Part shown: one piece after another, positions 1-49,882 of the stretch
Position numbering within the stretch: position 1 is the stretch's first letter
Layout of the letters: the number at the start of each line of letters is the position of its first letter
IMG/VR virus record: IMGVR_UViG_3300044720_000043
Location: 1-49,882 of that record
Reading direction: 5' to 3' (one strand)
Source of the DNA: a virus
Length of the DNA: 49,882 nucleotides
Notes under the pieces: model-generated
What the model saw: only the letters and a program-made list of their open reading frames with translations
Database searches by the model: none
What the model was told of the DNA's origin: nothing
Position numbers and translations under genes: made by a program

Positions 1-588
1 CGAGTTTTTATTCCTGCAAGAGTTGGTAGACGATACGTCGTTGGTTGTGACCCGGCTGAAGGCAATCCTTCCAGCAACGACACAGGAATCTGTATTCTTG
101 ATGAAGCTACTGGAGAGACTTGTGCCGTCATGCAGGGTAAAATCGAACCGGCGACTACTGCCGTATACATTGATCGGATAGGTCAGTATTACAACAATGC
201 TGATGTCATGGTTTTTCGGAATAACCATGGTCATGCTGTCATTCTTAAGTTGACTGAGATGGGAAACCTAATTCTCATAAACGGAGGAGACGGGAAACCT
301 GGTTATCAAGAAAATCCTCGGACAAAAACCTATATGTTTGATGTTGCGGCAGATACTTTTCTTAATGATGGTTGTATGGTCTATGATTTTTCGACATACA
401 GTCAACTAACCAGTATTGAAGGGAATACGCTTTCCGCTCCTGAAGGTGAATTAGACGATATGGCGTTTGCCTTTATCGCGGCCTTAATGGGGAGATTGTT
501 GAGAACTGCTCGTCCAGCAAAACAAGACAATTACCTATATGATGAAGATGATCGTTATCAAGAAGACAGAAATGAGTTGGTAGCGTAA
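1..588 (+). CDS. terL: Terminase large subunit, C-terminal nuclease part (5' truncated by window edge)
   Basis: The reading frame is open from base 1, so the gene starts upstream; the ATG at 130 is internal. The visible 195 residues hold an RNase H-like nuclease pattern: a beta strand ending in GCDPAEG (first catalytic Asp) followed by DTGICILD, and near the C-terminus LDDMAFAFIAA, the usual late acidic helix. The nuclease cuts concatemeric phage DNA during packaging at the portal. The ATPase half is outside the window. The stop overlaps the start of the next gene (TAATG). Being followed by portal, scaffold and capsid genes fits the usual packaging-head order. Confidence 0.88.
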   Translation, partial: RVFIPARVGRRYVVGCDPAEGNPSSNDTGICILDEATGETCAVMQGKIEPATTAVYIDRIGQYYNNADVMVFRNNHGHAVILKLTEMGNLILINGGDGKPGYQENPRTKTYMFDVAADTFLNDGCMVYDFSTYSQLTSIEGNTLSAPEGELDDMAFAFIAALMGRLLRTARPAKQDNYLYDEDDRYQEDRNELVA

Positions 589-947
589 TGGCAGAACCAT
601 TTCCTCTTTATCATTGGTCCCCACATCAAAAATATAACCAAATCCTTAGGAGAGGACTTGTTCCAGGATGTTGGTCTAAAGATCGGTTATGGAAACCTCC
701 GTTTATTTGTTTTTCAGATTCACCATCGTTGGCATGGGCATTGTCCGGAAAAATTTCAAAGATATACGGAATATGGGATTTATGGATGACGTGGTCTAAT
801 GAGCCTTCTGGATATGAAGAATTAAATCTTCAGAAAAAAGGAACAAATGACAATCCTTCTGGAAAACCTACAGAATACCGTGTTTATGAACGAATTTTCA
901 AAAGTCAGCTTTGGTATGTTGGTAGCCGAAACGCCTTGAGAAAGTAA
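588..947 (+). CDS. Small protein with possible ADP-ribosyltransferase (ART) fold
   Basis: 119 residues. The N-terminus LYHWSP, then ILRRGLVPG, resembles the first strand and helix of ART-fold enzymes (PARP, DarT and KptA relatives: aromatic-His, then 'I..GL'). ICFSDSP followed by a run of small residues matches the second element. EYRVYERI supplies a candidate Glu near the third element. This is a by-eye fold guess, not a match to a named family. It lies between terminase and portal, a place where phages often carry small accessory enzymes that may modify host proteins or be packaged. Its ATG overlaps the terminase stop. It could instead be a structural protein of unknown fold. Confidence 0.45.
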   Translation: MAEPFPLYHWSPHQKYNQILRRGLVPGCWSKDRLWKPPFICFSDSPSLAWALSGKISKIYGIWDLWMTWSNEPSGYEELNLQKKGTNDNPSGKPTEYRVYERIFKSQLWYVGSRNALRK

Positions 948-954
948 AATCAAA

Positions 955-2439
955 ATGTCAGAAACAATCCATGATAGAATTGAAACCGAACGTGACTTAG
1001 CTTTACCAGAAGCTCGAAAATTGAGATATTTTCGGGATTATGCAAGAGGCAAACAAAAAGCCACGTTGACTGGATATCAGATGTATGTTCTTCGTGGATT
1101 ATTGACCCATAAATTCTGCGATAACATTTGCAAGAAAATATTATCCGAACTTCGAAATCGCTTGAAATTGGCTAGATTTGACGTAGCTGATGCGGCTGTA
1201 CTGGAATTTATCAGAGATTTCTGGGTTAAGAACAAGATTCCGCGAGTTGCATCGTCAATTCATTGGGCGGCACTTCGTGATGGAAATACGGCCATTGGAT
1301 TGTCGTGGACAGATCGAGTGGTCTTAACAAGAGAACGCTGGTGGAATGGCAAATATGGATTCTTTGTTGCTTATGACGACAATGATGAGCCAACATATGC
1401 CGTACGCGATTGGAAAACTAAGACAGAAAATTTGCGGACTATTTGGTTTCCCGATCATATTGAGAGATACACAGCCAAAGGCAGAGGGTGGCAGAAACGA
1501 GTCATTCAAGGGGATCCTTCTGAAGGATGGCCAAAATGGATAGATAGATCTGGTCAGCCTTTGGGCATCCCGTTTGTGCATTTTGCAAATCTTCAGGTTC
1601 CAAATGATGGGACAGGAGATGATGGTTCGGATGAACCTGATGCTCATTATGGATTGTCTGAACTTGACGGTGGGCTTCTCGGATTACAGGATGAAATCAA
1701 TGATGTGCATCGGGATGCCACATCAAGTGGTCGGTTTGCTGGGTTTCCTATGATGAAGGGAATTGGAATCACCCCTCCTAAAAATCCTGATGGGTCTGCT
1801 TCTGACATCAAATTCAGACCTGAACCAGGAGCATTTTTTACAGATACAAGCAAAGATGCTGATTTTGACATGATACAACCTGGGTCATTGGTTGAATTGG
1901 AAAGACTCCTCAACATTAAACTTCAAGCGGTTTCTCGACAATCCGGAATTCCGATGCATCTCATCACGGGTGATTGGCCATCTGGAGAGGCTTTACTTCG
2001 ATCTGAAATGCCAATGATTGACAAGGTAGAAACGATCGGAACCTCGTTTGGTCCAGCTTGGTCAACGGCAGCTTTTAAGGCAATTAGAATTCAAAACACT
2101 TTCGGTGGCGGAAATCTTGATGAAAAGGCTCTGGTTACGGCTATTTTTGAATCAGCTTCTAAGCGTGATCCTTTGACACAGGCAATTGTAGCTGAAAAAC
2201 GAGCACCGTTTGTTTCGGTTAAAGAAACCTTACGGACATTGGGATATTCTAACCAAGAAGCTGACAAAATTATTGCTGAAATGTTGAAAGAGATTGAGGA
2301 AGGAGTTCCAAGACCTCAATTAGGACAAGGAAAATCTGATACAACTCGTCCATCAGAAAGTCAAGCTGATTCAACAGATCCGGCAACTAAGGAAACTCCT
2401 AAACCTAAGAAACCTTTCGGAAAAAATAGGAAAAAATAA
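955..2439 (+). CDS. Portal protein
   Basis: 494 residues, the usual size for a siphovirus portal. The N-terminal third is a helical region with the portal-like pattern of an acidic start, a Tyr-rich stretch (YFRDYARGKQ) and repeated aromatic/Asn residues. The middle has a mixed alpha/beta wing. A long helix near residues 320-370 contains SRQSGIPMHLITGDWPSG, typical of the segment following the crown of SPP1/HK97-type portals. The C-terminus is a hydrophilic Lys/Pro tail. The dodecamer would form the DNA channel at one capsid vertex and bind terminase and the neck. Position after terL supports the call. Confidence 0.85.
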   Translation: MSETIHDRIETERDLALPEARKLRYFRDYARGKQKATLTGYQMYVLRGLLTHKFCDNICKKILSELRNRLKLARFDVADAAVLEFIRDFWVKNKIPRVASSIHWAALRDGNTAIGLSWTDRVVLTRERWWNGKYGFFVAYDDNDEPTYAVRDWKTKTENLRTIWFPDHIERYTAKGRGWQKRVIQGDPSEGWPKWIDRSGQPLGIPFVHFANLQVPNDGTGDDGSDEPDAHYGLSELDGGLLGLQDEINDVHRDATSSGRFAGFPMMKGIGITPPKNPDGSASDIKFRPEPGAFFTDTSKDADFDMIQPGSLVELERLLNIKLQAVSRQSGIPMHLITGDWPSGEALLRSEMPMIDKVETIGTSFGPAWSTAAFKAIRIQNTFGGGNLDEKALVTAIFESASKRDPLTQAIVAEKRAPFVSVKETLRTLGYSNQEADKIIAEMLKEIEEGVPRPQLGQGKSDTTRPSESQADSTDPATKETPKPKKPFGKNRKK

Positions 2440-2452
2440 GGAAAAATAGTTG

Positions 2453-2487
2453 TTTACAAGCGGAGATATACGTGTTAGTATATCTCC
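2453..2487 (+). promoter_or_regulatory. Promoter overlapping a 10-bp palindrome
   Basis: TTTACA at 2453-2458, 17-bp spacer, TAGTAT at 2476-2481 with an upstream TG (extended -10). GGAGATATAC (2462-2471) and GTATATCTCC (2478-2487) are perfect inverted repeats around a 6-base loop. The palindrome covers spacer and -10, so it could be an operator, or a stem at the 5' end of a transcript from an upstream promoter. It lies between portal and scaffold and would drive the capsid genes. The upstream ATAGTTGT is shared with the minus-strand promoter at 23919-23947. Confidence 0.6.
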
Positions 2488-2546
2488 AATGGTTCGGATC
2501 AAGTCCAATCAAGCTCACGGCCAAGCCGATAACAGGAGTCCTAAGG

Positions 2547-3269
2547 ATGCCTTTTCAGGTCTATGACAAATACGAGTCAATCCCCGAAGCTTTGGGGAGA
2601 GACAACTACCGTCAGGGTAAGGATAACAAGTGGTATCCTCAAGTTACCGAGGATCATGTGCTTGTTAAGAAGAAGCAGGAACTTCTCGCGGCCAATTCAA
2701 CATTGACCAACGATAAGACCCAGCTTGAAGGTAAGGTAGTTCCTTCAGGACATCGGATAGTTCCAGTAGCTGATGCAACTCTTTTGGAGTTGATTAAGCA
2801 GCTGGGGTTGAGTGGAGAGGAAATCAAAACTCGACTAACCGAATATCCGACTTTGAAAGAAAAAGAAACTGCAACAGCTCGTGAGTCCGCTTACGAAACG
2901 GCTGGAAAGTTTCTTAAGTACACGAATCTGGAAGCATTCAGGACTGCCATGAGGCTTTCAGGAGTGGACGTTACTTTCAAACCTGAAAAGATTGATAATG
3001 TCGATGTTCAAGTTCCGTATGTTGGCGATAAGAGACTTTCTGATCATATTGCCAATACGCCTGATTTGAAAACGATGGAACCATTCTTCAAAACTGCTGT
3101 ATCCGCGCCGGCTCCTCGAACTGAGGCCGGTTCTGGATCAAGACCTTCATCGGGTTCGTCTACTGGACAACCTCCTGCCACTCAACCTTCTTCTGATGAC
3201 ACTGGAAAGCAACCTCCCGCAGATTCGAAGTATCGGTTTACCAATCAAGGCGACGTTGCCTGGGACTAA
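2547..3269 (+). CDS. Probable capsid scaffolding protein
   Basis: 240 residues from the ATG at 2547. That start is preferred over the upstream ATG at 2472 because AGGAG sits 8 bases before it and the upstream ATG lies inside the palindrome. The N-terminal region is charged, followed by a probable coiled coil (about residues 40-65). A middle domain has repeated Glu/Lys helices, and the last 60 residues are Pro/Ser/Gly-rich and probably disordered. Size, composition and place between portal and decoration/major capsid genes fit a scaffold that nucleates shell assembly and leaves or is degraded. No protease domain was seen in the window. Confidence 0.6.
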   Translation: MPFQVYDKYESIPEALGRDNYRQGKDNKWYPQVTEDHVLVKKKQELLAANSTLTNDKTQLEGKVVPSGHRIVPVADATLLELIKQLGLSGEEIKTRLTEYPTLKEKETATARESAYETAGKFLKYTNLEAFRTAMRLSGVDVTFKPEKIDNVDVQVPYVGDKRLSDHIANTPDLKTMEPFFKTAVSAPAPRTEAGSGSRPSSGSSTGQPPATQPSSDDTGKQPPADSKYRFTNQGDVAWD

Positions 3270-3288
3270 TTAAAGAGGAGATTTCATC

Positions 3289-3708
3289 ATGGCTGCGATT
3301 GTAATGGTTAAGCCGCGTCACGTGGCTCCCGTCGGTTACGAGTGGATTGACGTTTGTGAACTCACGGAAGACGTGGTTTCTGGTAATCTTTTGGAATTCA
3401 CCGGAGTCATGAACGACAATCTTCCTCTGATGAGGAAACTGCCTGCTGGAGCTAATGCTGAGGCTGATGGCATCGCTCTGAAAGACGGGTACGCTGGACA
3501 ACGCGGGTTTGACTACGGAATCCATTGCGAGATGGATGGTTTCTCTGGAGCAACCCCAGGTGATTTGGTTTATTCGTCATCTGCAGTAGCGGGTGGATTG
3601 GATACTACACCGAATGGTGGCACTCCTGCTGCTGCTGCTCCTCCGGTCTCCTACGGGCAGGTTGGAAAAGTCATCAAGCCCAGTCGAATTCGATTCCAGA
3701 TTCGCTAA
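3289..3708 (+). CDS. Probable capsid decoration (cement) protein
   Basis: 139 residues, rich in Gly, Ala and short beta strands. Patterns such as 'VSGNLLEFTG', 'GIALKDGYAGQRG' and 'GATPGDLVYSS' followed by a GQVGKVIKPSRI ending resemble DUF2190-like capsid cement proteins, where each 'G..V' turn marks a beta-barrel strand. An Ala/Pro loop around residue 120 is probably exposed. It is placed directly before the major capsid gene with a GAGGAG-type ribosome site (AGAGGAG). Role inferred: trimer or monomer on the outer shell stabilising the head. Confidence 0.65.
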   Translation: MAAIVMVKPRHVAPVGYEWIDVCELTEDVVSGNLLEFTGVMNDNLPLMRKLPAGANAEADGIALKDGYAGQRGFDYGIHCEMDGFSGATPGDLVYSSSAVAGGLDTTPNGGTPAAAAPPVSYGQVGKVIKPSRIRFQIR

Positions 3709-3762
3709 TTTGGAATTTTGAGATAATCGTTCGGTAATTTCAGAATCAGAGGAGAGGCTACC

Positions 3763-4839
3763 ATGCCGTTTGGAATACTTGACACTCAATATATCGATCT
3801 TCCAGCAAACATCGATACTACATTCTTGGAAGGTCTTCGGACGCGTTCGGGTTATGATTTCCCGCAACTCCTTCGTCAACTCGACCAACGACTTGGTGCG
3901 TTGAACCGTGGTCTTGATCCACTTCTCGCTGCTTTGTTGGCGCCGGCAACTGTCGAAGAGTTTGCCGATACCACAATGCCGATGCCGTTCGTTATTACGG
4001 AGCGTGGAGAGTATACGATTGCTCGTCCGCAATTTGTGGAAGGTCAAGCTCACATGTTGGCCATGAGAGGTTACGACGTCACTCTCGGATTTACGGAAGA
4101 TGGTCTCGAGGATCTTTCTCTTACCAGGATTCTTACGAATGTGGATTCGCTGTTCATGGGAATGCGTCTCCTGTATCGAAAAGAGATCCTGAAGAGACTT
4201 TTTTCAGATGCTGAGATTCGAATTTCCATCAAAACGTCGGCAACATCTCCTGGTTTTGCAGGATCAGGTACGGGTGGTAACGTTTTCAGTGGCACCTATC
4301 CTGATGGTTCCGCCCTTCCCGGTGGTTACACTCATTACTACCGTGATACTGCCGCAAATCTTTTGGCCGTAATTAAATCGGCAAAAACTCGACTCGCTAA
4401 ATGGTTTTCTGGTCCGTACGATTTGATTGCTCCTCAAGCCCAGATCGATGCTATCGTGGCTTTGGGAGCTCCGTACTTCTATCGGGCCGACCAACAGTTT
4501 GTGCGGCTCGGTGCAAATTCCGATATCGCCACGGTTGATCCAAATACCTACGTGGGAATTTTGGACGAAAACATTCGAGTTCGGCAACCAATCACTGACT
4601 TCTCAAGTCCGAACATTGCAATTTTCAAAACCTTTGGAAATCTCGCCAACGGGAATCCTTTGGTATGGAAATTCGACGAAAAGAAAGGTCGGGCTGCTTA
4701 CGTTCGGTCACGTTCTATGTTTCCATTATCTGATGCAACAGTGCTTCAGACTTTTGGAATTAATGTGAACAACCGGGTAGCTGCAACTCTGATTCATATC
4801 GACGCTGCGGGTGGTTACGATCCTCCGACATTCCCGTAA
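3763..4839 (+). CDS. Major capsid protein
   Basis: 358 residues, normal for an HK97-fold shell protein. The order of segments fits: N-terminal arm with LDQRLGALNRG, an E-loop-like stretch around residues 75-95, a long spine helix (LTRILTNVDSLFMGMRLLYRKEILKRLF), a Gly-rich loop, then a P-domain-like C-terminal half with a final beta segment. The gene uses more C- and G-ending codons than its neighbours, consistent with high expression. AGAGGAG precedes the ATG. It is the most abundant virion protein expected here. No long N-terminal delta domain is visible, which agrees with a separate scaffold gene. Confidence 0.85.
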   Translation: MPFGILDTQYIDLPANIDTTFLEGLRTRSGYDFPQLLRQLDQRLGALNRGLDPLLAALLAPATVEEFADTTMPMPFVITERGEYTIARPQFVEGQAHMLAMRGYDVTLGFTEDGLEDLSLTRILTNVDSLFMGMRLLYRKEILKRLFSDAEIRISIKTSATSPGFAGSGTGGNVFSGTYPDGSALPGGYTHYYRDTAANLLAVIKSAKTRLAKWFSGPYDLIAPQAQIDAIVALGAPYFYRADQQFVRLGANSDIATVDPNTYVGILDENIRVRQPITDFSSPNIAIFKTFGNLANGNPLVWKFDEKKGRAAYVRSRSMFPLSDATVLQTFGINVNNRVAATLIHIDAAGGYDPPTFP

Positions 4840-4863
4840 AGATCGTTTAAAGGTTTGAACTTT

Positions 4864-4901
4864 GCGGGATGGGGTTGTTGCTTGCGGATAGCCTCTCCCG
4901 C
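4864..4901 (+). promoter_or_regulatory. Hairpin after the major capsid gene
   Basis: GCGGGA (4864-4869) pairs with TCCCGC (4896-4901), with GG/CC continuing inside after a small bulge. No T tract follows. Between the capsid gene and the next ATG it could lower readthrough or protect the capsid mRNA 3' end. Confidence 0.4.
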
Positions 4902-4921
4902 TCCAATTTAAGGAGCTAATC

Positions 4922-5389
4922 ATGGCATTACGTGGAGACTTTTCCAGCAAAGACCTGCTGGAAAAAGAAGGTTACGAAACTGAATCCGAAGTCGCCGAAG
5001 CCACAGATGAAGAGCTTCTTTCGATTGATGGAATTGGCCCGGTGAAATTGGATGAGATTCGAGCTGTAGCTCCTTTCACTGAATCTCCAAGTTCTACGGG
5101 ATCTGGTGAGACTTCTGGGAAAACCACTACAAAAGAACTTGGTCCGTCAACATCGACTGAACCGACCGCTCAATCTTTCCAATCCCAAACATCGAAGGTC
5201 TCGAAAGACCAGATCGATCCAACTACAGGGCAGGAGCTTCCAAAAGGAATTGTTCGTAATGTCCGTGGAACATTGACCGCAAGTAGTACGGTTGATCAGG
5301 ATGACATGGTTTCTCCTGAGCGAGTCAAGGCAGAACATAAAGCCAGAGTTCGTCAGGCCGGAGAAAAAATCGCGGCCTTGATGGAATAA
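4922..5389 (+). CDS. Helix-hairpin-helix protein of the head module
   Basis: 155 residues. Residues about 15-45 hold two short helices and LLSIDGIGPVKLDEIRA, a textbook helix-hairpin-helix motif (IGP/VK hairpin) of the kind that contacts the DNA backbone non-specifically. The rest is Ser/Thr-rich and probably disordered, ending in a charged helix. GGAG lies 6-9 bases before the ATG. Its place after the major capsid gene suggests a virion or assembly factor that touches packaged DNA or sits at the neck; that role is inference. It is not long enough to be a ligase or nuclease. Confidence 0.6.
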   Translation: MALRGDFSSKDLLEKEGYETESEVAEATDEELLSIDGIGPVKLDEIRAVAPFTESPSSTGSGETSGKTTTKELGPSTSTEPTAQSFQSQTSKVSKDQIDPTTGQELPKGIVRNVRGTLTASSTVDQDDMVSPERVKAEHKARVRQAGEKIAALME

Positions 5390-5399
5390 AAGGAACAGT

Positions 5400-5786
5400 G
5401 TGTCATTTGATCCGTCGTTACCAGCAGTTCGTGACAGACTCCGTCTTCAATTAGGAGATACTAGCGGAGACGAAGCTACGGAATTGTTGTTAGATGACAT
5501 TTATGATGCGGTATATGCTTACAACGGCAATAGCGAACCTAAAACACTGGTTGCTTTAGCAGAATCGCTTATTGCCAAATTCAGTCAAGCGGCTTCACGC
5601 ATTAATCTTGGGGATATGGAATTCTCTTGGCGTGACCGTATGATTGCTTGGAAAGCTATACTGGTCAAATTTGAGGGGATTTCGACTGGGGACGGTGGAG
5701 GTGGTTTCGTTATTCGAAGGCCCGAACGTGATGAGGATTCTTCTGAATATCGACGCCCATTTATGATGGAACCTTGGTGGACTTAA
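5400..5786 (+). CDS. Head-tail adaptor (connector) protein
   Basis: 128 residues from a GTG at 5400. Mainly helical: VRDRLRLQLGDT near the N-terminus, then LVALAESLIAKFSQAASRI and WRDRMIAWKAILVKFEG. This is the helical pattern of HK97 gp6/SPP1 gp15-like adaptors that ring the portal. The C-terminus is a Gly-rich then Arg/Pro tail, as in adaptors that dock into neighbouring subunits. First of four short genes between capsid and tail tube, the usual site of the adaptor. Confidence 0.6.
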   Translation: MSFDPSLPAVRDRLRLQLGDTSGDEATELLLDDIYDAVYAYNGNSEPKTLVALAESLIAKFSQAASRINLGDMEFSWRDRMIAWKAILVKFEGISTGDGGGGFVIRRPERDEDSSEYRRPFMMEPWWT

Positions 5787-5789
5787 ATT

Positions 5790-6140
5790 GTGGCATCTCC
5801 ATTACAAGGTCAAATCTTAAATGCCGTTAATTCGATTAGACCATATTTGTATGGATCAGGATTCAGAATCCAATTGCTTAAGTTTAACGGAGTTGTTAGG
5901 CAATATGATCCGTTGGTCGAATTAACCAAAGATTTCATTCCCTCTTTTGATAGGTCAGGCAATATTACTCTGATGGTTATGTCAGATGAACATATTGCCA
6001 GTCTGAGAGAAACAACGGATTTGGTCTTTGATGGGTGGGTTTACCAGTTAACTGAACCGGCTAAACCGGAACAAGGCCCGATTCTTCTTTGGAAGGCTAC
6101 TGGACGACCCAGAGGAAGCCGATGGATTCCTGAGCCGTAA
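5790..6140 (+). CDS. Head closure (stopper) protein candidate
   Basis: 116 residues from a GTG start 3 bases after the adaptor stop. Beta-rich with alternating hydrophobics (FRIQLLKFNGVVRQYDPLVE, ITLMVMSDEHI, FDGWVYQLTE). Size and position match head-tail stoppers that plug the portal after packaging. Its last base overlaps the next ATG. Family membership was not provable by eye. Confidence 0.5.
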   Translation: MASPLQGQILNAVNSIRPYLYGSGFRIQLLKFNGVVRQYDPLVELTKDFIPSFDRSGNITLMVMSDEHIASLRETTDLVFDGWVYQLTEPAKPEQGPILLWKATGRPRGSRWIPEP

Positions 6141-6535
6141 TGCTAAATCTTAGCATGACAATTGAAGTTCCTGATGGTGTCATGCACCTCTCAAGAGAAC
6201 TTCAAAGTCCGATTAACGAATTAAGTGATGCTTCGGCTCAGTATTTATCAGACGCCTACAAATATTATGTAGTGGTAGTAGGGGCGGTAGATACCGGAGA
6301 ACTTCTCTATTCCATTCACGTTGAAGAAGGCCCGAGTGGTGGAGATTCTCATCGGAAATATGTGGTAGCTGGAGCTAATCATGCTAAGGTAGTTGAAATC
6401 GGTTGGATTGAACGAGGTCAAGGTCAAGCATCATATCCAGGTCGATTTCCTGCGCAAAAAGCCATTGAGTTTCTTTTAGAAGGGCTTCAAAACAATCGGG
6501 TTGTTGATGCTTTGAGATGGCGATTAGGTAAATGA
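6140..6535 (+). CDS. HK97 gp10-like neck/minor tail protein
   Basis: 131 residues. A helix (ELSDASAQYLSDAYKYYVVV) is followed by VDTGELLYSIHVEE, a YVVAGANHAKVVEIGW strand pair, and SYPGRFPAQKAIEFLLEG. The order 'DTG.L..SI', 'Y.V....HA..vE.G' and 'pgr.p..kAie' is characteristic of the HK97 gp10 family, which links the stopper to the tail terminator. Its 3' end overlaps the next start by 4 bases (ATGA), indicating translational coupling. Confidence 0.75.
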   Translation: MLNLSMTIEVPDGVMHLSRELQSPINELSDASAQYLSDAYKYYVVVVGAVDTGELLYSIHVEEGPSGGDSHRKYVVAGANHAKVVEIGWIERGQGQASYPGRFPAQKAIEFLLEGLQNNRVVDALRWRLGK

Positions 6536-7077
6536 CTCCAGAACAATTAGTAACACTCACGGAACAGGTCAATGCAAGGCTTTACCAAATTATCAGTGAG
6601 AAGTTAGTTCCAGTTGATGTTACTCCTGGAGAGAAAGTTCCAAAGGTATTTGACAGGCTAGTGGTTGATTCGGATCATAGAGCATGGGCAAATATGCTCC
6701 GTTCAGATCGGCATATCGAGAATCAAACCGGTCAGGATGTGAAGCAAGTTCATGCTATTATGATTTATCCGAAAGGCATGCGTGATTATCCTGACAATAC
6801 TGTCAGAAGTATGCCATGGCAACTTGATTTTGGAATTGATAATTTCTATCAGGATTATCCAGGAATAATTAGTGACAATCCTGGTTTTAGACAGAACAAG
6901 GAAATTGTTCTAACAGCTGCAACACTTTGGAGTACTATACCATTTGGAGTTACTGGAGTTAAACGAATTATTGGATGGCGTGAAACTCGAGTGTTGTCAA
7001 GAATGGGTGATGCCATGGTTCGACAATCAATGTCGGTTATTACCATAAGATTGCATCCTGCACAAATTCCTTCTTAG
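6532..7077 (+). CDS. Tail terminator/completion protein candidate
   Basis: 181 residues. An N-terminal helix (LVTLTEQVNARLYQIISEKL) and alternating beta strands (VHAIMIYPKGM, MPWQLDFGIDNFY, MSVITIRLHPAQ) fit the tail terminator fold, a hexamer capping the tail tube. Located between the gp10-like gene and the tail tube gene, exactly where terminators are found. It starts inside the preceding gene's end. Assigned mainly by position. Confidence 0.5.
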   Translation: MTPEQLVTLTEQVNARLYQIISEKLVPVDVTPGEKVPKVFDRLVVDSDHRAWANMLRSDRHIENQTGQDVKQVHAIMIYPKGMRDYPDNTVRSMPWQLDFGIDNFYQDYPGIISDNPGFRQNKEIVLTAATLWSTIPFGVTGVKRIIGWRETRVLSRMGDAMVRQSMSVITIRLHPAQIPS

Positions 7078-7087
7078 GGAGATTGAT

Positions 7088-8155
7088 ATGCCGATACGTT
7101 TTCAGTTAACCGATCTTCAGGCGATTATGTCCAAGACGCCTGAATCTGCCATCAATACTCCTAAGCTTCTGACAGCAGAACATAAGGGCATGCGGTTGAA
7201 TGCCATGATGCCACCTATTCCTGAACTTCAAAAGAATCCAGGAACGATGATTGGTGATGGTCAAGAGAGGTCTCAAAAACTTCGTCGAGGTTGGTGGAAT
7301 CCTGGACAAATTGCTATCGGTGGTCAGCTCAATAATGATACGGCTGCAAGCCTTGGAGCACGGAATCTTAGCGGAACTCGAACGGCAACTGAGGTTGTAG
7401 CATTATCTGGCGCTTATGACATCATCACAAACCAGCAAACCAAAGCTCAGGGTCGAATTCCAAAGCTAACTACTATGGCATTTTTCTTGGGTGGTTATGA
7501 TTTCTTATGGCCATCAATGGGTGTTAATAATTTTGAAATTTCTTTTGAAGGGGACGGAGACGTTAATTTTTCTTCAGCTCTGATTAATACTGGATATTGG
7601 AAAAGATTAGCTGACGTCGTTCCTGCAATCGTTCCTCCTGATGCAGGAGAACATAAGTTGTTCCATCCTGCGGCGACAAAGGTTACGTTTTCTGATGGAA
7701 CCACGATTGATTATGCAAACGAAGGAGACCTGCTAAGTGGTTCTTGTGGAAACGCCAATAACATGGTAGTTCGTCAACTTCCAGGTGATCCATTTATTAA
7801 TCCGGCTGACCGACTTTCTGGAGCTTACGCTCGAGACATTCATCGTGGACGCCGGGATCCTTTTGCTCGATTGAAAGTGGCAATGGATGCCTCTCTCTAT
7901 GAATTCACCTTAGCACGATCTGGACAACCAATCACGTCTCTCACCTACCTTTTTGTCAGTGACGAAAAGATTGGCGCAACGGCTTATGACTATGAATTTG
8001 AGTGGAAATTTCCACTTTGTGAAGTTCAGGCCGTTGCTGCTGACACAGACGGAGATGATGCTGCATTGAATTTGGAATTCTACGTGAAGAGAGATGCTGT
8101 TTCAGGTGGATTTGCCATTCAACGAGTTCGGACCGACAACAGTACTTTGGAGTAA
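7088..8155 (+). CDS. Major tail tube protein
   Basis: 355 residues, beta-rich. It has features of large tail tube subunits: an ordered central region (FFLGGYDFLWPSMGVNNFEISFEGD appears as strands), many Gly/Asp turns, and a C-terminal AADTDGDDAALNLEFYVKRD strand pair ending the beta sandwich. It precedes the tail assembly chaperone and tape measure, the invariable order in siphoviruses. GGGAGATTGAT gives a clear ribosome site. It is longer than a minimal tube protein, so it may carry an extra surface domain. Confidence 0.65.
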   Translation: MPIRFQLTDLQAIMSKTPESAINTPKLLTAEHKGMRLNAMMPPIPELQKNPGTMIGDGQERSQKLRRGWWNPGQIAIGGQLNNDTAASLGARNLSGTRTATEVVALSGAYDIITNQQTKAQGRIPKLTTMAFFLGGYDFLWPSMGVNNFEISFEGDGDVNFSSALINTGYWKRLADVVPAIVPPDAGEHKLFHPAATKVTFSDGTTIDYANEGDLLSGSCGNANNMVVRQLPGDPFINPADRLSGAYARDIHRGRRDPFARLKVAMDASLYEFTLARSGQPITSLTYLFVSDEKIGATAYDYEFEWKFPLCEVQAVAADTDGDDAALNLEFYVKRDAVSGGFAIQRVRTDNSTLE

Positions 8156-8159
8156 AATC

Positions 8160-8672
8160 ATGACCGAAGATCAAAAAGCGGGCCATCCGCTTGACAACCA
8201 GAACCGTATCGAACGGGCAATTCAATTAGAGGGATCGAAAGATCCCGATAAATTCAAGATGCCTGATGGCCGAACTTTGACAGAAGTTCGTAATGATGTT
8301 GCCATACTTCATGCGGACGAATATCAAAAGGAAATTCAGATGGTTGCTCACCGAACCAGAGAATCTTCGATTCCTGAATTTACCAAAGGTAAAGATTTAG
8401 TGATGACTAGAGTTGGAAACCTTGTTGATGTCACTTCTCCTCCTCCAATCGAAGATAATGTGACAATGGCCACATCTCGAACTACCTCTGAAGACATTGC
8501 AGCAGGAGTTATTAAATCTCCGGGATCATTTGAACCACCCAAATCCATGGAAGCTACTGGATCGTTTTCCGAACCTCTCGGTATGGCTAATGGCACATCT
8601 AATACAACTCCACCTGTCCCTGGAACTGTAAAGGCTTCAGAACCTGGTTCTATCGAAAGACCTGCTAAATAA
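8160..8672 (+). CDS. Unknown protein downstream of the tail tube gene
   Basis: 170 residues from the ATG at 8160, chosen because GGAG lies 8 bases upstream and it follows the tail tube stop; an earlier in-frame ATG at 8094 is inside that gene. The N-terminal half is charged and helical (NRIERAIQLEGSKDPDKF, TEVRNDVAILHADEYQKEI). The C-terminal 70 residues are Ser/Thr/Pro-rich and probably disordered. No family recognised. Its place suggests a tail accessory or chaperone partner. Confidence 0.6.
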   Translation: MTEDQKAGHPLDNQNRIERAIQLEGSKDPDKFKMPDGRTLTEVRNDVAILHADEYQKEIQMVAHRTRESSIPEFTKGKDLVMTRVGNLVDVTSPPPIEDNVTMATSRTTSEDIAAGVIKSPGSFEPPKSMEATGSFSEPLGMANGTSNTTPPVPGTVKASEPGSIERPAK

Positions 8673-8680
8673 TGACCTAA

Positions 8681-8761
8681 AAGATGGTACTACATAGGCA
8701 TATAACTATATTCATGACATCTACCATCTTAACTCTCAACGCGACCTACAATACCTAGTGG
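8681..8761 (+). repeat. Three-copy hairpin/AACGCGACCTA element, copy 1
   Basis: AAGATGGTA (8681-8689) pairs perfectly with TACCATCTT (8722-8730). Seven bases later comes AACGCGACCTA (8738-8748). Copies 2 (19169-19238) and 3 (36006-36085) share the stem, a 36-38 base gap between GATGG and CCATC, the 7-base gap and the 11-base box. It begins 9 bases after the upstream stop codon. CTAGTGG after the box is shared with copy 3 only. Confidence 0.85.
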
Positions 8762-8776
8762 TGAGTAAAATAGTAG

Positions 8777-8805
8777 TATACACGTGGAAATTTTTGTGTT
8801 ACTAT
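8777..8805 (+). promoter_or_regulatory. Promoter inside the tail module
   Basis: TATACA at 8777-8782, 17-bp spacer, TACTAT at 8800-8805 with TGT before it (extended -10). The -10 and spacer are the same as those of the minus-strand promoter at 23298-23326. It faces the structured stretch that ends in a terminator at 8959. Confidence 0.6.
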
Positions 8806-8811
8806 TAGTTT

Positions 8812-8959
8812 CGTGATTAAGGTAGCCTCCGAACTGCCTGACGCACATACGAGGGGCTTGGGCCTGCCACACACCGACTTAGGTCCCTCGTCCGCACTAT
8901 AGCGGCGCTTTCGCATGATACCCGCATTTGGCTCAAGGCTAGATGACGGGATTTTTTTT
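8812..8959 (+). ncRNA. Candidate small structured RNA (about 150 nt)
   Basis: The stretch between a promoter (8777-8805) and an intrinsic terminator (8921-8959) holds no plausible ORF and is richer in G+C than its flanks. Helices seen by eye: GGTAG (8821-8825) with CTGCC (8834-8838, one G-U); ACGAGGG (8849-8855) with CCCTCGT (8885-8891), perfect; CCGC (8892-8895) with GCGG (8902-8905); and the terminator stem. No tRNA pattern (no T-loop, no CCA). It could be an independent sRNA, or a 5' leader that attenuates the tail assembly chaperone gene starting at 8984. Confidence 0.55.
8921..8959 (+). terminator. Intrinsic terminator
   Basis: CCCGCAT (8921-8927) pairs with ATGACGGG (8943-8950, one bulged A), followed by A and eight T. 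It ends the candidate small RNA 25 bases before the next gene's ATG, so readthrough would have to supply the chaperone mRNA. Confidence 0.7.
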
Positions 8960-8983
8960 ACATGAATCTTCAAAGGAGATACC

Positions 8984-9841
8984 ATGACTGCAGAAACAAC
9001 AGTAACCGACAATCGATCCTCTGAAACAGTTAGACCATATCCAGTGAATAAACCATCATTCAAGGTGATGGATCGATTTCAAGATGGGGATACCAAGTAT
9101 TCCTTGATTTGTGAATTTAAGAGATTGGATTCTGATAATTTCCGGATTCTTCTCAAGAAGGAAGAGGCTACTGAGAGAATCACAGAAACAATGACCAAAA
9201 ATCGGTCTCGAGATCGATTAAGTGTGGATGAGGCACATTCTGAATTTTTCAATTCTTTAGCACTTCAGGGGATACTAGAATCCAACGAAGATGATGCGAA
9301 ACCGGAAATACTCAGTTACCAGCAAATGACTGAGATTGTTGTCGAACGGAAAATTGCTCTCAACGTTAAGTATTTGGATTGCAAGGCGATAGTCAAACAG
9401 ATTGTTGGAGCTGGAAAGCATGACTTTTTGTTTGAGAAACCCGGTCACATGGTTGTTGAATTCATGATCGGAGACCCTGAAGCACCTGATTTCAGATTGT
9501 TATTGAAGTTTCGAAGACCTGGACAAAATCGCCGGTCTAAATTCAGGGAAGGTTTTGCATATGGAATTACTGATCGTGCCGGCGATCTTCCAGTTGTAAA
9601 AACTATCATTGATTTATCCACTGGTGTTCATTTCATGGACGAATACTTTGAAACGGTTATCGTTGATCCAAACTATTCGAAAGTCGTTTTTCTTAAAGAC
9701 GATGGTACATTGGATCACGAATATGTTGAAGGAAACGACGATGACCGAAAACTTTTTCTGAAGTATTTCAATCCCCATTTTAAGGTGGAACAATCTGGAG
9801 CAATGGTTGCTACGTTTAGTAAATCAGGCCGGGAATCATAG
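8984..9841 (+). CDS. Tail assembly chaperone, short form (gpG-like)
   Basis: 285 residues, immediately before a second frame and the tape measure gene, the universal place of tail assembly chaperones. AAAGGAG precedes the ATG. Mixed alpha/beta; the end LFLKYFNPHFKV resembles the C-terminal part of long chaperone G proteins. The frame ends in TAG at 9839-9841. A coding-looking -1 frame begins just before this stop and runs to 10134, so a G-T fusion made by frameshifting is likely. Longer than lambda gpG (140 residues). Confidence 0.6.
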   Translation: MTAETTVTDNRSSETVRPYPVNKPSFKVMDRFQDGDTKYSLICEFKRLDSDNFRILLKKEEATERITETMTKNRSRDRLSVDEAHSEFFNSLALQGILESNEDDAKPEILSYQQMTEIVVERKIALNVKYLDCKAIVKQIVGAGKHDFLFEKPGHMVVEFMIGDPEAPDFRLLLKFRRPGQNRRSKFREGFAYGITDRAGDLPVVKTIIDLSTGVHFMDEYFETVIVDPNYSKVVFLKDDGTLDHEYVEGNDDDRKLFLKYFNPHFKVEQSGAMVATFSKSGRES

Positions 9842-10134
9842 AGGCTCTTTCGGCGTGGTCTTACACGTGGCACAAGGCAGACAATCCAGAAAAAGTCAAG
9901 CCTCCGAAAGAGCCATTTCATGTTGCCGTGGCCGAAGCATTGTGGTGGGATAGTCTTATTCAGAACAACTTTGTTCGGGCAAGTCCCCAAGAACTTGAAG
10001 GGATGGAACCAGGAATTATTTTTGCTCTAATGGGTTTGTGGCAAGGAAGAGCAAAGTATAACCAAGAATTAGTTCCAGATTCTTCTAAGAAATCGAAACC
10101 CAAAGTTTCTTCAAGAAAATCAGATGCAAGATGA
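9823..10134 (+). CDS. Tail assembly chaperone frameshift extension (gpT-like)
   Basis: Frame open from 9823 in -1 relative to the upstream gene. The coding-like text starts at once (IEALSAWSYTWHKADNP...) and continues into EALWWDSLIQNNF, LEGMEPGIIFALMGLW and a Lys-rich tail. The first normal in-frame start (GTG at 9928) would discard this well-formed N-terminal part, so synthesis by frameshift from the preceding gene is the better reading. Within the permitted overlap (9823-9841) no classical slippery heptamer is seen; GGCCGGGAATCA is the only candidate region. The end overlaps the tape measure start by 11 bases. Confidence 0.6.
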   Translation: MRPGIIEALSAWSYTWHKADNPEKVKPPKEPFHVAVAEALWWDSLIQNNFVRASPQELEGMEPGIIFALMGLWQGRAKYNQELVPDSSKKSKPKVSSRKSDAR

Positions 10135-13100
10135 TTACGACGTCGTTATAGGCGTAAACATCAATGACCATACTGCTGCTGGGGCCGCTTCAGTTCGTGG
10201 CAACATTGGAAAGATGTCTGAAGATGTCAGAAAATACGGAGACAAACAAGCAAGAGAATTCGGACGAATCTCCAAAGATATCTTTAACCAAACCGATCAA
10301 CATGTTACTAGATCCGCTAGCTCAATGATTAGTCGTTTGACTAGTGTTTTCGAAACGAACAATTTTCTTTTTCGGCAACTTGCTCGACAGACCGTTGGCA
10401 ATGTTGGTTATGTTGCAGCTGGTGTTGCTAAATTAGGGCTTTCATATAACCGATTTGGAAAAGACACTGAAGATTCTGGACATAAAGCAAAGGTAGCTTT
10501 AGAAACCATTAAATCCGCTATAGCTAGTTTAGGAACAGATCCATCGGCATTTCCAGCCGCTTTAAGGGCCACAAAAGATTTATCCGCCGCATACGAAGGT
10601 ATGGGTAAATCTGGGCAAGTTGCATCAGTTAAAGCTGGGGCCGCATTAGAAGATGCCGTTCATAAACGTGTCCTAAATCTGCAAACAGGATTGGTTAAAG
10701 CCCAAAATGATTTTGAAAAACTTAAGGTCGTTGGCAGTAAGAGTTCTGAAGCACTACGGGACAAGATAAATGATATTTCGGCATCTGCAAGACATTTGCT
10801 GGGTGGTGCAAATGTAGATGCTCCGTTTTTCAAATCTTTTATCAAGGCTAGAACTGAACAGGAAAAATATCTACTGGTTCTAGAAAAACTTGGGCCTAAA
10901 GCCGCAATAGCTTATTCTGGAAATCAAGCAGCCGTTGAAAAGCTTTCGTCAGCATATGTCAGATTAGAATCTAGAGCAGCTAAATCCTTAAACGTTCAGT
11001 CAACTGGAATCTCAAAAGCGGCTATAAGTGTTACAAACTACAAGAAAGAATTAAGCCAACTTGAAACGGCAGTCGCTAGTGCGGCAGGAAGCACTGACGA
11101 AGCCGCAATCGCAACTAAAGGCTTCTCGTCAGCCATGGTCGCTACCGGGGGAGTTGTGGCAATTGTGGTTGCTGCAATTCTTGCCGCAATAGCGGTTTTT
11201 GCTATTCTTACGATTGGAATTTATAAATCGTCTACGGCTGCTGCGACTTATGGAGATGAAATTTACAAACTGGCCTTGTCTACAGGATTAACGGTTAAAA
11301 CCCTGTCGACCTTAAGTGTCATTGCAAAGGAAACATCTACGGATGTAGATTCTCTTGCTAAGACATTTACAAGAACCCAAATTCAGATTCAGCGTGGATT
11401 AGATAAACCTTTTTCTGAAGCTGGAAGAGCTTTAAGAACATTGAAGATTAATTTCCAAGAACTCCGGAAAGCAAACCCAGATCAACAAATTTTTACACTG
11501 GCAAAAGCTTTCACGGAATTGAATAACCAAAATGTTCGAGCAACGGTTTCGCAGCAATTGTTTAGTCGTGATGCTGAACGACAGTCAAAAATGTTGGAGC
11601 AAATTGCTAACGGATTCACTATTGCCCAACAAAAAGCCAAGAAATATGGACTTGAACTTGATGAATCCGGAGCCGTTAAGGCTCATCTTGCTACCGTAGC
11701 TACTATGGACCTCAAACTTGCTTGGGAAGGTCTATGGGTTAGTTTGGGAATTAAGATTCTTCCTCAGCTTACGTCTCTGATGGAAGGATTAGTTAGCTTA
11801 ATTCTTAAATCTGGTGGGGCTTTTGAAGTTTTTGGTAAAATTGCCAATTTCGTTTTGCGGGAATTTCGAATCAATATAGAGGTTCTGAGAGAAGCTAAAT
11901 GGTACGAATTACTTCCTCCAATCTTTCCGGGTGCTATGGTGATGCATCGTAGGAAAGCTGAAGGAGTCATTAATCAAGAAGACAAAGATCGGGAAATCGA
12001 GTATGCTCAGAGAATTGCCGAATTAAAGAAACGTGGATTACAAGGAGATGATCAATATGCTGCTGGCAAGGGCGCAAAATCTCCTATGGATCGGCTTGAA
12101 GAACAGGTAAAACGCATCCGATTCGAAATTGAAGCCTTACAAAAAGTTGGTTCAAAGGAATTCAAACTTCGTTTTGAATTGGAAGAACTTCAAAAAGTTA
12201 AAGCTGGATTCGAATCCATATTCAAGCTTCGGAATGAGATGGGTTTGATCTTGGATGAACCTGTTCCACAATTCAGAGTATTTGGAACCCCTGAACAACA
12301 AAGACAGGATCTTGCTAATATTGAATCTTATGTCAAGCAGATGGATCGAATGAAATCCATCTTCGAAGGGGTTCGTAAAGTATCTAATGAACAAAGTGAC
12401 GCTTTGGCTGAATTAGCTCGAGTTCAGCAGGAAGCATTACTTCCAGTAGTTGATGCTGGAACATTGGCTGAAATTAAGTATCAGACTGCCATTCGAGACA
12501 GGGCTAAATCTGAAAAAGACTTAACAGCCAGTGTAATTGCCGAATCAAGACTTCGGAAAGATGCTGTTCAAGATGAAGTCGGATCGACTCTTAAAGCCTA
12601 TCAAACTTTACAAAGAGACCTTGGTCGGTCTCAAGATACCATCAGAGAACAACGAGCTCAAGATGCCATATTCTTGAGAATCATGAGAGGGGACCGAGAA
12701 ACTGAGCAAGGAATTCGTCAAAGCATTCAAGATCGGATGGGAACTATAAATGCTCCAGTAGTTCCAACCGAACTTATGACTATTGCGGCACATGCCGCTA
12801 CAATTGACCTAAATGTGGCTGCAATTGCTGAAAAGATCGGAGCTAATGCAAGAAATACTTCCACTTCAACAATAAGTTCTCCTGCATCTGAGACTAGTTA
12901 TGCCAGGTCAAAACTGGTTCGTCGTAATCCCGATGGTACCGTTACCATGATTTATGACGACGATTCAGCTGATGCCATTAAATCTCAAACTACGGATCCT
13001 GGTTATTTAAGAGAACGGATCATAACCGAAGCTCGACAAAGAGCCAGTGGAAATCGAACTGCGGCTGATCGCAAAGCGGTTCAAGATATTCTGGACAATC

Positions 13101-14968
13101 AGATGAAGCTTGAACAGACTTTGATTGATTTGGATACTGATTATCTAGACAACTATATTCGGATGCAGGTTGCCAGACGTGAAGCTGCACGCGCCACAGT
13201 TATTTCTATAATGTTGTTGGAAAATGATTTAAGAGATCTGGAAAATACTAATTCACAACTTTATAAGGATACTTGGTCAAATGCAGACAAAGCTCGGTTA
13301 GAAGCTCATGCTGCATTAAAAGCAGACATTATCAAACTGCAAAATGACATTGCTAATAACGGAGCTGATCAATCTGACAGAGAAAGAAAAGCCCATTTTC
13401 AAGCTATTCGAGATATTCAGGAAGCTTCTAATCAGGCAAGAGAATCCATGGTTTACAACCAGGTAAAGATTGCCGATGCTACTGTCTATCATGCCGAAAT
13501 TGCCAATGCTAAGGTAACTGAATTTTTGGCTAATCAAAGAAGCATTACCGATGTTATTGCCGATTATAAGGTGGCAGTTGTTGACAAAACCTTCTCAATA
13601 ATCGACATGGCATTGGATAAAATAACCAGTAAGATGGGTATACTGGGAAGCTTGGTAAAAGATCTTTTGAGTGGTTTTATCAGATTAGCCCTATCTCCAT
13701 TCTTCAAACTGTTGATGGGTGGAGGTAACGGAGGTAATTCTTTTGGTTCATTCAGAAATGTCGTTCAAGGAAATTTTGGTCCAAACAACAATTCTCAAAC
13801 ATCAGGTGGATCAAATCTTCTTAAGACCTTATTACCAGGATTATTTGGTGGAGGCGGAAATTCGGCTTCTTCAGCTTCTATGCCTGGATCTGTTTCGAAT
13901 GTTACTTCCGCCACCCCATGGCGTGATTGGGCTGCCAAAAATTTCCCAATAGATGCTGGATTAGCAGGAACTAAGTACGGCTCGTCATTCGGTGGTCTTG
14001 GAGTTGCCTTTGGTCAAATGGCTTCTATGCTAGGTCTCACAACGGGAGCTGGACTTGGTGCAATGGCTGGCGGACAATCTAAGGCTGGTCAAATACTTGG
14101 AATGCTTGGTGGTGCCGGCATTGGTGGTGCTCTTGGTATGGCAGCTTTCACTGCTATGGGAGGATTGGTTTCTCCGGCTCTTGCCGGATTCATGGCAATC
14201 GCTGGTCCAGCTGTTCTGATTGCAGGTCCGCTTCTAATTGCTGGTGCTATTATTCTGGCAAAGAATAAAGCTCGGCAGATGGAAGAAAAGAAACGAAACG
14301 AATGGGGTACTGACGCTCAGGCAAATATTCTTCAACTTTTGGCTCAAGCTCGAACTGGTGATATTACCGTGGCTCAAGCTAAAGTTGAATGGGATAAAAT
14401 CGGAGCTGCTTACATGGCTCAGGTCAATACTCTAAAAGATTCTAAGACTCGGAGAAATGCCACTCTTTGGTGGGAACAAGTTTCAGGTCGGGTAGTAGAT
14501 CCGGGTGGTAAGACGATCGCTATCTGGCCATTGATTGAAGAAGCCGCTAGAGCTTCAGAGGGAAGAGCTAATGACCGAGTTCGAATGAATCCAGTGTTTG
14601 CTTCAGGAGGAATCAGCCACATAGACCAGCTGATTAAGGTAAGACCTGGGGAAGGGGTCAAGTATCCTGGAACTAACGTGGTTCATACTATTTTTGGAAA
14701 AGATTTGGGGTATGATTCTCAGTACATGTATGCTCCAAAGGGAACTAAGATTCTGAACCGGCAAGAGATGGCTACGGCTGAACCTCATCAACATGGAGGA
14801 ACGGTAGGAGAATCGGCAAGTTCTGAAGAATCCATTCTACATATTGATTCTTTGGAGGTAAATCTTGACAAAGACGGATTAGCAGAAGCTGTAATTAAGA
14901 GTAGGAAATTTAAGAAAGCCGTTATTCACAACTATAAATTGGGGGTCAAGGAAAGAAAAATCGTCTAA
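10124..14968 (+). CDS. Tape measure protein
   Basis: 1614 residues, the longest gene in the window. Long helical and coiled-coil stretches rich in Ala, Gln, Lys and Glu. A hydrophobic segment at about residues 335-370 (VAIVVAAILAAIAVFAILTI), and a Gly/Ala-rich hydrophobic region near residues 1300-1400 (GMLGGAGIGGALGMAAF; GPAVLIAGPLLIAGAIIL). The C-terminal part is globular. By the usual relation of about 1.5 angstrom per residue a tail of roughly 200-240 nm is implied (inference). No peptidase or lysozyme motif was recognised. Acts in the tail lumen, setting tail length and entering the host envelope. Confidence 0.92.
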   Translation: MQDDYDVVIGVNINDHTAAGAASVRGNIGKMSEDVRKYGDKQAREFGRISKDIFNQTDQHVTRSASSMISRLTSVFETNNFLFRQLARQTVGNVGYVAAGVAKLGLSYNRFGKDTEDSGHKAKVALETIKSAIASLGTDPSAFPAALRATKDLSAAYEGMGKSGQVASVKAGAALEDAVHKRVLNLQTGLVKAQNDFEKLKVVGSKSSEALRDKINDISASARHLLGGANVDAPFFKSFIKARTEQEKYLLVLEKLGPKAAIAYSGNQAAVEKLSSAYVRLESRAAKSLNVQSTGISKAAISVTNYKKELSQLETAVASAAGSTDEAAIATKGFSSAMVATGGVVAIVVAAILAAIAVFAILTIGIYKSSTAAATYGDEIYKLALSTGLTVKTLSTLSVIAKETSTDVDSLAKTFTRTQIQIQRGLDKPFSEAGRALRTLKINFQELRKANPDQQIFTLAKAFTELNNQNVRATVSQQLFSRDAERQSKMLEQIANGFTIAQQKAKKYGLELDESGAVKAHLATVATMDLKLAWEGLWVSLGIKILPQLTSLMEGLVSLILKSGGAFEVFGKIANFVLREFRINIEVLREAKWYELLPPIFPGAMVMHRRKAEGVINQEDKDREIEYAQRIAELKKRGLQGDDQYAAGKGAKSPMDRLEEQVKRIRFEIEALQKVGSKEFKLRFELEELQKVKAGFESIFKLRNEMGLILDEPVPQFRVFGTPEQQRQDLANIESYVKQMDRMKSIFEGVRKVSNEQSDALAELARVQQEALLPVVDAGTLAEIKYQTAIRDRAKSEKDLTASVIAESRLRKDAVQDEVGSTLKAYQTLQRDLGRSQDTIREQRAQDAIFLRIMRGDRETEQGIRQSIQDRMGTINAPVVPTELMTIAAHAATIDLNVAAIAEKIGANARNTSTSTISSPASETSYARSKLVRRNPDGTVTMIYDDDSADAIKSQTTDPGYLRERIITEARQRASGNRTAADRKAVQDILDNQMKLEQTLIDLDTDYLDNYIRMQVARREAARATVISIMLLENDLRDLENTNSQLYKDTWSNADKARLEAHAALKADIIKLQNDIANNGADQSDRERKAHFQAIRDIQEASNQARESMVYNQVKIADATVYHAEIANAKVTEFLANQRSITDVIADYKVAVVDKTFSIIDMALDKITSKMGILGSLVKDLLSGFIRLALSPFFKLLMGGGNGGNSFGSFRNVVQGNFGPNNNSQTSGGSNLLKTLLPGLFGGGGNSASSASMPGSVSNVTSATPWRDWAAKNFPIDAGLAGTKYGSSFGGLGVAFGQMASMLGLTTGAGLGAMAGGQSKAGQILGMLGGAGIGGALGMAAFTAMGGLVSPALAGFMAIAGPAVLIAGPLLIAGAIILAKNKARQMEEKKRNEWGTDAQANILQLLAQARTGDITVAQAKVEWDKIGAAYMAQVNTLKDSKTRRNATLWWEQVSGRVVDPGGKTIAIWPLIEEAARASEGRANDRVRMNPVFASGGISHIDQLIKVRPGEGVKYPGTNVVHTIFGKDLGYDSQYMYAPKGTKILNRQEMATAEPHQHGGTVGESASSEESILHIDSLEVNLDKDGLAEAVIKSRKFKKAVIHNYKLGVKERKIV

Positions 14969-15591
14969 TGCCAAGAGAAATTCGACCAGAATTAGAGGAT
15001 TTATTAGCAACTCCTCATTGCGGGGCTCATACAACATTGGATATTATTCTTGTTGATGAATCAGAATGGTTCTTTTCAACTGGAGAAATTTTTGTAGATC
15101 GGTTTGACAAGACTCAACAATATTCGGCTCGTCTTGAAAGAGACGTTGGTGAATTAGACTTGAGTCTTGGAGTTGACGTCGACATGCAGGAATTCGAAGT
15201 AACCAATGTTGATCCTACATTTGGTCAAAAACAGACAAAAGCTATTCGAGAATTGGACGAAGCTAAAGCAGTTACTGGCATATTGTTCATAGATCCAGAC
15301 TTTCCTTCAACAGAAGCTATTTGGGATGCAAAGATGCCTGGTAAACTTTTCATTGGAGAAATCTCTGATTCTTCGGTTTCTATGACTCTGATGTCATCTA
15401 TAGATTCGGTTGTTGTTTCTGGACGAACAATTGCTGATGAATTCCAATGGAGAGAACCAATTAGCACTGTTCCACTTTTAGACCCCAATGATTCTATTCA
15501 TCCTGGAATTGGTACAAGCGGGGGAAATCAAGTTGGCAACTGGAAAGGTCGCTACGGAGACGAAATAATTTCACCTTACCTGATGATGTAA
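14968..15591 (+). CDS. Distal tail-region protein
   Basis: 207 residues, start ATG overlapping the tape measure stop by one base. Beta-rich: TTLDIILVDESEWFFSTGEI, LERDVGELDLSLGVDVDMQE and KLFIGEISDSSVSMTLMSS. Directly after the tape measure gene, where distal tail or hub-linking proteins are encoded. No named family recognised; assignment by position and composition. Confidence 0.5.
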   Translation: MPREIRPELEDLLATPHCGAHTTLDIILVDESEWFFSTGEIFVDRFDKTQQYSARLERDVGELDLSLGVDVDMQEFEVTNVDPTFGQKQTKAIRELDEAKAVTGILFIDPDFPSTEAIWDAKMPGKLFIGEISDSSVSMTLMSSIDSVVVSGRTIADEFQWREPISTVPLLDPNDSIHPGIGTSGGNQVGNWKGRYGDEIISPYLMM

Positions 15592-15606
15592 AGAAAGGAT
15601 ACTACC

Positions 15607-17499
15607 GTGGATCGAATTTCAAATTTCTGGGAATGGAAAAACCCCGTCACAGCCAAGAAAACCGTATTGGTTTTTCAACCAATTAGTGGTCCATCTCAAT
15701 CGCGGAGTTTTGGCGACAATGTCCCAATTCATGAATGGGAACTTGGCGCTGCTGACAGTTCTCATGAAGAGTTTACAGAAGTGAAAGCTTTCTGGGATTC
15801 TCACTACCCAGGAGATACTTTTGAACTTTTTGATCCACAATCTGAAGAGATCAGAATTTTTGAATTTGATTCAGATTTCAGTTTACACTATAATGATGCA
15901 GATAGCTATTCGTGGAGTGTCAGAATCAGAGAGGTCTTTCCGTACGAAGTCATCATTCCTCTTGCTCCTGATGTTCCAGAACTTTCATTGGCCCTTGGCA
16001 GCGTGCTTATAACAACAACGCCGACGCCCAGAGCGACTGGCTATCGCGTCGAACGCAGTCCGACAGGTGAGAATGACTGGTCGCTTGTAGGAGGTTCAGA
16101 GGTAAGTGTTACAACAGGAGAAGCTCTTGCATTAGAGGACAACCCAGAAGATGGCATATGGGATTACCGTGGACGTGCTTTCAATGCATACGGAGTTTCC
16201 GATTGGACTGGAGTACAAACCATTGAAGTGACTGGCCCGTTTGAAGCGAATGATTATTCAGGATTGCTGAAATGGCGCAACCCTCTGGCCATTGCACTTT
16301 CCGATGCGGTAGCCGTTGCATCGTTCCCGGACTCAAGCCCGGCCAATGACCCATCTGTTCAAGCCGACGCCGCAAAGCAGCCAATTTTTTATCTGACTGG
16401 CGGGCAAAATAACAAGAGGCGCGTCGTGTTCGACGGTGCAAATGACTTCCTTGAAGATACACGGCTAACGGCTCTGCGAGAACTCTATATTCTCGTGAAA
16501 CACGCAACAGGAACATCTGCTAACGGCCCGGTAATGATTGGTGACGACTCTACCTATCCCTTCCTAGGTGAGTCTGGCACTGCACTTTTTGCCTCGGGTC
16601 CGGGAGGCGCTCAAGCACTTTATGGCGATAGTCAATTCTACGTAAATGGTCGATTAGCCAATTACACTCTTGAAAAAAAGTCGACAGACTGGACTCTGTA
16701 TTCGATTGTCACTAGCATTGCAGCTGCTGAAAAATACCTCTTTAATGACCGCAATGCATACTTTTATAATGGCGAGTTTGGAGAAGATATTCATTACAGC
16801 GATGTACATGGAAAGACAGACCGACACGCCATCAATGCCCACTTCGCTGATCCTGACGGCTGGGCAATGGATCTGGCCGTGCAGTCGCAGCCTCCAGCAA
16901 ATACGAAGTTCTTGTTCTCAGGAAATTCGATTCTGCAAGAGGGCACCATTGTTATGCTCCTCATGCAAGCCATGAATCCGGCAAGCAGCCCACCATTCAA
17001 CTGGGCCGCTGCAGGAGCTACAACTCAGGATATGGCTACCAATGCTTCTGGCAGTGAAGATGCTGGCTTTGATGGTTCAAAAGATTTCAACGTTCTTGTC
17101 GGGTGGGAAATCTCCAACGACTTGGCAAATACCGACCTAGGAAGTACAGATACAACCACAGCGGCAAACGCAGCCTACACCGCCATTGCTAACTATTATG
17201 CGGCTCGCAAGGCTGCACATCCTACGGAAAAAATAGTTGTTATACCATGCCTGCCTCGTAACTCAAATCTGCATGCCTCTATGACTGGGGCCGATTTTGA
17301 GTTCATGATGAATATCGTAAACGCCGGTCTAGTTGACAACTGGGCAACGTTTGGCGATGTGCTAGCTGACTTCTCAGCGTTCGCGGCGATATATCTTGCC
17401 AGCCTCTCAGCTGATGGAACGCACCCCAATGATGGCGGAAAGAAAGAAATTGCACGGGCACTGATTTCGGCTGTGGGTGCTCTGAATTTAGGTATTTAA
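15607..17499 (+). CDS. Tail protein with SGNH/GDSL hydrolase domain
   Basis: 630 residues, GTG start after AAAGGAT. Residues 1-120: minor-tail-like beta domain. About 125-210: fibronectin III-like (TGYRVERSPTGENDWSLV). About 215-430: concanavalin/LamG-like (VVFDGANDFLED). About 434-630: SGNH hydrolase with FSGNSIL (Ser441, Asn440), AGATTQDM, GWEISND (Gly499, Asn504) and ADGTHPND (Asp603, His606), i.e. all four blocks. Such domains de-esterify glycans; here probably host surface polysaccharide during adsorption. From about 15985 G+C and codon use rise abruptly, marking a horizontally acquired receptor-binding part fused to a resident N-terminus. Confidence 0.8.
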   Translation: MDRISNFWEWKNPVTAKKTVLVFQPISGPSQSRSFGDNVPIHEWELGAADSSHEEFTEVKAFWDSHYPGDTFELFDPQSEEIRIFEFDSDFSLHYNDADSYSWSVRIREVFPYEVIIPLAPDVPELSLALGSVLITTTPTPRATGYRVERSPTGENDWSLVGGSEVSVTTGEALALEDNPEDGIWDYRGRAFNAYGVSDWTGVQTIEVTGPFEANDYSGLLKWRNPLAIALSDAVAVASFPDSSPANDPSVQADAAKQPIFYLTGGQNNKRRVVFDGANDFLEDTRLTALRELYILVKHATGTSANGPVMIGDDSTYPFLGESGTALFASGPGGAQALYGDSQFYVNGRLANYTLEKKSTDWTLYSIVTSIAAAEKYLFNDRNAYFYNGEFGEDIHYSDVHGKTDRHAINAHFADPDGWAMDLAVQSQPPANTKFLFSGNSILQEGTIVMLLMQAMNPASSPPFNWAAAGATTQDMATNASGSEDAGFDGSKDFNVLVGWEISNDLANTDLGSTDTTTAANAAYTAIANYYAARKAAHPTEKIVVIPCLPRNSNLHASMTGADFEFMMNIVNAGLVDNWATFGDVLADFSAFAAIYLASLSADGTHPNDGGKKEIARALISAVGALNLGI

Positions 17500-17502
17500 A
17501 AA

Positions 17503-19146
17503 ATGGGTATCATAATCGACCTAACAGACAAGCTCCAACGTTTCCCAATAGCGTATGGATATCAGCCTGTACGTGGATTTCCTATTAAGCATTTTGACGA
17601 TGCAGTAGGAGAAGGAATTCAAAGGACAAAACAAAATGCTTTGGGAGAAGGACCTTGGGATGGAGTGGATCTCTTAAATGTAGATGCTTTTCCTATTGAC
17701 GAAACCGATTATGATTTTCATCCTGGAGAAGAAGACGATGCTCCTGATGCTCGTTTTCCAGATGACCCTCCCCATCCTTGGACTGCATATATTTCAGCCA
17801 AATGTGAATCTGGAATAACTGAAGATCAGACTGATAAATTGTTTGGAATTTACAGAACTCTTAGAACTCCTAACTTTGATGGAGCCGGAGTTCAAATCGA
17901 TGAAGACGGAGATCCAATAGGAAGTGGAGATCCCAGAAATTACTACTTCTTCAAACCTAATCCAGCCAATGTGGCGGCAGATCAACTTCTTCGGTGGGGT
18001 AAACAATTACCAAGCATTGTAAATTTTCCAGCTTGGGTGGATTGGAGAGATTTTAATGATGAATTAATTCCAGATGACGATGAGAAATACAGTCCTCAAG
18101 CTCTAAGCCTAACTCCAACTGGAAGTGGAAGTCTTGTTCCTGGAACAACCTATTATGTCAGGGTTTCAGCAATGAAAGGAGCTAACGAAAGTAGTGCCAG
18201 TCTTAAGACTTTTGAAACCAAAGCTAATTCCATATTTCTACGAACTGGTCAAACGGCATTTCAAATAAACTGGTTAATTAAGGGAGATGAAAAAACTCCT
18301 CCTTCTCCGCCTACTGATCATGATGGCTATCGTATCTATATTGGTACAGTTCCTAATGTTTGGTTAGGATATTTCTACATAGCTGATCCGGCTATAAGAA
18401 CTTATCTGGTCGACACAGTAGCTGGAATCACAGCAGGAGATCCACTAAACATGGCAACTGCCGGGTTGTTACGAAACATCAAGAGATTTGAATGTGGATT
18501 ATTCTTTATTCCACCTTACGATTTAGCCACTTCTATTGATCAGATATGTCAAATTGCTTGTGCTGATTGGCAATGGTCTAGTCTCGGTACTGAGACATAC
18601 CGAAATGACAAAATTCGGTTCATGTCACCGGCTACTCGAGAACCAGTATTTACACTCAATTTAGCAGAAGTGGGTTTAGGATCTTTTAGAAGTTTTGCCA
18701 TTGACAGAAAATCTCGATTTAACCAAGTCATAGTTCAATTTCGTGACCGAGATGATAAATTCCTAAATGAAACATCTCCAGTAATTCTTGACCGCGAAGC
18801 ACTTCAGATTGAGGATGGCGGAATAATCAAAACACATACCATCAACGGTGGAACTATGTATCGGTCTCAAGCAAGAAGGATTGCCAGCTATTATGCCAGA
18901 ATGCTATGTGACATGGATCAAATGGCTGCAATGAAAGCTTCTCCCAGATCCTATCACGTAATACCAGCTGACGTGGTTTTAGTAACTAATGACACGGCTA
19001 ACTGGGAAAATCGGAAATTTATGGTAAGAAAGAAACTAGAGACTGTTGAAACTGGGCTCGGAGATTCAATGACTCTTCAACTTTATGATGACAATCTTTA
19101 CTCAGATACGGATTTTTCACCATTAGTTCGTGATTTACCCGAATGA
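17503..19146 (+). CDS. Tail hub/tip protein
   Basis: 547 residues. The C-terminal half resembles phage hub proteins: a domain with ECGLFFIPPYDLATSIDQIC, ADWQWSS, RNDKIRFMSP and SRFNQVIVQFRDRDDKFLNE, then PADVVLVTNDTANWENRKFM, the type of tandem beta domains found in gp27/gpJ-like hubs. Residues 200-300 form a fibronectin III-like insert (LVPGTTYYVRVSAMKG). Last gene of the plus-strand structural block; codon use returns to the local norm after the SGNH gene. The ribosome site is weak (only 3 bases between the two genes), suggesting coupling. Confidence 0.65.
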   Translation: MGIIIDLTDKLQRFPIAYGYQPVRGFPIKHFDDAVGEGIQRTKQNALGEGPWDGVDLLNVDAFPIDETDYDFHPGEEDDAPDARFPDDPPHPWTAYISAKCESGITEDQTDKLFGIYRTLRTPNFDGAGVQIDEDGDPIGSGDPRNYYFFKPNPANVAADQLLRWGKQLPSIVNFPAWVDWRDFNDELIPDDDEKYSPQALSLTPTGSGSLVPGTTYYVRVSAMKGANESSASLKTFETKANSIFLRTGQTAFQINWLIKGDEKTPPSPPTDHDGYRIYIGTVPNVWLGYFYIADPAIRTYLVDTVAGITAGDPLNMATAGLLRNIKRFECGLFFIPPYDLATSIDQICQIACADWQWSSLGTETYRNDKIRFMSPATREPVFTLNLAEVGLGSFRSFAIDRKSRFNQVIVQFRDRDDKFLNETSPVILDREALQIEDGGIIKTHTINGGTMYRSQARRIASYYARMLCDMDQMAAMKASPRSYHVIPADVVLVTNDTANWENRKFMVRKKLETVETGLGDSMTLQLYDDNLYSDTDFSPLVRDLPE

Positions 19147-19168
19147 AACGGGTTACAAGGTTTTATAA

Positions 19169-19238
19169 AAGATGGCATCTAATTGTGCTTATGTTGATAT
19201 GCTCAGTTATCTACCATCTTATACCTTAACGCGACCTA
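19169..19238 (+). repeat. Three-copy hairpin/AACGCGACCTA element, copy 2
   Basis: AAGATGG (19169-19175) pairs with CCATCTT (19214-19220), then seven bases and AACGCGACCTA (19228-19238). It lies 22 bases after the last structural gene, at the meeting point of convergent operons, and overlaps the last codons of the minus-strand gene at 19219. The inner TAATTG/CAGTTA pairing extends the helix. Confidence 0.85.
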
Positions 19239-19578
19239 GTATGCCACAAATACATAATGATTTATTAATAGTATCGTCGACGTTTTCTCGACTTTTTCCA
19301 TCCCATACTGCAATTAGGGCTTTTGCATAATCACCCATTTCTTTATTCCTTCGATGCCCTGCAGCAAGACCATACCTATCCCAGTTAGCTCTGAATGGAG
19401 TGGCATATCCGTGGTCATTCCCAATGTTATTCACAAGTGACCAAGCTTCTCCAACAGCATCAACTCCTTGGGCATATCCTGAAACAACTTCGGTTATGTC
19501 AAACCCAGATTCAAAAACAGCCTGATCTATTAATCCATAATCCCAGATAGTTCTGCTTCCAGCAATTATAGTTTTCAT
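19219..19578 (-). CDS. YspA-like SLOG-fold protein (DUF2493 type)
   Basis: 119 residues. MKTIIAGSRTI at the N-terminus, EVVSGYAQGVDAVGEAW, FRANWDRYGLAAGHRRNKEM and ALIAVWDGKS form the standard signature of the DUF2493/YspA branch of the SLOG superfamily, a Rossmann-like fold proposed to bind nucleotides or nucleotide-derived ligands. Common in phages; the molecular role is unknown. Last gene of the minus operon; its C-terminal codons run through repeat element copy 2, so the last residues may differ from relatives. Confidence 0.85.
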   Translation of the reverse strand: MKTIIAGSRTIWDYGLIDQAVFESGFDITEVVSGYAQGVDAVGEAWSLVNNIGNDHGYATPFRANWDRYGLAAGHRRNKEMGDYAKALIAVWDGKSRENVDDTINKSLCICGILGRVKV

Positions 19579-19845
19579 TTACTTTGGACCAACACGTTGA
19601 GGACAGGTTTCAGCATGAAACGTGTGTTCTCCGCAATCTTCACATGGATAACTTCGATATCCACACATACATTGATTACGACCAGGAACACGAGCATGAC
19701 CAGTTTCTTCTTCACACTTTTTGATATCTCCTGTAGTCATTGTAATTTGGAACCTCTTTCTTGAAAGTTGGTCGGCAAATCTAATGGTTTGAACGAATTT
19801 TCCAGCAACAGTCTTGAATAATGGAAGATAGGTGTCATCCCACAT
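19579..19845 (-). CDS. Small cysteine-rich protein
   Basis: 88 residues. C-terminal half has C-x-C (CMCGYRSYPCEDCGEHTFHAETC) with six Cys and two His, enough for one or two zinc sites. N-terminal half starts MWDDTYLPLFKTV. No family recognised. Directly abuts the YspA-like gene (stop and start adjacent), so both are probably on one mRNA. Confidence 0.55.
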   Translation of the reverse strand: MWDDTYLPLFKTVAGKFVQTIRFADQLSRKRFQITMTTGDIKKCEEETGHARVPGRNQCMCGYRSYPCEDCGEHTFHAETCPQRVGPK

Positions 19846-19848
19846 TAT

Positions 19849-19977
19849 TTACGGCCCGTCATATCCAGATTCATCGTCACTCTGAATTTCGTTCCAATGA
19901 TCTTCAATATCTTGCTCAGACCATCCGGCATCACGTAACCGTTGTTTGAATTCATTTTCAGGCATTTCTTTTGCCAT
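19849..19977 (-). CDS. Small acidic protein
   Basis: 42 residues beginning MAKEMPENEFKQRL and ending SGYDGP. Short helical pattern with AGWSEQDIEDHW. AAGGAA lies 7 bases before the ATG, and its end is 3 bases from the next start, so it fits the operon better than a longer ORF in another frame over the same bases. No function recognised. Confidence 0.6.
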   Translation of the reverse strand: MAKEMPENEFKQRLRDAGWSEQDIEDHWNEIQSDDESGYDGP

Positions 19978-19989
19978 GATTGTTTCCTT

Positions 19990-20568
19990 TCAGAATAGTT
20001 GCAAAGCCCTTTGGATAATGTCCGTAACTTCCTCATTTGTGGCAAGTCTCGGAAAAGCATCTCCCCATTCTAACCCGTCTGGTATATACACGTGAGCATT
20101 GTCTCGGTCAGATCCAAAATCTCTAGTTACCATGGTAACTGCTCCATCAGGGAAGATTTTGGTTTCGTGAATTTCTTCGGCAAATTGCTGGTAAGAATCC
20201 CCTGGAGAATATTCCTCGGTAGAATGCCGTATTAAGTGAATTCGAACTGGATCTTGAATCATACAAGCACCAACTCCACATTGAATCTTAGCTTTCCAAA
20301 AAACATCTCCTTGGCCATGAGGAATATATCTGACATTACCCAATTTTCCAGCAACAATTCTTGATTTTAGAAAAAACGGATGATCATGAACCATTGTTAC
20401 TTTTGGGTGGTAATATCTATGATCCCAGATATGCAAAACTGTTCTTTCATTTAGGTCAAGTCTAAGCATTCCTGTTTTCCAAAGTTCCCAATGAATCGTT
20501 GTAGATCCATCTCCTATTACAGATGTTTGAAGAAAAGACTTTATTGACCTTTGAAGCAGAGAATCCAT
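19990..20568 (-). CDS. Cupin-like protein
   Basis: 192 residues from the ATG at 20568, chosen because GGAG is 6 bases upstream; an earlier ATG at 20580 is possible. VTMVHDHPFFLKSRIVAGKL looks like cupin motif 1 (H-x-H, later conserved Gly), and YQQFAEEIHETKIFPDGAVTMV like the second half with His. Small beta-barrel, probably metal-binding, resembling conserved phage proteins of unknown role. Could act on small molecules, but no substrate can be read from the sequence. Confidence 0.5.
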   Translation of the reverse strand: MDSLLQRSIKSFLQTSVIGDGSTTIHWELWKTGMLRLDLNERTVLHIWDHRYYHPKVTMVHDHPFFLKSRIVAGKLGNVRYIPHGQGDVFWKAKIQCGVGACMIQDPVRIHLIRHSTEEYSPGDSYQQFAEEIHETKIFPDGAVTMVTRDFGSDRDNAHVYIPDGLEWGDAFPRLATNEEVTDIIQRALQLF

Positions 20569-20570
20569 AA

Positions 20571-20783
20571 CTAACTCCATTCTTTGTTTTCTAGAATAAT
20601 GCACTGTACAGATTTACATAAAACCTGTTCAACTTCTTGTTCCGTAATAAGAAATCCGTATCTTCTTCCTCCATCAACAGACCTTTCAATCAAGTCTTTT
20701 CTTCCTAAAACTCCAGAAGCATACATGGTTATGACACAGATTATTTGAAGGATTTGTAATTCTCTGGTTTGTTCTGAAGTCAT
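20571..20783 (-). CDS. Unknown small protein
   Basis: 70 residues beginning MTSEQTRELQILQIICVI, an amphipathic helix, then YASGVLGRKDLIERSVDGGRRYGF. It abuts the polymerase gene upstream and provides the GGAG ribosome site of the next gene at its stop. Probably co-translated. No family recognised. Confidence 0.5.
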   Translation of the reverse strand: MTSEQTRELQILQIICVITMYASGVLGRKDLIERSVDGGRRYGFLITEQEVEQVLCKSVQCIILENKEWS

Positions 20784-22622
20784 TTATTTCCCCCACCGTC
20801 TTCCTGACTTGATGTCAACTTTAACCGGAACATTTTTAAGATACATTTGAGCGGCGGAAACCATGCATTGTTCTACAATAGCCTCAGCCATATGTGTATC
20901 TTGTTCATCACATTCCACGATAATTTCATCATGGAAAACATGACATAATTTGATGGAAGTTGGTCTGGTTTGAGTGTAAACCTTAAACAATGCCACTTTG
21001 ATGATATCGGAACATGTCCCTTGTATAGGAGCATTTTTCCCATTGCGTCTTGCCATTGAAACAGCTCTGGGACTTTTTTCATCGTAATTGAATCGGAGTA
21101 ATCTTCCCGAAGCGGTCCGACAATTTTTTTGAGTAATGGCTCTCCATCCAGCAGCATTAAGCCAAGACTTAATTCGTGGATAAATTTCGAAATACTTCTT
21201 TATCAGTTTTTCTGATTCTTCTTCAGATATATGGGCTTTTACAGCAAATTTTGGAGGAGCTACGCCATAAGGGATGGCATAGTTCAAATCTTTGGCTAAA
21301 TGTCTTTGCTCATGAGATACTTTGTCTTGAGGAATTCCAAACAATCTTTCCGCCGCATCTAAATGTGGGTCTCTATCATCGATAAAAGCTTGAATCAGAT
21401 TCTGATCCCCACTAAAATCTGCAAGGATTCTGAGTTCAATTTGAGAATAATCACCCCAAGTTAAAGACCTTCCGTATGGAGCTTCAAAACAATTCCGAAA
21501 TTTATCGGCTCGTGGAATTCCAAGCATGGGAGGATCCATGTGTTCTGAGACATCAGCTCCTGTTGTAAATCTTCCAGTTTCAGATCCGTTCTGATTCAGA
21601 TTTGCATGGACTCTTTTGGTAACAGGATTAATGCAGTTGGCCCAATTTCGCCCGTAAGTTGTGTATGCTTTATGAAGGATGCGTTGGCTTATTATATGAG
21701 GAATTACGGGATGGAGATGTTCAATTTCTTTTAATTGGTCTTTTCCAGTAGTTTCTCTAATCCGACCATCTCGTTCCTCGATGACAGGGATTTTAATTCC
21801 TAATCTAACAAGCCTTTCTTTAAGTTGTTTTGGAGAATTTATGTTGAAGGTTTGAGGTTCACCGAACAATGTTGGTTCATTTGATACGGCATCACAGAGT
21901 TCAAATATTTTCCATTCTTCTTCTTTGGACTCAAGTTCATCAGCATCGGCTCTCTTATACCAAGCGTCAAAATTCAAAGGCATTCCATTAATTTCCATCT
22001 CAGCCGTTGCTTGAACACAGTTCATCTCGTCTCTGAAAACTCTTTCCATACCATGTTTCTTGATAAACATGTACATGGTATTGTGAAGTTCAATTAGGTC
22101 TCTGGCATCGGTGGCAGCATATATAAGTTGGCTTACTGTTAATTCCTCTCTTCCCCAGTCACTGATTTGCTCAGATTTGTCAATAGCCATGCTAAGATAT
22201 CTTTCTAGAACGGATTCTAGAGATTTAGACATGGTCATGTTTCCACATGCTAATAGTGATGCCTCTAGCATTGTACAAATTATTGGAGATAATTCCTTAA
22301 TTCCAAGATGGAGTTTAAGGAATTTAATGTCGAACTTGGCATTGTGGAAAATTTTGGTGGTATTTTGGTCTGACAGAAATGCGGACAATGAAGATTTCCC
22401 TTCATCACCTATTTTCCAGGTGTCGAATATGCCTATATGTCCTTGTGAGTCGGCAATCTGAACTAGACGAAGTTTCCCAGTATGAGGGTCTAATGTCTTT
22501 GTTTCGGTGTCAACCCCAAAAATTCTTCCAGTCTTCGTAAGCCGATTGAGTTCAGCAATGGCTTCAATTCCTCCATCGCAGTATCTAATTCCTTTTCCAA
22601 GGAGGACATCGTATTTTGACAT
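20784..22622 (-). CDS. polA: DNA polymerase I (family A) with 3'-5' exonuclease
   Basis: 612 residues, the compact phage form lacking the 5' nuclease. Exonuclease: VDTET (Asp38, Glu40). Polymerase motif A: GDYSQIELRIL (Asp391). Motif B: QRHLAKDLNYAIPYG (Arg440, Lys444, Tyr448, Tyr452). Motif C: FHDEIIVE (His564, Asp565, Glu566). Tyr448 occupies the O-helix position that is Phe762 in E. coli Pol I and Tyr in T7 polymerase; Tyr there is known to permit dideoxynucleotide use. It replicates phage DNA with the primase-helicase and SSB of the opposite operon. Its 5' end overlaps the upstream gene by 133 bases in another frame. Confidence 0.95.
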   Translation of the reverse strand: MSKYDVLLGKGIRYCDGGIEAIAELNRLTKTGRIFGVDTETKTLDPHTGKLRLVQIADSQGHIGIFDTWKIGDEGKSSLSAFLSDQNTTKIFHNAKFDIKFLKLHLGIKELSPIICTMLEASLLACGNMTMSKSLESVLERYLSMAIDKSEQISDWGREELTVSQLIYAATDARDLIELHNTMYMFIKKHGMERVFRDEMNCVQATAEMEINGMPLNFDAWYKRADADELESKEEEWKIFELCDAVSNEPTLFGEPQTFNINSPKQLKERLVRLGIKIPVIEERDGRIRETTGKDQLKEIEHLHPVIPHIISQRILHKAYTTYGRNWANCINPVTKRVHANLNQNGSETGRFTTGADVSEHMDPPMLGIPRADKFRNCFEAPYGRSLTWGDYSQIELRILADFSGDQNLIQAFIDDRDPHLDAAERLFGIPQDKVSHEQRHLAKDLNYAIPYGVAPPKFAVKAHISEEESEKLIKKYFEIYPRIKSWLNAAGWRAITQKNCRTASGRLLRFNYDEKSPRAVSMARRNGKNAPIQGTCSDIIKVALFKVYTQTRPTSIKLCHVFHDEIIVECDEQDTHMAEAIVEQCMVSAAQMYLKNVPVKVDIKSGRRWGK

Positions 22623-22867
22623 TCAAATTTTCCTCGACTATGGTCGACTGACTGGATTTTTCGGGATCCTCGATAAATCAGAGTTTGGGCTTGTCCGCAT
22701 TTTCTACAGGTATGAGCAAGTTCAGGATTTAGAATTTTATCTGGATCATGAGCCCATACAAATTGACAATTTTGATTTTGGCATTTGTGTTTATGTGGAG
22801 TCATTGTATGCGGACTCGCTGGAATAACACAAACCTGTTTGCCAAATCTGAATTGCTCTCTCATCAT
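22490..22867 (-). CDS. Zinc-ribbon protein upstream of polymerase
   Basis: 125 residues. HKCQNQNCQFVWAHDP and HTCRKCGQAQTL make a four-Cys zinc ribbon near residues 28-60. The C-terminal helix (SLEKELDTAMEELKPLLNS) is encoded within the first 133 bases of the polymerase gene in a different frame. The ATG at 22867 sits 8 bases after the -10 of a clear promoter (22876-22904), leaving almost no leader, so this start is well placed. Function unknown; a DNA- or RNA-binding helper of replication is possible. Confidence 0.6.
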   Translation of the reverse strand: MMREQFRFGKQVCVIPASPHTMTPHKHKCQNQNCQFVWAHDPDKILNPELAHTCRKCGQAQTLIYRGSRKIQSVDHSRGKFECQNTMSSLEKELDTAMEELKPLLNSIGLRRLEEFLGLTPKQRH

Positions 22868-23289
22868 TATAGATTATTATACACCTTGAGATTTATTAGG
22901 GGAATATCTTTCTTTTTCTTTTCTTGCCAGACTGCGATAGATTTACATATAACTAGAAATTCTTCTTCAGTCATGTTGCTTTTAGCTCGGTTTATACACC
23001 ATAAACAAAAAACGACATTTCCTGGTATGTAACCTTTTGTGTTATCCAGTCTGTCAATGCTTGGAGCCATATTTTTTGGAGATGTCAAATCAAGAGAAAT
23101 CCCACTATAATAACACAGGTAATTTTGATCTAGCAACTGGTCCATCAAATTTTCAATAGTGATTGTTACTAAATCTCCTTGTCTTCTTCTAGCCCAATAC
23201 AGAAACCTGACTAATCGAGGCCTCCAGTTTATCCTATTTCTATTTCGGTAATATTCTCTTTGTTTTTCGGTAGTTTTGTATTCCCTCAT
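22867..23289 (-). CDS. HNH-type endonuclease
   Basis: 140 residues. Core: YLCYYSGISLDL, then SIDRLDNTKGYIPGNVVFC and INRAKSNMTEEEF. This order (zinc-like or structural Cys, 'DRLDN..GY..gNv', 'N..K') matches the phage HNH nucleases in which the catalytic His region is replaced by SIDR. The N-terminus is very basic, probably for DNA contact. May be a free-standing homing endonuclease or packaging/recombination nuclease. First gene of the minus operon; its ATG is 8 bases after a -10 (23298-23303). Confidence 0.75.
   Translation of the reverse strand: MREYKTTEKQREYYRNRNRINWRPRLVRFLYWARRRQGDLVTITIENLMDQLLDQNYLCYYSGISLDLTSPKNMAPSIDRLDNTKGYIPGNVVFCLWCINRAKSNMTEEEFLVICKSIAVWQEKKKKDIPLINLKVYNNL
22876..22904 (-). 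promoter_or_regulatory. Minus-strand promoter for zinc ribbon/polymerase
   Basis: Minus strand: TTCCCC (22899-22904), 17-bp spacer, TATAAT (22876-22881), with GGTG just before it. ATG follows after 8 bases. Same architecture as the promoters at 37739, 43207 and 47398. Confidence 0.75.
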
Positions 23290-23297
23290 AATCTCTT

Positions 23298-23328
23298 ATA
23301 GTAACATCAAAAATATATCTGGTATACC
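23298..23328 (-). promoter_or_regulatory. Minus-strand promoter overlapping GGTATACC operator
   Basis: Minus strand: TATACC (23321-23326), 17-bp spacer, TACTAT (23298-23303) with TGT before it; HNH gene ATG 8 bases on. The -35 is part of the perfect 8-bp palindrome GGTATACC (23321-23328). Confidence 0.6.
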
Positions 23329-23373
23329 AAATAATTTTCTTGGCCATGGTTACTTACATCCTGAAATTTTTAA

Positions 23374-23381
23374 GGTATACC
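23374..23381. promoter_or_regulatory. Second GGTATACC palindrome
   Basis: Identical 8-bp palindrome 53 bases from the first, between the divergent genes. Partial relatives (GTATACC, TTATACC) occur at 24037 and 24095. Likely regulator-binding sites; the regulator may be the protein encoded at 23458. Confidence 0.5.
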
Positions 23382-23407
23382 AAAAAACTCATCGATGAAA
23401 AAATTGG

Positions 23408-23436
23408 TTTTCTTTGGAATAAAAACATGTTATGAT
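23408..23436 (+). promoter_or_regulatory. Probable promoter for the small regulator gene
   Basis: TATGAT at 23431-23436 preceded by TGT (extended -10); 17 bases upstream TTTTCT (23408-23413) is a poor -35. The gene's best ATG is 21 bases beyond, after GAGG. An activator could compensate for the weak -35. Confidence 0.45.
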
Positions 23437-23457
23437 ATCCTAAGTGAGGAAATGATT

Positions 23458-23859
23458 ATGGATCAAGTAATGGAACAACCACAAACCAAGACTTTCATTT
23501 GGTCAATGTTTGGAACCGATTTCATTCAGAAGTTTGAGAGATTTGGAAAACTCTCGCTTGTTGAAGGAAAACACATCACAACAGTTTTGGCCTCTCTGAT
23601 AGAAGACCATATTCGTACAAACAATATTCCAGGAACATTGGTTGATGAAAAAGAACTTTTGGAAAAACTTCAAGAAATGAATTTGTCGGTTTCAAGAGTC
23701 ACTCTCCGAAGTTACAGAATTAATGACAAATTGATTAAGGACAATAAACCAATTTGGTTTACGGATGGAAGAAACATCTGTTACCATTTGGAAAATTGCA
23801 TTGAATTCTTTCAACTGAAGCGGCGGAAATCTACAAAATCCATTATTACCACCTCTTAA
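23458..23859 (+). CDS. Small putative DNA-binding regulator
   Basis: 133 residues from the ATG at 23458 (GAGG 8 bases before; ATG at 23452 also possible). A longer version from 23395 would start upstream of the likely -10 and is disfavoured. Residues about 75-115: DEKELLEKLQEMNLSVSRVTLRSYRINDKLI then a 'DGRN..Y' wing, the outline of a winged helix or MerR-like helix-turn-helix. Located alone between divergent operons with palindromic operators, as for a lytic/early switch regulator. Reading by pattern only. Confidence 0.5.
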   Translation: MDQVMEQPQTKTFIWSMFGTDFIQKFERFGKLSLVEGKHITTVLASLIEDHIRTNNIPGTLVDEKELLEKLQEMNLSVSRVTLRSYRINDKLIKDNKPIWFTDGRNICYHLENCIEFFQLKRRKSTKSIITTS

Positions 23860-24037
23860 GATTAAGACCTATTAACATAAGAGAAAGAATTAAGTTTGCT
23901 TACGCAAACGGTTTCCTTATTCTATCACATAAAATTCCACTTGTAAACAACTATTTTTCCTCATAAATGATTGACAGATAATCATTTAGGTATATTTCTG
24001 TGAAAAAATATTGGTGAAATTTGAGGAATAAAAAGTG
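23860..24037. promoter_or_regulatory. Intergenic control stretch: hairpin, inverted repeat, antisense promoter
   Basis: No gene. Contents: GTTTGC/GCAAAC hairpin (23894-23909) with TTAC or, on the minus strand, a GTAA tetraloop; AATGATT/AATCATT inverted repeat (23966-23986); and a minus-strand promoter (next entry). The hairpin may end the regulator mRNA on one strand and attenuate the antisense RNA on the other. Confidence 0.5.
23919..23947 (-). promoter_or_regulatory. Promoter reading antisense to the regulator gene
   Basis: Minus strand: TTTACA (23942-23947), 17-bp spacer, TAGAAT (23919-23924) with TGTGA before it. Upstream ATAGTTGT matches the promoter at 2453. No minus-strand gene follows until 23289, so the RNA would run through a hairpin and then antisense to the regulator. 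Confidence 0.6.
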
Positions 24038-24066
24038 TATACCAGAATATTATTTGGTGATATAAT
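24038..24066 (+). promoter_or_regulatory. Promoter of the plus-strand replication block
   Basis: TATACC (24038-24043), 17-bp spacer, TATAAT (24061-24066), preceded by TTTGGTGA, the sequence shared with promoters at 31070 and 37739. A 14-codon mini-ORF begins 9 bases after the -10; the first gene (24107) has its own GGAGG. Confidence 0.75.
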
Positions 24067-24106
24067 TTAGTTTCGATGGAAAAATCACTTTTGGAGGTTA
24101 TACCAA

Positions 24107-24352
24107 ATGCAACTTGGTGATTCAGTAACTTGGAAATCTCAAGCTAACGGTCATTGGAAAGAAAAAACAGGAACAATTCATGAAGTTGTTCCACTTCGTC
24201 ACCCGCCAAATACTTTCATAAAAGATGGTCATGGTTCATCTCGTGACCACGAATCCTACGTCATCTGTGTTAAAAGACCAAGGTCAGTTAAGTATTATTG
24301 GCCGGTAGTCAGTGGTCTCCAATTAGTTAACCCAGTAGAAAAGGACCAATAA
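24107..24352 (+). CDS. Small conserved-looking phage protein, SH3-like
   Basis: 81 residues. SVTWKSQANGHWKEKTGTI is typical of small SH3/Tudor-like barrels; SSRDHESYVICV and KYYWPVVSGLQLV follow. GGAGG is 10 bases before the ATG. First gene after the 24038 promoter. No biochemical role can be assigned. Confidence 0.6.
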   Translation: MQLGDSVTWKSQANGHWKEKTGTIHEVVPLRHPPNTFIKDGHGSSRDHESYVICVKRPRSVKYYWPVVSGLQLVNPVEKDQ

Positions 24353-24356
24353 TTTT

Positions 24357-25121
24357 ATGTCAATTGACTGGGTACGTGATATTCACCAAATGCATGAGAA
24401 GTTTGGTGCTCATGGAGTTGATTTCAACGGAAAATTTCTAGAATTCCGTAAACGATTTTTGGATGAAGAGTTGGACGAATTAGATAAAGCCATTATTACC
24501 AAAAATCCTGAAGAATTTGTGGATGCTCTTATCGATTTGTGTGTTGTTGCCATTGGAACATTGGATCTTGGTGGCGTTAATGTATATACAGCTTGGAATG
24601 CTGTTCTTGACGCTAACATGGCAAAACAACCAGGTGAAAATCCTACAAGATCCGGATCTGGAGGATTTGACCTCATCAAACCTCCTGGTTGGAAAGCTCC
24701 TAGTCATACTGATAATACAGGATACTTTGGATTGGCTATAAACCAAATACAATATCCTGCTACAAAAGATGAATCTTGTCCGTCTATTCCAAGTCACATA
24801 CAAACTTTGAAAGATTTCCAGAATTTTGCTCTCTCCAAAACCGACGATTACGATGATGAGCATGATCCTGAGTTTCTGCATGCCACTTATTACCCAAATG
24901 GGATTAATGACATCATGTATGAAATTCAGAAAAAAGTCAAGCGGCTCCGTCGTCAATTTAAGAAAATCTTCAGTGGTGGTAGTGGTCCTAAAACAGACAG
25001 CATACAAGACTCTCTTCGTGACATTAGCATTTATTCGGCTATCGGTCATACTATTGTTGAAGGGAAGTTGGAAGGACAGATCGAAAATCGAGACATGTTC
25101 AACCGAGAAATTATTACCTAA
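24357..25121 (+). CDS. MazG-like nucleotide pyrophosphohydrolase with extra C-terminal domain
   Basis: 254 residues. N-terminal 90 residues: helix 1 FLEFRKRFLDEELDELDKAI supplies the ExxE pair, helix 3 EFVDALIDLCVVAIGTLDLGG the ExxD pair, and AWNAVLDANMAKQPG is the usual end of phage MazG/PRA-PH-like enzymes that hydrolyse NTPs or dNTPs to monophosphates plus PPi. Residues 120-254 are an additional region with FALSKTDDYDDEHDPEF and a basic helix (KKVKRLRRQFKKIF) of unknown role. It abuts the ThyA-family and deaminase genes, consistent with dUMP/dCMP supply. Confidence 0.7.
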   Translation: MSIDWVRDIHQMHEKFGAHGVDFNGKFLEFRKRFLDEELDELDKAIITKNPEEFVDALIDLCVVAIGTLDLGGVNVYTAWNAVLDANMAKQPGENPTRSGSGGFDLIKPPGWKAPSHTDNTGYFGLAINQIQYPATKDESCPSIPSHIQTLKDFQNFALSKTDDYDDEHDPEFLHATYYPNGINDIMYEIQKKVKRLRRQFKKIFSGGSGPKTDSIQDSLRDISIYSAIGHTIVEGKLEGQIENRDMFNREIIT

Positions 25122-25907
25122 ATGGATACAATAAAACAGATTCGGGAAACATTTGCTCTTTTATACGAACAAAAGTCATTTGTTCCAGACAAAACTGGAC
25201 AGATGACAATTGAAATTCTGGGCGCTCAGTTTCTTGCAGATGACAAGACTATATTTGGAATCTTAAATCCAAATTACATAAAACGTGAATTGGGATGGTA
25301 CTTGTCAAGGTCTTTGACTCTTTGTGACATGGAACCTCCTATTCCAAGGATTTGGGAAGAAATTGCATCTAAGGATGGTGGGAAATTTGTGAATTCAAAT
25401 TACGGTTTTCTAGTGTTTGATGCGGGCAATGGATCCCAATTTGAGAATTGTTTTTTGGAACTTCGAAATAATCCATATTCAAGAAGGGCTGTGATAATTT
25501 ACACCAGACCTTCTATGTGGAAAGAATTTAATTGGCGTGGAATGTCTGATTTCATCTGTACTAATACCGTTCAATATTTCATTCGAGAAAACCCTGCCGA
25601 AAAAGAAATTGTCAGACTTTTTGCCAAAGTAGACATGAGATCCAACGATGCTTGGTCAGGATATCGAAATGATTTTGCATGGCAAGAATTTGTCTTTAAT
25701 AGCATGTTTGTCAAACTGCAAAGACATTATCGGAATCTTCGTCGCGGAGCAATCATTTGGAATTGTGGAAGTTTACACTTGTACGAGAGGAATTTTGATT
25801 TAGTCCAGCATTTTATTGATACTGGAAATCATATTCCAAATCCACAAGAATTATTAGTCACACGGAAACGACTCATTAGTGAAGAAGTTATTCATGAAGA
25901 TTTGTGA
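25122..25907 (+). CDS. Thymidylate synthase-family pyrimidine (hydroxy)methyltransferase
   Basis: 261 residues, start adjoining the MazG-like stop. ThyA-fold landmarks: RELGWYLSRS early, catalytic Cys146 in SDFICTNTVQYF, MRSNDAWSGYRNDFAW (Arg173, Ser174, Asp176) and CGSLHLYERN. Counting without gaps from RS-x-D, Asp184 occupies the place of E. coli TS Asn177, the residue that selects uracil. In T4 dCMP hydroxymethylase this position is Asp. The enzyme may therefore act on dCMP, or be a divergent dUMP enzyme. The adjacent dCMP deaminase favours dUMP supply. Usual ThyA length is 264. Confidence 0.75.
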   Translation: MDTIKQIRETFALLYEQKSFVPDKTGQMTIEILGAQFLADDKTIFGILNPNYIKRELGWYLSRSLTLCDMEPPIPRIWEEIASKDGGKFVNSNYGFLVFDAGNGSQFENCFLELRNNPYSRRAVIIYTRPSMWKEFNWRGMSDFICTNTVQYFIRENPAEKEIVRLFAKVDMRSNDAWSGYRNDFAWQEFVFNSMFVKLQRHYRNLRRGAIIWNCGSLHLYERNFDLVQHFIDTGNHIPNPQELLVTRKRLISEEVIHEDL

Positions 25908-25941
25908 GGAAACTCTTCCATTAAAATTAAGAAGTGATCAG

Positions 25942-26397
25942 ATGTCTCGGAAATGGGATGAAAGGTTTTTAGGAGTTGCCCGACTCATTTCTGATTGGTC
26001 TAAGGATCCGTCAACTAAAGTTGGAGCTATTGCCGTAAATCTTAATCGTCGAATTTTGGCTCAGGGATACAACGGTTTTCCTTCTGGTGCCCATGATGAT
26101 TCGGTACTTTATACAGATCGATTAACCAAATATTCTAGAATTGTCCATGCCGAATCAAACATCATTTATAATGCCTGCAATTTTCAAGTTAGTTTGAACC
26201 TTTCGACAATTTGCGTTTTTGGAATGTATCCTTGTCCTGAATGCAGTAAAGCTTTGGCACAAGTCGGAGTTGCTAGAATTATCTTCCAGGTAGGAAATTC
26301 TGAAAACTTTTCCAAATGGAAAGATGATTTTGAAGTTTCCAAGAAAATTTTACGGGAACTCGGAATTGGATACACGCATTACATCGAGGATAAATAA
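25942..26397 (+). CDS. dCMP deaminase
   Basis: 151 residues from ATG 25942 (MSRKWDERFLGVARLISDW is the common family start); upstream in-frame ATGs at 25879 and 25894 overlap the previous gene and are less likely. Zinc/catalytic motifs: HAE (His69, Glu71) and PCPECSKA (Cys98, Cys101). SKDPSTKVGAIAV and GYNGFPSGAHDD are the conserved substrate-binding stretches. Converts dCMP to dUMP for the thymidylate pathway. TS, deaminase and MazG-like genes form a nucleotide cluster. Confidence 0.9.
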   Translation: MSRKWDERFLGVARLISDWSKDPSTKVGAIAVNLNRRILAQGYNGFPSGAHDDSVLYTDRLTKYSRIVHAESNIIYNACNFQVSLNLSTICVFGMYPCPECSKALAQVGVARIIFQVGNSENFSKWKDDFEVSKKILRELGIGYTHYIEDK

Positions 26398-26399
26398 AA

Positions 26400-26675
26400 A
26401 TGTCATTTCCGGTTGAATCCAAAATCATTATTGAAATTGATTGTTTAAGAGGATCTTCAGCTCATTTGAAAGTTACTGATTTTGATGGAACCACTATTGA
26501 TATTTTTCATGTATTGATTTTTACGAATTATGAAGAAACTCACAGAGGAAATTTAGCTTTTCAAATGGAATTTTTAGACAGTTCAAGTAAAGAAGAGTTG
26601 CAAGCATTTTATAAGGCCTTGAAAAAGATCCAGGATATACAGAATGACTGGTTGTCTAATATACGGATTAGTTGA
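26400..26675 (+). CDS. Unknown small protein
   Basis: 91 residues, starting 3 bases after the deaminase stop. Beta-rich N-terminus (SKIIIEIDCLRGSSAHLKVTD) and C-terminal helix (SKEELQAFYKALKKIQDIQ). Overlaps the GIY-YIG gene start by 32 bases. No family recognised. Confidence 0.55.
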   Translation: MSFPVESKIIIEIDCLRGSSAHLKVTDFDGTTIDIFHVLIFTNYEETHRGNLAFQMEFLDSSSKEELQAFYKALKKIQDIQNDWLSNIRIS

Positions 26676-27117
26676 TCCTGAAACTAAGGAGATCAGATAT
26701 ATTGGGAAAACTAGTAATCTTAAGAACAGGCTATATTCTCATATTTGGCACGCCAAACATAATGGGCCATGGCATTTGTCTAAATGGGCATGGGCAGGAT
26801 TATCACTTATGAGTAAAAATAAAGCAAGAGAAACGTGCAAGTCTAAAGATAAATCTTTGGCAAGCAGGGGTGCGCCCGTAAGTGGTTGGAAACAAGCTAT
26901 CTTAGACGCGAGGCAACAGCTCGCGGCTTCCGAGGCGAGGGCTTTAGAGCTGCGGCGCGCAATTCAAGCCTTTGAAGATTTGCGGGATGCTGGTGAGCCG
27001 TGGCCGGGGACTTCTGAGTCAGACGCGGGACTTATAGGTCAAAAGGGAGATATGGGGCAAAGCCGAAAACATCCCAAGAAAAAAGGGGTAAATTTGTTAA
27101 AATCTTTGATGGATTAA
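26644..27117 (+). CDS. GIY-YIG nuclease fragment fused to foreign sequence
   Basis: 157 residues. Residues 1-45 are a GIY-YIG core: CLIYGLVDPETKEIRYIGKT, LKNRLYSHI. After about residue 65 the protein changes to a GC-rich, Ala/Arg coiled-coil stretch (ILDARQQLAASEARALELRR; GEPWPGTSES), unlike any neighbour in codon use. The native C-terminal part of a homing nuclease seems to lie in other frames downstream (next entry). The domain is short of the usual 85-100 residues, so catalytic ability is doubtful. Best read as a homing endonuclease interrupted by an acquired piece. Confidence 0.55.
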   Translation: MTGCLIYGLVDPETKEIRYIGKTSNLKNRLYSHIWHAKHNGPWHLSKWAWAGLSLMSKNKARETCKSKDKSLASRGAPVSGWKQAILDARQQLAASEARALELRRAIQAFEDLRDAGEPWPGTSESDAGLIGQKGDMGQSRKHPKKKGVNLLKSLMD

Positions 27118-27197
27118 CTGGAGAACTTTTGTATGAATTTCCAAGTATTACAGGGTTTATGAGAAATGACCAATTTAAGGTGGATAAATTTTTTTAA
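27041..27197 (+). pseudogene. Out-of-frame C-terminal remnant of the GIY-YIG endonuclease
   Basis: One frame reads KREIWGKAENIPRKKG up to a TAA. A second, entered after the run AAAAAAGGGG, reads KFVKIFDGLTGELLYEFPSI then TGFMRNDQFKVDKFF and stops at 27197. Removing one base of the run joins them smoothly. The joined text resembles the DNA-binding tail of homing endonucleases. Codon use is native, unlike the inserted stretch before it. Confidence 0.5.
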
Positions 27198-27235
27198 TCC
27201 GCGTAGAAAACTTCGGTTTGAAATAGGAGAAGAAA

Positions 27236-28009
27236 ATGGGAATTAGTACAAAGGGCTACAATGCAACGGATCTCGACCCCAAATCAACGTTTGAGCGTCA
27301 CGTCCTACATCGGGATGTTTTCGCCCACTATTTGAGATGGAGTTTTGTTTTACGACGAATTGGACGAAGTGAGCGAGTAGTTGATTTTGGTTGCGGTAAG
27401 GGTCAGCTTTTAGAAACCTTATATAGGAATCAGCATACTTGTGAAGCATATTTTGGGTTTGACATTAGAACTCAAACGATCCAAAAAACGGCTCAAAAAT
27501 TTCCCTTAAATTGGGTAAAATTCTATGCCATTGATTTGGTAAAAGCTGAACCTAAAACTTTTGCCAACATGCAAATGAATGCCGACCATGTTTGTTCATT
27601 TGAAGTGGTTGAACATATCGGCAAACAAAACATTCATCGGTATCTTGAAAATTTCAAAGCTTGTGGAAATAATTCCGCCACCTACTACTTGTCAACTCCC
27701 AACTTCGATCCGGTTGTGGGAGCAGCTGGAAATCACACCTACGACAGTGGAGATGGTCGTGGAGTTCAACCTCAAGAATTTGACCATAATGAACTTCAAC
27801 AAATTCTTCAAGATAATGGATTCAGAATCGTAGAGAAATATGGAACATTTGCGTCGGCAAAAGATTACAAACACCTGATGAACGAACATCAGTCATACGT
27901 GTTCCATGAGCTCCACAAGTACTACGACTCCAATTTGATTTCAATCATCATGGCTCCAATGTTTCCTGAACAATCAAGAAACACGGTTTGGGTCATGGTT
28001 AAGTCGTAA
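27236..28009 (+). CDS. SAM-dependent methyltransferase (class I)
   Basis: 257 residues. Motif I VVDFGCGKGQLLETLY (about 48-63) binds SAM; YFGFDIRTQTI is the acidic post-I strand; CSFEVVEHIGK is the post-motif of small-molecule and protein methyltransferases of the UbiE/Coq5-like type. There is no DPPY, NPPY or PC motif, so DNA base methylation is not indicated. Substrate unknown. AGGAG precedes the ATG at normal spacing. Sits between the homing nuclease relic and the recombination genes. Confidence 0.75.
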   Translation: MGISTKGYNATDLDPKSTFERHVLHRDVFAHYLRWSFVLRRIGRSERVVDFGCGKGQLLETLYRNQHTCEAYFGFDIRTQTIQKTAQKFPLNWVKFYAIDLVKAEPKTFANMQMNADHVCSFEVVEHIGKQNIHRYLENFKACGNNSATYYLSTPNFDPVVGAAGNHTYDSGDGRGVQPQEFDHNELQQILQDNGFRIVEKYGTFASAKDYKHLMNEHQSYVFHELHKYYDSNLISIIMAPMFPEQSRNTVWVMVKS

Positions 28010-28042
28010 ATCTGCAATTTCGTCCGTTAGAAAGGAATAATC

Positions 28043-28738
28043 ATGTCAGAAGAGCAAACACCCCCAAAGAATCTTTCTCAGAAATTAGTCGAGATAATGG
28101 CGGTCATCCAGCGTATTGAGAAAAAAGGATGGAATGATTTCCATAAATACAAATATCTGAGAGAAGAGGATTTGGTTGAATCTCTGCGAGCGGAATTTGT
28201 CTCTCGCGGAATCATTCTAATTCCATCTGTCCGAGGATACAAACACGATATCAGACTTAAGGCTGATGGAAAAGTCGAAGGAATTTTGACAACCGTCGAA
28301 ATGACTTTCAAATTCATTGACTCGGATACTGGGCAAACTGAATCATTTGATTGGGCAGGAACAGGTGACGACAAGGGAGACAAAGGTCTTTATAAAGCAT
28401 ATACAGGAGCGGAAAAATACTTCTTGATGAAGACCTTTCTCGTTCCGACTGGTGACGATCCTGAAGGTGATGCGAAGACGGATCAACGTGCCAATTATGC
28501 AAATGATCCTGACTTAACGAAAGCCATCAAAAAGATTTGGGAAGAAAGTGGTGGAACTCCAGAACAACTTGACACTTGGGTCAAGAAAAACAACAATGGT
28601 TCTGCATTGGATGATTTGAAGAGTGATCGACAACAGGCTATGTTGACCGTTCTTGAATCCAAAAAAGCCGAGAAAGAAGCGTCTGCGGCATCTTCTGATC
28701 CGGTTACTCCTCCAGAAGACAAATCGAAAGGCAAATAA
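28043..28738 (+). CDS. erf: ERF-family single-strand annealing protein
   Basis: 231 residues. LVEIMAVIQRIEKKGWND, FHKYKYLREEDLVESLRAEF, TVEMTFKFIDSDTGQ, WAGTGDDKGDKGLYKAYTGA and KYFLMKTFLVPTGDDPE form the full ERF signature. The last third is an acidic/Ser-rich variable tail. ERF anneals complementary single strands during recombination-dependent replication; partners here are SSB, the PD-(D/E)XK nuclease and the RuvC-like resolvase. AAAGGA precedes the ATG. Confidence 0.9.
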   Translation: MSEEQTPPKNLSQKLVEIMAVIQRIEKKGWNDFHKYKYLREEDLVESLRAEFVSRGIILIPSVRGYKHDIRLKADGKVEGILTTVEMTFKFIDSDTGQTESFDWAGTGDDKGDKGLYKAYTGAEKYFLMKTFLVPTGDDPEGDAKTDQRANYANDPDLTKAIKKIWEESGGTPEQLDTWVKKNNNGSALDDLKSDRQQAMLTVLESKKAEKEASAASSDPVTPPEDKSKGK

Positions 28739-28744
28739 ATTACA

Positions 28745-30574
28745 GTGGCAACAGATAAAATAACTCCAATAGAGTACATTGTTCAAAAAGGATGGCCTTA
28801 CAAAAAAAGGGGAATGTGGGTTGACATAAAAAGATGTCCATTCTGTCAAGGAGGGAGAAATAACGATCTCCACACATTTGCAATTCATTCTATAGATGGC
28901 AATTACATCTGTAAAAGAGGGTCTTGCAATGTGGCAAGTAATTTTGCCCAATTGATGGCTTCATTTGGAGATAAGCCAGATAGAACCTTTAGTCCGTCAA
29001 GTAGCAGGGCCAAAATTACTTATGTTAAGCCAAGAACCAATCTATCAGATGTTTCTGATCTGGTTAAGGCTTATTTGACAAATGTTAGAGGATTTTCAGA
29101 ATCTACCATAATTGATTGTGACATAAAGTCTGATTCTGAAAATAACGTTGTCTTTACCTACAATGATACGTTGGATGGAAAAACCTGCCTTCTAAAATTC
29201 CGATTACCTCGAAAAATCGATCCCGCTAAAAATGAACGAAAGGCTTGGAGAGAGCGTGGTGGCAAAGATGTTCTCTGGAGACTTGAAAAAGCCAGTCCAT
29301 CTCACGGTCCTTTAGTCATTTGCCTTGGTGAATATGATGCAATGTCCTGCGTTGAAGCAGAAATTCCAAATGCTACGTCAGTTCCATCTGGAGATGATTC
29401 TCTTGATTGGATAAAGAACGATTGGGATGAATTGGAAAAATACTCAGACATTGTACTCTGGTGTGACGATGACCAATCAGGACAAAGAGCAATGGGCGAA
29501 ATTGCTAGACGATTAGGGATTCACCGGGTCCGCGTAGTAGAGTCAATGTTTAAGGATGCAAATGCCACTCTCTATTATCTACGAAAACAAGAAGGTGATG
29601 AAGCTATTCCAATCATGCAACGGTTGGTTGAGAATGCTCCTGCTTATCCGTTTGAACATTTAATCCGATTAATTGATGTTCAAGATGAACAGATGGTATT
29701 TGATGGAATCATGACCGGAATCAGTGAACTTGATGCGATTACGGGAGGATTTAGCGGTGGGGGTCTTACCATTTGGTCTGGAGACAATCATGCTGGTAAG
29801 ACGACCGGAGTTTTAGGATTGTGCGTAGTTGAACCAATTCAACAAGGCGTTCCAACCTTTATATATTCCGGAGAAATGAAGAAGTCCAAAATCAAATATT
29901 GGTGCGAACTCATTGCGGCTGGCCCAAGATTCCTTGAGGAACGATTGTCAAAAAGAACAGGACGAACTTACTGGGAAGTTAATGAATTGGCAAAATGGAA
30001 TATAAGAGACTGGTATGCTGATTTGGTTCATCTTTATGATAAGCAGGGCGGAACTTCCGAGGAAAATTTGTTTGATGCCATGGAATTTGCTTACAAAAAA
30101 CATGGATGTAAGAATTTTGTTTTGGACAATCTCATGATAATGATTTTATCCATGAGTGATGCTCAAAATGAATACCATAGACAAGCTGTTTTTACCAAAC
30201 ATTGCAAACAGTTTGCCGATGATTTCGATGTTCATGTACATTTAGTGGCTCATGGGAAAAAGGGGGGTGACATAAATATGCCGCCTACCAAATCTGACAT
30301 CAAGGGAGCTAGTGAAATCTCCAATTTGGCTGACAATGCTGGAGCATTTTGGAGAGTTCCTGAGACTGCTCGACATGGAGGTCTTGAGGAAGTCGATAGC
30401 ATGTTATGTTGGTTTAAGACTAGAGATTCTGGTGAACAAGCCAATATAAAGTTGCTATTTGACAAACCGTCTAAAAGAATGACCGAACTTAAAACACCAC
30501 ATTTAGTGGAAAGGATGTATTCATGGGAAGAGAAATTAGAGATATCACAATCGCAGACAGAAACCGACTCCTAA
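28745..30574 (+). CDS. Primase-helicase (T7 gp4-like)
   Basis: 609 residues from GTG 28745. N-terminus: zinc-binding domain RCPFCQGG ... ICKRGSC (four Cys). Middle: toprim with GEYDAMS and VLWCDDDQSG. C-terminal RecA-like helicase: GDNHAGKTT Walker A (Lys352), NFVLDNLMIM Walker B and HLVAHGKK. Makes RNA primers and unwinds the fork for the family A polymerase. Overlaps the RuvC-like gene by 52 bases. Both primase and helicase halves look intact. Confidence 0.93.
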   Translation: MATDKITPIEYIVQKGWPYKKRGMWVDIKRCPFCQGGRNNDLHTFAIHSIDGNYICKRGSCNVASNFAQLMASFGDKPDRTFSPSSSRAKITYVKPRTNLSDVSDLVKAYLTNVRGFSESTIIDCDIKSDSENNVVFTYNDTLDGKTCLLKFRLPRKIDPAKNERKAWRERGGKDVLWRLEKASPSHGPLVICLGEYDAMSCVEAEIPNATSVPSGDDSLDWIKNDWDELEKYSDIVLWCDDDQSGQRAMGEIARRLGIHRVRVVESMFKDANATLYYLRKQEGDEAIPIMQRLVENAPAYPFEHLIRLIDVQDEQMVFDGIMTGISELDAITGGFSGGGLTIWSGDNHAGKTTGVLGLCVVEPIQQGVPTFIYSGEMKKSKIKYWCELIAAGPRFLEERLSKRTGRTYWEVNELAKWNIRDWYADLVHLYDKQGGTSEENLFDAMEFAYKKHGCKNFVLDNLMIMILSMSDAQNEYHRQAVFTKHCKQFADDFDVHVHLVAHGKKGGDINMPPTKSDIKGASEISNLADNAGAFWRVPETARHGGLEEVDSMLCWFKTRDSGEQANIKLLFDKPSKRMTELKTPHLVERMYSWEEKLEISQSQTETDS

Positions 30575-31041
30575 TTGGAATCGATCCAGGAGGAAGTACT
30601 GGAATTTGTGTGTTGGATTTAGAAACAAGACAGATCAAATCCGTTTACACTCTGAATTTTTGGGAAACTTATGCACTAATGTCTAGATGTGCTGATCCTC
30701 TTGTTCACATTTCTCAGGTGTATATTGAACAACCTTCTTTGGTGAAATCTCTTTACGCTAGACATGCAGCAAGATTGAAGGAAGCTGGATCTAAGGAAAC
30801 TACCAGAGACAAAATTGTGTGGGATTCTGGTGGAAATGCTCGTGAAGGAATTCTTTTGAGAGATGGACTCAGGAATTTAGGTTACACCGTATTTGATTCC
30901 AAACCAGTAGGACGCAAGAAATGGACATCTGACCAATTTCAACAAATTACTGGATATCCAGATCGATCCAATCAACATGTGAGAGATGCAGCATTTCTTG
31001 TATATGGCAAATCTTGGGTGGCTCAAGGTTCCATAATTTAA
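30523..31041 (+). CDS. RuvC-like Holliday junction resolvase/RNase H-fold nuclease
   Basis: 172 residues. LLIGIDPGGSTGICVLD (Asp21) is the first catalytic strand, VYIEQPS the second acidic residue, and NQHVRDAAFLVYGK the late Asp helix of RuvC-like resolvases. Expected to cut branched DNA before packaging. Its first 17 codons overlap the helicase gene in another frame. The similar Asp-Gly-Gly start is also seen in phage crossover nucleases of unknown polarity. Confidence 0.8.
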   Translation: MGREIRDITIADRNRLLIGIDPGGSTGICVLDLETRQIKSVYTLNFWETYALMSRCADPLVHISQVYIEQPSLVKSLYARHAARLKEAGSKETTRDKIVWDSGGNAREGILLRDGLRNLGYTVFDSKPVGRKKWTSDQFQQITGYPDRSNQHVRDAAFLVYGKSWVAQGSII

Positions 31042-31069
31042 CAATCCAGATATAAATTTCATTTGTAAG

Positions 31070-31098
31070 TTCACCAAAACAATTTTTGGTGATATAAT
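31070..31098 (+). promoter_or_regulatory. Promoter with palindromic spacer, leaderless start
   Basis: TTCACC (31070-31075), 17-bp spacer, TATAAT (31093-31098) after TTTTTGGTGA. CACCAAAA and TTTTGGTG (31072-31091) are perfect inverted repeats covering -35 and spacer. ATG of the next gene is 7 bases beyond the -10, so the mRNA should start at or next to the codon. Confidence 0.75.
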
Positions 31099-31104
31099 CT
31101 TTTC

Positions 31105-31344
31105 ATGAGCGATGAAGATTCAATCGTTATCAAGGAATCGGATCTTTGGATTTCTTGCCCAAAATGTTTTGGAAGTGGTGAATCTAGATTTAGCGATACC
31201 GTTTGTCCTGAATGCGAAGGATACGGTCATCATTTAACCCCCACTGGACAGGTCTTAATCAAATTCCTATCAAAAAGAGGATTTGGAATTCCAATGAGTC
31301 CAAAATCTGAAGAAGAATTAAGAGGAATGGAAGAACAATCATGA
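31105..31344 (+). CDS. DnaJ-type zinc finger protein
   Basis: 79 residues. ISCPKCFGSGESRFSDTVCP and CPECEGYGHH are two CxxCxGxG-like repeats, as in the DnaJ zinc domain. Start directly after the promoter's -10 with no room for a ribosome-binding site; probably a leaderless message. First of at least four overlapping small genes (ATGA junctions). Function unknown; zinc-dependent protein or RNA binding is plausible. Confidence 0.65.
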   Translation: MSDEDSIVIKESDLWISCPKCFGSGESRFSDTVCPECEGYGHHLTPTGQVLIKFLSKRGFGIPMSPKSEEELRGMEEQS

Positions 31345-31475
31345 TAAAAGTTTGGTTTCACTGTTTAATTCATTTCCATAGATTTGCTTCTGATTGTGCT
31401 CCGTTAAGTAAGGTTCCTTACTTTTGCTGGACATGTGGATATCCTAAAAAATCCTCTCAGAAAGGCGTGTCATGA
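31341..31475 (+). CDS. Small Cys/His-rich protein
   Basis: 44 residues beginning MIKVWFHCLIHFHRF and including YFCWTCGYPKK. Four Cys and three His could hold zinc. ATGA overlaps with both neighbours suggest translational coupling. No family recognised. Confidence 0.55.
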   Translation: MIKVWFHCLIHFHRFASDCAPLSKVPYFCWTCGYPKKSSQKGVS

Positions 31476-31636
31476 AACATCGTGTACAAGAAGAACTTGT
31501 AATCAGAGCCAAGAAAAGAGAAGCGAAAGAAAGATCCAAGAAACCTATCAATGTTGGATCTAAACTCCGAAGACGCCGGCATGGAGTTGGGCGACATCGA
31601 GGTCCAAGTCCAAGCAATCTGAAAGGATTTCGGTAG
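31472..31636 (+). CDS. Small very basic protein
   Basis: 54 residues, about one third Arg/Lys (AKKREAKERSKK, SKLRRRRHGVGRHRG). Probably nucleic-acid binding and unstructured. Coupled by ATGA to the preceding gene. Confidence 0.55.
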   Translation: MKHRVQEELVIRAKKREAKERSKKPINVGSKLRRRRHGVGRHRGPSPSNLKGFR

Positions 31637-31639
31637 TTC

Positions 31640-32038
31640 TTGAAAGAAGACGGACCATTATTAAGATTGCTTCCAGAAACAGGGAGGATTGTAGAATTTC
31701 CTTCGTTTCCGTCTGAAATTCAAGTTCCTATTGGCGGAGAAATATTACCAGATACAGAACTTTGGATAAACAGATTTACAGTTCCATCTGATTCATCCAA
31801 TGTTGAATATACTATTGCCCAACATCGCACTAGACGTTGGTGGGCTTGTTCATGTCGGGGTTTCACAGGTCATCGTAAATGTAAACATTTGACAAGACTT
31901 GGTTTACCAATATTAATGCAGCCATTCGAAGTTAGAGTTGCTATAACGGCAGCGGCTCTTCCAAAAATTATGACCATAGAAAGATCAGATGAAATGGCTG
32001 AACCAAGGAAACGATTTCTTCTTTCAGAGGATGAATAA
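31640..32038 (+). CDS. SWIM-type zinc finger protein
   Basis: 132 residues; start taken at TTG 31640, 3 bases after the upstream stop (an unusual start, uncertain). WWACSCRGFTGHRKCKHLTR matches the SWIM pattern CxC...CxH. The N-terminal part is beta-rich. SWIM domains bind DNA or proteins. Overlaps the start of the following gene's frame. Confidence 0.6.
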   Translation: MKEDGPLLRLLPETGRIVEFPSFPSEIQVPIGGEILPDTELWINRFTVPSDSSNVEYTIAQHRTRRWWACSCRGFTGHRKCKHLTRLGLPILMQPFEVRVAITAAALPKIMTIERSDEMAEPRKRFLLSEDE

Positions 32039-32042
32039 TCTA

Positions 32043-32726
32043 ATGCCAACTTTTAGTTCTTTACAAGGATTTAAGAACCTCAGCAAGAAAGATGAATATC
32101 AGGCAATGTGTGACATGGCTTCTAAGTGCACAGATTGTCCAAATGTTTTTCATAAATTGACTTATCTGAATCAAAATAATGGAAATATCAATTCTCCTAT
32201 TATGTTCATAGGAGAAGCTCCAGGATTTGTCAGGAAACCTGAAAATAGACTAAAAGCATTTTATGGTAATCAAAGTGGATGGAATTTTGAGTACTTACTT
32301 CATTCCATTAATATTAGACGAATGGACGTATTTGTTACTAATGCCTTACTACATACTCCAATCAAATCTTCAGAAAAGAAATACGACGATGATTATGGAT
32401 ATCTACAAATTCGTCCGCCTGCTGGATATGAAATTACTAGATGTGGGAACTTTTTAAGGTCTCAGGTAGATCTCGTTGATCCTCAAATCATTTGTACTCT
32501 TGGAAGGGCGGCACTTCATGCATGTCAAACGGTTTTGTTTGGATTTCCTAAAATAGGTCTTTGGGAAAGTGTTGCAACTTCAATTAAATGGAAAGATAAA
32601 ACGATCTTTCCATTGTACCATACCAGTCCTAATGTTACGGCTTCTTTTCGAAGTTTGAAGAAAATGGAAGAAGATTTTAGAGGATTACGGGATCTTATGA
32701 CTGAACTTAACATTGTCCTTCAGTAA
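32043..32726 (+). CDS. Uracil-DNA glycosylase family 4/5-like protein
   Basis: 227 residues from ATG 32043 (32031 also possible). N-terminal CTDCPNVFHKL contributes cluster-like Cys; SPIMFIGEAPGF is the family motif 1; VFVTNALLHTP the motif with the conserved Asn; ICTLGRAALHACQ and YHTSPNVTA the later active-site loops. Family 4/5 enzymes use an iron-sulfur cluster with four Cys; visible Cys fit partly. It would remove uracil from phage DNA, relevant next to dUTP/dCMP metabolism genes. Confidence 0.75.
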   Translation: MPTFSSLQGFKNLSKKDEYQAMCDMASKCTDCPNVFHKLTYLNQNNGNINSPIMFIGEAPGFVRKPENRLKAFYGNQSGWNFEYLLHSINIRRMDVFVTNALLHTPIKSSEKKYDDDYGYLQIRPPAGYEITRCGNFLRSQVDLVDPQIICTLGRAALHACQTVLFGFPKIGLWESVATSIKWKDKTIFPLYHTSPNVTASFRSLKKMEEDFRGLRDLMTELNIVLQ

Positions 32727-32734
32727 AATTTCTT

Positions 32735-33148
32735 ATGATCCATATTGTCGGAATAAATGATAGGAAAAGAACCGGAAGCAAATTCTATTATGACGTAAAT
32801 CCTTTAGCTGCTATAAAAACTATTCAGCGTCCGTTTTCTCACATGAGTGTTGGACCAAACATTTCTACAAAAACTCCTACCGATACTGAAAATTCATTAA
32901 AAGAATACAGGAAATGGTTATTCAAAAGACTTTTAACAAGCCATGTTGTAATTCAGGAATTTTCTGAAATTTTGTTTATCTTGATTCAGGAAGGAGATAT
33001 TATCCTTCAATGTTCTTGTGTTCCACCTAAACCATGTCATGGAACTATCATAAGAGATGCATTGACATGGGCTGAACCTCATGGTGTTGAGAATTGGCAT
33101 GCTGAATTAAAAAGAATTGCTTCCAAAAATTTACAGAAAAGAAAATGA
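32735..33148 (+). CDS. DUF4326-like protein
   Basis: 137 residues. SLKEYRKWLFKRLL and ILQCSCVPPKPCHGTIIRDAL are the DUF4326 landmarks (C-x-C, P-x-x-CH). Found in many phages with unknown role; the Cys/His cluster suggests metal binding. Starts 9 bases after the glycosylase stop and ends with an ATGA overlap. Confidence 0.75.
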   Translation: MIHIVGINDRKRTGSKFYYDVNPLAAIKTIQRPFSHMSVGPNISTKTPTDTENSLKEYRKWLFKRLLTSHVVIQEFSEILFILIQEGDIILQCSCVPPKPCHGTIIRDALTWAEPHGVENWHAELKRIASKNLQKRK

Positions 33149-33537
33149 TTGTTTCAATTTACATTCTGCTAGATATTGAAGGAAATGTTCGGTACGTTGG
33201 CAAAAGTGCCAATCCTGAAAATCGATTCAGGGTTCACAAAAATTTCTTTAATTGGTTATATGGATTCAGAATAGTTGAGGATGATATTCCGGAAAATAGA
33301 GGAAATGAAAGAGAAAAATTTTGGATAAAAGTTTTTCGAGTTCAGGGTTGTTTTCTTGAAAACGGAAATGATGGAGGAACTGGAATAACTCCTAAAACCC
33401 ATTGTGTTCATGAGCATCTTTACACAGAGAAAAATACCTTTAGACGTAAAGATGGAAAACGGATATGTAAAGCATGTAGTGAACAAGGTCGGTTAAAATC
33501 TCTTGAAAGAACTAGGATTAAGTTTGCTAAACAATGA
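33145..33537 (+). CDS. GIY-YIG endonuclease with C-terminal zinc motif
   Basis: 130 residues. Residues 1-60: SIYILLDIEGNVRYVGKS, NPENRFRVHKN and Glu in NEREKFWIK, a complete short GIY-YIG domain. Residues 90-125: HCVHEHLYTEKNTF and GKRICKACSEQGR, a zinc-binding motif common in homing nucleases. Intact, unlike the relative at 26644. Probably a mobile homing endonuclease or a restriction-like defence nuclease against competing phages. Confidence 0.75.
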   Translation: MIVSIYILLDIEGNVRYVGKSANPENRFRVHKNFFNWLYGFRIVEDDIPENRGNEREKFWIKVFRVQGCFLENGNDGGTGITPKTHCVHEHLYTEKNTFRRKDGKRICKACSEQGRLKSLERTRIKFAKQ

Positions 33538-33550
33538 TAAAATGTCCCAT

Positions 33551-33572
33551 AACGATACACAAGATCGTTTTT
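33551..33572 (+). terminator. Weak intrinsic terminator
   Basis: AACGAT (33551-33556) and ATCGTT (33564-33569) form a 6-bp stem with a 7-base loop, followed by TTT and TGT. Just after the GIY-YIG gene and before a promoter. Confidence 0.45.
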
Positions 33573-33605
33573 GTAAGTGTATTGTTTCATACGTCAAATA
33601 GATGG

Positions 33606-40512: not shown

Positions 40513-41279
40513 GTCACTGGTACACCCATACAGGTGAAGCCATGCATGAGGTAACAGCCTCAGGTAGTGGTTTACCTCGTGCTACGACACTACGGGATGC
40601 TCGGAAGTTAGGGTTGGTTCCATCTGTAATGACCATCTTAAGCATCATTGACAAGCCTGGATTAACTAAGTGGCAGGTGGATCAAGGGATTCTGGCCGCT
40701 CTAACTTTAGGTAGGCGGCAAGATGAACTTGATGAAGACTTTCTTTATCGGGTATATACAGATTCTCGAAGACAGGTTATGGATGCTGCTAATATGGGAG
40801 AAAAAATCCATGACGCTTGTGAAAAACATATATCTGGGAAAATGATAGATAGCAAGTTCTTACCACATGCTATTGGAGTTAGTGACGTCATTCAAGAACA
40901 TTTTCCTGACATTCATGATTGGGTTACAGAAAAATCATTTGCTCATCCGATTGGATTTGGAGGAAGAGTCGATTTGCATTCACCCAGTACCGGAGTAGTT
41001 ATTGACTTCAAGGGAAAAGATTTTGGACCTGGAGATGAGAAGAAATTGGCTTTTGAGCAGCATTACCAGTTAGGTGGGTATCATCTGGGACTTCAACTTC
41101 CTCCTAATTCTGGAATGAATATCTTCTTTTCCAGAACTCATCCTGGTCATGCTATCGGATATCATTGGAAAGCAGAACAAATCGAATGTGGAAAACAGGT
41201 ATTTTTGGCAGCTTTCAATCTCTGGAAAACAATCAAGAAGTTCGACCCATCTTTCCAATTAAAATCCTGCGAACCATAA
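40509..41279 (+). CDS. PD-(D/E)XK nuclease (Cas4/RecB-like exonuclease)
   Basis: 256 residues. Core: GEKIHDACEKHISG (helix before the active site), FGGRVDLHSPSTGVVIDFKG (Asp then D-x-K), and HYQLGGYHLGL (Q-x3-Y motif of RecB-type nucleases). Expected to resect DNA ends for the ERF annealing protein. Last plus-strand gene of the block; its 3' end overlaps a convergent small gene by 21 bases. Confidence 0.8.
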   Translation: MSHWYTHTGEAMHEVTASGSGLPRATTLRDARKLGLVPSVMTILSIIDKPGLTKWQVDQGILAALTLGRRQDELDEDFLYRVYTDSRRQVMDAANMGEKIHDACEKHISGKMIDSKFLPHAIGVSDVIQEHFPDIHDWVTEKSFAHPIGFGGRVDLHSPSTGVVIDFKGKDFGPGDEKKLAFEQHYQLGGYHLGLQLPPNSGMNIFFSRTHPGHAIGYHWKAEQIECGKQVFLAAFNLWKTIKKFDPSFQLKSCEP

Positions 41280-41420
41280 CTCGTCAGGAGAAATTTCAGG
41301 AAACGTTTCGACAAACCAAACTAAAAATGGGCGAGACAAACTTGTGCAATTCTTCCAATAATGTCTCATTTCTGGAATGAATTCTTTTAAGAAATTAACT
41401 CTGATTTGGAAATCGGTCAT
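41259..41420 (-). CDS. Unknown small protein, convergent overlap
   Basis: 53 residues: MTDFQIRVNFLKEFIPEMRH and FLVWFVETFPEISPDEL. AAAGGA is 8 bases before the ATG. Aromatic-rich helical pattern. Last gene of the minus accessory operon. Confidence 0.55.
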   Translation of the reverse strand: MTDFQIRVNFLKEFIPEMRHYWKNCTSLSRPFLVWFVETFPEISPDELWFAGF

Positions 41421-41432
41421 CTTAAATTCCTT

Positions 41433-41666
41433 TCAAACTGGTTTATAGATTCCGTCAATTTCTACAACTTCTCCCTGAGCCACTAAACATTCAAGAATTT
41501 GAAAAACAGAAGCAGAATTTTCTAGACGATCTTTTTCCATCCAACATCCATCCAACTGGAAAATCTTCCCTCCATATGGCCAACGAAGTCTCATGAATTT
41601 CAAAAATTCAAATTCACCGATAGCTCGAAGTTTGTTTTCTTTTAATTCCATGGAAGAACTATCCAT
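41433..41666 (-). CDS. Small winged-helix-like protein
   Basis: 77 residues. FEFLKFMRLRWPYGGKIF, VFQILECLVAQGEVVEIDG and a short end look like a compact wing-helix fold, but this is weak. AGGAG precedes the ATG at 8 bases. No family recognised. Confidence 0.5.
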   Translation of the reverse strand: MDSSSMELKENKLRAIGEFEFLKFMRLRWPYGGKIFQLDGCWMEKDRLENSASVFQILECLVAQGEVVEIDGIYKPV

Positions 41667-41674
41667 AATTTCTC

Positions 41675-41800
41675 CTATTCATTATCAGCTCTTATGCATC
41701 TGTAACATAAGTCGCCATAAATTGGATCCCAAGTTGTTAGATTGCCACATTGAGGGCATTGAATTTTTGGTTGGTCGTCGTCTGAATCTGTATTATCCAT
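41675..41800 (-). CDS. Mini zinc ribbon
   Basis: 41 residues: IQCPQCGNLTTWDP ... DLCYRCIRADNE, an exact CxxC-x-CxxC rubredoxin-knuckle ribbon. Its stop overlaps the ribosome site of the next gene. Zinc binding is near certain from spacing; function unknown. Confidence 0.65.
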   Translation of the reverse strand: MDNTDSDDDQPKIQCPQCGNLTTWDPIYGDLCYRCIRADNE

Positions 41801-41835
41801 TATATTGGTTTGAATTCTCCATCAGAACGGGTCAC

Positions 41836-42093
41836 TCAAAGTTCTTTATAGGCGTTTGATTTAGCCTCATCCCACATTGGACGGAAAGCCTCAATAGACA
41901 AATGAAACTCCCCAGAATCTCTACTTTCCTGAATTTCCATTACATTTAACAGAGCCTTGATAATGTCTTCATGAAGATATTGATGAACGGGTTTTCCGTT
42001 ATCATGGAATTTTCGAGGGTCATTTTCGAGAGCTGTAACATTTCGTCCAAACATTTGAATGAATAAACGTCTTGGTGGGTGGTTAATTACCAT
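41836..42093 (-). CDS. Unknown protein
   Basis: 85 residues. Basic start, then HEDIIKALLNVMEIQES and FRPMWDEAKSNAYKEL helices. Overlaps the upstream gene end by 11 bases. No family recognised. Confidence 0.5.
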   Translation of the reverse strand: MVINHPPRRLFIQMFGRNVTALENDPRKFHDNGKPVHQYLHEDIIKALLNVMEIQESRDSGEFHLSIEAFRPMWDEAKSNAYKEL

Positions 42094-42286
42094 TAGAGTT
42101 CTCCATATCTTCGAGGTTTTGTTGAATCCAACGTTCTATAGCTTCTTTCATCTGCCACTGTAATACAATAACCGTTCCATGGTCGAGATTGTCTGCAGAG
42201 ATTTCTGGAAATTGTTTTTCAACTTCTACCCAGAAAGCTGTGCTGGCCTTTTCAACCGCTTCTTCTAATCGTTTTGGTCCTATCAT
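42083..42286 (-). CDS. Unknown small helical protein
   Basis: 67 residues, helical (RLEEAVEKASTAFWVEVEKQ, MKEAIERWIQQNLEDM). Adjoins the upstream gene directly. No family recognised. Confidence 0.5.
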   Translation of the reverse strand: MIGPKRLEEAVEKASTAFWVEVEKQFPEISADNLDHGTVIVLQWQMKEAIERWIQQNLEDMENSNGN

Positions 42287-42502
42287 TCAATTTCCTTTCT
42301 CACGAGCATCATCTATTAAAGACCTGACAAAACTTCCTTGTCGATAACCAGCTCGTTGATCCCATTGACCAGATTTATTAGCCAGTTCATACAGTTTTCC
42401 TAAATCCTTTTGAGAATACAACTGCGGAATAGGATAAACCGTTTTTCTTGATTTGTCTTCCAAGATCTTCAAGAAATTTATGTCACTGGGGGTTAGTGCC
42501 AT
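42287..42502 (-). CDS. Unknown small protein
   Basis: 71 residues: INFLKILEDKSRKTVYPIPQ, LGKLYELANKSGQWDQRAGY. Basic, helical. Two bases from the upstream zinc ribbon gene. No family recognised. Confidence 0.5.
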   Translation of the reverse strand: MALTPSDINFLKILEDKSRKTVYPIPQLYSQKDLGKLYELANKSGQWDQRAGYRQGSFVRSLIDDAREKGN

Positions 42503-42504
42503 AA

Positions 42505-42843
42505 TCAGTCTCCTTCCAAAGAATCATCTGACATCCACGTTCCGTTACGAAATAACGATCTTTCCGCAACATTCTTGTTTTGCACTAAAGAAGCCGTAAC
42601 TCCTGCTCCAAGTCTCCGTGTCTTAGAGGCGAATTTCTTGGCATCCTTCATTGATTTAACTTCAATGTAAGGAGCTTGTTTACCTTCCCAAACCATGTTA
42701 CCGCCCACCCGAGCTTCTGTCTCAGCCACAGCTCCACATTGATGGCATTCGTTGATTTTACCTGGTTTGTTTGGTGTTACCATATATTTATCTCCGCATT
42801 TGACACAATTACGGAAATTCTGAGGATCAAGAATTCTTGTCAT
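42505..42843 (-). CDS. Zinc-ribbon protein
   Basis: 112 residues. NCVKCGDKYMVTPNKPGKIN then ECHQCGAVAE gives a CxxC-x17-CxxC ribbon at residues 13-36. The rest is charged with SMKDAKKFASKTRRLGAG. Overlaps the upstream gene by 4 bases. Confidence 0.6.
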   Translation of the reverse strand: MTRILDPQNFRNCVKCGDKYMVTPNKPGKINECHQCGAVAETEARVGGNMVWEGKQAPYIEVKSMKDAKKFASKTRRLGAGVTASLVQNKNVAERSLFRNGTWMSDDSLEGD

Positions 42844-43139
42844 AGGTTTATATTCTGCATTTCGGTTAAAGCAGTTTCAGCTTGATCAATTTTGGCTTTG
42901 GGAGATTTTGATTCTTGAATTGCCATTAATATTTGTTCAACGGCAGATTTCAAGGAAACACCACTCTCTTCTTGAGTGCAAGTTTTTCCGAATCCAGGTA
43001 AAACTGAAACCCGATATTCAACGATAGGGTTTTTTTCCGGAGAAACGTGATTGTACCAACCACACCGAATTGTAATAAAAATCGTGTGATTGGAACTAAG
43101 CTGATCAGATATTGTTTTGTGGGCTTCTTTAATAGTCAC
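42840..43139 (-). CDS. Unknown protein
   Basis: 99 residues from GTG 43139, AAAGGAA upstream. Beta strands (HTIFITIRCGWYNHV, VEYRVSVLPG) then a long helix. Its start overlaps the end of a 22-codon leader ORF. First full gene from the 43207 promoter. Confidence 0.55.
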   Translation of the reverse strand: MTIKEAHKTISDQLSSNHTIFITIRCGWYNHVSPEKNPIVEYRVSVLPGFGKTCTQEESGVSLKSAVEQILMAIQESKSPKAKIDQAETALTEMQNINL

Positions 43140-43197
43140 AGGTCAATTCCTTTCTCTTTGCAGGTTCATGGTTGGGTAGATTTTTGGTGTAACTCAT
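43129..43197 (-). CDS. Leader ORF, 22 codons
   Basis: MSYTKNLPNHEPAKRKEL and four more residues, starting 9 bases after the -10 and ending over the next gene's GTG. Near-leaderless start. It may couple translation to the next gene, or just be a start-proximal ORF of no peptide role. Confidence 0.4.
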   Translation of the reverse strand: MSYTKNLPNHEPAKRKELTCDY

Positions 43198-43206
43198 CGT
43201 AGGGTC

Positions 43207-43235
43207 ATTATATCACATGAAAAACCCCAGGGGAA
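43207..43235 (-). promoter_or_regulatory. Minus-strand promoter
   Basis: Minus strand: TTCCCC (43230-43235), 17-bp spacer, TATAAT (43207-43212) after CATGTGA. Divergent from the 43312 promoter; the intervening 80 bases hold no gene. Confidence 0.8.
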
Positions 43236-43311
43236 CTACTTTTATTCACCTTAATCCACTTGTTTCTACCTGCCTGATTGATTTTACATTTGGAATCGGC
43301 TAACAAAGTAT

Positions 43312-43340
43312 TTCCCTTGACACTCCTCTGATTGTAAAAT
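43312..43340 (+). promoter_or_regulatory. Promoter of zinc-family paralog 3
   Basis: TTCCCT (43312-43317), 17-bp spacer, TAAAAT (43335-43340). A 6-codon mini-ORF (MRIDLK) starts 7 bases after the -10. The gene at 43397 has its own AAAGGAG. TTGACA overlapping the -35 is set for an implausible 12-bp spacing and is probably incidental. Confidence 0.6.
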
Positions 43341-43396
43341 GTTCTTAATGAGAATCGATCTGAAATGATTCAGGTCTTAACAAAGGAGATTTCAGC

Positions 43397-43957
43397 ATGT
43401 CCGATAAGAAAAACCGAAAATCTCATCAGACCGATGAGTCCAAGACCGACAAATCGTCGGCAACAACTATTGCTCCGACTCCTGAAGCCGAGGCAGTTCC
43501 CATTAACAACTTTGCAGCAGCGGCCGAAGCTGTTGAAGCTGCTGGGGGTGAAACCGTTCCTCAACCTGAGCCGGTAAAATCCGCAGCTCGAGGAGTTCTT
43601 CCTGACAAATTCGGAAACAACGTCAAGGGAGAACGGATTTGCAGTGAATGTGGAATCAAGGAATCGGAAACCCTCGCGAAAAATCCTCGGTACAGTTTCT
43701 GCAAGGGGAAATGCGTGAACTGCTACGGCAAAACTGAACGGAAGTCCGTCAAGCCGGCTGAGATGTCCGTCGAACAGATCGAAGCCAAGATCAAGTATTA
43801 CACAGATCTTTTGACGAAGAAAAGCGGCGCGCAAGGTTTGCCCGAGGTTAATGCCGCCGAGAACGTTACGATTGTTACAGACAACGTTACCGTCGTGCAA
43901 AGCGGCGCGAACCTGGGTGCTAAGGCAGATGAGCTCGCTACTGTCAATAAATCGTAG
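43397..43957 (+). CDS. NPRY zinc-domain family protein, paralog 3
   Basis: 186 residues. Disordered Lys/Ser then Ala-rich N-terminus; zinc domain RICSECGIKESETLAKNPRY then SFCKGKCVNCYGK (CxxC-x16-C-x3-C-x2-C); helix VEQIEAKIKYYTDLLTKK, nearly repeated in paralog 4; Val/Thr-rich tail. Codon use is strikingly C/G-ending compared with neighbours. The only plus-strand gene in a minus-strand block, with its own promoter, AAAGGAG and a strong terminator: an autonomous, probably highly expressed cassette. Function unknown. Confidence 0.7.
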   Translation: MSDKKNRKSHQTDESKTDKSSATTIAPTPEAEAVPINNFAAAAEAVEAAGGETVPQPEPVKSAARGVLPDKFGNNVKGERICSECGIKESETLAKNPRYSFCKGKCVNCYGKTERKSVKPAEMSVEQIEAKIKYYTDLLTKKSGAQGLPEVNAAENVTIVTDNVTVVQSGANLGAKADELATVNKS

Positions 43958-43987
43958 AAATTGCGGTTCGACCATAAAACTTGAGAA

Positions 43988-44021
43988 GGAGCGGGGATAT
44001 TCCACCCGCTCCTCATTTTTT
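43988..44021 (+). terminator. Strong intrinsic terminator
   Basis: GGAGCGGG (43988-43995) pairs with CCCGCTCC (44005-44012); TCA then six T follow. Ends the paralog 3 transcript facing the convergent gene at 44020. Confidence 0.9.
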
Positions 44022-44232
44022 AGTTGTTACGGGCGTTTCTGGATCGTTCCATAGACCTTATGAAATCTGCAGACCAATCTGTTACGTAATTCATGAAGGC
44101 CAGTAATCGAGGATATGGTTGGTGAGTTGCCGCTTTAAGCGACAGTAGCGAAGCCTTAACGCACAGTTCGTCCTTGTCGTCATTACAGAAATCAATCAAT
44201 TCTTGTATTCGATGCTGTATTTCAGGTCTCAT
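44020..44232 (-). CDS. Unknown small helical protein
   Basis: 70 residues from ATG 44232, chosen for GAGGAA 4 bases upstream; ATG 44280 would overlap the previous gene. IQHRIQELIDFCNDDKDELC and ADFIRSMERSRN are helices. No family recognised. Confidence 0.55.
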   Translation of the reverse strand: MRPEIQHRIQELIDFCNDDKDELCVKASLLSLKAATHQPYPRLLAFMNYVTDWSADFIRSMERSRNARNN

Positions 44233-44240
44233 CAGATTCC

Positions 44241-44474
44241 TCAGTGGGTTAATTTGTAAACGGTCATACAAGTAGGACATTCACATCCAGGTTCATGGGT
44301 TTCAGTAGCATTCACAAATTCTTGTAGTTCTTCTGAATCACCAGTACGAATTTTGGAAAGAACAGTTGTACCACACTGGGTACATTGACCAGCATCAAAA
44401 TCTGCTGAAGTCAAGGATGCAAAGCATCCGAAACAGAAATCTTCTCCCATGTCACCGTTGAAAGTTTTTACCAT
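44241..44474 (-). CDS. Double zinc-ribbon protein
   Basis: 77 residues from ATG 44474 (GGGAG 5 bases before). FCFGCFASLTSADFDAGQCT then CTQCGTTVL, and GCECPTCMTVY: eight Cys, seven of them in three closely spaced clusters. Probably two zinc sites. Function unknown. Confidence 0.6.
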   Translation of the reverse strand: MVKTFNGDMGEDFCFGCFASLTSADFDAGQCTQCGTTVLSKIRTGDSEELQEFVNATETHEPGCECPTCMTVYKLTH

Positions 44475-44695
44475 CTGTTCTCCCAATTTAGCCCATGAAA
44501 GTCGGAAAAGTCAATACCGTATCCGCCCTTCAAATTGAGTCTCTTAGCCTGATCTTCAAGGGATATGGTGTAGTCCACTCGAACAGGTGCTGGAGGCTTA
44601 TGCTCCTTGATAAATCTGATAGCTGCCATTTCTTCAGCAGGTTCCATGACAAAGAGATTGATTTGGTTTGTCAGACCATTCCTATAAACAGCCAT
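44468..44695 (-). CDS. Unknown small protein
   Basis: 75 residues: MEPAEEMAAIRFIKEHKPP, VRVDYTISLEDQAKRL, IDFSDFHGLNW. Overlaps the following gene by 7 bases. No family recognised. Confidence 0.5.
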   Translation of the reverse strand: MAVYRNGLTNQINLFVMEPAEEMAAIRFIKEHKPPAPVRVDYTISLEDQAKRLNLKGGYGIDFSDFHGLNWENRW

Positions 44696-44726
44696 CTAAT
44701 TTCTCCGGTTATAGCTGATTTGTTTT

Positions 44727-44924
44727 CTACAGATCAGTTGTGTCTAACCCGCATGTTGGGCATTCTCCTAAATCGTTAAGTTGCTTCGGAGATAATGGAT
44801 AGTGTTCGTCCAGATATCCCCTTATCATCAAAGCCGTTTCAGATTTGTCTGAGGTGTCATCCATGCTTGCGTCAAACATGGATTCTATCCGATTCAAACA
44901 TCTCTGCCTTTGAAGGTTTGTCAC
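44727..44924 (-). CDS. Small CxxC protein
   Basis: 65 residues from GTG 44924. Helical with a final ECPTCGLDTTDL. Preceded by the repeated cassette (44928-44973) whose mini-ORF MNKEKLK ends on the GTG. No family recognised. Confidence 0.55.
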   Translation of the reverse strand: MTNLQRQRCLNRIESMFDASMDDTSDKSETALMIRGYLDEHYPLSPKQLNDLGECPTCGLDTTDL

Positions 44925-44927
44925 TTG

Positions 44928-44973
44928 AGTTTCTCCTTATTCATGGTCCACTTTTAGGCGGACAGTTAGTTCT
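44928..44973 (-). repeat. Repeated translation-start cassette, copy A
   Basis: Minus strand: AAGAACTAAC (last codons of the upstream gene), a small stem (GTCC/GGAC), then ACCATGAATAAGGAGAAA. The Shine-Dalgarno lies inside mini-ORF MNKEK. Related copies at 47939, 48192 and 48731. Confidence 0.65.
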
Positions 44974-45241
44974 TGAGCCGTTGTACGTAATACAAGCGAA
45001 AGGTTCTTCTTCCAACAATTTGTCCTGCACTTGTAATTTCTTCTTGAAATTGCCTGCACCCCAGGTAATTCATTAGAGGGTCATTCTTCATGTTTGCCGT
45101 AAACAAGTAACCTGCTCGAGCTCGCAAAGCCATGAGTTTACCTTGAAGCTTAGGATCAGGTTCATTTTCGAGTCGGGTACTTAATTTGTGCCAAAGTTCT
45201 GAAGCCTTTTTTAGCCTTGATGTGGATGTTTGGTTTTTCAA
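44966..45241 (-). CDS. Unknown basic helical protein
   Basis: 91 residues: RLKKASELWHKLSTRLEN, KLQGKLMALRARAGYLFTAN. Strongly basic. Ends in ...RLKN, shared with the cassette copies. No family recognised. Confidence 0.5.
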   Translation of the reverse strand: MKNQTSTSRLKKASELWHKLSTRLENEPDPKLQGKLMALRARAGYLFTANMKNDPLMNYLGCRQFQEEITSAGQIVGRRTFRLYYVQRLKN

Positions 45242-45250
45242 ATGGTCTCC

Positions 45251-45682
45251 TTACAAGATATCGTCCAAAATCTTTCGAGCGATTCCTGGGTCGGCCTGAA
45301 TTCTTTTCTCAAGTTCCCAACATCTATTGCATCGTCTTGTTCCAGCCATCTCTGTTGGCTTATCACAAAGCCCGCAGGGAACAGGTTTGGTCTTAACGGC
45401 AAAATAAGCTCCTTGTGGCGGAGCATAACCGTTTACATAGATTAAGATAGGAACCGGGTCAAGTTCTGGAATGCCCGTCAGATTATAATTGAAGTGGGCC
45501 ATTTCGCCCTTCGGGAAAAACGCCCGATTTAGGTCTGCTTCTTCATAACAGAATGCCCACTTGGCTCCGTGAATCTTGTGCATTGCAGCACGAGCATCTA
45601 ACATTGAAGGAGCGGTAATCTTAATGAATCCGTTTCTATCGGCTCCATGATTCTCACCGAATGTGAAGTAAAAGTCAGACAT
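45251..45682 (-). CDS. Zinc-ribbon protein
   Basis: 143 residues. N-terminal alpha/beta domain (FIKITAPSMLDARAAMHKIH, AKWAFCYEEADL). C-terminal PCGLCDKPTEMAGTRRCNRC is a CxxC-x11-CxxC ribbon, then LEKRIQADPGIARKILDDI. Possibly nucleic-acid binding. AAAGGAAATC precedes the ATG. Confidence 0.6.
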   Translation of the reverse strand: MSDFYFTFGENHGADRNGFIKITAPSMLDARAAMHKIHGAKWAFCYEEADLNRAFFPKGEMAHFNYNLTGIPELDPVPILIYVNGYAPPQGAYFAVKTKPVPCGLCDKPTEMAGTRRCNRCWELEKRIQADPGIARKILDDIL

Positions 45683-45691
45683 GATTTCCTT

Positions 45692-45925
45692 TCAATAAAG
45701 ACTGGTTAATTCCTTAATAGAATCAATTCCCAAATCTCTCATTCTCTTGACCATCCAATCGGCCCAAGCAGAATCTCCAATTTCCCAAGCGCATAGATGT
45801 CGGAGATTATCCATGGGAAGTCGTTCCATGATTTCCGTGTCTCGACTGGTGTCATCGTTCTCAAGTCCGATCCGTTCTCGGAGGTCTTTCATTATGTATT
45901 CTGGAATAGGTGGTTTGGCTGACAT
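45692..45925 (-). CDS. Unknown small protein
   Basis: 77 residues: PEYIMKDLRERIGLEN, LRHLCAWEIGDSAWADWMVK. Helical and Trp-rich. Its ATG overlaps the upstream stop by one base. No family recognised. Confidence 0.5.
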   Translation of the reverse strand: MSAKPPIPEYIMKDLRERIGLENDDTSRDTEIMERLPMDNLRHLCAWEIGDSAWADWMVKRMRDLGIDSIKELTSLY

Positions 45926-46131
45926 TAGTCTTCCCTTTCATATGGACAGATACATGTAACTGCTTTACAGCTTGAACACCAGCTTTCGACTAATTCATAA
46001 GTATCCGATTCAGATTCAGATTCCTGAACTTCACCGTTAGCTATTTTGGCTACGGCGTTATCGTAGGTATCTGATTCGACCTCAAATACTTCAGGAATGT
46101 TTCGGAGTATTCGGAATATCCTGAATGCCAT
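45925..46131 (-). CDS. Small acidic protein with Cys pairs
   Basis: 68 residues. FRIFRILRNIPEVFEVESDT then an acidic stretch (ESESESDTYE) and WCSSCKAVTCICPY. Three clustered Cys pairs near the end. Overlaps the upstream gene by 41 bases. Confidence 0.5.
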   Translation of the reverse strand: MAFRIFRILRNIPEVFEVESDTYDNAVAKIANGEVQESESESDTYELVESWCSSCKAVTCICPYERED

Positions 46132-46297
46132 GATCTTTTTCCCGATCTTTCCATTCTTTTAGAACAAGTTTGGGTCGAGCTCCACCAACTACGACGGATC
46201 TGTGAGAGCAATCGATTCCAGCCTTTTGAAACTCATCGGCCGTTTTGAGAATGATTGCCCGAGCTTTTTTGATTGATGGCCTTTTCCGTTTACTCAT
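46091..46297 (-). CDS. Unknown small basic protein
   Basis: 68 residues from ATG 46297 (MSKRKRPSIKKARAIILKTA), ATGA-coupled to the zinc protein upstream. The longer frame from 46405 lies inside that gene. Basic and helical. No family recognised. Confidence 0.5.
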   Translation of the reverse strand: MSKRKRPSIKKARAIILKTADEFQKAGIDCSHRSVVVGGARPKLVLKEWKDREKDHGIQDIPNTPKHS

Positions 46298-46533
46298 TTC
46301 TTTCCTCTGACAGTCCCACAAATTCGGCAACGAGTACGTCCCGGTGAATTGGCTGTAGTTCCACATCGACAATCCCAGGGTTTGTTTTTGAGTTCGTTGG
46401 GACATTTGCTGAGATACACGTTATGGCACATGCATCGAGGTCTGGTTGATTGGGCTTGACGTTCCTTCAGTGATTCTTCAGCAGCTCGGGCTACAATCCC
46501 AGTGCTAACGAGTTGGTCGGAAAGACTTTTCAT
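46294..46533 (-). CDS. Zinc-ribbon (RanBP2-like) protein
   Basis: 79 residues from ATG 46533 (GGAG 4 bases before). RCMCHNVYLSKC, then KPWDCRCGTTANSPGRTRCR and CRICGTVRG. The second half resembles a RanBP2-type ribbon (W-x-C-x-C ... N ... R-x-x-C-x-x-C). Such fingers bind RNA or ubiquitin in other systems. Role here unknown. Confidence 0.6.
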   Translation of the reverse strand: MKSLSDQLVSTGIVARAAEESLKERQAQSTRPRCMCHNVYLSKCPNELKNKPWDCRCGTTANSPGRTRCRICGTVRGKK

Positions 46534-46540
46534 GATTCTC

Positions 46541-46840
46541 CTATTTGGTTGTCGCATCCCAGATTATCACAGCCATTCCTGAGGCCACGATAGCAGTGAT
46601 AATGAGACTGCAGATGATTTCTTTAATCTGGGCATTCATTATTCCCACCTCAACATATGTCATGGTAATTCCCAGGGCATCATCGTAATCCTTGGCCTTC
46701 ATGACTTCGTCATAATAGGCTTTAGCTGATTCAGGATATCCAGCTCTTTTCAAAGCTTTCCCGACTCTGCCCATGATAGAAAAGACATTCCCGTCTTCTC
46801 CGACAAGTTTCACCTTAACATCAGGATGTTTTATTTCCAT
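46541..46840 (-). CDS. Conserved small phage protein fused to a membrane helix
   Basis: 99 residues from ATG 46840. Residues 1-65 (DVKVKLVGEDGNVFSIMGRV, ALKRAGYPESAKAYYDEVM, YDDALGITMTYVEV) resemble a small globular protein common in phages and bacteria that normally ends at 'VEV'. Here the frame continues into NAQIKEIICSLIITAIVASG, a transmembrane helix. GAGGTGG 5 bases before an internal ATG (at MNAQIK) could also start the helix as a separate 32-residue peptide. Confidence 0.55.
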   Translation of the reverse strand: MEIKHPDVKVKLVGEDGNVFSIMGRVGKALKRAGYPESAKAYYDEVMKAKDYDDALGITMTYVEVGIMNAQIKEIICSLIITAIVASGMAVIIWDATTK

Positions 46841-46844
46841 GATT

Positions 46845-47060
46845 TTAGATTTCAACCTCTCTGACATTAAAATTTGGTTCTCGTTTTAGGTTCATAAAAG
46901 CAGACCCACGTCCTGTTGCTGGGTTCTTATCAATTCTATTGTTATCTTGAATTATGGCTTGGTTAATCCTGCTGGCTTCGGCTTCTGCTTCAGATTTATC
47001 TCTGAAACCGGTATGATTCAAAGATCGCAGGTTGCCCTTATAAATCAGGTACAATTTCAT
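46845..47060 (-). CDS. Unknown small protein
   Basis: 71 residues: KLYLIYKGNLRSLNHTGFRD, KSEAEAEASRINQAIIQDNN. Helix plus beta start, like tiny phage proteins that modify host machinery, but no family recognised. ATGA with the upstream peptide gene. Confidence 0.55.
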   Translation of the reverse strand: MKLYLIYKGNLRSLNHTGFRDKSEAEAEASRINQAIIQDNNRIDKNPATGRGSAFMNLKREPNFNVREVEI

Positions 47061-47152
47061 AGCTGGTTCTCTTCATAATCCAAATAAGCCCGAAGTCTCG
47101 TGGGTCTGCATTTTCTAATTAACAGAGTAAAGCAATCAATGAATCTCTTCAT
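47057..47152 (-). CDS. Very small protein
   Basis: 31 residues: MKRFIDCFTLLIRKCRPTRL then RAYLDYEENQL. AAGGAG 9 bases before the ATG and ATGA with the next gene make it credible. Amphipathic, basic. Confidence 0.5.
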   Translation of the reverse strand: MKRFIDCFTLLIRKCRPTRLRAYLDYEENQL

Positions 47153-47164
47153 GGCAGATTCTCC

Positions 47165-47347
47165 TTAATTTACTGGAGTAATGCGAATCCCAATCGTTTC
47201 CAGATGTAGAGATTCACTTTTTGGTAGATTTTCTTCAAGTTGCTTAAGGACTTCTTCAAGGCTTTCGGCCTCAACTGGGTTATGTTTGTTTGGAACCTCA
47301 GTAGATCCGGCTTGTCCTCTTATCATGAAGTAGACATCAAATTTCAT
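47165..47347 (-). CDS. Unknown small protein
   Basis: 60 residues: beta start KFDVYFMIRGQAGS, helix AESLEEVLKQLEENL, strand HLETIGIRITPV. AAAGGAA precedes the ATG. First gene from the 47398 promoter, after an 8-codon mini-ORF (MTSEPTVR). Confidence 0.55.
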   Translation of the reverse strand: MKFDVYFMIRGQAGSTEVPNKHNPVEAESLEEVLKQLEENLPKSESLHLETIGIRITPVN

Positions 47348-47397
47348 GTGATTCCTTTCTACCTAACGGTTGGTTCTGAAGTCATTCAACTATCCCT

Positions 47398-47426
47398 ATT
47401 GTATCACCAAGGATTCAACAGGGGAA
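47398..47426 (-). promoter_or_regulatory. Minus-strand promoter
   Basis: Minus strand: TTCCCC (47421-47426), 17-bp spacer, TACAAT (47398-47403) after TTGGTGA; GTTGTTCCCCTG around the -35 is shared with the 37739 promoter. First ATG is 12 bases on. Confidence 0.8.
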
Positions 47427-47432
47427 CAACCT

Positions 47433-47726
47433 TTATTTACTTTTGTTATCCAATATTTCTTTAGCAAATCTTGCTTGTTTGCATGAATTGTTTACATCAT
47501 CAAGTGGCCGGATTAACGATAGGAGTTCTTCCAAATTATGGTTAGTTTCTTCAAGGAATCCTTCGTTCAAATCCATTGTAGCCAGTTCTTCAAGATGTTC
47601 TTTTGCTCTTGTTAAAGTTCTTGACACTGATGCCCATTGGCTTAGGAATTCGTAGGATTTCTTGGGAATTGCAATCAATACAAATTCACTGCCAGAAATT
47701 TTGATTGGTTTAGGCGCTGGTATCAT
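47433..47726 (-). CDS. Unknown helical protein
   Basis: 97 residues from ATG 47726, after GGAG; the frame extends upstream to 47759 inside the next gene. Beta start (ISGSEFVLIAIPK), then coiled-coil helices (LTRAKEHLEELATMDLNEGF). ATGA with the upstream gene. No family recognised. Confidence 0.5.
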   Translation of the reverse strand: MIPAPKPIKISGSEFVLIAIPKKSYEFLSQWASVSRTLTRAKEHLEELATMDLNEGFLEETNHNLEELLSLIRPLDDVNNSCKQARFAKEILDNKSK

Positions 47727-47938
47727 TTGAAGCTTCTCCTTATCTCCCGATGCAACCAACCTCTTTTATCAGATCGTTCAGGTTTGATTACCTGTTTTCG
47801 CTCGATCCTGATTACTTTTCGGTTATTTGCCGGGATCTCTGCAATCACATCACCCTCTTCTGCGACTAAGGCTTTATCGAACAACTGGGCGAATGCTGTT
47901 CGAGCTTTCTCTTGCCAATCTATCATTTGTACTGGCAT
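47723..47938 (-). CDS. Unknown small basic protein
   Basis: 71 residues: IDWQEKARTAFAQLFDKALV, NNRKVIRIERKQVIKPERSD. Preceded by cassette copy B with mini-ORF MNKEK ending 1 base from the start. No family recognised. Confidence 0.55.
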   Translation of the reverse strand: MPVQMIDWQEKARTAFAQLFDKALVAEEGDVIAEIPANNRKVIRIERKQVIKPERSDKRGWLHREIRRSFK

Positions 47939-47978
47939 TCATTTCTCCTTATTCATGGTCACCAAAGGTTACAGCTGG
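47939..47978 (-). repeat. Repeated translation-start cassette, copy B
   Basis: Minus strand: AAGAACTAAC ... CTGTAACC ... GGTGACCATGAATAAGGAG. Mini-ORF MNKEK, stop TGA directly before the gene's ATG. Confidence 0.65.
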
Positions 47979-48191
47979 TTAGTTCTTGAACGATACCGTA
48001 GAATCGAAATCGTGGATGTCGACCCCAGCTTGTTCATGTAGTCGTCCTAACCAAAACGTAAAGAGTTGGTCATCCCGGTAGGACGGAAACAGGATTCGAA
48101 GTTCTTTCAGGGTATCGTAGATTTCCTGTTCTGTCACAGTTGAAAGTTCTTTCAGAAGTCGTGGTCGTAGGTCTTCAGTTTCTTCAGGCAT
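47979..48191 (-). CDS. Unknown small protein
   Basis: 70 residues: LRPRLLKELSTVTEQEIYDT and FPSYRDDQLFTFWLGRLHEQ. Acidic, helical. Preceded by cassette copy C. No family recognised. Confidence 0.55.
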   Translation of the reverse strand: MPEETEDLRPRLLKELSTVTEQEIYDTLKELRILFPSYRDDQLFTFWLGRLHEQAGVDIHDFDSTVSFKN

Positions 48192-48250
48192 GGTTTCTCC
48201 TATTCATGGTAACTAACGGTTACAGTCGGTAACTCTGTTGAGTGGTTCAT
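48192..48250 (-). repeat. Repeated translation-start cassette, copy C, and 16-codon leader ORF
   Basis: Leader ORF 48200-48250 (MNHSTELPTVTVSYHE) starts 8 bases after the 48259 promoter's -10 and stops over the ribosome site. GTAAC/GTTAC stem then ACCATGAATAGGAG, related to copies A, B and D. Confidence 0.5.
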
Positions 48251-48258
48251 TTAATTCC

Positions 48259-48287
48259 ATTGTATAACCAAAGTTCTTACAAGGGAA
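48259..48287 (-). promoter_or_regulatory. Minus-strand promoter
   Basis: Minus strand: TTCCCT (48282-48287), 17-bp spacer, TACAAT (48259-48264) after TTGGTTA. An ATG follows after 8 bases. Confidence 0.75.
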
Positions 48288-48301
48288 ATACTTCTTTTCA
48301 C

Positions 48302-48730
48302 TCAAGGTTGTTTGCAGATATGTTGGTGCAATCGGCCTGCTGATAAGTGTCTTCCGCAACTCGGGCAAATGGCTATTACCCGATGCGTAGAACTCTTCCG
48401 AACCTTGATCAGAGGATTGTTTTTCTTGTAATCATAGGACGGTCTTACATATACCTGAATATCCTGAATCTTTCGAATTGGCATTCCTTCTTTTGGCAGA
48501 TGCCCTCCAGCCTTGAGCTCGAGAGTCTTCATTATTTCATCTGAATGCATGTTTCGGCCTGTTTCCCCAAGGATCACCGGGACAAAGTCTCCTGGATTTA
48601 TCACATGAATCGAGCCATTTTCGTCAACTGCTCGTACTCCTGATGGGTTCAAAACAAGCACTTCCAAAATTGCCCCTTTCGGTATTGCTTCATCTCCATT
48701 TTTAAGTGGTGCTACAGTTCTGACTTTCAT
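48302..48730 (-). CDS. Protein with C-terminal C2H2-like zinc finger
   Basis: 142 residues. N-terminal beta domain (KVRTVAPLKNGDEAIPKGAI, NGSIHVINPGDFVPVILGE). C-terminal ICPSCGRHLSAGRLHQHICK: CxxC ... H-x3-H-x-C finger. Preceded by cassette copy D (mini-ORF MNKEKA ending on the ATGA). Suggests DNA binding; function unknown. Confidence 0.6.
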   Translation of the reverse strand: MKVRTVAPLKNGDEAIPKGAILEVLVLNPSGVRAVDENGSIHVINPGDFVPVILGETGRNMHSDEIMKTLELKAGGHLPKEGMPIRKIQDIQVYVRPSYDYKKNNPLIKVRKSSTHRVIAICPSCGRHLSAGRLHQHICKQP

Positions 48731-48775
48731 GCCTTCTCCTTGTTCATGGTCACTTTAGGTGGCAGTTCAACTACT
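48731..48775 (-). repeat. Repeated translation-start cassette, copy D
   Basis: Minus strand: GAACTGCCACCTAAAGTG then ACCATGAACAAGGAGAAGG. Mini-ORF MNKEKA stops in the ATGA of the gene start. Confidence 0.65.
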
Positions 48776-48834
48776 TTAGCAGAGTCTTCTGCTACCTTTA
48801 ACATTATGCCAATAGGTTCATTCAGTATCCTGTA

Positions 48835-49023
48835 TCAATATCCAGCTTCTCTTATAAGAAGGCGGAAGCTTCGAACGGTATCTTGATTCATGGTATCTTT
48901 TTGACACGAAGCTTCAGAAGGTATCGTTCTGACACGGCTTTCTACAACTTCTCTGTGTCCAAATAGCACATTTGATTTGGGATGTATCATTTTGACACTT
49001 TGGCTTGTTTCGTTTTGACACAC
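48835..49023 (-). CDS. Doubtful ORF over a repeat array
   Basis: 62 residues from a GTG; text such as MCQNETSQSV and SCQKDTMNQDT arises from the repeated bases below. No ribosome site. The repeats fall in different frames, so protein coding is unlikely to be what is conserved. Confidence 0.2.
   Translation of the reverse strand: MCQNETSQSVKMIHPKSNVLFGHREVVESRVRTIPSEASCQKDTMNQDTVRSFRLLIREAGY
48891..49021 (-). repeat. Iteron-like array of four 16-bp repeats
   Basis: Copies at 48891-48906, 48919-48934, 48983-48998 and 49006-49021, consensus KGTWTCNTTYTGACAC on the plus strand. They lie in two reading frames of the overlapping ORF, so conservation is at the DNA level. Spacings 28, 64 and 23 bases. 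The surrounding 48776-49076 has no convincing gene. Possible origin iterons or operators. Confidence 0.6.
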
Positions 49024-49076
49024 GAAATCTTAGCGGTTCAGGGACAGAATTAACATTTCTCGAACTAAATTTCAGA

Positions 49077-49322
49077 TTATTTTATCCCATGAATGTTACA
49101 TTCTGAGCTAGTTCCTGATGGTAATGGATAACAGGTACACTTGGGTTCTAACACTCGATTTAGAAATTCTTGTAAGTCAGAAGCAGACATCAGAGCACAT
49201 GCTTTCAAATTACGGTCTCCAGTTATTCGTCCTAAAGCAGTTAATTCGGCGATGACATTGTCCCATCTGGATTTTATGTCATCAGAATTATCAGATAGAC
49301 CTACGGTCACTAAGGAATTCAT
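49077..49322 (-). CDS. Unknown small protein
   Basis: 81 residues: DDIKSRWDNVIAELTALGRI, CALMSASDLQEFLNRVL, and a final CTCYPLPSGTSSEC. AGGAG 8 bases before the ATG. No family recognised. Confidence 0.55.
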   Translation of the reverse strand: MNSLVTVGLSDNSDDIKSRWDNVIAELTALGRITGDRNLKACALMSASDLQEFLNRVLEPKCTCYPLPSGTSSECNIHGIK

Positions 49323-49343
49323 GGTTCTCTCCTACTCTGGTGA

Positions 49344-49380
49344 GATGACTGAGCCCACCACAGGCGTAGACTCAGTCATC
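49344..49380 (-). promoter_or_regulatory. 10-bp stem-loop upstream of small gene
   Basis: GATGACTGAG (49344-49353) and CTCAGTCATC (49371-49380) are perfect inverted repeats with a 17-base loop. No T run on the minus strand, so more likely an attenuator or mRNA-protecting stem than a terminator. Confidence 0.55.
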
Positions 49381-49394
49381 GTGGGGTTTGTTCA

Positions 49395-49757
49395 TTACTG
49401 AGCGGTCGGCGCAGCAGTCTTCTGAGCGAGCAGGTCGGTGTAGAACTTGATTTTGGCCTGCAGCTGAGTTTCACTGAGTGACGTTCCGGTGGACTTGTTG
49501 CGTTTTTTGGCGTAACAGTACACGCAGACCCCTTTACACAGGGTATACCGCTGATTGAGGTCTTCAGGGTTTCCCGACTTCTCGAACTTTTTCGTGTGAA
49601 ACTCAGACCGTCCACATTCGGTACACTGCCGAGTTCCGACGAGTGTCGGGCGACCTGTTGAGGTCAGTCTGTATCCTTCCGGAGCAGCTGCCGGTGTGTC
49701 GTTTTGGGCCACTGTCACTTCTTGTGACACTGTATCATTTTGGTTCCCGTTTTTCAT
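49395..49757 (-). CDS. NPRY zinc-domain family protein, paralog 4
   Basis: 120 residues from ATG 49757 (the frame is open to an ATG at 49832; the shorter form matches the Lys/Asn-rich starts of the paralogs). Zinc domain: RQCTECGRSEF, a longer insert, then LNQRYTLCKGVCVYCYAKKR. Helix SETQLQAKIKFYTDLLAQK closely repeats paralog 3. Short Ala/Pro tail. C/G-ending codons. Promoter at 49853 and palindrome GTGTATA/TATACAC (49807-49825) upstream. Function unknown. Confidence 0.65.
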   Translation of the reverse strand: MKNGNQNDTVSQEVTVAQNDTPAAAPEGYRLTSTGRPTLVGTRQCTECGRSEFHTKKFEKSGNPEDLNQRYTLCKGVCVYCYAKKRNKSTGTSLSETQLQAKIKFYTDLLAQKTAAPTAQ

Positions 49758-49806
49758 TGTTAAACTTTCTGTGTCCACTTTTGAGACACTGTGTAATTTA
49801 TTCACT

Positions 49807-49825
49807 GTGTATATTCCGTATACAC
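49807..49825. promoter_or_regulatory. Inverted repeat upstream of paralog 4
   Basis: GTGTATA and TATACAC, 7-bp arms with a 5-base centre, just downstream of the promoter. Candidate operator. Confidence 0.45.
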
Positions 49826-49830
49826 ACGGC

Positions 49831-49881
49831 ATGAGACATTCTCAATAGTGGTATATTAAACCACGTCTCATATAATGTAAA
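49831..49881 (-). promoter_or_regulatory. Minus-strand promoter within nested palindrome
   Basis: Minus strand: TTTACA (49876-49881), 17-bp spacer, TAATAT (49853-49858). ATGAGAC/GTCTCAT (49831-49837, 49865-49871) and GTGGT/ACCAC (49848-49852, 49860-49864) nest around the -10. A 13-codon mini-ORF begins 13 bases after the -10. Confidence 0.55.
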
Positions 49882-49882
49882 C

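Follow-up and report, generated by a model that had tools for sequence, protein, structure and literature searches.

Why is a run of tightly packed structural genes interrupted in a single place, and what does the interruption encode? The DNA analysed here (the window) is a virus record of 49,882 bases, possibly a fragment, with a first gene resembling a terminase end. The virus is a tailed phage, as its genes for a portal (phrog_104), a major head protein (phrog_3990) and a tape measure (phrog_8462) show; it also has genes for a family A DNA polymerase, a primase/helicase, a thymidylate synthase and a uracil-DNA glycosylase. From 955 to 19,146 all of the genes lie on the plus strand and are tightly spaced, with the sole exception of a 311-base gap at 8673-8983, flanked by what is probably the major tail gene region on one side and a probable tail chaperone gene on the other (Table 1). 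An original prediction placed in this gap a candidate small RNA gene, complete with promoter and terminator, that would give a discrete transcript during virion production or attenuate the tail assembly chaperone gene that follows.

The two flanking genes are named mainly from their position, with a Neck1-like connector gene at 6140 (phrog_5, E = 0.00064) and the start of the tape measure gene at 10124 as landmarks. For the predicted chaperone the position fits, and the Pfam match is sub-threshold; structure predictions of both flanking proteins, made without alignment, gave mean pLDDT values of 31 and 36 and were not used. Separately, an open frame at 9823-10134, in the -1 register of the probable chaperone gene, overlaps the end of that gene by 19 bases, an arrangement (8984-9841 / 9823-10134) that resembles two-part tail chaperones; no canonical slippery heptamer is seen for a -1 frameshift joining the two. 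An inverted repeat, AAGATGGTA / TACCATCTT, with its arms 32 bases apart, lies at 8681-8730, immediately beyond the upstream gene's stop codon.

Table 1. Coordinates of the predicted unit, its neighbours and the phage's promoter family (positions in the window).
Feature	Position	Strand	Remarks
Upstream gene, probable major tail protein	7088..8155	+	Named from position only, without family match
Possible operator, dyad AATAGTA / TACTATT across the promoter	8769..8806		Seen directly
Promoter, phage-family member	8776..8805	+	(G)TATACA 8777-8782, N17, TGn 8797-8799, TACTAT 8800-8805
Predicted small RNA, ~147 nt	8813..8959	+	Start 8812 or 8813; GC 0.598; z = -3.5; folds on + strand only
29-codon GTG frame, rival near-leaderless peptide	8813..8902	+	Start 8 bases past the -10
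Hairpin 1, loop CCUCCGAA (anti-Shine-Dalgarno-like)	8820..8839	+	Closed by 8813-8815/8844-8846
Hairpin 2, 14 pairs, 15-base loop	8849..8891	+	Pair probabilities mostly 0.98-1.0; z = -2.9
Hairpin 3, 4 pairs	8892..8905	+	Pair probabilities 0.81-0.99
Intrinsic terminator	8921..8959	+	13 pairs (8921-8933/8937-8950), one bulge, 3-base loop, then A and T8 at 8952-8959
Shine-Dalgarno (AGGAG) and ATG of downstream gene	8974..8986	+	Read from sequence
Downstream gene, probable tail assembly chaperone	8984..9841	+	Precedes tape measure gene; Phage_TAC_4 E = 0.15
Family promoters	24055, 31087, 34499, 37756	+	Mostly intergenic gaps outside structural module
Family promoters	43218, 47409, 48270	-	Mostly intergenic gaps outside structural module
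Additional family promoters	33623; 23930, 23309	+; -, -	Mostly intergenic gaps outside structural module

Judged by the generic sigma-70 consensus alone, the promoter at 8777-8805 is marginal: it scores 8/12 plus an extended -10, and an 8/12 site with TGn arises in 4.9% of shuffles of the gap, which is AT-rich here. A plain promoter scanner missed it because the score is only 8/12. The phage has a promoter family of its own, TTYMCC/GTATACC-N17-TGGTGATATAAT, in which TTTGGTGATATAAT occurs in three exact copies (24053, 31085 and 37754) plus variants, and seven sites have a common pattern: their -35 resembles TTYMCC or GTATACC, and 17 bases separate it from a -10 resembling TGGTGATATAAT. A matrix was built from these seven sites, with 8777-8805 left out of the training. 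By this matrix the promoter originally read as TATACA-N17-TACTAT with an extended -10 is present and ranks 11th among 99,704 positions on both strands; its score is reached by 0.02% of shuffles of 8673-8850 (p = 0.0002, a value that is somewhat optimistic since the family was defined after the resemblance between sites had been noticed). The sites ranked 8 to 10, likewise outside the training set, are also in intergenic gaps, and within the structural module (1-19,200) no other site attains such a score.

The site's -10, TACTAT at 8800-8805, is weaker than the family motif; the nearest sister promoter, at 23309 on the minus strand before leftward genes, has GTATAC and TGTTACTAT in register with the 8777 site, and TTAGTTTCG, right after the -10, is found again only at 24067, behind another family promoter. 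The sister promoters mostly precede non-structural genes, both small genes and leftward replication genes. The ATAGTA-N10-30-TACTAT dyad that spans the promoter has a single occurrence in the window.

The right end of the unit is a clear terminator with eight T, as had been predicted. The hairpin has an energy of -16.4 to -17.5 kcal/mol (z = -4.85), and a compact hairpin of -15 kcal/mol or lower before at least eight T is found in none of 261 whole-window shuffles; before at least six T, such a hairpin is expected 0.008 times per strand. A pattern scanner omitted it, presumably since that scanner disallows a bulge. The ATG of the next gene is near, as claimed, at 24 bases after the T8. This gene has a good Shine-Dalgarno sequence and no convincing promoter of its own, and the chaperone and tape measure genes would for that reason need readthrough or antitermination; the terminator likely just steps down late transcription. 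The window's only other compact terminator with at least six T lies at 43986-44022 on the plus strand (AGGAGCGGGG...CCCGCTCCT, then ATTTTTT).

Could the terminator be all that matters, stepping down late transcription after a highly expressed tail gene, with the preceding sequence functionless as RNA? Terminators stand at matching places in Corndog (PMC4351075) and LUZ100 (PMC10134795), and the bulk of the folding excess described below falls in the terminator; however, this explanation accounts neither for a family promoter just before a GC-rich island nor for the island itself, and we consider it unlikely.

The island is pronounced. The RNA segment has a GC content of 0.598, against 0.412 for the genome, and only 0.24% of windows are this high; none of the other gaps examined exceeds 0.485. 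A GC-rich island within an AT-rich gap is a classic mark of structured RNA. As predicted, the segment is well paired: folding z for 8812-8962 is -3.4 to -3.9 on the plus strand and 0.04 on the minus strand, and only 2 of 332 evenly spaced plus-strand windows fold equally well. Much of this excess is supplied by the terminator; with the terminator removed, 8812-8915 still folds better than shuffled sequence, but only mildly (p = 0.048 for energy, 0.028 for ensemble diversity and 0.0125 jointly). One structure dominates the predicted folds, with inner stem pairs mostly at a probability of at least 0.94 (0.94-1.0 in hairpin 1, with outer pairs at 0.8).

The loop of hairpin 1, CCUCCGAA, is complementary to Shine-Dalgarno cores, and we speculate that this CCUCC loop could bind Shine-Dalgarno sequences. 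A search of the phage's start regions for pairing targets of the loops gave nothing better than shuffled loops, and any pairing target of the RNA is a matter of speculation. A second and stronger structured intergenic element is present at 34276-34455 on the plus strand (z about -7.7), where a stem of ~15 pairs (AATCTGGCCGTTAAG / CTTAACGGCCAGATT) encloses a loop with internal folding and is followed by ATTTTTT and preceded by another hairpin; it has no Rfam match of note and no DNA relative.

The segment is nearly free of open reading frames, as had been claimed, with two exceptions, neither of which has the phage's codon usage. The 29-codon GTG frame scores -0.77 and a 102-codon minus-strand frame -0.08, like random sequence, against +0.18 to +0.28 for the late genes (baseline at random offsets, -0.23 +/- 0.32); by this measure the frames within the segment do not look coding. 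A near-leaderless 29-residue peptide, with or without RNA function, followed by the terminator, is nonetheless a fair rival in kind, because start codons lie 7 to 9 bases past the -10 of sister promoters (31105, 37774, 34517 and 23289, that at 34517 being GTG), which suggests that these promoters would give leaderless or near-leaderless mRNAs. Against it are the codon score, far under that of the late genes, the failure to find a similar peptide in phages or in solved structures, and the fact that 29 open codons in a row are no surprise in GC-rich sequence; we regard it as improbable. The GTG at 34517 opens a cysteine-rich frame of 54 residues.

Very improbable, lastly, is control of the chaperone gene in cis by a leader or attenuator in which an input signal sets termination against readthrough: the terminator does stand 24 bases before a gene with no convincing promoter, and IsrK of Gifsy-1 is a phage small RNA for which regulated readthrough at the terminator is known (PMC4825925), but neither truncated nor full folds of the segment contain an antiterminator, a single structure dominates, and no known riboswitch family in Rfam matches, so that the proposed attenuation by alternative folding is left unsupported.

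Searches for relatives place the phage as an orphan among the sequences searched. ARAGORN gives no tRNA or tmRNA match in the segment, in agreement with the reported lack of tRNA features, and Rfam gives none for the region at gathering score or at E up to 10. Phage and plasmid sequences searched by blastn gave no match, or at E up to 10 only chance ones, and tblastn with capsid and portal gave zero matches in 50,697 phage records. Viral contigs were also searched under the guidance of the chaperone, tail, polymerase, capsid and tape measure proteins, and this recovered no relative, a result that covers fairly close relatives only, these searches depending on exact short peptides. Alignment of the helicase yields distant contigs only, 20 of which are without portal and chaperone genes. 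A covariance model built from the single sequence recovers just the segment itself in the window and has no hit in 50 distant viral contigs that share the helicase alone—absence that says little, because these contigs are distant—and exact hairpin pattern searches gave no matches or chance matches.

We propose that 8776-8959 is a small RNA gene, noncoding and autonomous, with a terminator that would also step down late transcription, and give this reading a probability of roughly 0.65. The sequence supports well a discrete unit of this kind, with a promoter directly before the RNA and an intrinsic terminator at its 3' end. Promoter motif, predicted fold, terminator and position are read from the DNA itself, and we infer transcription, size, timing and step-down from them: RNA polymerase would start at 8812-8813 from the phage-family extended -10 promoter, and a folded RNA of ~147 nt would be made, ending at the strong terminator at 8959. 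Production of this RNA would probably be independent of the late operon and probably not linked to virion production, because the sister promoters serve genes mostly outside the structural module; the expectation that it is made during virion production finds no support. The RNA's most likely role would be that of a small regulatory RNA working by way of its exposed loops, and late transcription into the chaperone and tape measure genes would be cut or stepped down by the terminator at 8959.

Phage small RNAs are little catalogued beyond a few model hosts. Recovery of the phage's own promoter family is what makes a complete transcription unit readable here from sequence alone, and the unit offers a testable case of a probable noncoding gene in a tail module under a promoter type that otherwise serves genes elsewhere.

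Phage morons carry their own promoter and terminator and have deviant base composition. The unit at 8776-8959 is like them in all of these respects and in its placement between two tail genes, and unlike them in that its product seems to be RNA rather than protein. A bolder possibility, a moron with RNA as its only product—a structured RNA of a new class, expressed from an early-type promoter within the tail module and acting in trans on translation, by Shine-Dalgarno masking, or on virion assembly—is in our view quite unlikely.

Among known phage-encoded small RNAs, VpdS, PreS, SprY, OOP and others (reviewed in PMC12197685) provide the closest frame of comparison. The RNA at 8813-8959 resembles VpdS, PreS, SprY and OOP as a short RNA with its own promoter in a phage genome and an intrinsic terminator at its end, here predicted from sequence; it differs in being without a sequence relative and in sitting in the tail module. 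The mycobacteriophages D29, L5 and StarStuff have intergenic noncoding RNAs of unexplained function, detected by RNA-seq, and the abundant one among them is without a canonical terminator (PMC5712189). Those of D29, L5 and StarStuff are, like the probably noncoding RNA predicted here, intergenic, noncoding and phage-borne; they are located elsewhere in the genome, and the RNA at 8813-8959 is predicted from sequence.

IsrK, of the prophage Gifsy-1, is a small RNA ended by a terminator, and the gene just downstream needs readthrough (PMC4825925). Both features have counterparts here, the terminator-ended RNA as a prediction and the need of the directly downstream gene for readthrough as a likely consequence; unlike in IsrK, no alternative fold or pairing of short and long forms was found for the 8813-8959 RNA. 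In mycobacteriophage Corndog an intrinsic terminator with a stem of ~12 pairs and a one-base bulge lies to the right of the major tail gene (PMC4351075), and in LUZ100 a terminator follows the capsid gene (PMC10134795). The terminator described here is at a corresponding place and shares the bulged stem with Corndog; unlike in either phage, it has a longer T run, and a folded GC-rich stretch with a family promoter lies before it.
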